Part shown: one piece after another, positions 1 to 64,000 of the stretch | Position numbering within the stretch: the stretch's first letter is position 1 | Layout: each line of letters begins with the position of its first letter | Source of the DNA: Mya arenaria | Lineage: Eukaryota; Mollusca; Bivalvia; Myida; Myidae | NCBI RefSeq assembly: GCF_026914265.1 | Contig: NC_069122.1 | Coordinates: forward strand, 33,283,473 to 33,347,472 | Length of the DNA stretch: 64,000 nucleotides | Direction: 5' to 3' | Translations under genes and position numbers: made by a program | Notes under the pieces: generated by a model | What the model saw: the letters and a program-made list of their open reading frames with translations, nothing else | Told to the model about the DNA's origin: nothing | Databases searched by the model: none

Positions 1-1220
1 TGCACAAGCCATATTGGTTAGACATAAAGCCATGACTGTGGTCTTGCAAATGCACCAGCCATATTGGTTAGACATAAAGCCATGACTGTGGTCTTGCAAA
101 TGCACCAGCCATATTGGTTAGACATAAAGCCATGACTGTGGTCTTGCAAATGCACCAGCCATATTGGTTAGACATAAAGCCATGACTGTGGTCTTGCAAA
201 TGCACCAGCCATATTGGTTAGACATAAAGCCATGACTGTGGTCTTGCAAATGCACCAGCCATATTGGTTAGACATAAAGCCATGACTGTGGTCTTGCAAA
301 TGCACCAGCCATATTGGTTAGACATAAAGCCATGACTGTGGTCTTGCAAATGCACCAGCCATATTGGTTAGACATAAAGCCATGACTGTGGTCTTGCAAA
401 TGCACCAGCCATGTGTGTTAGACATAAAGCCATGACTGTGGTCTTGCAAATGCACCAGCCATATTGGTTAGACATAAAGCCATGACTGTGGTCTTGCAAA
501 TGCACCAGCCATATTGGTTAGACATAAAGCCATGACTGTGGTCTTGCAAATGCACCAGCCATGTGTGTTAGACATAAAGCCATGACTGTGGTCTTGCAAA
601 TGCACCAGCCATATTGGTTAGACATAAAGCCATGACTGTGGTCTTGCAAATGCACCAGCCATATTGGTTAGACATAAAGCCATGACTGTGGTCTTGCAAA
701 TGCACAAGCCATATTGGTTAGACATAAAGCCATGACTGTGGTCTTGCAAATGCACCAGCCATATTGGTTAGACATAAAGCCATGACTGTGGTCTTGCAAA
801 TGCACAAGCCATATTGGTTAGACATAAAGCCATGACTGTGGTCTTGCAAATGCGCAAGCCATATTGGTTAGACATAAAGCCATGACTGTGGTCTTGCAAA
901 TGCACCAGCCATATTGGTTAGACATAAAGCCATGACTGTGGTCTTGCAAATGCACCAGCCATATTGGTTAGACATAAAGCCATGACTGTGGTCTTGCAAA
1001 TGCACCAGCCATATTGGTTAGACATAAAGCCATGACTGTGGTCTTGCAAATGCACCAGCCATATTGGTTAGACATAAAGCCATGACTGTGGTCTTGCAAA
1101 TGCACCAGCCATATTGGTTAGACATAAAGCCATGACTGTGGTCTTGCAAATGCACCAGCCATATTGGTTAGACATAAAGCCATGACTGTGGTCTTGCAAA
1201 TGCACCAGCCATATTGGTTA
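1..1220. repeat. 50-bp satellite, 24 copies plus a partial copy
   Basis: The unit is exactly 50 bp, running from TGCACCAGCC to GTCTTGCAAA, in 24 perfect-register copies with a 20-bp partial copy at the end. Variants are few: GTGTG replaces ATTGG in the copies starting at 401 and 551, TGCACAAGCC appears at 1, 701 and 801, and TGCGCAAGCC at 851. The array begins at the window edge, so its true length is unknown. It ends at GGTTAGGGTTAGAC, where a 6-bp GGTTAG step is duplicated. No long reading frame crosses it. Confidence 0.98.
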
Positions 1221-2040
1221 GGGTTAGACATAACTGACATTTTATTTCTATTTTCTTCCCTTTTTTATGTACATTTACATACATTGTTCAAGGGTTATAG
1301 TTTCATTTGGGGGCACTTATAACATACTGTGACAGCTCTTGTTAAATCATGCTTACAGCTAAGCGGCCAGTGTTTTTCGCCACTGTTTGTGAATGTAGCC
1401 AGGGACCTTATAATTGTGAAAATAATGACAAAATGCCCAAAATTGTGAATTCATTATAATTATGTAGCATGCATGTATATCAAACAGCAGGCAATCCCTT
1501 TTAAGATCATTGAATTAGAGAATACAACAAATTCAAACATGTTCTAAATAACTATGCCGTATCTGTAGAAATTTAACCTATAAGGATTTATGTGTTTGTG
1601 GTTTTACTTCAAAATTGTGAGTTTGAGTCCAATACTGTGAAAAGTATATTTTCTGAATTTGCGAATTGGGCTGAAAAAAAAACACAGACAGCTATGGCTG
1701 GTACAAATTACAGTTAATTAATTAATTGCTATTTCTTCAAGTATGTGTAATATTAATGTATGTGTAAAATGCTGAACACCTGTGTACCAAAGGTTAGGAG
1801 ACCATTTAAATGCCACCACCATGCAGAGTCTTGTGACTTTTTTTGTTTTGACAGACTCTTGGTGAAACAGGTAGATACAGGTTACTTTGTATATATCTCC
1901 ATTTATTTAAAAAAGGTCGCTCTATGTGCATAAATAATAGCCGTTATTATTGCTGACTTAATGGAAACCTGGTACATGTAACTTACATGTAAACTATGAG
2001 TATAAAGAACATGTATAATATATATATATACGCATGTATG
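1221..2040. other. AT-rich intergenic stretch
   Basis: I see no convincing exon, RNA gene or structured repeat here. It holds poly-A and poly-T runs and a short TA microsatellite near 2017-2030. Confidence 0.5.
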
Positions 2041-2602
2041 TATTTTTAGCTCACCTGAGCACAAAGTGCTTAGCTTAAGCTATTGTGATAGTGGTGCGTT
2101 GTCCGTTGCCCATTGTCAACATTTTCCTAAATCAAACAACTTTTCCTCCTAAACCACTGGGACAATTTCAACCAAACATCACAGGAATGTACCTTGGCTG
2201 GTTCATTTCAAAATATCTACAGTAATAGTGGTACCATTGACAGCGGAAACGAAATTTTCTTCTCAGAAACCATTGGCCAGATTTTAAAATAATTTCACAG
2301 AAATGATCCTAAGGTGACCTTCTGTTAAATTTCTTCAACCCATGTTGATTCATAAAAAGCAAAACTATTTGTCTATATGGAAAATTTTGAAAACTCTCGT
2401 CAGAAACCATAGACCTTATTTCAAAATAATTTCTCAAAAATGTTCCTTTGGCAACCATTTATCAAATTCCTTCAACTCATTGAGATTCATAAAAAAACAT
2501 GGCTGCCAGGGGCAGGGCTAGATTTCACTCTATGTCTCTATCATATGGAAATCTTTAAAAAGCTTCTCTTCAGAAACCATTGGCCTGATATTCAAAATTA
2601 GT
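2041..2602 (+). repeat. AGCTCACCTGAGC dispersed element
   Basis: Begins TTTTAGCTCACCTGAGCAC and continues through a region with an internal near-duplication: the blocks around 2290-2360 and 2430-2500 both read 'TGNTCCTNNGGNNACC...TTCAAC' and end in a CATAAAAA run. A second copy of the head is at 31475. I recognise the head as a family common in bivalve genomes (recalled, not searched). The right edge is approximate. Confidence 0.6.
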
Positions 2603-2931
2603 TAAAGATGCACTCTTATTCCCAAATAAGATTTTGCACAATTAATAAGATTGTTTTAATATTCCAAATAGGATGAATAAATGTCGAAAACAATAGTTCT
2701 TGTGAAGGACACCAAGTTTAATTTGAAAGAAACCAGCATAAACACGGTATTTCTGCCTTATGAGACTATAGCAGGCCACAGAAAATTTTTAAGCATTCAC
2801 CAATCATTTCATATTTTTGCGTTTTCTGCAATTCAATACACGGTTACAATCTTTTAATCATTAATTAATATTTTCCATGAATGCATTATTTAGTAATTAG
2901 TTAAGGGTTATCACTCAAAATGGATGTTTGT

Positions 2932-3262
2932 CAGTGCTCCAGCCAGGATTTGAAAAGGGCAGGGTGCTAGGTTAAAAAGGGCACTTTCAATGAGCCTTGA
3001 TCGGCACTTGCAAGGGCCAATGTTGAATTCTTATTGTGTATTTGTTGTAATTACTTTCAATCCTAATAGTTGGTTATGAATACCTTACCTGTTTTCTTTA
3101 ATTTAGTGTCAAAATTATTTATATTTATTATTTTCATACTTATTTCTGAAAATTGACTCTGTCAAACAAAAGGGCACAGCAGGGTGTAGTAAAGGGCAGC
3201 AGGGTGCTTGAAAAGGGCAGCGGGGTGTCCCACCCTGCTATTTAGGCCTAGCTGGAGCACTG
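2932..3262. mobile_element. MITE with CAGTGCTCCAGC ends
   Basis: A 331-bp element with inverted ends: CAGTGCTCCAGCCAGG on the left and CCTAGCTGGAGCACTG on the right. The flanks share TTTGT immediately outside both ends, a possible target duplication. It has no coding capacity. The inside has repeated AAAGGGCA-CAGGGTG words. The CAG-type ends suggest a hAT-like non-autonomous element, but the 5-bp flanking match is shorter than the usual 8 bp of hAT, so the superfamily is uncertain. Confidence 0.75.
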
Positions 3263-3871
3263 TTTGTTATACATGTGTATGTATTGATTTGGAATATGAG
3301 TGTCACTTTAATGTATTTATAAGGGCAAGCATTTTGATGGGCAGCGTCCAGAATATTGTGCGATCAATAACTTTAGAGCCCTTTGTCCAATCAGATGAGC
3401 AATATAGTGCCATCTTGGCCCTCTAAAAAGAAAAGAACAGAAAATGGACATATTAAAGTGTAATAAGTAAATAAAAAAGGAGTTGTATGATTCATTGACA
3501 TTTGTGGAACTGTAATTTTTATTAGCCTGTCAGTGAGTTCATATCTATTAAATAAAGAGCCGGGTTTTGTGAAAGTCTTCGTGTTATTAATTTTGTTGTG
3601 CAAAAGTACCTACGAGTACCTTGGCCATAAGTTGAACTCATCCATATCTTAAAAGTTCCAAGACATACACAAATGAACTTGATATACATGTTGTTAGACT
3701 CAGAGAGACAATACATGCGGCACATATGTATACAGCAATTCCCATCAATCTGGTTTTGATTATTGTGTGAAAATCATTTGTAACTTAAAAACAATTTCAG
3801 ATCCTGGTACAACTTCGAGACAGAAAGAGAAAAGGTCAAGAAACCACAGCTCAACCGCTGGTTTTAGGTCC

Positions 3872-6800
3872 ATGGCAGTATGTAAGTTGTAGATGTAGAT
3901 GATTTCTTCAAATTTCACCAGAGACAACACACACATGTTTAAAGCTGCACTCTCACAGATTTACCATTTTTACAACTTTTTTATTTTTTGTCTTGGAAAG
4001 AGCAATTTTTTGCTTAAATATTTGCAAACCGAATGATATAAGATTGCTGACAAAATGTCAGATTATAGATTTTCATATTTCCATTCAAAAATTAATGTTT
4101 TATGGCTAACGGTTTAAGAAAAAAGCATAAATCATCAATTTTTGAACTTAAATATAAAAATCTGCAATCTTATTTTTTGTCAGCAGTCCTTTATAACTGG
4201 TTTCCATGGTTTAAGAAAAAAGCATAAATCATCAATTTTTTAACTTAAATATAAAAATCTGTGATCTTATTTTTTGTCAGCAGTCCTTTATAACTGGTTT
4301 CCATGGATTTTCACAAGAATTGGCTTGTTCCAAAACAAAAAATAAATAAGTTGTCAAAACGTTCAATCTGAGAGCGTAGCTTTAAGAAAGGGGTATAATT
4401 TGGCTTAAAGGAATAGACTGATTGACCCTCTTTTAATAAATAAAAAAGACAGACAGGCATTGGACTTCCCTCAGTAATTTTGTATGTTTTTTGGCTTGTT
4501 TTTAATCAGTGTCGTGCATTGCCACCATGAGGCATTTGGCAGTTATAAATATCTAAATCAAAAGAGTTCACAGTCAAATATATACTGTCAAATGGTTAAC
4601 TTGCGCCAAACAGATATTACCAGTCATTGAAATTAGACTTTCAGATGAACAAGTCTGAATTCTTATACTATTGCCTAGCATCAAATTTTTTAACAAGCCC
4701 TGCTGTCTAAAATTCAGAATATGAGCAAGTGCAGAGCTTGTGTTAATTTCAACCATTGTATACGCAAATGTAGCTTTCACTTAATTACAGCAAGTTTCTG
4801 ATCTCTTATACTCCTGGCTTGTGTTGCATGCACATTGAATCAGACTGTTTGCATTTATAAGATAATAAAAAATTTAATTCCCATTTTTCCCTATTCAAGC
4901 CTATAGAATGCTGTATTCCTGACTGTAGTGGCCTACCAATGAAAGGAGAGACCAACTTCGTTATCCATCGTTTCCCGACGCCTCTCGATGAACGCCAGTC
5001 CTGGATCAATGCTATTGTTGCTGTGTACGGCAACAAATACAATGTTAGTAACTCCTTCACATATGTTTGTCATTTTGCTGTAAATTTATTTATTTTACAA
5101 TGATTGTGAAATGAGTGATAACAACATATTATTGATCACAAGACATTTATAACAGGTACCTTGGATTATTGTCTTTGACCCTTGTCTCATGGGGAAAACC
5201 GGAGAAAAAGTGAGAATCAGGTGTGCTCACCAGCTACTATTTGTTATTTGATAAAAACAAATCTTTGTCATTTGCTCAGTAGAGAACAGCATTAACACAT
5301 TAGAGTAGTGTGATCATTTGTTTGAACAGCAGAAAAGTCGAAAAAGCAAGCAGTCGCCATAAAACTTCTAATGGTGCTAGATACATATTTACACGAAAAA
5401 CCAAATTTATTGTACTAGTAGTCAGGGTGCTGCCAAAAAGTTTCAAAGGGTGAAAATATTATAGATTTGACAAAAAAAATGTTAGAAATGTATAAACTAT
5501 GTACATGTAAATGAGGTTATTTAAGCTTTCAACTGCCAGTCTGTAAAATTTAAAATATAAGAGTTTCCGGCCAATTTCTTTTAGCTGTTACTTTTTCCTA
5601 ACGCATATGAGAAATTATTTGGATAGATATAATTTCTGATTGCCAATATTTTAAACCTGGTTTCATCTCAATGAAGCGAGAGAAATTTTTCTTTACATTT
5701 ATAATGCCACGGACTGGAAAAAATTAAAATTAAAATGATATGACAAAAAAATTCTGAAACCTAATATTATTGCCAGATTAAAATCGAAATGAATTACAAT
5801 TTATAAAACATGAAATCTGACAATTTTGCACACTTCATGTTGCCTTGTGTTGTGGGGGAAACGAAAGTACTCAGAGGAAACTCATTAATGTCTGGCTTGG
5901 TGACCAAACACCAAACTCACATATGCCCAGGCCGGAAATCAAACTGTGGTTGCTTAGGTTAGAAGTGAGTGCACTAATTACTGCACTAACAGGACTCTTT
6001 ACCTATAACCGTACTGTTAGAGTGCAGATACTTTTATTAACTTATTTATGAACTGTCTTAGGTAAATGTTTTGAAATAAGAGTAAAGAATAAGAAGAACC
6101 ACCTGCCATTCTTCTTAGCACTCAATTATGAATACAACAGGTTTGGTAGATTTACCACCACAGTTTTTAAGTGAGAAAGCGTCAGTTGTTCAAAAACATT
6201 GCTGATTATTGTCCATGTTTTTTGTCATTTCTTGGCCCAAATTTCTCGAAACTTTTTAAGGTTAACAAGCTCAAATAACTTATTTCATTAAGCCAAAATA
6301 CATAATAAAATTTGATTTTGATAAATGAAAAATGGTTAATTGTTATAAAGATAATTCTTATTTAAAGACTAAACAGTCTTAAAGAAGTTCAAATAACGCA
6401 AATTATAGAAAAACAAGAATAGTGAGGTTTGCTTAATCCTGTAATAAGAGACTTAAGAAGTTTCAAGAAATTGGGGCCTGGTTATGGTTTAGTTAAGCAG
6501 TAAAGGATAATTGTTAATCCTTTCCTTTTTAGGACATAGCAAGTGAAGGGCAGGGTGTATGCACATACCATTTCCGGAAGAACGATTACAATGGGGCCAA
6601 TAGATGTAAAGTGTATTCAGCCCCAAGTGTCTTCAAAAAACATGTAGAGATACCACGGACCCAACCTAGTACTAAATCATTATCCACAGAAAGTAAACTA
6701 ATCCACGAAATAAAACCTCAGGTTCCAAAGGGGTGTTTAACAGAAACAAACGCTGTTGTGTCAGGAGCTCATTGGGATATCATTCAGCCAGAAACTTTAA

Positions 6801-9746
6801 ACAGGAAGAAAGATGGGAAATTGGCGACTGGTGAAGAATGTACATCAACAAAAAAGGGTGAAATATTCATCCAGTCAAAAGACCTGGATATCAGTTGCAG
6901 TAGTGTTGGTAAGTTGATCAATTTTTAGCTTGACTATTCGAAGAATAAGGAGAGCTTTACTTCACACCCCAGTGCCAGAATTCAAATGACTTGATACTTC
7001 ATACAGTTGTTCAGGACCATCACACAATGAGGTAACATAACTCCATATTATCCTTAACACAAGTTATGGCCCCTGATTGACTTAGAAACTTATGTTAAAG
7101 TTTAAGGGCGGATTAAAGTTTTATGAAAAGTTGGGATTTAAAAACAACAACTTCTATACCCTTCATTAAATTGGCTTAATACATCACAGAATTATTGACG
7201 ACCATCTTGCAATAAGGCAACATAACTCCATTTTAACCCTCAATAAAAAAAATATGGCCCTTGATTGACTTCTTTATTTCATTTTTTTTTTCCTTTGACA
7301 GGCACATTTTTATATTCTTAACCAGGTTTTCACAAAGGGAAAACTATTTATTAGAATGACTTGTTCGGGCAGGCTGATGGGAGAGCAGCGTCAAAGTCAC
7401 CTTATGTATTGAATGATTTTAGCTAGGTTTGACACATAGTGACCAGACTTGGTATATAGGAAGAGTTTATGGAGACCATTCATGGGATTGGGTTTGAGGC
7501 GTTTATAGAAAACTGGTTAGTATTGAATAACTTAAGTAAGGGCCGTCATATTGCGACCTAACTTAGTATATATGAAGATTTTTCCAGAGACCTTTCATGA
7601 GATGATGTTTTGAGCCCCAAAAGTTATGGTCAAGGTCACTGTTGCTAAAATTGAAAAAAATGATTAGTACTTAATAACTTATGTAATGGTTGACATAATG
7701 TGACCAAACTTGGTATATATGACAAGTTTATGGCCTTTTGCCCCCCTTAAGGTCACTGTTACTAAAATAGATTACCAGTTGGTACTAAATAACTTATGGT
7801 TGACATACTGTGTGACCAAACTTGATATGTTGGAAGAGTTTATGGAGGACTTCCATGGGATTGTGTTTGGGGCCCCAATGATCAAGGTCTCTGTTACAAA
7901 AATAGAAGAATGCAGTTGAAACTGAATCTCTTCAGCCAATCATTAAAAAACCTGGTTTTGTCACATCAAGGTTCTTGTTTACTTTTTAATTTGATTTTTT
8001 ATTGCTTTTGACAGGCAAGTATTATATCATGGTTTTCACTTCTAAGACAAAGCGGCGTAGTCGAGCATGCTGTCAGATGACAGCTCTTGTTTATATTTAT
8101 TCTTCAAATCTTGAGATTGAGTGCATCCTGGTGTGGCTAGCTTGCCCTCCTGTGTTAACACTGAAGCAGCACAGAAACAAATGTTTTGTTCTTACAGAAA
8201 CAGATCAAATGTTTAGGGAAAACTTGCTTGTAATTCAGGTACCGTTAGTGTGTTTGTTCATTGTTGTTCTTCCCCCATCTGTTCATCTGTTACTGCAAGG
8301 TCTCAGCTGTAATTTTCTCACTCACAGAATTTTGCAGCATGGGAAGGTACGTCTTGGGCAGCAATCATGGGGCTCTAGCCTCAAAGGTCAAGGTCACTCT
8401 CAGAGCTCAATTTGCTATTACTTCAACATGGCCAAATCAGGGGCATTAGCACATCCCTGTGACATCTTTTATTTTTAAGAAAAAACGTTAAGCTATTATC
8501 TTAGCTAATCATGTGTCAGCGTCATTGTCATGCAAAACCATTGGCCATTACTAAAGGTGTTCAAGAAGAGGCTACGCCACTTATGAAATACAGCTTTTGG
8601 TGATCACTGGGTGAAATATATTGCGGTCTTACAATGAAACAAACAGTAATCCTCAATTTCTTGTACGTCATCAGAATATCTATATGTAGGTTGGTTGTTA
8701 CAGACATTCCTTTTTTGCCATCATACTATAATTGTGTAGCATTTTCTTACCAGTACTTTTCTTCAGCTTCAGCCACAAAGCCAGCTGTAACCATGGAAGC
8801 AGAGCCAGCTTTAACAATTAAAACAGAGCCAGCTGTAACCATGGAAACAGAGCCAGCTGTAATAATTAAAACAGAGCCAGCTGTAATCATGGAAACAGAG
8901 CCAGCTGTAACCATGGAAACAGAGCCAGCTGTAATAATTAAAACAGAGCCAGCTGTAATCATAGAAACAGAGCCAGCTGTAACCATGGAAACAGAGCCAG
9001 CTGTAATAATTAAAATAGAGCCAGCTGTAAGCATGGAAGCAGAGCCAGCTGTAATCATGGAACAAGAGCCAGCTGTAATCATTAAAACAGAGCCAGCTGT
9101 AACCATCAAAACAGAGCCAGCTGATGATGAGTATAACACAACCTCCGGACACAAACATTATTCGAGAGGAGATTCTGACAGTCCTGCCCTAAGATTGGAA
9201 GTGAAGAAAGAAGGCCCCTCAATAGACAGTGATGTACATAAGGGTGGTGGTCTTGTGTTATCAAAAAGAGTTTCCACTGGGATTGGTACAAATTTTGACA
9301 ATGACAGACCTAATAGAAGCATTAGCTTTGAAACCTTCAGGAAAAGGAAGTACCCAGAAGTGTACATAGAACATGCATACAGTGATGAAGAGGAAAATTA
9401 TTACTCATTGATGAATAAGAATAAGGGTAGACTCGAATTTGCAAATAACCGGGATGAGTTTTGCACTAGTAAAGGGAAACAGACTTCTCAGAGGAATAAA
9501 TCTAAACTTGAGGGTAAAAGTCCTGGTTCTTTAAAGAAACAAAAAACTAAGGAGGATGAAACTGAAGGAAATTTGGAAAATATTGAGGAGCAAGAATCAC
9601 ATTTGTTTTGTTTAGGGCTAAAAAAGAAAGGTTTGGAATCTGAAAAGAACAATAAAACACCATGTAAGAGAAGCATGCGACTTCGAGAAAAAAAGAAAAT
9701 AAACAAATCATTTTTGGGACGAAGTTTACAACAAGTATTATGTTGA
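3872..9746 (+). CDS. THAP-domain zinc-finger protein, four exons
   Basis: Proposed coding exons are 3872-3877 (in a longer exon 3801-3877), 4900-5043, 6533-6908 and 8767-9746 (8773 is an alternative acceptor), giving about 501 residues. All three junctions keep phase: GCA|GTATGT to AAG|CCT, AAT|GTTAGT to TAG|GAC, and GTTG|GTAAGT to CAG|CT. Residues 1-85 form a THAP C2CH finger: the CC-x3-C cluster near residues 6-11, HRFP, the conserved W in RQSW, C-T-Y-H-F near 60-64, and SAPSVF in place of the usual AVPTIF. THAP domains bind DNA, so a nuclear regulator is likely. Residues about 180-300 are an 8-residue repeat (separate entry). The C-terminus is charged, with basic clusters such as FRKRKYP and LKKQKTK. 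The first exon and start codon are the least certain parts; the finger and last exon are firm. Confidence 0.75.
3939..4385. mobile_element. MITE with TTAAAGCTGCACTCTCAC ends, in THAP intron 1
   Basis: A 447-bp element. The left end reads TTAAAGCTGCACTCTCACAG and the right end is its imperfect inverse, finishing CTGAGAGCGTAGCTTTAA. The inverted homology extends about 50 bp inwards, including ACAACTTTTTTATTTTTTG against CAAAAAATAAATAAGTTGT. Inside is a direct duplication of about 100 bp starting near 4108 and 4208 (GTTTAAGAAAAAAGCATAAA). A related copy is at 54922-55260. Confidence 0.8.
5841..5997 (-). mobile_element. tRNA-derived SINE fragment, in THAP intron 2
   Basis: Read on the minus strand, this has a pol III A-box-like stretch (TTAGTGCAGTAATTAGTGCA) and a B-box-like GTTTGATTTCC about 40 bp on. 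A second conserved block near CTGAGTACTTTCGTTTCCCCC follows. The spacing fits a tRNA-derived SINE head plus a body segment seen in mollusc SINEs (recalled). Both boxes carry substitutions, so this is an old copy and not a functional tRNA. Confidence 0.65.
6234..6478. mobile_element. GGCCCCAATTTC palindromic MITE, copy 1
   Basis: A 245-bp element whose ends are long inverted repeats: GGCCCAAATTTCTCGAAAC on the left and GTTTCAAGAAATTGGGGCC on the right. It is non-coding and lies in THAP intron 2, about 55 bp before the exon-3 acceptor. The same family recurs at 14072-14319, 54026-54275 and, truncated, at 58567-58702. Confidence 0.85.
6922..8092 (-). repeat. AACAAGAGCTGTC dispersed element, long copy
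   Basis: On the minus strand it starts AACAAGAGCTGTCATCTGAC and ends at GTCAAGCTAAAAA. The terminal blocks match the copy at 41581-42191 (plus orientation), and the segment near 7000-7130 (ACATAACTCCATATTATCC) is the reverse complement of 41830-41880. The inside carries several diverged sub-repeats around 'TGGTATATANGAAGANTTTATGGAGACC'. It begins 13 bp after the exon-3 splice donor of the THAP gene, so it makes up most of that intron. Confidence 0.7.
8093..8766. other. Remainder of THAP intron 3
   Basis: Between the dispersed element and the last THAP exon. It contains a GGTCAAGGTCACTCTCA-type low-copy repeat block near 8230-8450 and a pyrimidine-rich tract before the acceptor. Reading frames across it have no exon-like features. 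Confidence 0.4.
8785..9125 (+). repeat. 24-bp coding minisatellite in THAP last exon
   Basis: Units of 24 bp (for example CAGAGCCAGCTGTAATAATT) encode the 8-residue module T-E-P-A-V-x-x-K/E. The frame is unbroken across about 14 modules. Two forms alternate irregularly, TEPAVTME and TEPAVIIK. Six modules end in I-K-T-E or I-K-I-E, which fit the psi-K-x-E SUMO consensus. Confidence 0.9.
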
Positions 9747-9794
9747 ATATGAGGGAGATGAAGTTTCGTGGTAAACAGCCTGAAACAGCAGAAA

Positions 9795-10083
9795 AATAAA
9801 TACGTTGATGTATTTACGTTAGCAGAAAGGAGGAGGCTATTCATTTGAAAGCCGTTTGCCGCCAGTTGCCAATGTTGGGGATTGTTCCTATGGTTTTCTG
9901 TGATTTAGTGCTATTTTATTTCAATAAAATGTGAATAGCATTGATAATGATATATAAGTATAAGAACTCTGTTTTAATGTAAGTAAAGTTATAAACTATC
10001 ATTGAAATAATTCATTTTGATATTCCTGTTGATTTTAAATATGTTTTTTTCAGTTATACTATCGATTTGACCGCACTAATAAA
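9795..10083 (+). terminator. Candidate polyadenylation signals for the THAP gene
   Basis: AATAAA hexamers lie at 9795-9800, 9923-9928 and 10078-10083, downstream of the stop at 9746. T-rich stretches follow the last two. Which is used cannot be told from sequence. Confidence 0.5.
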
Positions 10084-12386
10084 ATGTAAAACAATATGTT
10101 TTATTTTGGGGTTTGTTTTTTCATTTTTCTATACAAAGCTTTTTCTTAAGAAATAAATACAACAATGTAAGTAGAATCAAAGGAAAGAAAAGAAAAAAAA
10201 CACACAAGACTGCCAGTTTCATGAATATAACTTTGTTTAAACAAAAGTTGTGAAAAAAAATGGTGAAAATTCTTGAAAAACGAGTTCCTCGACTCGCGAA
10301 TCGCTATATAGGATTGGCAAAAATTCATAAAAGCTGCCAGAAATTGTTAACTTTAAAATGCCATAACTCTTATTCATTAAGATATTTAGAAAAAATCAAA
10401 ATGTTCTGTAAAGGTCTTCAAGAGCAGTTTTTGCAATGGTGTTCATGAATAAGCTATATTTAACTTTAAATAAAGTGGTCTGGGGTTGCTAATGTTCATA
10501 TTAGCAATGTGTCTCTGTATTCTAAGGATATTGTGGCGAAGCAGCGCGTAGTTACTAACACACTCGCATATAAAGAGCACAGGGGATTTATGTTGGAAAA
10601 GGAAGTTTATCCTTGGCGGAAGACAGTATTTCAGCTGTTTAAGCATACAGGGAAATAGGTACTTATGTGTGATCCAGTAACTTAGGATGCAGTACCTTTA
10701 ATTCAGTGGAAACACCAGCAGGATGGGACTTCTGAGACACAATCAAGTCATGAATCTAACTCACCATTACTAATAATTGTCTTTACATGAATAAGTCACT
10801 TGTATGCTGTCTTAGAATTTATTGTCTTAGATTTTTTCTAAAACATGCTGCATATCAATTATACTGGACAATGCGCAGAAAAGGAACTATGCTTGGTTTA
10901 ATGCAGAGTTATTGCCCCACTATTGGCAGTGTCGACTTGGCTCCTCTTGTTTATTGTTGTTTAAGCCAGTTTTTAAAAATACAGTGTGCTGCACTTGTAC
11001 ACTTGTGTGAAGGTGAAAAAAAACTCTTTTGAATGAAAAACTGTGTCTTTTATGTTATTTACTTGGGCACAATTACATTTTATTTTGAATGCCAGATGTA
11101 TTTCAGGATAAGAAGTAATTATACCTAGTATTACCAACGATCCTCTCTCTACAAGCTTTAGAAAATTTTCAGTCAGAAAATAACGTTGTACATACCGGTC
11201 ATATTCACAAATTGCACGTATCTTTTTTCCATACATACAAACAGTTTCCTTTATCTGATCCCCATGTATGCATGAGATACACTATCAAATCCAGTACATG
11301 TTTTACTACAAATGTGTCCTCTTGCAGACGTAAGAAGCCGTTTCGCTAGGAAGAACATACATTTTGTCTGACAAATACAACAAGACAGTATTGCATATAT
11401 ATCAGTGAGCAAATAAATGCATTAATATGCATTCTATTGTTGTATGAACTGTTTAAAATGAAAAACAGTGACAGATGACCTACATTTGTATGAGGTAACC
11501 TTGACCTGTGGCATATACCTACACATTTATGGGGTATTCATGGCAGATGACCTTAACTTGTATAAGGTAACCTCTAACATCTGTTTCAAAGCTACAAATT
11601 ACCCAGCTGTGAATTGACAAAAACACAAGAAATTGAGGGCACAAGGCCATAGCACAAACAAATGACGATCTTATTTTATACTTCATGATTTTATACTATT
11701 GAGGAAAAAGGATTCTGGGAAAACACAGGTCAATGAATGATATAGTCTGTTTCTACAGCAACAGTGATGAGGTTAATACCTTGACTGGGTATTCCAAAAA
11801 CTGAAAACATAACGAAAAATAGTTTCAATATTTAATAGGTACAAACAAAATCAATACAGTTTGATACAACACAAAACTATAAAAGATATTCCAATTAGGT
11901 TTCAAATCGTTAAGTCGGGTCTCATTTGCTGAATAATTTAATATCATGCACATGTAACTAAGTCCATACATTCATTGTTATTGTATTACAAATGTATAAT
12001 CAATTATTTTCTAAAATGATGACGTGTTTAGCTAAAAATAACATACAATACCAGACGATAAGTTTATTAAGAGATGAAATGCAGCCAACAAAGAAACACA
12101 TGTTAAGATTATAATTAGGAACACTATAGCACTGTAGAAAAAAAAACAAGCTACAAAAGTTAAGCTACAAAAGTTCTGAGCTGTGCACTGTCAAGAAAGG
12201 TAAAACAAGCACACTATAGCACCGAAGCAAACACTGGCTGCAAAAGTCCTGAGCTGCTCTACTGACCAGCCAGGCAAAACCAGAGACTAACTCTGGAAAC
12301 CTGTGCTCATTTGCGTAGTGTTGGTTCACAAAGTATGAATGTCAAGCCTCATGTCTGTCTGGTTTAACTTTAATGACTCAAATACA
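10084..12386. other. Intergenic region without clear genes
   Basis: AT-rich, with no coding exon I would defend. It holds two short direct repeats: 'ACACTATAGCAC' with 'CTACAAAAGT/CTGCAAAAGT' near 12120-12260, and a GGTAACCT motif pair near 11490-11570. Confidence 0.5.
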
Positions 12387-13614
12387 ACATTTTATCACAT
12401 CAAAATAAGAATATCACACCAATATAAGGTTGTCACACCACTACTTTAATGTAAAATCACTATTAGAATGTCACATTGATATAAGGTGGTAATACAAACT
12501 TAAAGAATATCAACAGGGTTCCCACAGAGGTGGCAAAACAAAATTCTCTGACTTTTCCACAACTAAATTCAATTTTCCCTGACCAATTCATGTGCTCAAA
12601 AGCACACATACAGGTCATTTATGAGCATGAAATGTACTTAAGATGTTGGCCTCCTTCCTTCCCCATAGCCAACCCCTTACCTCCTTCCAATTTTATTCTT
12701 TTTTTTTTAAATCTCCCTCTTCATCCTAAGTATTATCTTAAATATTATCACATAGATTCAATTAGTATTTTAAAAAAAAATTGTATCTACTGGTAGTATA
12801 ATACAAGACAATCAATAAAATTAAGAAAAACAAATCCCCTGCCCTTAACTGTAATTTTGTTCTCTGTATGAATTGTTTTCGATTGATTCATCACAAAATT
12901 TGTACAAATAATAGAATTTCTCCTTAAAAGGCATTTCAGTAAAAGCTATTAAATACTGATACTAATACTTAGGAAAGAATTAGGAGAATCATAAACATAC
13001 AAAAGAAGCTCATACATGACATTACAATGCTCTAATATTAGCAGTTAAGTGTATATGCATAGAAACTGCTCACAATTATACCACAAGTACTTTTACACAA
13101 GCATATACAGCAATATAAAGCTATTGGTTAATAAGGTACAAAATGTGTGTATATATTAATAATGACAACAATCATAAAAAATGGAAGAAACTGCCTTAGC
13201 CTTTTATCACTAAATGAGAGTAGTTGTACAACCAAAGCCCCTTCATTATAAAATTCCCTGACTTACGCCAACAAATCTGTTTCACTGACCAATTTCAAAA
13301 TTTCATACTTTTCCCTGACCTTGAAAACAACAACTTTTTCCTTGACTGTGGGAACACTGAATTCACATCAACAATAGAATGTCAAATTACTATAAGTATG
13401 TCCTGAAGAATGTCACAGACTTAAGAATGTCATTTCAATTTTTGATTGTCACAAGAACATAAGAATGTAATATCAACTTAAGAATGTCACATACACATTA
13501 GATTGTCGCATCAATATATAAATGTCACACCAACATTTGAATTTCACATTAATATAAGAATGTCACATACACATTAGAATGTCATGTTTAATATATGATG
13601 TCTCATCAACATTA
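12387..13614. repeat. AGAATGTCACA minisatellite, interrupted
   Basis: Loose tandem copies of about 24-28 bp built on 'AGAATGTCACATCAATATA' lie at 12387-12513 and 13360-13614. The copies are degenerate and variable in length. The block between the two parts is a separate transposon (12514-13359). Confidence 0.7.
12514..13359. mobile_element. Non-autonomous element with CAGGGTTCCCACAG ends
   Basis: The left end CAGGGTTCCCACAG and right end CTGTGGGAACACTG are inverted with one mismatch. The element is 846 bp, lacks a long reading frame, and carries several CCCTGACC words near both ends, in line with subterminal repeats. It sits inside the AGAATGTCACA minisatellite, which resumes on its far side. 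The CAG-type ends suggest hAT. No clean 8-bp target duplication was found. Confidence 0.75.
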
Positions 13615-16195
13615 GAATGCAGGGGTATAACTTCTGGTTGAAAGGGGTATCATGTCCGGTTGCAGGGGTATCACTTCTGGTTGCAAGGGGTATCACGTCC
13701 AGTTGCAAGGGTATCGCTTCCAGTTGCATGGTGGTACACTTTGGGTTCCCTGGACACTGAAAGATTGAAACCATTGCATGTACTCTTATTTCAATTATAA
13801 TTCATATATACTGTAACTAGTATCATTAGGCCTGACATATACTCTCTACCAAATAGGCGCCAACTCTACCGTTGTAGTCTTTTCGTAAAAGTAAAAAAAA
13901 ATATTTTTTTATATTTCCATTCATAATTATCTTAATTCTAAAGTTGAATCAGGCAATGTTTTGTTAAATTCATACCATGTCCACTCCCCCTGATGAAGCA
14001 TCATTTCTGGTTGTAAGGGTATCACGTCTGGTTGCAGGGGTATCACTTCTGGTTGCAGGGGTATCACTTCTGGCCCTAATTTCTCGAAATTCTTAAGCTT
14101 AACAGGCTTAAATAGTTTTTTCAAAAAGCCGAAAAAACATGCTTAAATTGAGTTTTGATAATTGGAAAATGGTTTATTGTGACTCTAATAAAATGACAAT
14201 TCCTATCTTAAGTATAAAAAGAAATTAATATTATGCAATTGGTGTATTGAACACCAAAACTAGTGAGCTTAGCTTAATCCTGTTATAAGGGACTTAAGAA
14301 GTTTCGAGAAATCGGGGCCTGGTTGCAGGGGTATTACTTCTGATTGCCAGGGGGATCACATCCGGTTGCAATGGGTATCGCTTCCGGTTGCATGGTGGGA
14401 CACTTCCGGTTCCCGGGACACTGAAAGATTGAAACCATTGAAAGATTGAAACCATGGCATGTTCTCTTATTTCAATATATAATTCATATAAACTAGACAA
14501 GTATCATTCGGCCTTTAAAATACTACTATCAAATAGGAGCCAACCCTGCCGTTGTCTTAGTCTTTTTGTAAAAAAATTTAAAGTATTGATTTTTTCCATT
14601 CATATTTATCTTTAATCTAAAGTTGAATCAGGCAATATTTTGTTAAATTCATACCATGTCCACAGCCACAGCTTCTGGTTGCAAGGGGTTATTACTTCTG
14701 GTTTCAAGGGGTATCACTTCTGGTTGCCTGGGGCATCGCTTCCAGTTGCATGGTGGGACACTTCCTGTTCCCGGGACACTGAAAGATTGAAACCATTGCA
14801 TGTACTCTTATTTCAATATATAATTCATGTATTCTGTAACTAGACAAGTATCATTAGGCCTTAAAAAATACTTCTACCATATAGGCACAAACCCTATGGT
14901 TGTTATAGTCTTTTTTTAAAAATAAATATTGGTATTTCCATTCATAATTATTTTAAATCTAAAGTTGAATCAGGCAATGTTTTGTTAAATTCATACCATG
15001 TCCACTGCCACTGAAGAAGCATCATTTCTGGTTGTAAGGGTATCACGTCTGGTTGCAGGAGTATCACTTCTGGTTGCAGGGGTATCACTTCTGGTTGCAG
15101 GGGTATCACTTCTGGTTGTTAGGAGTATCACTTCTGATTGCAAGGGGTATTACTTCTGGTTGCAAGGGGTATTACTTCTGGTTGTAAGGGGTATCACTTC
15201 TGGCTGCAAAGGGTATTACTTCTAATTGCAAGGTTATTACATCTGGTTGCAGGGGTATTACTTCTGGTTGGTCCGGTTGCAGGGGTATTACTTTTTGTTG
15301 GTCCGGTTGCAGGGGTATTATTTCTGATTGCAATGGGTATCATGTCCGGTTGCAAGTGTATTACTTCTGGTTGTAAGGGGTATCACTTCTGGTTGCAGGA
15401 GTATCCTTTCTGGTTGCAAGGGGAATCGCTTCTGGTTGCAAGGGGTTTCACGTTCGGTTGCAGGGGTATCACTTCTGGTTGCAAGGGGTATCACATCTGG
15501 TTGCAAGGGGCATCACTTCCAGTTGCATGGTTGGACATATTCGGTTCCCGGGACACTGAAAGATTGAAACCATTGCATGCATTCTTATTTCTATATGTAA
15601 TTCATAAAAAATGTAGCTAAGACAAGTATAATTCAGCCTTAAAAAATACTTCTTCTGTAATAGTCTTTTTAAAAATAAAAATAATGATTTTTTTTTATGT
15701 TTCCATTCATAATTATCTTAATTCTAAAGTTGAATCAGGCAATGTTTTGTTCAACTCATACCATGTCCACTGCCACTGATGAAGCATCACTTCTGGTTGC
15801 CAGGGGTATCACTTCTGGTTGCCAGGGGTATTTCTTCTGGTTGCAGGGGTATCACTTCTGGTTGAAAGGGGTATCACTTCTGGTTGTAAGGGGTATCACT
15901 TCTGGTTGCAGGAGTATCACTTCTGGTTGCAGGGGTATCACTTCTGGTTGCCAGGGGTATTTCTTCTGGTTGCAGGGGTATCACATCCGGTTGCAAAGGT
16001 ATCACTTCTGGTTGTAAGGGGTATCACTTCTGGTTGCAGGAGTATCACTTCTGGTTGCAGGGGTATCACTTCTGGTTGCAAGGGGTATCACAACTGGTTC
16101 CAAGGGGTATCACTTCTGGTTGCTAGGGGTATCATGTCCGGTTGCAAGGGGTATCTCTTCGGGTTGCATGTTGGGGCACTTGTGGTTCCCGGGAC
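13615..16195 (-). repeat. Exon-like modules with QPEVIPL heptad repeats
   Basis: On the minus strand there are five modules beginning after CTTTCAG at about 13755, 14420, 14775, 15550 and 16191. Each opens with a frame like CPGNRKCPTMQPEAIPL, continues in 21-bp repeats (AGGGGTATCACTTCTGGTTG on the plus strand) encoding QPEVIPL, and ends in a QWQWTW-like stretch before GGTATGA, a possible donor. Interspersed 22-bp units shift the frame, so no module with many repeats is cleanly open throughout. Spacer DNA between modules is also conserved. The opening aligns with the 98-bp modules at 17-41 kb (HPRYQKWPAIQPEEMPF). It could be a decaying gene or an exon-derived satellite. Confidence 0.65.
14072..14319. 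mobile_element. GGCCCCAATTTC MITE, copy 2
   Basis: A 248-bp palindromic element (GGCCCTAATTTCTCGAAAT to AGAAATCGGGGCC) inserted within the 21-bp heptad repeat. The repeat reads TATCACTTCT on the left and TGGTTGCAGGGG on the right, so the pre-insertion sequence is obvious. Confidence 0.88.
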
Positions 16196-16639
16196 ACTGA
16201 AAGATTGAAACCATTGCATGTACTGTTATTTCAATATATAATTCATATATACTGTAACTAGACAAGTATCATTAGGCCTTAAAAAATACTTCTACCATAT
16301 AAGCGCCAACCCTACCGTTGTTAAAGTCTGGTCGTAAAAAAAATTAATATATATATATATATAAAATGTTGTTTTTATCAAATATAAATAAAAAAAAAAT
16401 TGTGTGTTTAAGTGTGTGTGTATGAAGTTAAATATCAAGCAAGACCAATCCATAATACATTACAAACTTATCATCCCCTGTACACTGACTTCGCTATAAC
16501 CATTTCCCATGTATTAACCAATCATTGTTTATTCAATTCTTTCAAACTCAAATTATATTCAAAATGCATACCTGATCTAATCCAGGTATTAAACTATTGC
16601 GTCACAAACAAGTGGTCAACCAAAGCCCATTGTGAGGCG
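16196..16639. other. Spacer after the heptad modules
   Basis: Starts with the conserved inter-module spacer, then an AT microsatellite at about 16350-16363 and unremarkable AT-rich DNA. No exon was recognised. Confidence 0.45.
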
Positions 16640-19600
16640 AATCACTTCCGACTGGATGGTGGGACTCAAGCTGAAACATTAAACAGGTGCAGTACCTAAT
16701 TTCAATAAAAAGTTGAATTATAATTAAAACAAGTATCATAATTAAACAAACAATTGTTCAAGATATAACTACAATGGTGATAAACTAATACTTTTAACCC
16801 CCCCCCCCCAAAAAAAAAACCCAACAAACAACAACAACAGAAGTTCATTTAATAAATATATTCATATTAGTTAATGCTAAGATTATTTCATCTGTTTTTT
16901 TCACTATATATTTCATAAGCCTTTCCTATTATAAATTAACCATATTCAATTTAACACAAACAAAGCCCCACTCCAATTTCCAATATTATATATACATGAA
17001 AAATGAAATAAAACATTTCCTGCTACCCGAGTTCGGTTAAAGAAATCTTGGAAAAAATGCTGGTGCCTTTTAGCATTCTCACTGTAAGATTTCAAAAACC
17101 AACAGAAAATGCCTTTTCAATTTTGGTGTATTTGGAAAAAAAGAATCGTTCATTCGAAGAATCATTGATATGTTTAATAAAGTAATTGATTTAATAACAA
17201 CCTTCAAAAATGTAATCCATATATTTTAATTAATTCATTATAAGGCTATGAAATATAAAGTGACCTACTTAGTGAAAACATTCTTTCAAGATGAATTTTA
17301 AAAACAACAACAATGCTGGGCCAAATAGTTCCAACATAAACTTATACAAAAAAGTGAGCAAAATAATACATATCTTTGTTGACGATGTTGTCCACATTAG
17401 CTTACTCAAACCTGACTGCCAATGTAGTTGCATTACACCTCTTCGCCAACTCCACTGCAAAGGGCATCTCTTCTGGTTGGATGGCTGGCCACTTCTGGTA
17501 CCGTGGATGCTGTAACATTGATATTTATATGAAAAACTGATGCAGTAACTTATTTCAAGAAATTAAATAAACAATTGTTTAACATGTGAATTAAGATAAG
17601 TTATAAGCAAATATCATTCAAAATCAATTAAATAATGTTTATTAAACAAATATATTCATATGAATTAAATCAGTTTAATATTGTTTTGCACTCTTATTTC
17701 ATGAGCCTTTCCTACCAGTTTAATTATTAACTACGTTTAGACTTATTCAAATGGAGCCCCTCCAATGTGAAACATTTCACATAAAAATATTATAATTTGA
17801 CATACACCAAAATGAAATAAACATTTTCTGCTACTTGGGTTCGGTTAAAGAAATCTTGGGAAAAATGCTGGTGCCTTTTAGCATTCTCACTGTAAGATTT
17901 CAAAAACCAACAGAAAATGCCTTTTCAATTTTGGTGTATTTGGAAAAAAGAATCGTTCATTCGAAGAATCATTGATATGTTCAATAAAGTAATTGATTTA
18001 ATAACAACCTTCAAAAATGTAATCCATATATTTTAATTAATTCATCATAAGGCTATGAAATATAAAGTGACCTACTTAGTGAAAACATTCTTTCAAGATG
18101 AATTTTAAAAACAACAACAATGCTCGGCCAAATAGTAAAAACATAAACTTATACAAAAAAGTGAGCAAAATAATACATATCTTTGTTCATCATGTTGTCC
18201 ACATTAGCTTACTCAAACCTGACTGCCAATGTAGCTGCATTACACCTCTTCGCCAACTCCACTGCAAAGGGCATCTCTTCTGGTTGGATGGCTGGCCACC
18301 TGAGGTACCGTGGACGCTGTAACATTGATATTTATATGAACAACTGATACAGTAACTTACTTCAAGAAATTCAATAAACAATTGTTTAACATGTGAATTA
18401 AGTAGTTATAAGCAAATATCATTGGAAATCAATTAAATGATGTGACAAATATATTCATATGAATTAAATCAGTTTAATATTGTTTTGCACTCTTATTTCA
18501 TGAGCCTTTCCTACCAGTTTAATTATTAACCATGTTTAGACTTATTCAAATGGAGCCCCTCCAATGTGAAACATTTCACATAAAAATATTATAATTTGAC
18601 ATACACCAAAATGAAATAAACATTTTCTGCTACTTGGGTTCGGTTAAAGAAATCTTGGGAAAAATGCTGGTGCCTTTTAGCATTCTCACTGTAAGATTTC
18701 AAAAACCAACAGAAAATGCCTTTTCAATTTTGGTGTATTTGGAAAAAAAGAATCATTCATTCGAAGAATCATTGATATGTTTAATAAAACAATTGATTTA
18801 ATAAGAACCTTCAAAAATGTAATCCAAATATTTTAATTATTCATTATAAGGCTATGAAATATAAAGTGACCTATTTAGTGAAAACATTCTTTCAAGATGA
18901 ATTTTAAAAACAACAACAATGCTGGGCCAAATAGTTCAAACATAAACTTATACAAAAAAGTGAGCAAAATAATACATATCTTTGTTGACGATGTTGTCCA
19001 CATTAGCTTACTCAAACCTGACTGCCAATGTAGCTGCATTACACCTCTTCGCCAACTCCACTGCAAAGGGCATCTCTTCTGGTTGGATGGCTGGCCACTT
19101 CTGGTACCCTGGACGCTGTAACATTGATATTTATATGAAAAACTGATGCAGTAACTTATTTCAAGAAATTGAATAACAATTGTTTAACATGTGAATTAAG
19201 TAGTTATAAGCAAATATCATTCAAAATCAATTAAATGATGTTTATTAAACAAATATATTCATATGAATTAAATCAGTTTAATATTGTTTTGCACTCTTAT
19301 TTCACCAGCCTTTCCTACCAGTTTAATTATTAACCACGTTGAGCCTTATTCAAATGGAGCCCCTCCAATGTGAAACATTTTACTTAAAAATATTATAATT
19401 TGACATACACCAAAATGAAATAAACATTTTCTGCTACTTGGGTTTGGTTAAAGAAATCTTTGGAAAAATGCTGGTGCCTTTTAGCATTCTCACTGTAAGA
19501 TTTCAAAAACCAACAGAAAATGCCTTTTCAATTTTGGTGTATTTGGAAAACAGAATCATTTATTCAAAGAATCATTGATATGTTTTAATAAAACAATTGA

Positions 19601-19897
19601 GATTTAATAAGAACCTTCAAAAATGTAATTCATATGTTTTAATTATTCATTATAAGGCTATGAAATATAAAGTGACCTACTTAGTGAAAACATTCTTTCA
19701 AGATGAAATTTTTAAAAACAACAACAATGCTGGGCCAAATAGTTCCAACATAAACTTATACAAAAAAGTGAGCAAAATAATACATATCTTTGTTGACGAT
19801 GTTGTCCACATTAGCTTACTCAAACCTGACTGCCAATGTAGCTGCATTACACCTCTTCGCCAACTCCACTGCAAAGGGCATCTCTTCTGGTTGGATG
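16640..19897 (-). repeat. 803-bp satellite, left arm, with 98-bp exon-like modules
   Basis: Units of about 800-807 bp. The first (16640-17280) is diverged and its module is broken by a deletion and a stop. The next have intact modules at 17412-17509, 18219-18316 and 19018-19115; a fourth starts at 19826 and is cut by the transposon at 19897. On the minus strand each module follows a GTTACAG-type acceptor and ends at CAG|GTTTGA (or six bases on at GTAAGC). Type B reads HPRYQKWPAIQPEEMPF, type A RPRYLRWPAIQPEEMPF; both go on to AVELAKRCNA. Units here differ more from each other than those of the right arm. Spacers are as conserved as modules. Confidence 0.85.
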
Positions 19898-20240
19898 CCC
19901 TTCCCTAAATTTGCCACCAAATGCCATGAATTTGGGTGGCACTTGGTGGAAAATGGGTGGCACTTGGTGGAAAATGGGTGGCACTTGGTGGAAAAAGGGT
20001 GGCACTTGGTGGAAAATCAGGAATTCCACCAACTGCCACGAATTTTCCACCCTTTTCCACGTGGCATTTGGTGGAAATTTGAACTTAGCTTTTTTTTTAG
20101 GTGGCACTTGGTGAAAAATTTGAACTTAGTTTATTTTTGAAGTGGCAGTTGGTGGAAAAATTGGACTTAGCTTTTTTTTGATGTGGCATTTGTTGAAAAA
20201 GTGGGACTTAGTTAATTTTGGACGTGGCAGTTGGTGTAAA
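19898..20240. repeat. Left terminus and subterminal repeats of the transposon
   Basis: After the 18-bp end come about nine copies of GTGGCA(C/G/T)TTGGTGGAAAA, the first four spaced about 22 bp apart, the later ones 45-60 bp apart, plus two inverted copies (CCACCAACTGCCAC near 20026 and CCACGTGGCA near 20057). In CACTA elements such subterminal repeats bind element-encoded protein and are needed for transposition; here that role is inferred. Confidence 0.85.
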
Positions 20241-21321
20241 AAAAAACTTAGAATATTTTCATAATTCTGCAAGATTTTTCTTCAGCTAAATTTGTTGGCT
20301 GTTTCAATGAAAAATGATGATAACATCATTAATCAAATTGCAAAAAAAATCATTTTCATCCTTTGTGCATTCTTTCGATTCTTTATTGAAATACTGAATG
20401 TTAGACAATTTCAGACATGATCATTATGCATTTCAAACCATAATTAAAAAAACTCACTTGTTAATTGCAATAACACAATGGCAACTACATCAGCTTATTC
20501 ATTGTATACCACAACTATCAAATACATTAATGCAGTAAAGCCACTTTAAGAATGACACATCATGTCTTGAAATATAATGTTTGATGGTTTTGTTTTTATT
20601 TATTCACATTGTAAGCAATACAACTGTTGTTTTTTTTGTACTGTTTTTAGCTTATGACTGTATATGGTAAGCTCAAATCTTGTCCAGAACAAAAATCAAG
20701 GTATGCGTGAAAACTCTTGTTCTTGTCATTGATAAGTCTTGCCCCTTTTTGGCAAAATGTAAAGAAAAAAACCACTTCCATCCATGGGTCAAGTGATGGT
20801 TTATTTTAACAAGTTTTGAAAGTTTCATGCCAAATTCACCATTTTTATTTCAACAATGATAAAATTGAATTGGCACAAATTCTTAATATTATGTAATAAA
20901 ACACAGACAATTTTTTATGTAATGTTTATTAATTCAACACAATCATTAAACATTTGCTTTTGAATGTAGTTACTATTTCAAAAACTCATATTAAAACATT
21001 GCAAAAGTATACTGGGAGCTAAACTTTAAATTTTTGAATGTCAAAAAAAAAAGTTAAAATGTTTGTTTTATCATTGTTACTGTTCAAAGCAATATTCAAT
21101 CACATGGAATTCATTCATATAATCCTTATTATTTCAAATAACTTCAAGCATCTTTGTATTACAATTCACATGCAAGTGTCAATTATAAAATGAAAACAAG
21201 AGGGGCAAGCCAGTAAAAATTGAAACAATTAAATGCTGCCATGTTCCCACTGTATATGTCTCATTATGAAGTTATAACTGATGTATTAAAGAAGTATGTT
21301 CACAACAAAACGGATTCAATC
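20241..21321. other. Non-coding transposon interior, left
   Basis: AT-rich DNA between the left subterminal repeats and the transposase stop codon. It would hold the transposase 3' UTR. No exon seen. Confidence 0.5.
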
Positions 21322-24300
21322 TCAGTCACCTTCAACACTATTTGGAATGTCAGATATGATGTGATGATCATTCACAGTAAAGCTGACCAGGATTGACTGT
21401 ATATTGGTAGCCTTCTCAACCTTTTCCTCTCTGAAAAAATAAAGAATATCACAGGTTTAACTTAAAGGGTTGGTTTTTCGAAATAATTGTTTAATAAACA
21501 TATATCTCTTCAAACAAAAAGAAATTTACCTTCAGACATAAAAAAAATGCATAACCTTTATGTCAACCATCAAGTTAAATTTTAGGAAGATGTCTAAAAT
21601 CAAAGTTTAAGTATTCAACCTAGTTCTAATGTAGTTTATCTTTCATTGAGTGTGCAAAATGTAGTTAAGTGACTTATACTGTTCATATCGAATGCAAAAG
21701 TCATATTAAACATATATATAGTGTATAATAAACATTTGTTGTATTACCTGGTTACTTCTACGACTTTTAGATGGGGTGCATTTGCTTGAAGGACATGACT
21801 GGTGATAGCTAACTCCTTCCCAATGGCATATACCTTCCCTGTTGATGTTTCAATGATGAAATACTGTATTTCAATGTATCTTGCAGAGTTACTAGTATCA
21901 CTAACAAGAACAGTGTAGGAGTTCCTTGATTTTACTTTCATGCAACTTTTGCTGTAAATAGTTTTGCCATTCACAACACACTTCTTTACTTTCATGTATT
22001 TAGAAATGTCTGATGTTCCGGCTAAACTTTCAAGTTGATTTCTAATTTGCTCTGGGAAACTCATTCCTTTTGAAAACGTATACTTTTTTCGCACTATGCA
22101 CTGTTTGGTTTCATCATGCTGTGTTTTGTTGGACAAAGTTTGAACAAATTCAAGGGTCTTGGTGTCATTTATTTCCGAAAAACTTTGTTCTACATATTTT
22201 TGTGCCATAAGTGCCCAAAATATTTGTAAACAAACATTCCCCGTTCCATGAACTGTCTTTTTAATTTGCCCGTTAAAGGATTCAAAAGAAAAGCACGACC
22301 AAGCCCACAATGGACCCCAGTTCCTAACACATGTAGTTAAATGCAAAAGATTGTGCATATTCAGTCCCATTATATTGTCATGGTAAAGAGCTGGGGCGGT
22401 TTTTAAGAACATGTGCAATATTTGATCAGCACGGTGAAGATCTTCATGGCTTATGCCTTCTGTCAAAAGAATAAAAACAGCCTCTACTAGAAGACTGTAG
22501 TGTTTTAGGTAGATGTCTGGTAAAATATCTTTCAAACACGGCAGGCTGTAAAACAGCAACCACGCCCGCAGTTCTGATGCCTTCCAATGTTTCATTGTTG
22601 TTGATAATTTTCTTGGCAGCCTACTGATAGAATGTGGGGGTGTTATTTGCATCAACTTATTGTCTACTTCATTTACCCTTTTTCCAATGTAATACATTTC
22701 ACTTGAATGTTTGTTGTCTAACCAAAAGCTCAGAAGTTTTTTTGTAATGCCAAGTAGTATGCCATGCATGTAATCAACAACGATATTCTCATTCAATTCA
22801 AAATGTTCAAGATACATTAGAACACTTTCTCCTTGGAATCCATTGATATTCATTTTTGTTTTGCTTTTTTTTCGTCTGTAACTCTTTGCTACGTTCGTTG
22901 TTCATTATCTGTGCATTCCCGGTATCAGCTTTTATTTGGTCTTTACTTCTCAACCTAGGGTTTTCTGTGTAAGGGAAACTTTTGCAATGACCTTTCCCAC
23001 TAGATGTTGTAACACCTTTTTCGAGACAGTAAACACATGGTTGCTCACCGTTGTGTGGAACCATTTTCAATACTGCTGATCTTGCTTGCAAATCCATCGT
23101 AGCAACAATTAACATTGCTTTGCATTTTATTTCACAAGAATCAACTGTGAAAGTGAAACCTTCTGTTTGCAAAACACTAAGGTCTTTGATCAGTTCTTTC
23201 AAAAAAATTGTCATTTGAGGTTTCCCTGCACCTTGCCACACTCCCCATAATAACATATTTTTTTTGTGAAATCTCTGACTGCGTGGTATTTCATTGATGA
23301 GGAGATAGACTGGCCACATGGAGACACCCGAGCTTTTGAAGAGAGGAACACCATCTGTAAACATGGTAAATGTTATATTGTCAGAGTTACTTAAGAAGCA
23401 TCCTTCAAGCTTCAATGCAGTATATGCATCACCATCTGTAATATCAGAAAAGGATGAATGAGTTGGTTTTGATCTCTCATCTTTTATGGATTCCCATACA
23501 CCTGGTCGTGTCAAAATTTCTTGAAGTTGCACCTTCAGATCGGCTGTCATAAAGAAACTCTTCGTTTTCAATGACGGCGTTTTGCCGGGACAGTTAGGGG
23601 TCGAACATGTGTCCTTGCCAGATTTAAGGATGTTTTTGCAAATGTTACAAAATGTGTGACTTTTGAGGAATGTGCCATTAAAACCACATCGTTCTTTGAG
23701 CACCTCAATATTTGTTTCAACAAGATTGCTCTCAGGTAAGTATAAATTAACAAGCTTTAGCAGATCTTCTAAAGCTGCATCAGAAAGGTTGTGTCTTGCA
23801 CTAAATGTTAGAATTGCAAGTTCATGTTCTTTTTTGGTGATTTGCGAATTATAGATACTATTTGGACACATGTTACATTTAACAATGTAAAGCGGTGCGC
23901 TTTCTGTATCTTTGACATCATTATCTAGGATTGCATTTTCATTGATTTCATAATCAATGTCCATAGGTTCAGGTTCAACATTTGCACCAGCGTCATGTGT
24001 CAAGGGGACATGACATTCGTTAGACTGCATATGGGTGATTTCTTCATGATGTGTATGTTGACTTGTTGCAGTATGTTGGTGTTTTCTGGAAATAAAATTC
24101 AATATATTTTGTTCAAGTTGTATATATTTAAATGTAAAAAAAAATATATGAAATTTTACAAAATCAGACCAACTCGTGAGCTGAATCATTTTGTTTATAA
24201 ATAAAAAAATGTTTGTGATGCTAGAAGTAGTCATTTTTTAATTATTGTAGTACTTCACTTGTTCCTGTCATTTTCATTGTATTATCTTTATGGAATTATA

Positions 24301-26869
24301 AATACCTCCAGGCCGTTGTTCTGGGAAATGTATCCACAGCAGTATACTCGTAATCTTTGTAGGTCCTTGTTTGAACACAGTCTGTAAAGATAACACATTT
24401 TGTAAACGATGTTATGAAATATATAACATTTTGACAAGTATTTTCCAATCGATCTTTTTATGAATAAATGCAAAAGTTGCTTAAACTTTCATTCCCTTGT
24501 TTTTGAAAAGATCAATATTCCTGTGAATTCAACAAAACACTGGCAAGTTCATTTAAAACAGTTACGTTAACACATTCCCCTATAAGGACACCTCAACTCA
24601 ATCCACCAGCGTTTTGTGGAGTTAAGGAATCATGCAGGATAGGACATGTGTTATGGCCACGCCCCACCCCTCCCACCACAACCACAATGACAAATGTGAA
24701 ACAAACACTTTTTAAAGACAATTTGAACCTAATCATTTATCACAAAAACTAGAGCTATCACTGAAGATGATTAATACCCTCAAACGCCGCACTGATATGA
24801 AATTGCAGTCAACTATTTGGAAAGCAAACCTATAATTGACTTTATTTTATTTTATGGACTATCGTCAGTTATTCATTTTTTTATTATGTTTTTAAAAATT
24901 AGAAAAAAAGGATTTAAACAATATCAGTGATGTTAATACTGAGATGTTAATACTGATATATTTGATGTTCTTAAGCACATAATATACAAATGCCTATGAC
25001 CATGAGTTAAGTTACTTTTTTCAAGTTATGCTCCGGACATGAAAAAGTAACAAAGGGCAGTAACTCTGTAATAAGCTTATATAGAATTGCGGTTCCTGTA
25101 CACTGCATTTCCTCTCATTATGATCTATCACTGTATGAAGTTTTATTAAATTCAATCCAATAGTTTTTAAGTTATGCTCCGGACAAGAAAAAAGTAACAA
25201 AGGGCAGTAATTCTGTAGTTAGCTGAAATAGAATTGCGGTTCCTGTACACTGCACTTCCTATCATTATGATCTTTCACTGTATAAATCTTTATTAAATTC
25301 CATCCAACAGTGTTCAAGTTATGCTCCGGACAAGAAAAAAGTATTAAAGGCCATAACTCTGTAATTAGCTAAAATAGAGTTATGGTTCTTGTGCATTGCA
25401 TTTCCTCTCATCGTACTTTACCATTGTATGAAGATTTAATAAATTCCATCTGTTTGCAAGTTAATGTCTGGTAAAAAAGACAGCAAAAAAACAAGAAATA
25501 AAGGGCAATAACTCAGTAATTAGTTAAGTAGAGTTATGGTTCTTGTGCACTGCACTTCCTCTCATTGTGCTTTACCATTGTATGAAGTTTCAATGAATTC
25601 CATCCAGTACTTTTCAAGTTATACTTCGGACAAAAAAGTAACAAAGGGCAATAACTCAGTAATAAGCAAGAATATAGTTATGGTTATTGTACTCTGCACT
25701 TCCTCTCATTATGCTCTACCATTGTATGAAGTTTAATCCAATTCCATTTAGTAGTTTTAAAGTTATGCTCCGGACAAGGTAAATTGCAACGGACCGACCG
25801 ACAAACCGACCGACCGACCGACCACAGGGTAACTCCAATATACCCCTTTCAAACTTCGTTTGTCGGGGGTATAATAACAATAGAAACGCTTTCTCGAACA
25901 TACATAAATTTTGGAAAAATGTAAGTTCATTTGCGTGTGTTTTTATGATGAATGAGCATGTTCCAATGATTGTAATTCTGTTTTGTTTGTTTTATCATTT
26001 GGGGTTGGGTGTTCAAAATGGGTCCTGTAAACGTACGTGCCGCCTGTTATTATCTACGTCGAGACAATCGGCGACACGACATGAGAAGCATACGTGGTAT
26101 TCGTTAAAACGATATTAACAACAAAGTCTCATTCGCTACAAGAACATCATCATCCTAGTGCAATAACTCAATAAATGCCTATAGAGACATAGGCAGATAC
26201 TAAGTCCTTTCCTTTAGGGTGATGACATAATTTATCTGCTTCATATGTGCACAATTTTCGGAGTATATGGTTGCGTAGTAACCGCATATTTACATTGATC
26301 TGACAGCTTCCTGTTTAATCGGATTAAACTTCCGCTTAGTACGTCCATATAAGCATTTGTACGTGAACATTTACAAGGTCTTTACAACATCGTAATGATA
26401 TTTTATACTAGAGCGTTTTAACTGTAAAAAGATATAATTACATTTCTCCAATTGATGAAACACTGCAATGTGAATCTTGAGCGTCTGCTTTCTACTTAAA
26501 ACTTTCGTACATCCGCCTACTGGACAGAGCCACTGTTTTTCTCCCTTTCGACATTCGATAAGCCGTTCGTCATCAAAGCTTAAAAAGTAGGAAAAATGCA
26601 TATTGAAATACCACAATCACAATAAAGATATGTTTTGATTACAAATATAAGGATGTGTTTAACAACATTCCCACGTGTGTTTTGGCGCGTTTTGAGACGA
26701 GCAGACGACATGTTTCTGTATCCGACTGCAATGTGAAACGTTTTAGTGATAAATCACTTTATAATATACGTCAAGTAAACAATAAAAATAATTATTTTTA
26801 AACTTACATATTTTTCGAATAGATGATCTCCGTATGTTCGCTGTTACCATCCATGTTTTTCATTGCCAT
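21322..26869 (-). CDS. CACTA/EnSpm (tnp2-like) transposase with C2H2 finger, frameshifted
   Basis: Five exons on the minus strand: 26869-26808, 26578-26442, 24381-24306, 24085-21748 and 21430-21322. Every junction keeps phase if one extra base in exon 4 is disregarded, giving about 906 residues. A classic C2H2 finger (C-x4-C-x12-H-x4-H, residues 39-62) comes first. A second Cys cluster (C-x2-C ... C-x4-C) lies near 238-257. The transposase core follows: TDGVPLFKSS (D near 336), MDLQARS (D near 423), DYMHGILLGI (near 530), and GPLWAWSCFSFESFNGQ with E near 698, giving candidate DDE residues. The frame shifts by one near 22855-22875 within or beside a run of eight A (minus strand), so this copy is either inactive or carries a sequence error. 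Confidence 0.88.
24382..26441. repeat. Transposase intron 2 with about 150-bp tandem repeat
   Basis: From about 25010 to 25790 five to six copies of a unit of about 145-155 bp recur, marked by AAGTTATGCTCCGGACAAG, AACAAAGGGCAGTAACTCTG and CTTCCTCTCATTATG. They end in a (CGAC)n run at about 25790-25822 and a tail, CGGGGGTATAATA, near 25864. The head-to-tail arrangement with that tail is a repeat type I recall from bivalves. It is a passenger in the intron. Confidence 0.7.
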
Positions 26870-27568
26870 GTCGTCAAAATTAATTGACTAAATGCTAAAT
26901 TAACTTGCTCAAATATGAAATTGTGCAATCACCCGAGTGAATCAGTCGAACTAACTATCTAATGAGCATGCATAAAATGTTGGTTTCTTGTGCATATTTT
27001 GTTTTTACTTTAATGCTGTATATCGAAAATCAGAGGGTTTCTATCATGTTTAAGCCGTAGCAATGGGACGGTATTTTTTAGACGACATTATAAAAGTCCA
27101 AGAAAAAAATCTTCGTAAAAAAGAACACGAACCATGAGCCCTTTATACAGGATATTTGAAGGCTTTTTATGTTCATACTTTCCTGCTTAATATTATCAAT
27201 CGTATAACTGTCTCTGTCTGCCCGATTAGCTCAATTTTACCACGCAATGTTAAATAAGTGCAATGAGAATGCATGGTCGTTATACAATTTTAGTGTACCG
27301 TTTATATACTACTATCATACGTATTGCTGATGATAAAGCATGTGTTCAAATTAATGATAATTATCAAAACCAGAAATGTACTTTTTTTTTTGAATTGCCT
27401 TGCATAACTGATCATGGGCTATCATGACTTTAGTATAGAGGTCTGATTGTTTATTCACCCTGACCACTCGTAGGCCAGTACGGCCGTGGCACTGATTTAT
27501 GGGCGTTAGGCGCGTGGCGGGTTCCAGAAAGTTTAAAGTTGAATATTTTCTAGCAGCGATCTTAGACA
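26870..27568. promoter_or_regulatory. Divergent 5' region shared by the two transposon genes
   Basis: A 699-bp stretch separates the transposase ATG (26869, minus) from the BEN-protein ATG (27569, plus). Both promoters must lie here or in unseen upstream exons. I see no consensus TATA box close to either start. The last 110 bp before the plus-strand ATG are richer in GC and CpG than the surroundings. Confidence 0.55.
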
Positions 27569-30500
27569 ATGGCGGAAAATTTTTGCCTTTTCATTTGGAT
27601 AAATGATAATCCCATAAGTGGGAGTGTGCTAAGAATTCGGAATATAGTGCATCCAAGAAGGGACTTTAATGCCTATACCGAAGGAGAGACGGTTACCGTC
27701 AAATGCCCTGGAATTGGAAAGCATGATGCCTTAATCGGGAAAATTGGAGGTAAGTTAATTCAAATATTTTGCTTGTTAAGTAAACAACATTGGTGATGAT
27801 TCTAGAATATTGACCACAGGGATTGCGTAGTTTGTAAGAAGTATATTGCATATACACACCAGAACAAACCAGTTTAATAAAAATGAATGCTATTAGCTGA
27901 TAGGGTGAATTGGCATTATCGAAATTCGCCTTATTTAAAAGATAAATAGCAAATAATTAAAAAGTAGAACCCACCATTAATACTAGAATCGACTATTTTA
28001 TATGATTTTAGAAAGGCGCGCAATGGGCATTATTTTGAAAAATAGTAGTGTGTGACCTCCGGTGCAAGTTTCACAACGTGTGACCTCCGGTGCAAGTTTC
28101 ACAACGTAAAAATATATTGACATTGCTGCAAAAAAAATTCCGGAAAATCTCGAATGCTTGAAGGAAATATTGCTTGATAATTATATTGCATTAGGTATTT
28201 CTTTCAAGCGTTCCCATCGTCTATCTTCAAAACCTTAGGATTAAATCAGTGTTAAATGTGTTGATTTTATTTGTTAGGAAATGAAGACAAGAAGACGATT
28301 GAAGCTGTCCTGGCCGATTCTGGTCGATTTCAAGAACTGCTTTTGAAGTTCAAAGTACGTAATCTTTCAAACTATATGTCTCTGCGTTATATAACAGCAT
28401 AACTTTTATTTCAAAACAGAAATTGTAGCTTGGCTGAAAGTGTTAAAAATATTTAAAGTGACATTTTTCACGCTGTAAATAGAAGGGAATAGGCCTTACT
28501 AACATGTCACCATGAGCGGGGGCATTACTGCTGGACAGTGATTATATAACCAGGGATTGACTGGAATGAAAGTCCTCTGATTTCCCCAGGCCGGGGGGGG
28601 GGGGGGGGGGGGGGGCTACAGATCAGATGCAAACTGTACTAGTAATTGTCAGATGAAATTGAAAAATAACTTTGATTTAATATCTAAACAATAAGATGTA
28701 GGCATAAATCGAGTGAACAAGTGGATTTTTTAATTCCAATGCCACATTATCTGTTTTCAGATATCGAAGAGGAGTGACAATACAGTCCCAAATGCAGCCG
28801 TACAGGTTGAACTTTTCACATTATTGATAAATCTAATAAATAGATACATTTCATTCAACAAATACAATGAAATAATGTGTAGAATTTTTAAATGTACCTG
28901 CATTTGTATTCAACTGAAATCCATCTTGAGAAAATTATTCCTAAATTTTAAAAGTTGTCGAGGATGCTGTTTGTAACTTTTATTGTGCTATCAGCCATGC
29001 ACAGGTATAATAAAGGTTTTATTTCATAACTTTCAGAATGATGTATTGCCAGACGGCGGAAATAACATAGTGGTGTCAGACAAGGTGAAGGTGAGTGGAT
29101 AATAAGAACTTGATATAGATATATATCTTCATGTTGGAAAATAACTCTTTGTCTCTTGTTATCATTAACCCATCTTTGAATAAAGATTCTTTTATCTTGT
29201 ATATTAAATATTTAACTTGAGTAAATAGCAACAATTCATTTGTTAGGTTCAAAGAATGTGCATAACTTTTTTCTTCTAAATCAGTAAATGTCTCTTTGAA
29301 ATTAGATGCTTTTACCAGAGAGTCATAAGGCACTGGTCATTGACATTTTGTATTTTAATCTTTAATCCTTGTCTCTTTAAAGACTGTTGTTGTCAAGCCA
29401 AAAACAGTTAAGAGGAAAGTGTGCTTTTCGGACAAGCAAACAGCTGCAGTTGAAGAGGTTTGTTTAAAGAATTGATATTAAATCATAAATACAGTCTACT
29501 AAGAAGATTTATGTTTAGTATACTGGAAAGCATAAACATATCCGTTTGAACAACTATTAACTTACATATTAAAATAACCGTTTTTAACTTAATTAACATT
29601 GTGAAATGCATTCTTATGTAAAATTTTATTTATTATTAGGATAAATTGGAAACGATTGCTGAGGAGCTAGCTCTTGCTGATCTTTCACAGTCTGTACAGA
29701 AGAGGTTAATTTAAATATTTTAGATTTTTTTCTTCTTGATTTAATTAAATCTTTGCTGTATTATACATGTTGGTAACGGTACTTAATTCTTATTGCTCCA
29801 ACAACCTAAGTTTTTGAAGTATTACATAAGAACACTGCAGCAGGGATGTTCTATTAAGATGATAATGATTTAAATATTTTGACCATGTTGTCAAGGTTAG
29901 TGTTTGATAATAAGTGTGATTTATCAGTTAAATAGTAATGCATCAAAATATGTACTCGCTCTTTTATGAGGTCTTTTTGAATTTGTCACAATAGTCGATC
30001 TCTGTTAAAAACATAAAAGGTATTTAAGGCTAAAATTATTCAATTTTAAATTAAATTAGTGTATAAACTATTATATTTATTTTAGTGATGAAACTGGGCC
30101 GCTGGTAAGATCCAGTCTACAGCTGCTAGGGGGGGAAGACAGTGCCTTCGAGATTAGGAGATCCCCAAGGAGGACGCATTCAACCCCCTGTAGTGAATCG
30201 TGTGTTTCTCGGCAAGAGTTTATCCAACTTCAAAGTCAATGTGCTACTGTCGAGTTTTGGTGTCGACAGATGTGGAGTGACATCCAGGTTTGTTTTTTCC
30301 AGAATTTTTATCATTTCTTGAATTTCTCTTTGTTAGTTCTCTAGCAGCTGGTATGGTATTATAGGGTGAAAACCAATTAAACTTGCATCTTTAGTGGACT
30401 AGAATCAAACCAGGATTGTTTTTCAATCATATTTTGAATATTTATTCTTTGAAAAGACATTTAGTTGGGTGAATAACTTTCATTTGCATGTTGATGAAAT

Positions 30501-32569
30501 ACATCTTAATTTCAGTGCATGTTACTTGAGGAATCATAAATACCTTACTAAAACAGATGGCTGTCATTGAACAATTTTGCAGTTCTTTTTTTTTTATTAA
30601 ATTGCAGGGCTTTTTATCACTAGATAAACTCATTTATATTTAAAGTATGTTTTGTATTTCAGGCCATGAAGGCAGAACGTCAAGAAAGTTTCCAAAATCA
30701 ACATGATTTTCAGCAGGTGAATTGCAGTGTTAAAGAATTAGTAAATATTATTATATTTTTAAGTGCAGTTATGGACTCCAAGCTATATAAGCATTGTGCT
30801 ATATGTTGTCTACATAGTAAAATAACATCTTAAACTTGTACTTTTGAATACAAAACAAAACAATTTTTTTTTTAAATATCTTCTCTCAGAATTTCATACA
30901 TGATAACCTGATGGAGGATTCACACATGTCAGCCTCGGAGGAAGCCCAGCCCCTGACATCTGAGTGTTCAAAGCCTACTCTTTCAACTCCGTCTACACCT
31001 ACTACACCTACTACACCTACATCTTCCATATCGATGACGGGGTCTTATGCAGGGTATTCAAAGGTATATGCAAAGAAAACACTCAAACATTTGATTTCAT
31101 CTCATAATCTTCTTCTAAAATAAACTGAAATATTGTCAAAGTCAAACTTCATTAAGACAACCTTGTCCATCACTCAAACGTCAGTTCTAAAGTAGAAAGT
31201 ACACATGAGTAGCAAAGCTGATGACTCTTGCTTAAATAATAGTAGATATGCACCTTTTTCAACTTTGAAATTACAGATCATCATTGATTTGAATATTTAA
31301 TTACCGGTCTCATGTTTAAATATACTTTGATTATAATTATGCATGAGAATGATTTTGTTATAGTCAAAATTGCAAAAAGTAAAGTTATTATAAATTAATA
31401 AGAGCCTGTCAGAGTAGAAGAAATTTATCTTTCTACATACAAAACTTTATTTATTTTCTTTATTTAACATTTTCAGCTCACCTGAACACGAAGTTCTCAA
31501 GGTGAGCTGTTGTGATCGCCCTGTGTCCATCGTAGTCGTCCATCCTCAACAATTTGACTGTTAACACTCTAAAGGTCACAATTTGGGCACAATCTTAATG
31601 AAACTTGGCCAGAATGTTACACTCAATAAAAGCTTGGACGAGTTCGATATTGGGTCATCTGGGGTTAAAAGCTCTAAGCCAAGTTCCAGTATTGGTCATG
31701 TGCAGTCAAAAACTAGGTCACCAGGTCAAATTAAAGGAAAAGCATTTTAACACTCTAGAGGCCACATTTATGATCATATGTTCATAGAACTTGATCAGAA
31801 TGTTATTCTTGATGGTCTTTATTGGATCCGATGAGCTATACAGGGCCTTCAGGGCCCTCTTGTTTTTGATTATTTTTTTTAAATATGAAGTGCTATTGGT
31901 AAATCATTTATGATCTGCTTCCTAAAGTTCAACCTTTAGTTATCTGTACTGTTTCAAACTGCTTTTTACTTTCCTTTAATAATTGCCATCAAATCATATT
32001 CTTTTATTTAGGTGCAAATTCTGGAGGAAGCAAAGCGGCAAAAAAATTACAAGAAGGCGACCGCAAGAGTGTTCCGCCTTCTTTTCACCAAACAGGAAAT
32101 CAATGGGAGGAGCCTCTTCGGAAAGAAGAACACATCAGGGGATGTGAGGCCTGCACTGGCTGATCAGTCAAAACTGGCTTTTTTGGAAGGTAAGCAAGGA
32201 TTTCTTTTGTGGCTTATGCAAGTTTGATGGCATGGCAATAACATGATATAGAAAGGTCTGGAATTAATGCAGTGCCCTTGACAATTTATATATTCTGTAA
32301 AGTGATAAGATCTGTTATTTGGGGGTGGGGGTGTAGTATACATGCATCATTTAGTAAAATTCATCTGCTACAAACTCCTGCTATAAAGAGTATTAACCCA
32401 AAATTACAAGTATATTATATGGTATGTATCACCATTAATAATTCACAAGTGTGCTCATAGCAACTGTTATTCTGTACTTTCAGACTGCATTGTAGAAGTA
32501 TGGGGAATCCGCAAGGAGATGGTTCGAGTTGTCCTGAGGCATCTCCTGAAGCCGTCAAGAATATCTTAA
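27569..32569 (+). CDS. BEN-like domain protein carried by the transposon, 11 exons
   Basis: Exons: 27569-27749, 28278-28354, 28761-28805, 29037-29090, 29383-29457, 29640-29704, 30086-30287, 30663-30716, 30890-31063, 32012-32189, 32484-32569. All ten junctions are GT-AG and in phase, giving 1191 bp or 396 residues with an intact stop. Residues about 1-85 (FCLFIWINDN ... FQELLLKFK) look like a small beta-rich fold, possibly Tudor/SH3-like, unassigned. The middle is charged, then a Ser/Thr-Pro run (STPSTPTTPTTPTSS). The last 80 residues (RVFRLLFTKQEINGRSLFGK ... LADQSKLAFLE ... VVLRHLLKPS) resemble a BEN domain, a DNA-binding fold. By position it is the element's second protein, as TNPA is in plant CACTA elements; binding to the end repeats is inference. 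I know no gene name for it. Confidence 0.82.
28593..28615 (+). repeat. Run of 23 G in BEN-gene intron 2
   Basis: An uninterrupted G tract, unusual in this AT-rich DNA. It could form quadruplexes and is prone to sequencing length error. Confidence 0.95.
31475..31866 (+). repeat. AGCTCACCTGAAC dispersed element, in BEN-gene intron 9
   Basis: Starts CAGCTCACCTGAACACGAAG and contains the self-inverse pair AGCTCACCT / AGGTGAGCT near its start. It ends near CAGGGCCTTCAGGGCCCTCT. Same family as 2041. It contains a tandem 'AAGGTCACAATTTGGGCAC / GAGGCCACATTTATGATCAT' arrangement. It is a later insertion into the large transposon. Confidence 0.7.
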
Positions 32570-32940
32570 TGTTTTTTCATTTTTCAATGTTATCGATTTT
32601 GTAGTAAAATGTTAAAAATCAATTCACTTCTTTTACTGGGAAGGTGAAGCCCGAGCAGAGAGTATTAAGTCTGTTAAGTTTTATTTATATTTGGATCACA
32701 TCTCACATTAATAAACAATCAACATTAGCCATAATCAAAACAAACATACAAACGTTTTCAAATCTACTATTTTCATATAATTACATATCCATGTTACATA
32801 CAGTTCTTGTCACCAGCATATTTAGGACAGATAATGGAACCCTGATATAACGAATACAGAACTTTGGTGACCGTGTTGACCATATTTGGAAGGATGCAGT
32901 GAACGGATACTAAACCCTGAAATATTTGCACACAAATGCA

Positions 32941-33453
32941 ACAGGGCATTTGGTGGAAATGATTTAATAAATTTCACCAACTGCCACGTCTGGGTGGCAG
33001 TTGGTGTAAATATTTGCCACGTGGCACTTGGTGGAAAACGTTCCAATACTCCACCAACTGCCACGTCTGGGTGGCAGTTGGTGTAAATATTTGCCACGTG
33101 GCACTTGGTGGAAAACGTTCCAATACTCCACCAACTGCCACGTCTGGGTGGCAGTTGGTGTAAATATTTGCCACGTGGCACTTGGTGGAAAACGTTCCAA
33201 TACTCCACCAACTGCCACGTCTGGGTGGCAGTTGGTGTAAATATTTGCCACGTGGCACTTGGTGGAAAACGTTCCAATACTCCACCAACTGCCACGTTAG
33301 GGTGGCAGTTGGTGGAAAATGATAAAAATTAGATGAGAGTCAATGATTTTCTTAATTTTTTCCTCATTTTACACCAAGTGCCACGTCGTTCCAATACTCC
33401 ACCAACTGCCACCCATTTTCCACGTCCATTTTCATGGCAAATTTAGGGAAGGG
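32941..33453. repeat. Right subterminal array of the transposon, 77-bp unit
   Basis: Four tandem 77-bp units (starting about 33022, 33099, 33176, 33253) each hold GTGGCACTTGGTGGAAAA, an inverted CCACCAACTGCCAC and a further GTGGCAGTTGGTG. Single copies lie outside them, and the 18-bp terminal repeat closes at 33453. The core word is that of the left end; the tandem architecture is not, so the two ends are asymmetric. Confidence 0.9.
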
Positions 33454-36400
33454 TGGCTGGCCACTTCTGGTACCGTGGATGCTGTAACATTGATATTCAT
33501 ATGAACAAATGATACAGTAACTTATTTCAAGAAATTAAATAAACAATTGTTTAACATGTGAATTAAGTAGTTATAAGCAAATATCATTCGAAATCAATTA
33601 AATGATGTTTATTAAACAAATATATTCATATGAATTAAATCAGTTTAATATTGTTTTGCACTCTCATTTCATGAGCCTTTCCTACCAGTTTAATTATTAA
33701 CTACGTTTAGACTTATTCAAATGGAGCCCCTCCAATGTGAAACATTTCACATAAAAATATTATAATTTGACATACACCAAAATGAAATAAACATTTTCTG
33801 CTACTTGGGTTCGGTTAAAGAAATCTTGGGAAAAATGCTGGTGCCTTTTAGCATTCTCACTGTAAGATTTCAAAAACCAACAGAAAATGCCTTTTCAATT
33901 TTGGTGTATTTGGAAAAAAGAATCGTTCATTCGAAGAATCATTGATATGTTCAATAAAGTAATTGATTTAATAAGAACCGTCAAAAATGTAATCCATATA
34001 TTTTAATTAATTCATCATAAGGCTATGAAATATAAAGTGACCTACTTAGTGAAAACATTCTTTCAAGATGAATTTTAAAAACAACAACAATGCTCGGCCA
34101 AATAGTTCCAACATAAACTTATACAAAAAAGTGAGCAAAATAATACATATCTTTGTTCATCATGTTGTCCACATTAGCTTACTCAAACCTGACTGCCAAT
34201 GTAGCTGCATTACACCTCTTCGCCAACTCCACTGCAAAGGTCATCTCTTCTGGTTGGATGGCTGGCCACCTGAGGTACCGTGGACGCTGTAACATTGATA
34301 TTTATATGAACAACTGATACAGTAACTTACTTCAAGAAATTCAATAAACAATTGTTTAACATGTGAATTAAGTAGTTATAAGCAAATATCATTCGAAATC
34401 AATTAAATGATGTGACAAATATATTCATATGAATTAAATCAGTTTAATATTGTTTTGCACTCTTATTTCATGAGCCTTTCCTACCAGTTTAATTATTAAC
34501 CATGTTTAGACTTATTCAAATGGAGCCCCTCCAATGTGAAACATTTCACATAAAAATATTATAATTTGACATACACCAAAATGAAATAAACATTTTCTGC
34601 TACTTGGGTTCGGTTAAAGAAATCTTGGGAAAAATGCTGGTGCCTTTTAGCATTCTCACTGTAAGATTTCAAAAACCAACAGAAAATGCCTTTTCAATTT
34701 TGGTGTATTTGGAAAAAAGAATCGTTCATTCGAAGAATCATTGATATGTTCAATAAAGTAATTGATTTAATAAGAACCTTCAAAAATGTAATCCATATAT
34801 TTTAATTAATTCATCATAAGGCTATGAAATATAAAGTGACCTACTTAGTGAAAACATTCTTTCAAGATGAAATTTTTAAAAACAACAACAATGCTGGGCC
34901 AAATAGTTCCAACATAAACTTATACAAAAAAGTGAGCAAAATAATACATATCTTTGTTGACGATGTTGTCCACATTAGCTTACTCAAACCTGACTGCCAA
35001 TGTAGCTGCATTACACCTCTTCGTCAACTCCACTGCAAAGGGCATCTCTTCTGGTTGGATGGCTGGCCACTTCTGGTACCATGGATGCTGTAACATTGAT
35101 ATTTATATGAACAAATGATACAGTAACTTATTTCAAGAAATTAAATAAACAATTGTTTAACATGTGAATTAAGTAGTTATAAGCAAATATCATTCGAAAT
35201 CAATTAAATGATGTTTATTAAACAAATATATTCATATGAATTAAATCAGTTTAATATTGTTTTGCACTCTCATTTCATGAGCCTTTCCTACCAGTTTAAT
35301 TATTAACTACGTTTAGACTTATTCAAATGGAGCCCCTCCAATGTGAAACATTTCACATAAAAATATTATAATTTGACATACACCAAAATGAAATAAACAT
35401 TTTCTGCTACTTGGGTTCGGTTAAAGAAATCTTGGGAAAAATGCTGGTGCCTTTTAGCATTCTCACTGTAAGATTTCAAAAACCAACAGAAAATGCCTTT
35501 TCAATTTTGGTGTATTTGGAAAAAAGAATCGTTCATTCGAAGAATCATTGATATGTTCAATAAAGTAATTGATTTAATAAGAACCGTCAAAAATGTAATC
35601 CATATATTTTAATTAATTCATCATAAGGCTATGAAATATAAAGTGACCTACTTAGTGAAAACATTCTTTCAAGATGAATTTTAAAAACAACAACAATGCT
35701 CGGCCAAATAGTTCCAACATAAACTTATACAAAAAAGTGAGCAAAATAATACATATCTTTGTTCATCATGTTGTCCACATTAGCTTACTCAAACCTGACT
35801 GCCAATGTAGCTGCATTACACCTCTTCGCCAACTCCACTGCAAAGGTCATCTCTTCTGGTTGGATGGCTGGCCACCTGAGGTACCGTGGACGCTGTAACA
35901 TTGATATTTATATGAACAACTGATACAGTAACTTACTTCAAGAAATTCAATAAACAATTGTTTAACATGTGAATTAAGTAGTTATAAGCAAATATCATTC
36001 GAAATCAATTAAATGATGTGACAAATATATTCATATGAATTAAATCAGTTTAATATTGTTTTGCACTCTTATTTCATGAGCCTTTCCTACCAGTTTAATT
36101 ATTAACCATGTTTAGACTTATTCAAATGGAGCCCCTCCAATGTGAAACATTTCACATAAAAATATTATAATTTGACATACACCAAAATGAAATAAACATT
36201 TTCTGCTACTTGGGTTCGGTTAAAGAAATCTTGGGAAAAATGCTGGTGCCTTTTAGCATTCTCACTGTAAGATTTCAAAAACCAACAGAAAATGCCTTTT
36301 CAATTTTGGTGTATTTGGAAAAAAGAATCGTTCATTCGAAGAATCATTGATATGTTCAATAAAGTAATTGATTTAATAAGAACCTTCAAAAATGTAATCC

Positions 36401-39400
36401 ATATATTTTAATTAATTCATCATAAGGCTATGAAATATAAAGTGACCTACTTAGTGAAAACATTCTTTCAAGATGAAATTTTTAAAAACAACAACAATGC
36501 TGGGCCAAATAGTTCCAACATAAACTTATACAAAAAAGTGAGCAAAATAATACATATCTTTGTTGACGATGTTGTCCACATTAGCTTACTCAAACCTGAC
36601 TGCCAATGTAGCTGCATTACACCTCTTCGTCAACTCCACTGCAAAGGGCATCTCTTCTGGTTGGATGGCTGGCCACTTCTGGTACCGTGGATGCTGTAAC
36701 ATTGATATTTATATGAACAAATGATACAGTAACTTATTTCAAGAAATTAAATAAACAATTGTTTAACATGTGAATTAAGTAGTTATAAGCAAATATCATT
36801 CGAAATCAATTAAATGATGTTTATTAAACAAATATATTCATATGAATTAAATCAGTTTAATATTGTTTTGCACTCTCATTTCATGAGCCTTTCCTACCAG
36901 TTTAATTATTAACTACGTTTAGAATTATTCAAATGGAGCCCCTCCAATGTGAAACATTTCACATAAAAATATTATAATTTGACATACACCAAAATGAAAT
37001 AAACATTTTCTGCTACTTGGGTTCGGTTAAAGAAATCTTGGGAAAAATGCTGGTGCCTTTTAGCATTCTCACTGTAAGATTTCAAAAACCAACAGAAAAT
37101 GCCTTTTCAATTTTGGTGTATTTGGAAAAAAGAATCGTTCATTCGAAGAATCATTGATATGTTCAATAAAGTAATTGATTTAATAAGAACCGTCAAAAAT
37201 GTAATCCATATATTTTAATTAATTCATCATAAGGCTATGAAATATAAAGTGACCTACTTAGTGAAAACATTCTTTCAAGATGAATTTTAAAAACAACAAC
37301 AATGCTCGGCCAAATAGTTCCAACATAAACTTATACAAAAAAGTGAGCAAAATAATACATATCTTTGTTCATCATGTTGTCCACATTAGCTTACTCAAAC
37401 CTGACTGCCAATGTAGCTGCATTACACCTCTTCGCCAACTCCACTGCAAAGGTCATCTCTTCTGGTTGGATGGCTGGCCACCTGAGGTACCGTGGACGCT
37501 GTAACATTGATATTTATATGAACAACTGATACAGTAACTTACTTCAAGAAATTCAATAAACAATTGTTTAACATGTGAATTAAGTAGTTATAAGCAAATA
37601 TCATTCGAAATCAATTAAATGATGTGACAAATATATTCATATGAATTAAATCAGTTTAATATTGTTTTGCACTCTTATTTCATGAGCCTTTCCTACCAGT
37701 TTAATTATTAACCATGTTTAGACTTATTCAAATGGAGCCCCTCCAATGTGAAACATTTCACATAAAAATATTATAATTTGACATACACCAAAATGAAATA
37801 AACATTTTCTGCTACTTGGGTTCGGTTAAAGAAATCTTGGGAAAAATGCTGGTGCCTTTTAGCATTCTCACTGTAAGATTTCAAAAACCAACAGAAAATG
37901 CCTTTTCAATTTTGGTGTATTTGGAAAAAAGAATCGTTCATTCGAAGAATCATTGATATGTTCAATAAAGTAATTGATTTAATAAGAACCTTCAAAAATG
38001 TAATCCATATATTTTAATTAATTCATCATAAGGCTATGAAATATAAAGTGACCTACTTAGTGAAAACATTCTTTCAAGATGAAATTTTTAAAAACAACAA
38101 CAATGCTGGGCCAAATAGTTCCAACATAAACTTATACAAAAAAGTGAGCAAAATAATACATATCTTTGTTGACGATGTTGTCCACATTAGCTTACTCAAA
38201 CCTGACTGCCAATGTAGCTGCATTACACCTCTTCGTCAACTCCACTGCAAAGGGCATCTCTTCTGGTTGGATGGCTGGCCACTTCTGGTACCGTGGATGC
38301 TGTAACATTGATATTTATATGAACAAATGATACAGTAACTTATTTCAAGAAATTAAATAAACAATTGTTTAACATGTGAATTAAGTAGTTATAAGCAAAT
38401 ATCATTCGAAATCAATTAAATGATGTTTATTAAACAAATATATTCATATGAATTAAATCAGTTTAATATTGTTTTGCACTCTCATTTCATGAGCCTTTCC
38501 TACCAGTTTAATTATTAACTACGTTTAGAATTATTCAAATGGAGCCCCTCCAATGTGAAACATTTCACATAAAAATATTATAATTTGACATACACCAAAA
38601 TGAAATAAACATTTTCTGCTACTTGGGTTCGGTTAAAGAAATCTTGGGAAAAATGCTGGTGCCTTTTAGCATTCTCACTGTAAGATTTCAAAAACCAACA
38701 GAAAATGCCTTTTCAATTTTGGTGTATTTGGAAAAAAGAATCGTTCATTCGAAGAATCATTGATATGTTCAATAAAGTAATTGATTTAATAACAACCTTC
38801 AAAAATGTAATCCATATATTTTAATTAATTCATCATAAGGCTATGAAATATAAAGTGACCTACTTAGTGAAAACATTCTTTCAAGATGAATTTTAAAAAC
38901 AACAACAATGCTCGGCCAAATAGTAAAAACATAAACTTATACAAAAAAGTGAGCAAAATAATACATATCTTTGTTCATCATGTTGTCCACATTAGCTTAC
39001 TCAAACCTGACTGCCAATGTAGCTGCATTACACCTCTTCGCCAACTCCACTGCAAAGGGCATCTCTTCTGGTTGGATGGCTGGCCACCTGAGGTACCGTG
39101 GACGCTGTAACATTGATATTTATATGAACAACTGATACAGTAACTTACTTCAAGAAATTCAATAAACAATTGTTTAACATGTGAATTAAGTAGTTATAAG
39201 CAAATATCATTCGAAATCATTTAATTGATTAAACAAATATATTCATATGAATTAAATCAGTTTAATATTGTTTTGCACTCTTATTTCATGAGCCTTTCCT
39301 ACCAGTTTAATTATTAACCATGTTTAGACTTATTCAAATGGAGCCCCTCCAATGTGAAACATTTCACATAAAAATATTATAATTTGACATACACCAAAAT

Positions 39401-41580
39401 GAAATAAACATTTTCTGCTACTTGGGTTCGGTTAAAGAAATCTTGGGAAAAATGCTGGTGCCTTTTAGCATTCTCACTGTAAGATTTCAAAAACCAACAG
39501 AAAATGCCTTTTCAATTTTGGTGTATTTGGAAAAAAGAATCGTTCATTCGAAAAATCATTGATATGTTTAATAAAGTAATTGATTTAATAAGAACCTTCA
39601 AAAATGTAATCCATATATTTTAATTATTCATTATAAGGCTATGAAATATAAAGTGACCTACTTAGTGAAAACATTCTTTCAAGATGAAATTTTTAAAAAC
39701 AACAACAATGCTGGGCCAAATAGTTCCAACATAAACTTATACAAAAAAGTGAGCAAAATAATACATATCTTTGTTGACGATGTTGTCCACATTAGCTTAC
39801 TCAAACCTGACTGCCAATGTAGCTGCATTACACCTCTTCGCCAACTCCACTGCAAAGGGCATCTCTTCTGGTTGGATGGCTGGCCACTTCTGGTACCGTG
39901 GATGCTGTAACATTGATATTTATATGAACAAATGATACAGTAACTTATTTCAAGAAATTAAATAAACAATTGTTTAACATGTGAATTAAGTAGTTATAAG
40001 CAAATATCATTCGAAATCAATTAAATGATGTTTATTAAACAAATATATTCATATGAATTAAATCAGTTTAATATTGTTTTGCACTCTCATTTCATGAGCC
40101 TTTCCTACCAGTTTAATTATTAACTACGTTTAGACTTATTCAAATGGAGCCCCTCCAATGTGAAACATTTCACATAAAAATATTATAATTTGACATACAC
40201 CAAAATGAAATAAACATTTTCTGCTACTTGGGTTCGGTTAAAGAAATCTTGGGAAAAATGCTGGTGCCTTTTAGCATTCTCACTGTAAGATTTCAAAAAC
40301 CAACAGAAAATGCCTTTTCAATTTTGGTGTATTTGGAAAAAAGAATCGTTCATTCGAAGAATCATTGATATGTTCAATAAAGTAATTGATTTAATAACAA
40401 CCTTCAAAAATGTAATCCATATATTTTAATTAATTCATCATAAGGCTATGAAATATAAAGTGACCTACTTAGTGAAAACATTCTTTCAAGATGAATTTTA
40501 AAAACAACAACAATGCTCGGCCAAATAGTAAAAACATAAACTTATACAAAAAAGTGAGCAAAATAATACATATCTTTGTTCATCATGTTGTCCACATTAG
40601 CTTACTCAAACCTGACTGCCAATGTAGCTGCATTACACCTCTTCGCCAACTCCACTGCAAAGGGCATCTCTTCTGGTTGGATGGCTGGCCACCTGAGGTA
40701 CCGTGGACGCTGTAACATTGATATTTATATGAACAACTGATACAGTAACTTACTTCAAGAAATTCAATAAACAATTGTTTAACATGTGAATTAAGTAGTT
40801 ATAAGCAAATATCATTCGAAATCAATTAAATGATGTGACAAATATATTCATATGAATTAAATCAGTTTAATATTGTTTTGCACTCTTATTTCATGAGCCT
40901 TTCCTACCAGTTTAATTATTAACCATGTTTAGACTTATTCAAATGGAGCCCCTCCAATGTGAAACATTTCACATAAAAATATTATAATTTGACATACACC
41001 AAAATGAAATAAACATTTTCTGCTACTTGGGTTCGGTTAAAGAAATCTTGGGAAAAATGCTGGTGCCTTTTAGCATTCTCACTGTAAGATTTCAAAAACC
41101 AACAGAAAATGCCTTTTCAATTTTGGTGTATTTGGAAAAAAGAATCGTTCATTCGAAAAATCATTGATATGTTTAATAAAGTAATTGATTTAATAAGAAC
41201 CTTCAAAAATGTAATCCATATATTTTAATTATTCATTATAAGGCTATGAAATATAAAGTGACCTACTTAGTGAAAACATTCTTTCAAGATGAAATTTTTA
41301 AAAACAACAACAATGCTGGGCCAAATAGTTCCAACATAAACTTATACAAAAAAGTGAGCAAAATAATACATATCTTTGTTGACGATGTTGTCCACATTAG
41401 CTTACTCAAACCTGACTGCCAATGTAGCTGCATTACACCTCTTCGCCAACTCCACTGCAAAGGGCATCTCTTCTGGTTGGATGGCTGGCCACTTCTGGTA
41501 CCGTGGATGCTGTAACATTGATATTTATATGAAAAACTGATGCAGTAACTTATTTCAAGAAATTGAATAAACAATTTTTT
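33454..41580 (-). repeat. 803-bp satellite, right arm: alternating A/B dimer
   Basis: Ten complete units in strict A-B alternation, preceded by the remainder of the unit cut by the transposon. The dimer period is 1606 bp (equivalent positions 34068, 35674, 37280, 38886; then 1605 to 40491). Copies are almost identical, differing by single bases such as AGTTCC/AGTAAA. Each unit holds the 98-bp module on the minus strand (A: RPRYLRWPAI; B: HPRYQKWPAI), with acceptor and donor words kept. The plus-strand 74-89-residue frames through each unit are chance frames. The homogeneity of spacer and module alike points to recent tandem amplification. Confidence 0.93.
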
Positions 41581-42191
41581 AACAAGAGCTGTCCTAGGAC
41601 AGCGCTCTCGACTACACTGTTTTGACTTAGTAGGGAATACAACAAATATGTAATATTTCCAAGTTTGGTCTTTTTATGTCAAACCTAACTAAAACTAAAA
41701 TTATTGATACAGAAGGTGACTTTGATGCTGCATTGAATGAAGGGTATAGAAGTGTTTTTATTAAAATCCCAACTTGCCATAATATTTAACCAGCCCTAAA
41801 ACTTAAACATAAGTTAATCAGGGGCCATAACTTGTATTAAGGATAATATGGAGTTATGTAACCTCAATGTATGATGATCCTGAACCTGAAGTATCAAGTC
41901 AATTGAACGAAGGGTAAAGAAGTTATAGAAGTTATTAATAAATATCCCAATCTGCCCTAAAACCAAAGTTCCATAGTCAATCAGGTGCCATAATTTGTAT
42001 AAAGGGTAATATGGAGATATCTAACCTCATTAAGTGATGGCCATGAACAACTGTGTGAAGTATTAAGTCAATTGAATGAAGGGTATTGGACTTATTGTGA
42101 AAATCCCAACTTGCCCTAAAACTTTAACCGGACGCCAACGCTTGGGCGAGTAGTATAGCCCTCCTTATTCTTTGAAAAGTCGAGCTAAAAA
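41581..42191 (+). repeat. AACAAGAGCTGTC dispersed element, short copy
   Basis: Starts AACAAGAGCTGTCCTAGGAC and ends CGAGCTAAAAA, bounding the right edge of the satellite. It contains about three tandem sub-blocks of roughly 120-150 bp with 'GAATGAAGGGTATAGAAG' and 'TAATATGGAGTTATGTAACC'. The latter is the reverse complement of the copy in the THAP intron (6922-8092). Confidence 0.75.
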
Positions 42192-42308
42192 TGAATAATT
42201 TTCTAAATTTGAAGGGGCATTACATGAAAACTGTTAAAGATACCATGATAAGTTAGTGATTGTAAGCATTTTTCTCATCATTCTCATACACTACATATTT
42301 ATGCTCAC

Positions 42309-42425
42309 CTGATTAAGTCCAGCTATCAAGCCATTGGACGTCAGTAAGCTGTCACCCATAGCACTCTCCACCGAAAGGAGCATCTTTTCTTGTTGGTTGG
42401 TTGGACACTTCCAGTACCATAGATG
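42309..42425 (-). CDS. Possible exon, diverged member of the satellite module family
   Basis: On the minus strand a GCTTCAG acceptor precedes a 117-bp open stretch ending AATCAG|GTGAGC, a near-perfect donor. It reads HLWYWKCPTNQQEKM and goes on for 39 codons without a stop. The opening aligns with HPRYQKWPAIQPEEM of the satellite modules. Its length is a multiple of three. Unlike the satellite it is single copy, so it may be closer to the ancestral exon. Function unknown. Confidence 0.4.
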
Positions 42426-43849
42426 CTGAAGCATTGAATAGAAACTTCCATTTTTAAAAAAACACATTAAATTAAAACAACTATCATACTTTTAAAAACA
42501 AACGGTAAATGCTGGGTGACCCAATTACTGCTAGTGTAACAATTTGTGTCTTTTGGAGTGAAATTAACAGTAAAAGATGCATTCATGGTTAAGATATATA
42601 AATGCTATTGATAGCATAGCATAGCATATAATTTATTTACAACTGTATGCAAAACATACATGTTTACACACTTTATTTCAACCCAGAGTGATCCCCCATT
42701 ATTTATTTTTTTTTTGGGGGGGGGGGGAGGGACCTATATGTAATGATATTTGTTGATCTATCAGAAAAGGATGTTTACAAATTATTCCGAAACTGACCTA
42801 TATTCAATAAAACCTCTACCCAAGTCATGCATAAATTAACTGAAATAAGAAAATAATTCCAAACTTTTGAAGTAATTCTGGCGTTCTGAACACACCATAT
42901 GCAGAATATTATGTAATTTAATGATTCTGCTTACTGTATACACATTGGACAGAAAAGAGTCACCATTCCCAAAAATTTTGACCAAGTTTTTCAGCTGAAA
43001 GTTACTGTAAGTAAACAAATGCAACAGAAACGACGAAGAAACATCTATGCATGTGAACATCTTTTTTTTATCATTCATAGCAAAAGGATTGCTGCCATAA
43101 TAGAAACATAGACCAAATATTAAAATAAAAGTTGTAATAAACAAATATTGTTGAAAATAATTTAGATATGTGTTCATTAAACTTAGTGTCAAGAGTTTGG
43201 GGACTGATTTAAATAAAAAAATATTGCTGCAGAGCAATTGCAAACACTATTCTTTTTCATCTTATACATTCTAGAGTTTCAATGGAGTCAGAGCCCCTGT
43301 TGCTGATTTAAATGCAAAAAGACAGTAAGTAAATACTTTCAAAAAATATTCTTGCGAAACTTTTCGCGGAAATATGTGACATAACTCATATATTCAACCA
43401 AAAGTTAAGTTAACACTCCAACACATTTCAAATACTAGAGAAGTACTTGAAACAACATATGAAACTAGTATAGACCGCAATGACTGTAAAAAAATAAAAC
43501 AATCGAAATGATATGGCGAAGTGACATACCTAGCAGAAACTTGAAAACAAAATATGGCCGAATCAACCGAGGCAGTCAACAGTTTTGAATAAAATAGCAT
43601 TTCAAAAGTTGTCCCCCTTGATCTACATTTTAAACACTGGGCTCCAATCGGAACACATCGCCCAGTTTCCATCAGGAGTCATCTCGAAGCTTGCCGGGGA
43701 TGGCCGAGTTGTAAAGATTAGCGGAGCTCTACAATTATTTATCATGAACTTTCATAATCACCATCCAACATCCTTATTATCGGTGAACAAGCTATATTCA
43801 TTATATAATTTACGTATTTGCAGGTATTCATACACTATGCTATTCTAAC
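42426..43849. other. Region between two candidate minus-strand exons
   Basis: AT-rich with a G tract at 42716-42727. A 135-codon minus-strand frame at 42836-43243 is rich in F, L and S and matches no family I know; its composition is that of translated AT-rich DNA. Confidence 0.4.
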
Positions 43850-43957
43850 CTTTTCCCCAGTCCAGCCACCGAGCCATTGCGTCATAGCCAACTCCAGTGC
43901 GAAGGGCATCACTTCAAGTAGCTGTTGGATGTTTGGACGCTTCCGGTACCGTGGACG
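43850..43957 (-). CDS. Possible exon, second single-copy module relative
   Basis: On the minus strand a GATGTTTCAG acceptor is followed by 108 bp ending GAAAAG|GTTAGA. It is open in the same phase as the satellite module: RPRYRKRPNIQQLLEVMPF then ALELAMTQW. It shares RPRY and MPFA-ELA with the satellite modules. It is a multiple of three and could splice in phase to the exon at 42425. No family recognised. Confidence 0.4.
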
Positions 43958-44187
43958 CTGAAACATCAAATCGATTATGATTTCTAATATTCAATTAATG
44001 TATAGAAGAAATAAACTAAGTCAGATTTCTCATTTTATTCTTATTGATAAACTCATGAAATAAAAAGTGACATATTTAGTGAAAACATTCAAATTTCTGA
44101 TCGACTTACAGTGCGAAACTTTTACCGTTAAACTTCCGTTATAACGTAAAATACAAAAGAGAGGTTTTGGGCTTTTAGAACACATAC

Positions 44188-44307
44188 CTTTTATTGATGT
44201 TGTTTCGACGGCTACTGGTCAGATCAGGTGTATTGGTCGTTGGAGTGCGTCAGGCGTTAGAGGGCGGCAACGGATCGCGGGGGAGACGTCAGCGACTGTT
44301 ATATATA
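44188..44307 (-). promoter_or_regulatory. Candidate promoter and first exon for the module locus
   Basis: On the minus strand a TATATATAA box (44307-44299) is followed by a TGACGTC half CRE-like site and a GC- and CpG-rich stretch ending AATAAAAG|GTATGTG, a strong donor, at 44188. The exon would be non-coding or nearly so, as I see no useful ATG. Its position just upstream of the two module-type exons suggests the start of a transcript running left. No transcript evidence. Confidence 0.35.
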
Positions 44308-45706
44308 AAATATCTAAAATAATTATAGACAGAGCACACCGACAACAAAATCGTTTGATATAGATATAGCTGACACTCTTGTTAATTTTTGCTATTCAGC
44401 TTGTCCTTTTAAAATAATCCGATATTCAGAACGATTTGTTTAACAACAGCAATTGGCAGAAAAACACAAACTCAACAGAAACAGTTCGGCATTATCCTAC
44501 AAAACATTAAATCTTAGCAAGAAAAATGGATGTAAACCACACAAACAAATACCTGCAAACATGGTCTTGCTGACTGCCAATATGGAAGGTCATTCTTTGT
44601 TCGTTTCCCGCGTTCAACTGAGCAAAATACGTCCAAGACTGTGACATGTGCATGCAAGGCTAACCACAAACGACTCCGTTCACTCAAACCTAGTTGTACA
44701 TATGTCCGCGGGCTAGAAAGCATTGTTCGGTTACTTTATAATCATTACACAGTGTATTTTGTAAAGATACTTTAACTGAGAGTGATCGCTGTCCATGCAC
44801 GGATTACTTTAATTGCACCTAATTATCATGAGCTGTCATTGCGGGGCGTAGTTAAATTATGCGTGTATCTTATGTTAGACAATATATAAGTTTGGGGCCA
44901 ACTTTCGCCCGTATAATACATTCCATTTTTGTATAATATTAAAACACAAAAATAAATATTTTATACATGTTTCATGTTGGTATTGTATGTCGGTGATGCA
45001 TGCCGCAGAGCGATGGCTAAACTATAACACACCGAAGACCGAGTTAATTGATCTCTCTTGTGCACCCTCGAGCGAAGCTACATCAATTGTGCAGGACCGT
45101 CCAGTTAGGTGGGTGAAAGGGAATGCCCCCCATATATTCTCCTTATCAGCAGTCAGTAAGCAGCACCTTTTCAAATGATACCATCATTGTACAGGCATAC
45201 AAAATGTTATCATTACCCGTATTAGTATTGGTGGATGACTAGCTAATTCGTACATTTGTAATACGGAACATGACTCAATTCATATCCATTTTAGGTATAT
45301 TACTAAATTTGGTTTCCTAAAAACGCTTTTATTAAAATACTAAAGACAGAATGATCCAGGGTGTGCGTCTGTTTTTTCGCAGTTTTTGCGCATTTGTCCG
45401 AATCAAAATTCACTAGGGCTGTCTGTCGTAAATTCCAGTAAGTTTTAAAAAAGCGTCGGTATATTTATCCGTACTGATAAGCAGACAAATTTTAAATCTG
45501 TATAAAATTACTGTACCGTCGAAGAAATCTTTGGCTGTGAAAGATGCTCTTCTTCATTTCTTCTGTTCTTAATAAACACTGGACCCATCACGCACGTCTC
45601 CGTCTCAAGTTAAGGTCTTCCCTGAATATTTTCTGCAACATTCTATAACTCATATCCATTTCCATACTACGATCCCATAAAGTTGCTGACCGATCTTTTT
45701 CAGTCA
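44308..45706. other. Unassigned intergenic DNA
   Basis: More CpG than the rest of the window but with no exon I can support. Frames on both strands at 44453-44644 and 44987-45178 lack splice context and family resemblance. Confidence 0.4.
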
Positions 45707-46030
45707 TTACATTAATTTAATCAATATTACTGTTTGTACACCAGGCACCTTGGTGACCGTGTCGTTCTTCGGCCTTGACACTATCTCTCCCCTCTCGAAA
45801 AGGTTTGTGCCACTTGTACACCAGCGCGCGACAGTCACTTGTTTCCGGCCGACGACTGCTCCATCATAGTTTTTGTCTTCTGTAGCGTTTGTCAGAGATT
45901 CACGCAAACTTTTATGATTGCGCATTGCTTGACTTCCTGACGTGAATGTCCTTTCCAGAGTTGATGTTGTCTCCATTGACATCGTTGCTGAATCCTGCGT
46001 AAACGCCCATTTAGTCCAAATATCTGACAT
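45707..46030 (-). CDS. Possible first exon of an unknown gene
   Basis: A 107-codon minus-strand frame starting MSDIWTKWAFTQDSATMS, rich in Thr, Ser and charged residues with little low-complexity sequence, unlike the surrounding translated noise. A CACCAAG|GTGCCT donor-like site lies near its end, so the last dozen codons may be intronic. A full CRE palindrome lies 14 bp upstream of the ATG. I do not recognise the product and found no second exon. Confidence 0.35.
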   Translation of the reverse strand: MSDIWTKWAFTQDSATMSMETTSTLERTFTSGSQAMRNHKSLRESLTNATEDKNYDGAVVGRKQVTVARWCTSGTNLFERGEIVSRPKNDTVTKVPGVQTVILIKLM

Positions 46031-46043
46031 AAGATGTTGATGA

Positions 46044-46051
46044 TGACGTCA
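46044..46051. promoter_or_regulatory. TGACGTCA palindrome (CRE type)
   Basis: A perfect CREB/ATF consensus 14 bp upstream of the candidate minus-strand start codon at 46030. A single 8-bp match can occur by chance. Confidence 0.4.
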
Positions 46052-46959
46052 TGTATTAATTTTGACGTTTTTTTTGCAGAAAATTGACTCACATATGTAA
46101 TCAAACGTTTGATCTAAAAATGCGTCTCCAAGGTTTGAGCTGCTTCAAGATCATGTACTGAGTAATGCTATGACAATGTATTCTCTCAATTTATATTGAT
46201 ATCATGTATAATTTGTTAAGTTATGGATATGACATGTATAATTTGAGAGAAATATTTTCTCAATGTATATCAATCGGTCATTTACATCCAGTTCGAGCCA
46301 ACGAGGAATTCGATCTAAATTGCCCAAATGATTTCTCTGCTTGGTTGATGTAATTGCCCCAAATATAGTATACGTTAGCCTTTAAAATTATACATAATAT
46401 CAATATAATGTGAAATGCATTTTAAAGAACATGTGTAAATGTACAAACACATATATTTTCTAGTTCGCCAGGTCATATAATAATGAATATAAACCATTCA
46501 TCTACGGACCAACCCTCTCATCAACCATCTTCTTTGGATATTAACAAGCCTTCTTTCGGTCTGTTTTTCTTCATCTGGGAATCTGGGAGACCGCGGTCTG
46601 CAGTTGTGACCTTCAACAAACAGGAAAAGCATAAAATGTGTGTGAAATGAAAAGGTTGAGTTGTAGCAGGATTATATGCCCACAACTATATTCAAAATGG
46701 TAAATGAAACCGCAAAGCCAGTTTAATGAGAGTTGAATAATTATTAGATCGTATATATAGAATTGTGTAAACAAAAATCAGTAGGACAGCACTGTATCCT
46801 TAAGTCATCATTATTGTAACACCTTTTCAGCAAGTGCTGATAATAAATTAATAAAAACATCAATTTCCATCACTAAATCTTGTAGATAAATTCAGCCAAT
46901 TGCGCGAATAAAATGAAACATAACTCGCACACACATAAATTAGTGTCTAACATTTGGTA
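46052..46959. other. Intergenic, with a partial TTCGAGCCAACGAGG repeat
   Basis: The stretch 46240-46320 (CAATCGGTCATTTACATC, GTTCGAGCCAACGAGGAATT) is a reverse-oriented partial copy of the short MITE at 46960. At 46331-46390 begins a block repeated near 48013-48080. No exon supported. Confidence 0.5.
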
Positions 46960-47087
46960 AATACAGTCGAACCCCGTTGGCTCGAGTTCGTTTGACTCGA
47001 ATTCCTCGTTGGCTCGAACTAGATGTAAATGACCGATTGATATACACTGAAGGAAAATATTTTTCCGCAACGGGGTTCGACCGTATT
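46960..47087. mobile_element. Short MITE with AATACAGTCGAACCCCGTTG ends
   Basis: A 128-bp element: AATACAGTCGAACCCCGTTG on the left, CAACGGGGTTCGACCGTATT on the right, inverted with one mismatch. The inside has a repeated GTTGGCTCGA / TTTGACTCGA word. It looks like a family I recall as abundant in bivalves. Confidence 0.85.
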
Positions 47088-48617
47088 ATTGTTTGATTTG
47101 TTAGTATACCCGGTGCCTCAATGTTCTCCGTTAAATAAGATACACTGAAACTAAGGACGAAACTAAGCAGAAAGTGTAGACCTGAAACTACATACAAAAC
47201 GAGCCGATTAGTGTCAAAGTTTGTAAGGATTCACTTGAGGATATCTTCGGAGCACACTCGTACTACATACCCCACCACAGACTCACTGAACTCGAAAAAT
47301 TTCGCTAATGTAGAAAAAAGAGGAGCGTATATACTTGCGAAGTATTTGTGAATACACGGTGAACAGATTGTATTTCTTATTTTGCAATTCAAAATTTTAC
47401 AAGTCAGCGAACCATTCGTATTTAAAGTAAATTCATGGCCGATTGATAACATTCTAATTAAAACTTGTAATAAAGATCTCGCTGGTTCATCCCCGCCCCA
47501 CAAGTAGCATATACATGTTTTTAAACGAGGTCACAATGGTATCATAGAAAAACAGTGATATGTCTGAAACCGGTTTGAATTCTGTAAACCATAGGGTCGG
47601 TGGAACTTTTACATCTGAAATCAGTGAGTGGAAAAAGGTCTTTGAAATTCTAGGTGCGATCTTTGGCTCGGCCTGGCGTGTAAAGAAGCAAGCCAGTAAG
47701 ATTGCAGAAGTTACTGTTTATTCCCAATGTCACCTCGGTGTTTTATTCTAAGGACTGTTGATCCTATTACTGATACAATTTGATGTTGAATTGTTGCCAG
47801 AGTCAACTTCAAAGTTGAAAATTGTATCTTGGAGTATATTTCCAACTGGTTTGACATTTATACACCAGCACATGCTATTGTATATACAGAGATTTTCACT
47901 CTTTTCATCATTGACTTATTATCTTCAAAATGACATTTTACACAGTTTATATGCGATATTGCGTCAGAGAGAGCCTTGCCTATTATATTTGGAAGCCGAA
48001 GTCTTTAAAAACTAAGAACGATTACTCTGCATGGTTGATGTATTTGCCAAAAATATAGTATACGTTAGCCTTTAAAATGGCGTCCTGGCAACAGACGCGG
48101 ATTTACTTTAAATAACTTTCATGTGTACATCTTACTGGTAGGTTGTATTGAGATTCTTTAATATCAGAATTATAAACCAAAAATTGATTATGTTGTTTAT
48201 AAGACGGATAAATATATTATTCTATGGAAAGCTACTGAATTATCACTATGTTTATTGTGACAGGTGCCCGTTTAATAAGGGTTTCTGTGTGGGTGGGGTA
48301 AGGTAAATAAATGTCAGAATTTTGAATAATATATCTTTACTATTAAATATTTATATTGACAATCACATTTTATCTTTTTACTTGTAATTCACAATAACCT
48401 GTCTTGTTTGTATATATATTTGCATGACAAATATAGATATTGTACTATGAATGTATCTTTGCCCAGTCTGCTGCATGATTATTAAGGTTGGACCGCCACT
48501 GGCAAGGAGACATGCTGTACCAGTTTTGAGACCTGTATCAAAGTTGTCTATGGACAGCTGTAATTTAATCATATATACTCATAACTGTTACCAACAACCT
48601 TTACACGATAAGATTTT
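47088..48617. other. Unassigned intergenic DNA
   Basis: A plus-strand frame from 47560 (MSETGLNSVNHRVGG) with a GCCA|GTAAGA donor-like site is the only mildly exon-like feature. The rest is AT-rich. Confidence 0.4.
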
Positions 48618-48713
48618 ATGAGCTCCGAAGATAGACGTGACGAAACAAGTTTAGACGAAGAGGGGTTTAAAAAGGGCACAAGTCCTTATACAGAACCCAA
48701 AATCATCCTACAG
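48618..48713 (+). CDS. Possible first coding exon with tandem donors
   Basis: Thirty-two codons starting MSSEDRRDETSLDEEG, acidic and polar, ending CTACAG|GTATCC. A second donor, CTACAG|GTATTA, follows 11 bp on because the 11-bp word is duplicated. It could belong to the dynein-like gene at 50.3 kb, but phase 0 splicing to 50328 meets a TGA at once, so an unseen exon would be needed. Confidence 0.3.
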
Positions 48714-49768
48714 GTATCCTACAGGTATTAGTCCAAATAATTGTACGTTGACGGATTGTTTTTAGATTTTTGATATGGCAAATCCTTCACATACAAATTG
48801 TTTAGTATCAAAAGTGGGTAGTTGTTCTGATCAGGATTCCGGGTTAAAGAATATCGCGTCTATAAAATATCATAAAAACAAGAAATATTACCAGATAATG
48901 TTATTTTATATTAGTTCCGTACTATAATTTCCAACTTATAATTATGAGTTTGACGGCTTTTCTTCATTTCATTCTGTCAAAACATAACGATATATACATG
49001 AAGGGCACCTGCAAGGCTTTAGGGCACAGTTTTAAATCGCTCAGAACATTTCGGCCATGGCCGAGTTGTTACGATTGTATAACGAGGTCTATCTCGAAGC
49101 TTTGTCGTCGGAGGCCGAGTTATTACGATTGTATCAAGTTGTTCCCCTTCGCATAATTGTTGTCTGTGTCAGTCAATTTTCATTTTATTGGAAAGGTAAA
49201 CAACTTGTTTTAATGCATTAAATGCTTGTTTAGTGCAAAATACATTTCACTTACATGGTAAATTATTAATATAACTCTTTATGATCAATTTCAACAATAA
49301 AATACTTCACTTAAAACAATTTCAATATTTTTAAAGCACCCCCGTTTTTTGCACATTCCCATTTAGACGATAGGGATTGGAAGAATCCCGTATAACACGT
49401 CTATTATTTTAGACTAGCTGCATGATATGCTGATTTAAGACCGAATGAACAAATAAGGGCACAATAGACCAAAAGTCTCAGTGACAGTCAGTGAGCAAAC
49501 TCTGTTCCTAGGGCATGCACCGGCACACACAGGCTTGACATGTAATCTACATTACAGCAATGTAAAATACATTATCTAACATGAGATTGGCAGACATTTC
49601 ATATATTCATTTGACAAACAATAAAACTTTTAGAAAGATAACTGTAATGATTTTTGTTTTAGAAGTCATTGTTATTTTTCTGAAAGAAACACAGTATTAA
49701 TTATTGTTTGTCATTGTTTTTCGGCTCCTTATTCATTTACACATGGGTAAATGTGGTTTGGGTACCCA
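48714..49768. other. Intergenic DNA
   Basis: Contains a small direct repeat, GGCCGAGTTGTTACGATTGTA near 49058 and GGCCGAGTTATTACGATTGTA near 49112. No exon or RNA gene supported. Confidence 0.4.
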
Positions 49769-49946
49769 CAGCGTTCTCAATAAGTTTCGGTTTAACCGTC
49801 TCAATTAGTAAACTAACCGAACGGCTTCTAATTATTCAACTATTATAAATATATATAAATTAATATATTTTTTCAGATTTGAACCGACCCAAATGTCATT
49901 TGAACTGTCCATTTTGGCCGGCAGCCGGTTCTTATTGAGAACACTG
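49769..49946. mobile_element. MITE with CAGYGTTCTCAATAAG ends
   Basis: A 178-bp element: CAGCGTTCTCAATAAG on the left and CTTATTGAGAACACTG on the right, one mismatch. Homology continues as a weaker inverted pair, TTTCGG / CCGGTT. Non-coding; CAG-type ends as in hAT. The flanks share ACCCA offset by one base, so the target duplication is not clean. Confidence 0.8.
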
Positions 49947-50337
49947 CACCCAGGTCCCAAATTCCAACCTATACTGTTACAAATAATTTGCTCTAGCTGT
50001 TATCAAAACAAATGCAAGCTGCCTTATGCTTACAATTTTTGTTTAAGACACTAAAGCTTTTTACTTCTGACACAAGAAGAGCTAACTGCGAACCAAAAAT
50101 TAAATTTGAAATACAGTACTGTTAAGACCAAACTTGACATTAAGTGCACTTCTTGTTCACTATCAGTTCACCATCAGTGCACTTCATAGTGCACTAGGGT
50201 AAGGCAAGGGTAAGACCAGGGAAAGACTAAAGCAGTACTGTATTGATAAAACTCAAATAAACGGTATTTAGATTAATGGTGTTTAAATGCCATTAATTTT
50301 TTTGTGATGTGCCACTTTTCATTACAGAGACCGTGAA

Positions 50338-50343
50338 ATGTAA
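50338..50343 (+). promoter_or_regulatory. Start-stop upstream ORF (ATGTAA)
   Basis: Within the 5' untranslated part of the first mapped exon (50328-50566), an ATG is directly followed by TAA, 62 bp before the main ATG. Minimal start-stop elements can hold back ribosomes and lower translation of the main frame; here that is inference. Confidence 0.5.
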
Positions 50344-50405
50344 CAATCACACCCCAACAACAGACTTTATTACTGCTGTGAAGGTGTGGACTGATATTAC
50401 CAAGC

Positions 50406-53400
50406 ATGTCACAGCAGGCTGGCATAGCAATGGAGATGCAGACCTCACCCAAACTGCCGGCCCTGCGTGAGGGTCAGAGCAGCCTTGTGTGTTCCCCAGA
50501 TAAGGTTTCATCTCCACCTACCCCGCGGGAACAGGCCTCTGAGTGGGCCAAGCCTGTCAGACAGAGGTAATACGTGAAACAAGAAAATGAGCTGGTTTTG
50601 TTTGATTTAGCTTCATTGATTATAAATATAGTACTTATGATGACAAAATGTGTCAAGAAAAAGGAATAGGTCTTTTTCGAACTTTACAACATAATTTTAA
50701 GAACAGTTAAATCCTTTTGTTTTTGAAAATTTATATATATATTCACAATAATTGTGATAAGAAGATAAATCATGAAATGGAAAGAATATTTTTTCTTTAT
50801 TTCAACCTCATATATAAAATTATCCGTGTATCTCCTTCAAAAGAAAATAACCAAATTCAGGGGTTTATTTTGGTATTTTGGGACTGGCATTGGGAATTTT
50901 CGCATTGTTTTCATACACTTGGGAATATTGATTAATACTCAAAATAAGTTGAAAAAACTCTTTTTAACCATTTATTTGTGGGCTTTTATAACTTAAACAA
51001 CAATAGAATAGTTTTTCAAACAGAACTTGTCCATTGATAATATGTATATTTTTTACCCTTCTTTACTGTAGTCGGTACCCGGCTACTTCCTTAAGGGCCC
51101 GACCCTGTTTCTTCTCCAATGCTTCTGAAATTCCCCATTTTCAAAATAAAAGAATATTTTTGTTTTATATATAATGAGAATCTCACGATTTATTAAATGA
51201 TGTAATATATATTAACTGATGTATTGATATTTTACTCCCCGCTATGGTTTCTTCCCAATAATTGATCAAAAGGCTAAGGCATTGGGAACATAGCTGTTTA
51301 TTGGCTATAAAAATAACTGAACCTCCCCAAACACCCTTGAATTTAATACATCTCTCCCTCAACAGAATTGAGGGTATCCTAGCAGAGCAGGGGGACATAC
51401 CGGATGAGCTGAAGTGTGCCGTGTACCAAGAGCTGTTCCCGGTGTTTATTGTGTGTCTACAGCAGGACACAAGACATGGTTGGAGATACCTAACAGAAGT
51501 CCTGGACCTGCTCAAACCCGTACGAACCTACATTGAACTGGATGATGTCAAGTCTGAGGTAAAGCTATACGCCTTACTATTTTTTGTATGTACATATATT
51601 GATAAGGGAAGTTTCAATATTCTTGAGTTAGGGAACAGCTGGTTGGTTAACCTGGTTTCATATTCCGTTAGGTCGTGTTTGATCAAACATACTCTGAGAT
51701 AACATACAGTGTGGATATGACAAAAGGATTGCGCAAGTTGTACGTTTTAAATGCAACTCTTATCACATTTATGATGCATGTACAAGGGGTTTATAATTTT
51801 GATGGAATATTTTGGGAACACCCTTTAATTCCACTATTGCCTTTGTTTTACTGTAATCATTACAATTGAGTATGACTGTTATAACTTCATCAGCATTACA
51901 CACATTTATTTTTGACAAACATCACATCACAACTGAATATATTTAGAACAATGCCATTAACCATCATAAACATCGTAAGATCAACTTAAAGGAAATTTCA
52001 CATTACTACATCAAGACATCAGATATCCTAAAATGCTATTCACACATAACACTGAAACAAAATGTTGTACCACGATTTTCCATCCCCCAGCTGTACCACT
52101 ACCTGGAGAGACTCCTGTACCACGCCCAGCTCCACCGGGAGAAACTGTTTGACCTTCACATTGTAGACTCCTTGGAGAAAGTATTCCCGAATGTAAGTAG
52201 AATTCTTCTAAAGTTTGCACCCAGTACATGTAAGTGGGTGTCATATGTCAGATTGAAAGATTTACGGTATGGTACGATATGTGCAGATTGATAAAATGGC
52301 CTTCATTGCTTTAGACTCTGTGAAAATCTTGATTGTCCAGTGAAATAATGATAAGTAAAGCAGTGGTGTTAAAAATTGTGTATTTGAGGCAAAATTTCAA
52401 AAACGGCATACATATGCTTTGGGCATTTGGTTGGGATCAATCCCACGAACCCTCAGTCTGCAGGTGCAAAGCATTTTAAAATGAAGCTTTTAAAATTTTA
52501 GTTTACTACAACATTCAAACAATAGCAGTTGTCTTTGTGTAAAAATAATTCAAATTATTTTCTAAGAAATGGTTCTTAGTTACAAGACACCATTTCTAAG
52601 GCATTAGGATACACTTGCTTGCCATTGTTGTCCACAAGATTTTTTCTTGCAGGAAACAAGAGAAACTGTAGCGGCTGATAGAATTCAAAACACTAAGTCA
52701 CAAGTATTCCTGGTGAACCTAATGATCTTGAATGCCATTTTAATACAAAATTTCAAACTTCTTCCATTTTAACACTTATCAGTTCCCATTATGAAATCAG
52801 TGATTGATTTAAATGGCCTCTCTAATTAGTTCTGATGATTGGTTACAGTATTTGTACTCTTTTGTGTAGCTGTTTCATCATCCCATTCTTCAGTCTTTAT
52901 TTGCAGTAAGTCATAAAGATTTTACTTTCTTTTCAAAGGAGGTGTCCCAAATCAAGACGGCAAGTCAGCGTAAAGTACGGAACTACTGTGTGGCTATCCC
53001 CAATGTCCGAGTGTCAATGGAATCATCCAGTCCGCGGGTGAAGAAGATGGTACCCGGCCCACCAAACCTGCTCTCCCTCCCGGATGGTTCCAACCCATAC
53101 TCCATGTACATCAATGTATGTGGCTTTAGTTTATAATAAATTGGGCTGATTGTTCTGAGAATTAATCTTAAAGATAACAGTGGTGTTTACTGTATTGTTG
53201 TTACTTTTCAAATCTTTAATACTCTGACAGTTTCATGGACACACATGTGATCTGCAGAACTTTACATACATATTGAGACCACTAATTCAGCTATGCTTGT
53301 TTAACTTAGCTATATATTGCTACATCTGTGCAGCATCAAATATTTCACGTTTATAAGTTAACAGCTATGCCATTAACGTTGTTAAATTTAACAAATCTAT

Positions 53401-56400
53401 GAACAATCGGCTCATTGTTATTATTGTATGAGGAATGAAATGAAATACAGGATCCTACATGTGATACCATTAAATACAAAATATTAAGAAACAGTTTTTC
53501 CATTATGAGTTTCATAAACTTTGGTATTAAATGACAATGAATGTAAAATTATTTTTATCTACTGACATATTTGTTGCCATAGATGAATATTTTACTCATT
53601 TTTGATAAAAAGTTTTATTCTAATATAGTAATGCAAAATGATGTTAGTTATATTACTCTAGTGTAATATGAAACTCGCTTAAAATTATACACTTCAATAT
53701 AAAATAAAAGTAATTGTTGAAGGCTAAATGAATGAAAATTACTGACAAGTAACACTATGGATACAAAATTGAAGTTATGAAATATGGAAGCCAAAATGCA
53801 AATTGGAGGTGTTTGCACATGCATGAAAATATTTGATTATTTGATTATTAATAAATCATTGATCAATATAAATCTTCAATAATCACTGATAAAAAATTGG
53901 TCCGATTCCCAGCAATATCATAATAGAAAGCAAGTCAAGTACACTTTATTAAATCTTTCAGGCCACTTTCCTTCTAGTACACCAGAGTGATATTGCTATG
54001 CCTATGTTATCATTATCAAACCTCTGGCCCCAATTTTTCGAAACTTCTTAAGTCCCTTAAAACAGGATTATGCTAAGCTCACTATGTTTGTTGTTCTTTA
54101 ATGTACGTTATATTATCTTCTTTAAGAGTTTCTCGAAATTTTATAGGAATAATCTGTATCATAATCACAATAAACCATTTTTATTTTTCAAAATTTAGTG
54201 AAAATATGTGTTTCGGCTAATCGAAATAAGCGACTTAATACTATTAAGCTTAAGAAGTTTCGAGAAATTGGAGCCGGATCAATTAGAATGGCCACTTTAT
54301 GTGGCAACATGAGCACTGCATCTACACAGAACAGTTTACTTGTAAATAGTACATAACAATTGAATTTGCATGATATGGCATATATAGTACACAACAATTG
54401 AATTTACATGATATGGCATATATAGTACACAACAATTGAATTTACATGATATGGCATATATAGTACACAACAATTGAATTTACATGATATGGCATATATA
54501 GTACACAACAATTGAATTTACATGATATGGCATATATAGTACACAACAATTGAATTTACATGATATGGCAATGTTAATAAACTATAAATAACAAATTATA
54601 TACACAACAATACAGCTGAAGGGAAAAAACGAAAGCAAAATGAAATATTCTGTGTGAATAACCATTGCCTATTTAAATTTGTATATATTGTCAAGTTTGT
54701 TGTGTGCATAAGTTTACAAAAAACAAACTTGTTCAATGCAGTTTAATATTGAGCCCATTGTACAATTGTGCTTACAGACGGAGGAGCAGATACGCATGGT
54801 GAAGCCACTCACCTTTGGTGACCTCCGCAAGTCCTTGGCAACCGTTGCTGTTGACATGGCAACCAGTGAGTATTGTTTAGCAGTCAAAGACAAACACTTT
54901 CTCAATGTTCTAAATCAACTCTTAAAGCTGCACTGTCACAAATTTACCAATTTGACAACTTTTTTTATTTTTTGTCTCACAATCAGCTCAACTTGGCATC
55001 AATGCTTTCATTAAGTCATATAAGATAGCTCACAATATTAATAATTACAGATCTTAATTGTTTGGAAACTGCTGAAAATTTCATTTTTCTTATAGCATTA
55101 GTAATGCTTTTAGCCATAAAACACTATTTTTCCAATGTAAATATTAAAATCTTTGATCTTTATCAGCAGTCTTATACAACTGTTTTTTTTCAGACATTTA
55201 CTCAAAACTTTGCTTATTCCAAGACCAAAAAATAATTAAAACATACTAGTAATCAATTTTACATGCCGAAAACTTCCATATGTGCTCTTAGTCTGTTTGA
55301 ATATTGCTGGGCGTTTGCGATGCTGAAATTTAATGGGTGAATAAACACAATTCTTGTTTTTTCAGGGGAGTCAATTTGGAGCCACACCCTGGGTCCTGTG
55401 GCTCAGGCCTTACAGACAGACATCCCAGAACATGCACAGGTAAATCTTGACTTTATCTTAAGTAAATATGGAATATAGATTATACACATGGTGAGTTGTT
55501 CGGAAATAAAACATTGTCTGAAAATGTGCTTTTTAGCTTGTCATGTTTTTTTGAGGAATAAAAGATGTTTTCAAGATATTTAAATGAAACTAGGCACACA
55601 TGTTGTCAGATATAATATTCACATCTATAGCAAGGTGCATAACTCTGGCTTTGATAATTATTTAGCCATGTGTCACTTATGCCTCTTTTTCTACTGACAA
55701 TACAAGAATAGACTAGTGTTGGTGTTGACTCTGCTACTTCTTATTCATGCATTCTACCTATTGTAAATGTTTGTTGCATTATAAGAATTGCTGATTATTG
55801 TTTGCATAATTTTCGTGTATGTGTAAATGATTGATGATTCTTTTATAATCCTTTGTTAACTTTGAATTATTATGAAGAATTGCTTTGTTATGATGTAGTC
55901 CAATGTTCTGTGCTGTATATTTTACAGAAGCAGGCGAGGTTAACAGAGAAGGATCAGGGAGGGTACAAACTGACTCCGCGCACTTCCATCTCGCACTACA
56001 CGGCTGCGGAGAGAAAGTTCAAGAAATCACCTAGAGTTGAGGTACGCATTGTTCATCAGCTATCACTTTTATTCTTCTTATTCTAATTATCATAGTCATA
56101 TAAGCACACAGAAAATGGAATTTGGCCTTTCAGGTTTTATTTTTTAAAATCAGGATTTTTGTTGTTGTTAATTTTAAAAGAAGGATGCATCATCAGATTA
56201 ACATTACTGGAACTTAAAGTTTAAACCCCAAATTAAGTTAATACAGACATTTTTCTTTAGAAAGCAAATGAGATATTCAGATGTTCAGTAGCAGGTTTCA
56301 TTGACTCCATAAATTATATAATAGACCAGTTCATGAAAAGTGCCTGGTGACGCGGAGATCCCAATCACGCAGATGCTTATCGCACTAAATCACGCGAGAC

Positions 56401-57027
56401 TGCCATATGTCCCTCTGTGGGGGTTAATAAACAAGTAAAGTAAAATAAACAAATACACTGATAGTAAAATATTATCAGCATGTTTCCAAAATGAGCCAAA
56501 ATAGTTTCAACCACAGGTCATAGACTGGTTGGGACACAGTCACTTCTTCAAACATCGCAAATGTTTTTGACCAAATAAAATAATTGTTTAAGGTATAGCC
56601 CAGGGATTGATCATAATACAAATCATTCTTAAATAGGATGAGGAGGTGCCCAACATGACGGGTCGGGACGCGGTTGCCTACTTCGTAAAGTGTCATCACC
56701 TCGGCAATGTTCGATCGCTGTTCTTCAACTTTGCTCCGTCCCGATACTTCAAGCCGTATGATCTCGTCTGTGTACACAAAAATGATGTAAGTGAATATGT
56801 ATCTTTATGTATATGAATGAAAAACTGAAATTTGCTTTTTTAAGAGTAACACATTCTCGTAATAAATATTTAGTTATAAAAACATTAATCTATGAGAGAA
56901 GTAATTTTACTAAGGTTTTACTATTCTCTTCTACCATTTAATGATTTAATCAATTAACCAACTGCTTACTTAAAATAGAGGTTTGGATTTAAGCTGTTTT
57001 TCTCATATACATCACCAGAGATCTTTT

Positions 57028-57073
<46 letters not shown>

Positions 57074-60000
57074 ATATATGACATAGCAGGAACAGAATAA
57101 TACTCTATGGAACTAAAATTTCAAAGTAAGACATACCGGTATATTCAAACTGCCGTATGTTTTCTTTAGGTTCAACGAGAGCATTTTGTGTTCTCAACAT
57201 TTGGCGTTCTCCACGTTCTCCCCGATGCCCCAGCAGAAAGTCTGACGTTGGCGGAGTGGCAGAGAGATGCCGTATTGTGGAAGGCTGTGTCACACATACC
57301 ATTCTTTAGGAACTACCTCATAAGGAAAATGTTTGACAGGTAAACACAGTATGTTTACTTGATAATGAATGTAAAAATCAGATCAAATTAGTCTGCTGAA
57401 ATGTCAAATCTGTATGAGTGCAATCAGGCAAAAACCATTCAAAAGGCTTTGATGGGCTTTATAAGTCTATTACATGTTTAAACAATTTTGTATTAAATGG
57501 CAATAAATTTAAGATTCCTCTTATACATGATAATCAGGTTGTTCATTTTTATTCATTATTTATTAGTTTTCTGATAGATTAGTAGAGCCAAATGATATCA
57601 ATGTCAAGTTTGTGCAATACTAGTGTAATACAAGGAAATACAAAATGGTTGTATTACAATGGAAGTTAGCATCATCCTGTGATAATAATTTGTGTTCTAG
57701 GTGGCGAGCCAACAAACTATACCTGGATTATCTGCGTCACAAGCAGAAGATATCAACAAGCCTGCTCCAGAACGTTCCGGTGTTTGGCGCCGCCCTCCTT
57801 CAGGTGTTACGACTGCTGAAAGAGCTCATCACTGTAACATTCCTGCCATTTGATACAGAGTATGTATGGTTTTAATCTGGAATTTTAACCTCACACCAAA
57901 ATTCTGTCGGAGTCGACAGGCGTGGACCAATTGAGATTTTAAAATTTTAGAAGCCCTATTCTATTCATCGTATGAATTTAATCTCAATTACCAATTTTAC
58001 TTGCAAAACTTCTACAATGCACAAACTGTGTACATAGCTCAAACTTTTATTGAATATTTAAACAATTGTGATATATTTCTTTTATTTCAGTAAAATGTAC
58101 CAGCTGTCAGACTTTGAAAACAATGTTAACTACAAGAACATCCAGGCAGAGAAAATCTTAGAAAAGTTCTTTACGTGAGTTTTGTTGATGGACATTCATT
58201 TGTGTATCATATTATGGATTTGTATGATTCAAGGTATCCTAATGGGGATTGTAGAAAAATGATCACATGAAAGGCTTTCACTGCTCAACTTCTTCACTAA
58301 ATCTAAGGAACATTTACACAGCATTTAAATCCTTATTTAATGCTTTAACATCTTAAAAACTGACATTGAGTTTTCCCTCTTTCATTGATTTTCATCTTTT
58401 ATCAGTTTGAAAGTCACTTAACCTAGGCTGAATTGTGTGAAAGCATTTCCATATAAAATACACTTCTTTTTTATACTTCATACAAAATAGTCTTTACTTC
58501 ATTGTTGAAACCTGATATCTTTTAAAGTGATGCCCAGCCCTGTTTCCTACATAGAAACCAGTACTGGCCCCAATTTCTTGAACAATCATAAGTCCCTTAT
58601 AACAGGATCAAGTTATGAAACTTTTAAAAGGGCAATGAACTTTTTATGATTATCATGATAAACTATTTTTTATTGTCTAAAATCAAGCTGAACAAGATGT
58701 ATTTAACCCTTAGGCTGCTGATGGCAATTTTAAAGGCTTTGCAAACAGCTTGGAACCAGACCAGACACCGAGTAACTAGGCGCCTGGTCAGGTTTCAAGC
58801 TGTTTGCCACTCAGTCAATATATGCCCAAAGTTTTAAGGAAATTGAAAGAAATGTAGAATAAACCAGACGACATTTTTGAGCAGACGACAATTTACCCAG
58901 CATGCAAAGTGTTAAACTCTGTTCAGGTACTGTAAGATGGTTGTGGACAAGACTGCAGAGGAATCGTTCAACAAGCTGAGATACTGTGAGGAACAGGTCA
59001 AGAAGAAGACATACTTGTAAGTGAAATGAAAATATCTGGTTTTATATCATTAAAAGATCACCATCATGAAATATCATCATTATATATTTATGATATACTG
59101 GGTATATATATTTCGATCACTTTTAAAGTGACATCACTAATGTATATACCATTGGAAATGAGTGCACTAAACATAACGATGTTTTATGTATTTGTCACTG
59201 AAAATCATCAAATCACTCATGCTATGAATATCACATGCATGACATTTATTACAAAATTTATTAAACTTGTTTCCTAAAATTTAAGAAAAATTAATAATAA
59301 ATTCCTTTTTGAGTGACCCCTGATGTATTTTATGAAATATTTTGCTAAAGTTAGCACAAATAAAAAATACTACTAAAATGCAATGTGTTTTTTTGAAGCT
59401 CGAAGGACTCCCTGCACATGCAGAAATTCAAGAAGGAACAACGAGAGGAGAACTTGAGACTTGCCAGGAGTGAGACTGGGTGGGTGAATCTCTGTTAGCG
59501 TGTGAATAAGATATAAAATCATACAAACATGTTCTGTTTTTCTAAAGTTTTATCAATAAACGTTTCGGCAATATAACCTTCATAATTAGGAAAACATCAT
59601 TCATTAATTTTTAATAATGGCAGGTACTTTAGCAGCATGACAAATGAAGCTGATATTGAAAAAGGAACTCTTTGACATTGACTGATTTCAATTCTTAGGG
59701 ACTCTTTAATGTTAACTGATCTTAATTCTTAGGAACTCTTTGACGTGTCCTCAATTCAATTCTTAGGAACTCTTTGAACTTTATTAGGATTTCAAATTAT
59801 TAAAATTTTTAAAGCAAAGATGCACTAGGTTTTGATGAAATGTAAAAAAACAATGTTTTTTTAAAATCATTTCAATAAATTTTGAAATGTTCAAAATATG
59901 CATAAAATCATAAAAATCATGTGTTTCAGGTACGTTTAAAACAAATCTGACCTTTATGCAATTTATGTAGCAAGTCACTTGGCAAGCCTTTTTACGGGCT

Positions 60001-62874
60001 TTCACTCATGCTTTTTGGTCAGATTTTTGTATCTGTAATGGAAACAGATGATGGATACTTATAATCATCTCCCTTGCAGGCGGCTGGGCAACTTTGTGAA
60101 GCTGGTTGACCAGATGATTGTGGAGCACATGTTCCATCTCACCAAGACCCAAGTCACGCTGTTTGTAACAACGGTACTCGACATCGGCCAGATACCGCTA
60201 CGGGATGGCTTCTTCAAGGCTAACTTGGTCTACACCAAACAGGGTTAGTTTTCATCATATAGTTGAAATTAGGGAACGAGATTGATGCAACCATGTTCAA
60301 AACAGAAGCTTGTTAAAGTAACTCGGTGTAGGGCCGTAACAAGTGTTACACCTAACAATCGTAACTCTGTGTAGGGCCGTAACAAGTGTTACACCTAACA
60401 ATCGTAACTCAGTGTAGGGCCGTAACAAGTGTTACACTTAACAATCGTAACTCGGTGTAGGGCCGTAACAAGTGTTACACTTAACAATCGTAACTCGGTG
60501 TAGGGCCGTAACAAGTGTTACACTTAACAATCGTAACTCGGTGTAGGGCCGTAACAAGTGTTAAACCTAACAACAGAAACAAGGTGTGATAAGGTTTTAG
60601 AAGTTGTGACAATTTTACTCAGCCTGCTGTAACACATGTTACATGAATGTAACAAGGGTGTAACACTCTGTAACATGCATTTGATTCCAATTTGTGGAGG
60701 TAACCCTGTTTTGTAAAAGTTCCCCCTTAAAATGATTAGAATCTTTATCCAATACTTACTATGTTTTATATCTGACAGACATTGACTCATAACACCATGT
60801 TGTTTGTTTCCACACCTCAGATGTGCTGGGAATATTCCCTACAAAAGAGAAGCTTACCAGAGTCCTGACTAGTACGCTACGGGGAATCCCCACTGTGCTA
60901 TGTGGAAAGGCCGTCCCCATGGACGGGTCTATTCAGGAACCACAGACCGACCGTGATGGGTTACCGGAGGAGACAGAATCTACACATCTCAAGTCTGAGG
61001 CTGCAAAATCCATCTCAGACTATAGGTTGTCCTAATATTTCTTTACATTGTTTTCCTGTAACATAATCTTATGCCATGTGTGCCTGCAGTGTTTGTAATG
61101 TTGTACTGCGTGAATGTTAGAATGCCTGTACCTATGTTATTACACCTGCAACCTTGTAATGTTATGGTACTGATCATATGCATATCTTAAATAATATCAG
61201 TGCTATTGTATCATTCAACAGATGAACATGTAGACATTTTATTTTTAAAACTATAATTTTATTATTTTATTATATTCTTATTGTTTTTCCTGTAAAAAAT
61301 CAGTGTAAAAAATGTTTAAACAAGAAAGATGATAGTATGTTTTAGGACGTCATCATGTTTCAAATATATAACTGCAGACCCCAGCTGTCAGAGAGACGTA
61401 AAAGCACAGCAGCAACAAGCTCGGTGAAGCAGGAGAGTCGCACACAGATGTCAGAGGGTGTGTCCCAGGCCGGAGATACGATGACAGTGATATCTGGGGC
61501 ACTCACGGAGAGAACCATTCCTATGTCGAAGACACGCTCAACTGTTGGAGATGATAGTGATATGAGGTTTCCTGAAATGCCCTCTGAAGGTTGGTACTCA
61601 TAATTAAAAAAAATAACACAGGAGTAGATAAAAAAAATCAAATATAATGGAATATGTATGGTTCTTCTAAACCTACATCAAGGCTAAGGATAAATGATAT
61701 TGTCATTTAACTGTTATGTTTTGACATAAATTCTTGATTTTTGTTTCGCCTGCAAAGCATGGCGTTGGCGTTGTCAGACATTTATTTCAGATCAATTACA
61801 TTTGAACTTTTGGTTTAGAATCTTGGTATGTGCTTTGTTCATCAGCAGATGACTTTTTCATTTTGGAGTTAATTGGTCAATGTCATGGTGACCTTTAGTA
61901 GAAAGGTTACAGGTTTTTTTGTTTCCAATCATTGTCAGTTGATGACCCCTTTTGATTTTGGGGTTAATAGGTCATAGGTCATGATGATTACAAAAAGTAC
62001 ATGTGCTTTCACTTCTGATCATTCACTTTTGAATGACTTTATGTGGTGTGTTTTATATGGTATTTACATTGAGATTAATTGGTAGATGACCGTTAATATG
62101 ACCGTAAACATTTTTGGAGTCAATAGGTCAAGGTCAAGGTGACATTTACTGAAAAAGTTATTGGTGCTGCTGACGGATGAGGCGTCGCATTCACATAATT
62201 CTATTTTATTTAGCAGGCTATTCACTTATATATAAGATAAGACTAAGATATGTTCAAACATATATATATTAATTCTTTTAACTTCTAAATGTTTGAGAAA
62301 TGATCTTGAAACTATGAATATGCCATTGTACATGTTAGTAACAAGTCAATGTATATGTTCAATGTAGAAAATATATTGATAGTTTCTAATAAAAAAAAGA
62401 GGCAGGTTTGCATAAATAGCCGGTGTCTCTTTCAGACACGCAGACAAAGGATGAAGATGAGATTGGTATCGCCACACCTGACCTTGTGATTCCACATGAA
62501 GGTCAAAACCTGCTGGTGGAGGGCGAGGGGTTTATGGGCCAGTACCAGCCCCTGTCTCGGGCCAGCCTGGAGGAGAAACTAGATAAGGAGTAAGTGTTAT
62601 GTACTTTGTGTAGGTGGAAAGAAATGCCTTCTGTATGCTCTTCTGACCGAGCTAACTAGTTTAATGGTACATATGTCTGCGTAAAGATTAATTTGTTCTT
62701 ACTCAATAAAGAACAGTCACAAGAGAAATATTGATGCTATTAAAAATGTAATTGAAAGTTTATAACATAGATCTTTCCAATCATTTGACTGTATATGTAT
62801 TAACCGTCCCCTCAGTTGCCAGCGTATTAAAGAAAATTCTGCATGAGTCTCCATACAACATGAACCAGTATAAT
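50406..62874 (+). CDS. Dynein heavy chain-like protein, N-terminal part (DNHD1-like)
   Basis: Exons: 50328-50566 (ATG 50406), 51366-51558, 52091-52192, 52939-53115, 54778-54865, 55366-55439, 55928-56041, 56637-56786, 57170-57339, 57701-57859, 58091-58174, 58927-59016, 59399-59479, 60080-60243, 60821-61025, 61378-61589, 62436-62589, and a probable 62823-62874. All junctions are GT-AG and in phase, about 793 residues before the last exon. An in-frame TGA lies upstream of the ATG. The stretch FVFSTFGVLHVLPD ... TLAEWQRDAVLWKAV ... IPFFRNYLIRKMFDRWRANK follows the pattern of dynein heavy chain N-terminal tails (W-x-RE ... IPFFK-Y--WK-F--W--N). Later exons are basic and coiled-coil-like (EEQVKKK, FKKEQREENLR), then Ser/Thr-rich. 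A motor domain would lie past the window. DNHD1 is my best guess; another axonemal heavy chain is possible. Confidence 0.75.
54026..54275. mobile_element. GGCCCCAATTTC MITE, copy 3, in dynein-like intron 4
   Basis: A 250-bp palindromic element: GGCCCCAATTTTTCGAAACT on the left, GTTTCGAGAAATTGGAGCC on the right. The inside (ACAGGATTATGCTAAGCTCAC) lies in the opposite orientation to copies 1 and 2, where the matching TTAATCCTGTTATAAG block is near the right end. Confidence 0.85.
54348..54570. repeat. 38-bp tandem repeat in dynein-like intron 4
   Basis: About 5.9 copies of a 38-bp unit containing AGTACACAACAATTGAATTT and ACATGATATGGCATATAT. The first copy has two substitutions; the rest are nearly identical. 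Confidence 0.95.
54922..55260. mobile_element. Degraded MITE of the TTAAAGCTGCAC family
   Basis: The left end TTAAAGCTGCACTGTCACAA and the block ACAACTTTTTTTATTTTTTG match the element at 3939. The right end is recognisable as CCAAGACCAAAAAATAATTA, but the final TIR bases are lost. It starts about 55 bp after the exon-5 donor. Confidence 0.7.
57030..57079. repeat. TA microsatellite in dynein-like intron 8
   Basis: About 25 TA dinucleotides with one T interruption. Confidence 0.95.
58567..58702. mobile_element. Truncated GGCCCCAATTTC MITE, copy 4
   Basis: Has the left end TGGCCCCAATTTCTTGAA, then TAAGTCCCTTATAACAGGAT as in the other copies, but the mirror-image right end is missing. The element at 58703 begins where it stops. 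Confidence 0.7.
58703..58916. mobile_element. Palindromic MITE abutting the exon-12 acceptor
   Basis: The ends TTTAACCCTTAGGCTGCTG and CAGCATGCAAAGTGTTAAA are imperfect inverted repeats. Inside is a long hairpin: GCAAACAGCTTGGAACC / GGTTTCAAGCTGTTTGC. It finishes 10 bp before exon 12 (58927), leaving only CTCTGTTCAG as non-element acceptor sequence. The family resembles a hairpin MITE I recall from bivalves. Confidence 0.8.
60319..60574. repeat. 43-bp tandem repeat in dynein-like intron 14
   Basis: About six copies of a 43-bp unit holding CGGTGTAGGGCCGTAACAAG and TGTTACACCTAACAATCG. Each contains a near-palindrome, GTAACA-AG-TGTTAC. More isolated TGTAACA words follow to about 60680, as if the array once ran further. 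Confidence 0.95.
61740..62215. repeat. Dispersed repeat in dynein-like intron 16
   Basis: Several blocks built on 'GGTCAAGGTCAAGGTGACNTTTACT' and 'TTTTGGGGTTAATAGGTCAT' recur about 130 bp apart, with TGGCGTTGGCGTTGTCAGAC at one edge and GACGGATGAGGCGTCGCATT at the other. This layout is common in bivalve dispersed repeats (recalled). Edges are approximate. Confidence 0.5.
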
Positions 62875-64000
62875 CAGGGTTTCCGCCAGCCCTTTATGGC
62901 TTGTCGGGCCATGACGTGCCTTCCGCTGGCAAGGCTAATTACCGACACACGTTAATTATGCCGACATGCTTTAATCCGCGTAGCGACGAGCCTTATCAAA
63001 ACAACCATCAGTTTTGACAATACACAGTTTTGTTGCGATTGCAACGGTTGACTGACAGCCAGAAGGTGTGTCGGGACTATTACGGCATTTGTATCAGCCA
63101 TTCAGGATCGACGACAGCATGAAGGCGTGTCGGTGAGGTTCAACAGTGCAATTAACCAAACTCCTCCTATTCTTTATCAAAATGGAAATGTGTGAAAAAC
63201 ACCACTGTCGTAATTGCGACCTTCATCCCTATAATCATCAATGAACGCAAAGTAAACAATAAGTGTTAATTGATTTCGGTAACGTAAATCATGTGTCGTT
63301 TTATTTTGTTTCTTAATCCCGAGTCCGTTTGTTAACCAATTATTAAATTATTAAATTGTAATTGAGAGCCGTGTTGAGATATCTGTGTTATTATAAACAA
63401 GGGTTATGCTATGTCGTCGTATGTAATTGAGTCGCGTTCCCGTCTTTAGTTTAGTGTAAAGTCATATTTTGTGTTGCTTATTATTAAACTTTGATTATTT
63501 TATCGTTCTTTTAATTTATTTAGAAAAAAGATAAATAAATCTGAAAATACACATTACATTCCCTTTATGTTATTATTTAGCCGACTCGGCTTTAAAATTA
63601 TTAGCTGTTGCAGCTTTAAATACGAATACACCCACGAGCAGTCGCTTTGCTCCAGGCTCTTTTGTGTTCCAACATGCAGCGTGCTTTACATGTTTTGCTG
63701 TGACGTCAACGGTGTCAATATAAATAATACCCGCAATAAACAAAACATGACTCAATTGATATCGTCGAGATTGTTTTGTCGGAAAACTTGAGAAATACCA
63801 ATAATTAATGAACAGAAACCATTAAACCTTTTCACAAATATTTTTAATGTTAATCGGACTTGAGTTGGTAATTCTAAATCATAGGAACATAACTGTAAAC
63901 TTGTTTAAAATGCAGGAAATTGCACCATTTTGGATACGAAAATAATAAAAAAATCAACGTAGGGAGGGGACACCCCTCCCAAACCCTCCTCTTCCGACAT
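62875..64000. mobile_element. Transposon with CAGGGTTTCCGCCAGC end, cut by window end
   Basis: The left end CAGGGTTTCCGCCAGCCC is a hAT-like CAG terminus. The last bases of the window (GGGGACACCCCTCCC, AACCCTCCTCTTCC) look like the part I recall as lying internal to the other end of this family, so the matching terminus should lie beyond 64000. It contains no long reading frame. It begins directly after AACCAGTATAAT of the probable 18th dynein-like exon. Confidence 0.6.

Follow-up and report, generated by a model that had tools for sequence, protein, structure and literature searches.

The 64,000-nucleotide stretch of Mya arenaria DNA analysed here (the window) contains a complete CMC/EnSpm-type DNA transposon that was inserted as a unit and carries two divergent genes, a transposase on the minus strand and a gene for a BEN-like protein on the plus strand (Table 1). 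The terminal inverted repeats (TIRs) are perfect over 18 bp, as the first-pass annotation had claimed, and are the only two window matches to CCCTTCCCTAAATTTGCC at up to three mismatches, where shuffling expects 0.05. The terminal letters of the element are CCCTTCCC..GGGAAGGG, with junctions reading ...GGATG/CCC on the left and GGG/TGGCTGG... on the right (slash, junction). The host of the insertion is a satellite of approximately 805 bp; 13 other satellite copies are uninterrupted and have a single TG at the equivalent spot, which bears out the proposed TG target site duplication (TSD) and led to the rejection of a satellite artefact as the origin of the element. A degenerate 14th copy, at 42375, also has TG there. 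Nothing reached the Rfam gathering score in the 64-kb window, and no relatives of the element's left 403 bp were found among plasmids.

Table 1. Features of the element and its flanks, in window positions.
Feature	Position	Strand	Basis or remark
Host satellite array left of element	17000..19897		
TSD TG, left	19896..19897		empty-site comparison
Complete CMC/EnSpm-type DNA transposon, 13,556 bp	19898..33453		18-bp TIRs, TG duplication, 13 empty satellite sites
Left TIR, CCCTTCCCTAAATTTGCC	19898..19915	+	18 bp
Left subterminal repeats, periods 21 bp and 41 bp, motif GTGGCASTTGGTG	19917..20234		
Transposase exon 5, C-terminus	21322..21430	-	splice model
Transposase exon 4, tnp2 catalytic region, carries frame break near 22866	21748..24085	-	PF02992
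Transposase exon 3	24306..24381	-	splice model; present in P0003
Transposase exon 2, C2H2-like zinc finger	26442..26578	-	zf-C2H2 E 0.005, below curated cut-off
Transposase exon 1, predicted start	26808..26869	-	splice model; absent from NCBI model P0003
Putative shared promoter, 699 bp between divergent predicted start codons	26870..27568		promoter activity inferred
BEN gene exon 1, conserved N-terminal domain (LFIWIND..)	27569..27749	+	splice model
BEN gene exon 2	28278..28354	+	splice model
BEN gene exon 3, 45 bp, not in NCBI model	28761..28805	+	splice model
BEN gene exon 4	29037..29090	+	splice model
BEN gene exon 5	29383..29457	+	splice model
BEN gene exon 6	29640..29704	+	splice model
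BEN gene exon 7, long predicted helix starts	30086..30287	+	
BEN gene exon 8, long predicted helix	30663..30716	+	
BEN gene exon 9, BEN domain starts at exon's end	30890..31063	+	
BEN gene exon 10, BEN domain	32012..32189	+	
BEN gene exon 11, BEN domain end and stop	32484..32569	+	
Right subterminal repeats, 77-bp period, inverted pairs CACCAACTGCCAC / GTGGCAGTTGGTG	32977..33411		
Right TIR	33436..33453	-	inverted CCCTTCCCTAAATTTGCC
TSD TG, right	33454..33455		empty-site comparison
Host satellite array right of element, 1606-bp dimer unit	33454..41584		

Patterned subterminal repeats had been proposed for both ends, and are present there: 26 of the 27 window matches to CCAMNWGCCA (a motif picked after inspecting the ends) fall within the element, against a whole-window expectation of 2.0, with 10 in the left outer 337 bp, 16 in the right outer 477 bp, and zero in the element interior. 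The repeats adjoin the 3' ends of both genes, and the region where the two genes start lies approximately 5-7 kb away.

The minus-strand gene matched Transposase_21/tnp2 (PF02992) in Pfam with an E value of 6.9e-11 (42.2 bits vs. a cut-off of 28.6), in agreement with the earlier assignment to a tnp2-type transposase, and DUF1258 with an E value of 9.3e-11. In read-through numbering, the catalytic residues are D336, D423, C442/C445, H669/H673, and E693; all seven are present in the window copy, giving a DDE arrangement with C(2)C and H(3-4)H between the second D and the E despite the broken frame. Among aligned relatives, the first D is kept in 9/9 sequences covering it and the six residues after it in 10/10. 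The zinc-finger stretch of exon 2 has a counterpart in Dreissena and Solemya proteins (by eye) and in a distant element on C5 (tblastn), and the C-terminal PN..E.D is also seen by eye in P0004, P0009, and P0028. The first-pass annotation requires correction in one respect, as two reading frames of the transposase join in an A-run near 22866; the window copy is therefore probably non-autonomous now, barring an assembly error or bypass by slippage. No relatives of the transposase alignment were found in viral and prokaryote contigs, and none of P0004 in viral contigs.

The plus-strand gene was modelled with 11 exons, ten introns (all GT-AG), and a stop-free frame of 396 aa. The NCBI protein LOC128226566 (P0001) equals this model minus 15 residues of exon 3, and the gene therefore has 10 or 11 exons; of the previously described intact 11-exon BEN-like gene, the intact frame and the BEN character stand, with the exon count left at either number. 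The C-terminal domain is a BEN fold in the predicted structure, a fold that the model places in common with BEND6, Insensitive, Bsg25A/Elba1, BANP, NACC1, and BEND3. The Pfam comparison that had been suggested stayed below the curated cut-off: the window protein and Mytilus P0053 had no match to BEN (PF10523), and the Dreissena homologue scored 14.4 bits (cut-off 23.2). A PDB sequence search with the protein returned no BEN chain, its N-terminal domain, though conserved, matched no Pfam family at cut-off, and the protein as a whole matched no Pfam family, including those of plant TNPA (Transposase_24 and the like). Homologues were found in three bivalve species including Mya by protein searches via shared 5-residue words (8000 candidates scored in one), and transposase matches reach further, also to Mercenaria, Pecten, and Solemya. 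Viral and prokaryote contigs held no relatives of the BEN alignment.

Across the Mya arenaria genome, CCCTTCCCTAAATTTGCC has 160 forward and 170 reverse matches at up to two mismatches, compared with 47 and 46 for the reversed control. In six further joined copies, selected by the 18-mer at both ends, similarity to the window element extends up to the 18-mer; copies ending elsewhere, which the earlier reading had named as evidence against it, were absent from this 18-mer-selected set. The flanking 2 bp are identical in four of the seven copies including the window (duplications of TG, CA, and TA) and without match in three. Non-autonomous copies have the element's ends in common; their interiors were compared by the best six alignments per copy, and may hold weaker similarity. 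One full insertion of the window family with both genes was seen, and a BEN copy is also present on C9 (short loci).

The C5 element is a distant relative with the same divergent transposase and BEN pair, a TA target duplication, and its own subterminal motif (TTCCATGGAA vs. GTGGCASTTGGTG in the window element). The transposases are 44% and 54% identical over two main stretches, and the N-terminal domain 45%; the predicted position and phase of the first BEN intron are common to the window, C5, and a C11 locus. The C5 transposase is damaged, with two frames joining near 56967543, and tblastn found nothing in 56968037-56968308, the expected site of the E motif. At least two full pairs are present, with the transposase damaged in each, and this is a minimum for elements that carry a BEN gene; the genome transposase search scored 49 of 573 candidates. 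Three further transposase loci were picked without prior knowledge of a BEN match: those at C3:60.67 Mb and C7:22.00 Mb had no BEN or N-terminal domain within 8 kb upstream of each, and the C11 locus had only the first BEN-gene exon, with no BEN-domain exon and no TIRs in the stretch examined. The pairing is thus either lacking in some of these transposases or went undetected there. Another 30 loci (L041-L070) had no BEN match in 1.5-kb flanks, a length too short even for the window or C5 BEN gene.

Combined, these results make it likely that the element is an animal CMC/EnSpm transposon of the cut-and-paste type with two components, in which the BEN protein serves as the end-binding partner of the transposase. 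The minus gene would produce a DDE transposase that has a C2H2-like finger towards its N-terminus, cuts at the CCC termini, and leaves duplications of 2 bp; the product of the plus gene would consist of a small domain at the N-terminus, a long helix, and the BEN domain at the C-terminus. As dimers or higher multimers, the BEN domains would most likely bind the repeated, often inverted subterminal motif (GTGGCASTTGGTG, or TTCCATGGAA in C5); the BEN protein would join both ends, load the transposase, and be required for movement. An unrelated protein would thereby fill the role that TNPA has beside TNPD in plant Spm. This previously drawn analogy is plausible and now has more than one element behind it, with DNA binding by the BEN-like partner as its conjectural part.

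Because the pairing recurs in the distant C5 element, the transposon probably has the BEN gene as an integral helper, not as a stray passenger. BEN genes occur in many invertebrate genomes, and capture of a host gene with no role in movement would suit the intact BEN gene beside a broken transposase, the absence of a BEN gene from the 8 kb upstream at two of three unselected loci, and the movement of non-autonomous copies without the gene in cis, although any trans-acting gene permits the latter. Given the C5 recurrence and the same predicted first-intron position, however, a single capture must be old and the gene kept since, and homologues in three bivalve species (from word-based searches with limited candidates) form a patchy distribution for a host gene; a passenger is thus unlikely. 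That the two genes are together by chance nesting of an unrelated BEN gene, for which the single full both-gene insertion of the window family might speak, is highly improbable, as both lie within one exact insertion and the layout is the same in C5.

Somewhat less likely still than the passenger is a role for the BEN protein in chromatin or transcription (insulation, de-silencing) instead of in the transposition complex. The parts of the literature consulted describe BEN-solo proteins as insulators and repressors (PMC6911014), reactivation of a methylated promoter by plant TNPA (PMC1636069), and a TET/JBP dioxygenase in fungal CMCT elements that is thought to aid escape from silencing (PMC12730594). 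Yet repeats that lie at the far ends, at a distance from the start region, are hard to reconcile with simple promoter control of the Spm kind, and those ends are what non-autonomous copies have in common with the element. The Spm promoter sits near one element end.

The previous suggestion that CCC ends mark a distinct lineage was not supported, since DeMarco et al. (2006) described CCC ends with 2-bp repeats in Schistosoma, Tribolium, and Aedes elements (PMC1636069, in part). These TRC elements (SmTRC1 of Schistosoma mansoni and those of Tribolium and Aedes) and the clam element are alike in CCC ends, a 2-bp flanking duplication, and Transposase_21. SmTRC1 likewise has a tandem-repeat region and an extra non-transposase product, SmTRC-PrA; its products arise by alternative splicing, with no BEN domain reported in the text consulted, whereas the clam has a separate divergent BEN gene (PMC1636069). 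The annotation as an animal CACTA/EnSpm-type element with a divergent second gene is accordingly upheld by the ends, the tnp2 match, and the predicted BEN fold. Plant CACTA elements (Spm/En, Tam1, Tgmt*), in the portions of the sources used, are alike in the tnp2 transposase, repeated subterminal motifs, non-autonomous copies retaining the ends, and a second DNA-binding protein (putative in the clam), but differ in having CACTA ends, a three-base duplication (Tgmt*), and one alternatively spliced gene for both products, with TNPA/TNP1 not being BEN proteins (PMC2613891, PMC8195511); the clam genes are on opposite strands and not in one transcription unit. CMC elements have 2-5 bp duplications, and accessory genes occur among them (TET/JBP in fungi); the clam element agrees in both, but has CCC..GGG ends in place of CACTA or of the CA..TG given for most cases, and BEN as the accessory gene rather than TET/JBP (PMC12730594, in part). 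By the definitions in the same source, Plavaka (TGT..ACA or CATCA..TGATG ends) was rejected on the CCC ends, and ESTA (TA duplications) on the TG, CA, and TA duplications.

The matches listed in the literature search, as far as their consulted text goes, report no CACTA/EnSpm element with a BEN gene. The known BEN proteins are host chromatin factors, some with palindromic targets such as CCAATTGG (PMC6911014) or ACATGT (PMC7764960) in the excerpts consulted, whereas the clam protein is transposon-encoded and has a conserved N-terminal domain. More tentatively, the BEN protein could be a dedicated, long-kept transposition subunit of bivalve CMC/EnSpm elements, with a target that changes together with the subterminal repeats (GTGGCASTTGGTG vs. 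TTCCATGGAA). If so, animal and transposon BEN factors would draw on one gene pool, and such transposons may be the source of some BEN proteins that act as insulators or repressors in the host. With the proposed partnership, BEN domains would gain a role as transposon partners encoded by the element itself, and the plant TNPA/TNPD division of labour would be seen to have arisen in animals via an unrelated DNA-binding protein. Since protein and candidate sites come together in every element, the BEN DNA-reading code can be tested in one family after another, and whether host BEN factors came from transposons becomes an answerable question.

The window element is embedded in a satellite of about 805 bp, whose array runs from 17000 to 41584 and is the host of the insertion. 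The array also supplies a rare internal control of empty sites: thirteen other satellite copies of the insertion spot read ...GGTTGGA-TG-GCTGG... with a single TG, as does a 14th, degenerate copy, whereas in the occupied copy TG flanks the element on both the left and the right; the element was therefore inserted as one unit of 13,556 bp. The 18-bp ends match twice in the window, with no others there at up to three mismatches; the inverted ends and TG duplication reported in the first-pass annotation are borne out. The suggestion that CCC ends mark a distinct lineage is not upheld, as both the element class and its CCC ends are already known; the literature searched yielded no description of an element whose second component is a BEN gene of its own, set head to head with the transposase gene. 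The satellite monomers measure approximately 803-808 bp and, on the right-hand side of the element, alternate to form a dimer unit of 1606 bp.

Of the two genes, the one on the plus strand corresponds to NCBI LOC128226566 and the one on the minus strand to MAR_006785, both from Mya arenaria; each starts mid-element and ends near one of its ends. The splice model of the transposase gene has five exons, the main one encoding tnp2 (PF02992) and DUF1258, confirming the predicted tnp2-type transposase. The signature given for the CMCT clade (PMC12730594), D, D, C(2)C, H(3)H and E, is likewise complete in the window transposase. An exon upstream of the main one encodes a C2H2-like finger scoring below the Pfam cut-off, also discernible in Dreissena and Solemya proteins and in the C5 transposase. 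The protein search returned 50 matches including the element's own protein, the named relatives being from Dreissena (two), Solemya, Mercenaria, Pecten, Lingula, Ixodes and Callosobruchus; one of the Dreissena relatives has 934 residues and 45% identity. The NCBI protein of this gene (P0003) ends at the same place as the window frame break and, because it probably comes from the same assembly, gives no independent check of the stop; its first exon in the NCBI model, probably an artefact of annotation, reads BEN exon 9 in antisense. At 25018-25823, within the long second intron, lie a tandem array with a 147-bp period and a run of GACC.

Searching the genome (1,216,080,610 bases in 18 contigs; the window is C1:33283473-33347472) located a second element of the same plan on contig C5, with TA adjoining both ends. 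The subterminal motif of this element, TTCCATGGAA, is palindromic; its raw count in the 20-kb region is six exact copies, four in the outermost 348 bp on the left, two in the outermost 95 bp on the right and none elsewhere. Over their two main stretches the window and C5 transposases share 44% and 54% identity, and the C5 element is therefore not a recent copy. The C5 transposase is also damaged, two frames meeting near 56967543, and tblastn found nothing of it between 56968037 and 56968308.

Features of the C5 element and the C11 locus
Feature	Position	Strand	Remarks
Genome match to P0001 (window BEN protein)	C5:56964247-56964420		
Genome match to P0004 (related transposase)	C5:56966356-56968073		
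C5 transposase finger exon	C5:56965144-56965254	+	match in joined region
C5 BEN-type gene N-terminal exon	C5:56964420-56964247	-	match in joined region
C5 BEN exon	C5:56959390-56959214	-	46% match to Mytilus homologue P0053
C5 element	C5:56958026-56969134, 11,109 bp		ends CCCGTCTGTACATTTTCCAG and CCCGTCTGTATATATTCCAG
C11 N-terminal domain exon (MFSIVYWEDCTFTVISL..)	C11:18676458-18676625		head to head with third transposase lineage

Upstream of five transposase loci, the full gene pair was present at two (window and C5), part of it at one (C11) and none at two, in a tally that leaves out two C1 loci (ranks 5 and 6) and includes C5 for its BEN hit; the C11, C3:60.67 Mb and C7:22.00 Mb loci (ranks 3, 4 and 8) were chosen by score without a BEN hit. 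At C11 an exon for the N-terminal domain (E 2.7e-5 to 2e-4) lies divergent to the transposase, and the window, C5 and C11 share the position and phase at which the first exon of the BEN gene is predicted to end; no BEN exon, remainder of the gene or ends were found in the C11 stretch examined. Neither domain was found in the 8 kb upstream of the C3:60.67 Mb and C7:22.00 Mb loci, and BEN and N-terminal-domain queries found no match in the window outside the element. The BEN half of the element occurs three times at C3:68674576-68779025, one copy being inverted relative to the other two; in each, some 650 bp separate the outermost matched exon from a TIR match lying outside it. These copies are a truncated element amplified locally. 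The copy examined keeps the BEN half and adjoining end at 82-93% identity, with duplicated parts of the BEN gene and 35-74 bp matches to the intron tandem array; transposase exons and a left end were not found in its 10 kb. A further BEN gene copy extends over 17 kb at C9:5000586-5017380; it was matched in three stretches, two of which contain stops.

A genome search with the 18-bp end gave 160 forward and 170 reverse matches at up to two mismatches, where the reversed pattern gave 47 and 46, and many of the matches listed form inward-facing pairs, commonly spaced 2.7-3.0 kb. Six such pairs, when joined, measured 2679-3038 bp with 89-97% mutual identity over the best pairwise stretches. Judged by the best six alignments per copy, they resemble the window element in its outer parts only, at about 19968-20200 on the left (84-85%) and 33019-33453 on the right (86-87%). 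A non-autonomous family of about 2.9 kb (e.g., C1:6593163-6596200) with the ends of the window element occurs genome-wide, its common interior having no match to that element in the same alignments. The 2 bp next to the two ends are identical for three of the six joined copies (CA, TG, TA), or four of seven including the window, and differ in the others (GA/AC, CA/TA, TT/TG); for SmTRC1, a 2-bp repeat was reported at 7 of 14 copies (DeMarco et al., PMC1636069).

Patterned repeats near either end, as originally described, were recovered with a strict motif chosen post hoc after inspection of the ends: 26 of its 27 window matches fall within the element, 10 in the left outer 337 bp and 16 in the right outer 477 bp. 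In the right 77-bp unit CACCAACTGCCAC and GTGGCAGTTGGTG form an inverted pair separated by about 6 nt, an arrangement well suited to a dimer. In plant Spm the subterminal repeats are bound by TNPA, a second protein required alongside TNPD (PMC2613891, PMC8195511). Of the TNPA/TNPD-like logic first proposed, the repeats and the second protein gene are present, and the BEN protein would be the natural candidate for the TNPA-like task of binding the repeats. This candidacy rests on the ability of BEN domains to bind palindromes, as reported for Insensitive on CCAATTGG (PMC6911014) and for NAC1 on ACATGT (PMC7764960), and on the subterminal repeats being inverted pairs (window) or palindromes (C5) that differ between elements together with the BEN protein.

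In contrast to Spm, a distance of 5-7 kb separates the repeats from the region where both genes start, and pairing of the element ends therefore looks a likelier role for the BEN protein than promoter control.

Elsewhere in the window, a 21-22-bp unit, ATCACTTCTGGTTGCAAGGGGT with its variants, makes up several arrays at 13618-16168, and an open frame of 380 aa at 8604-9746 contains a 24-bp repeat coding for TEPAV-type units.
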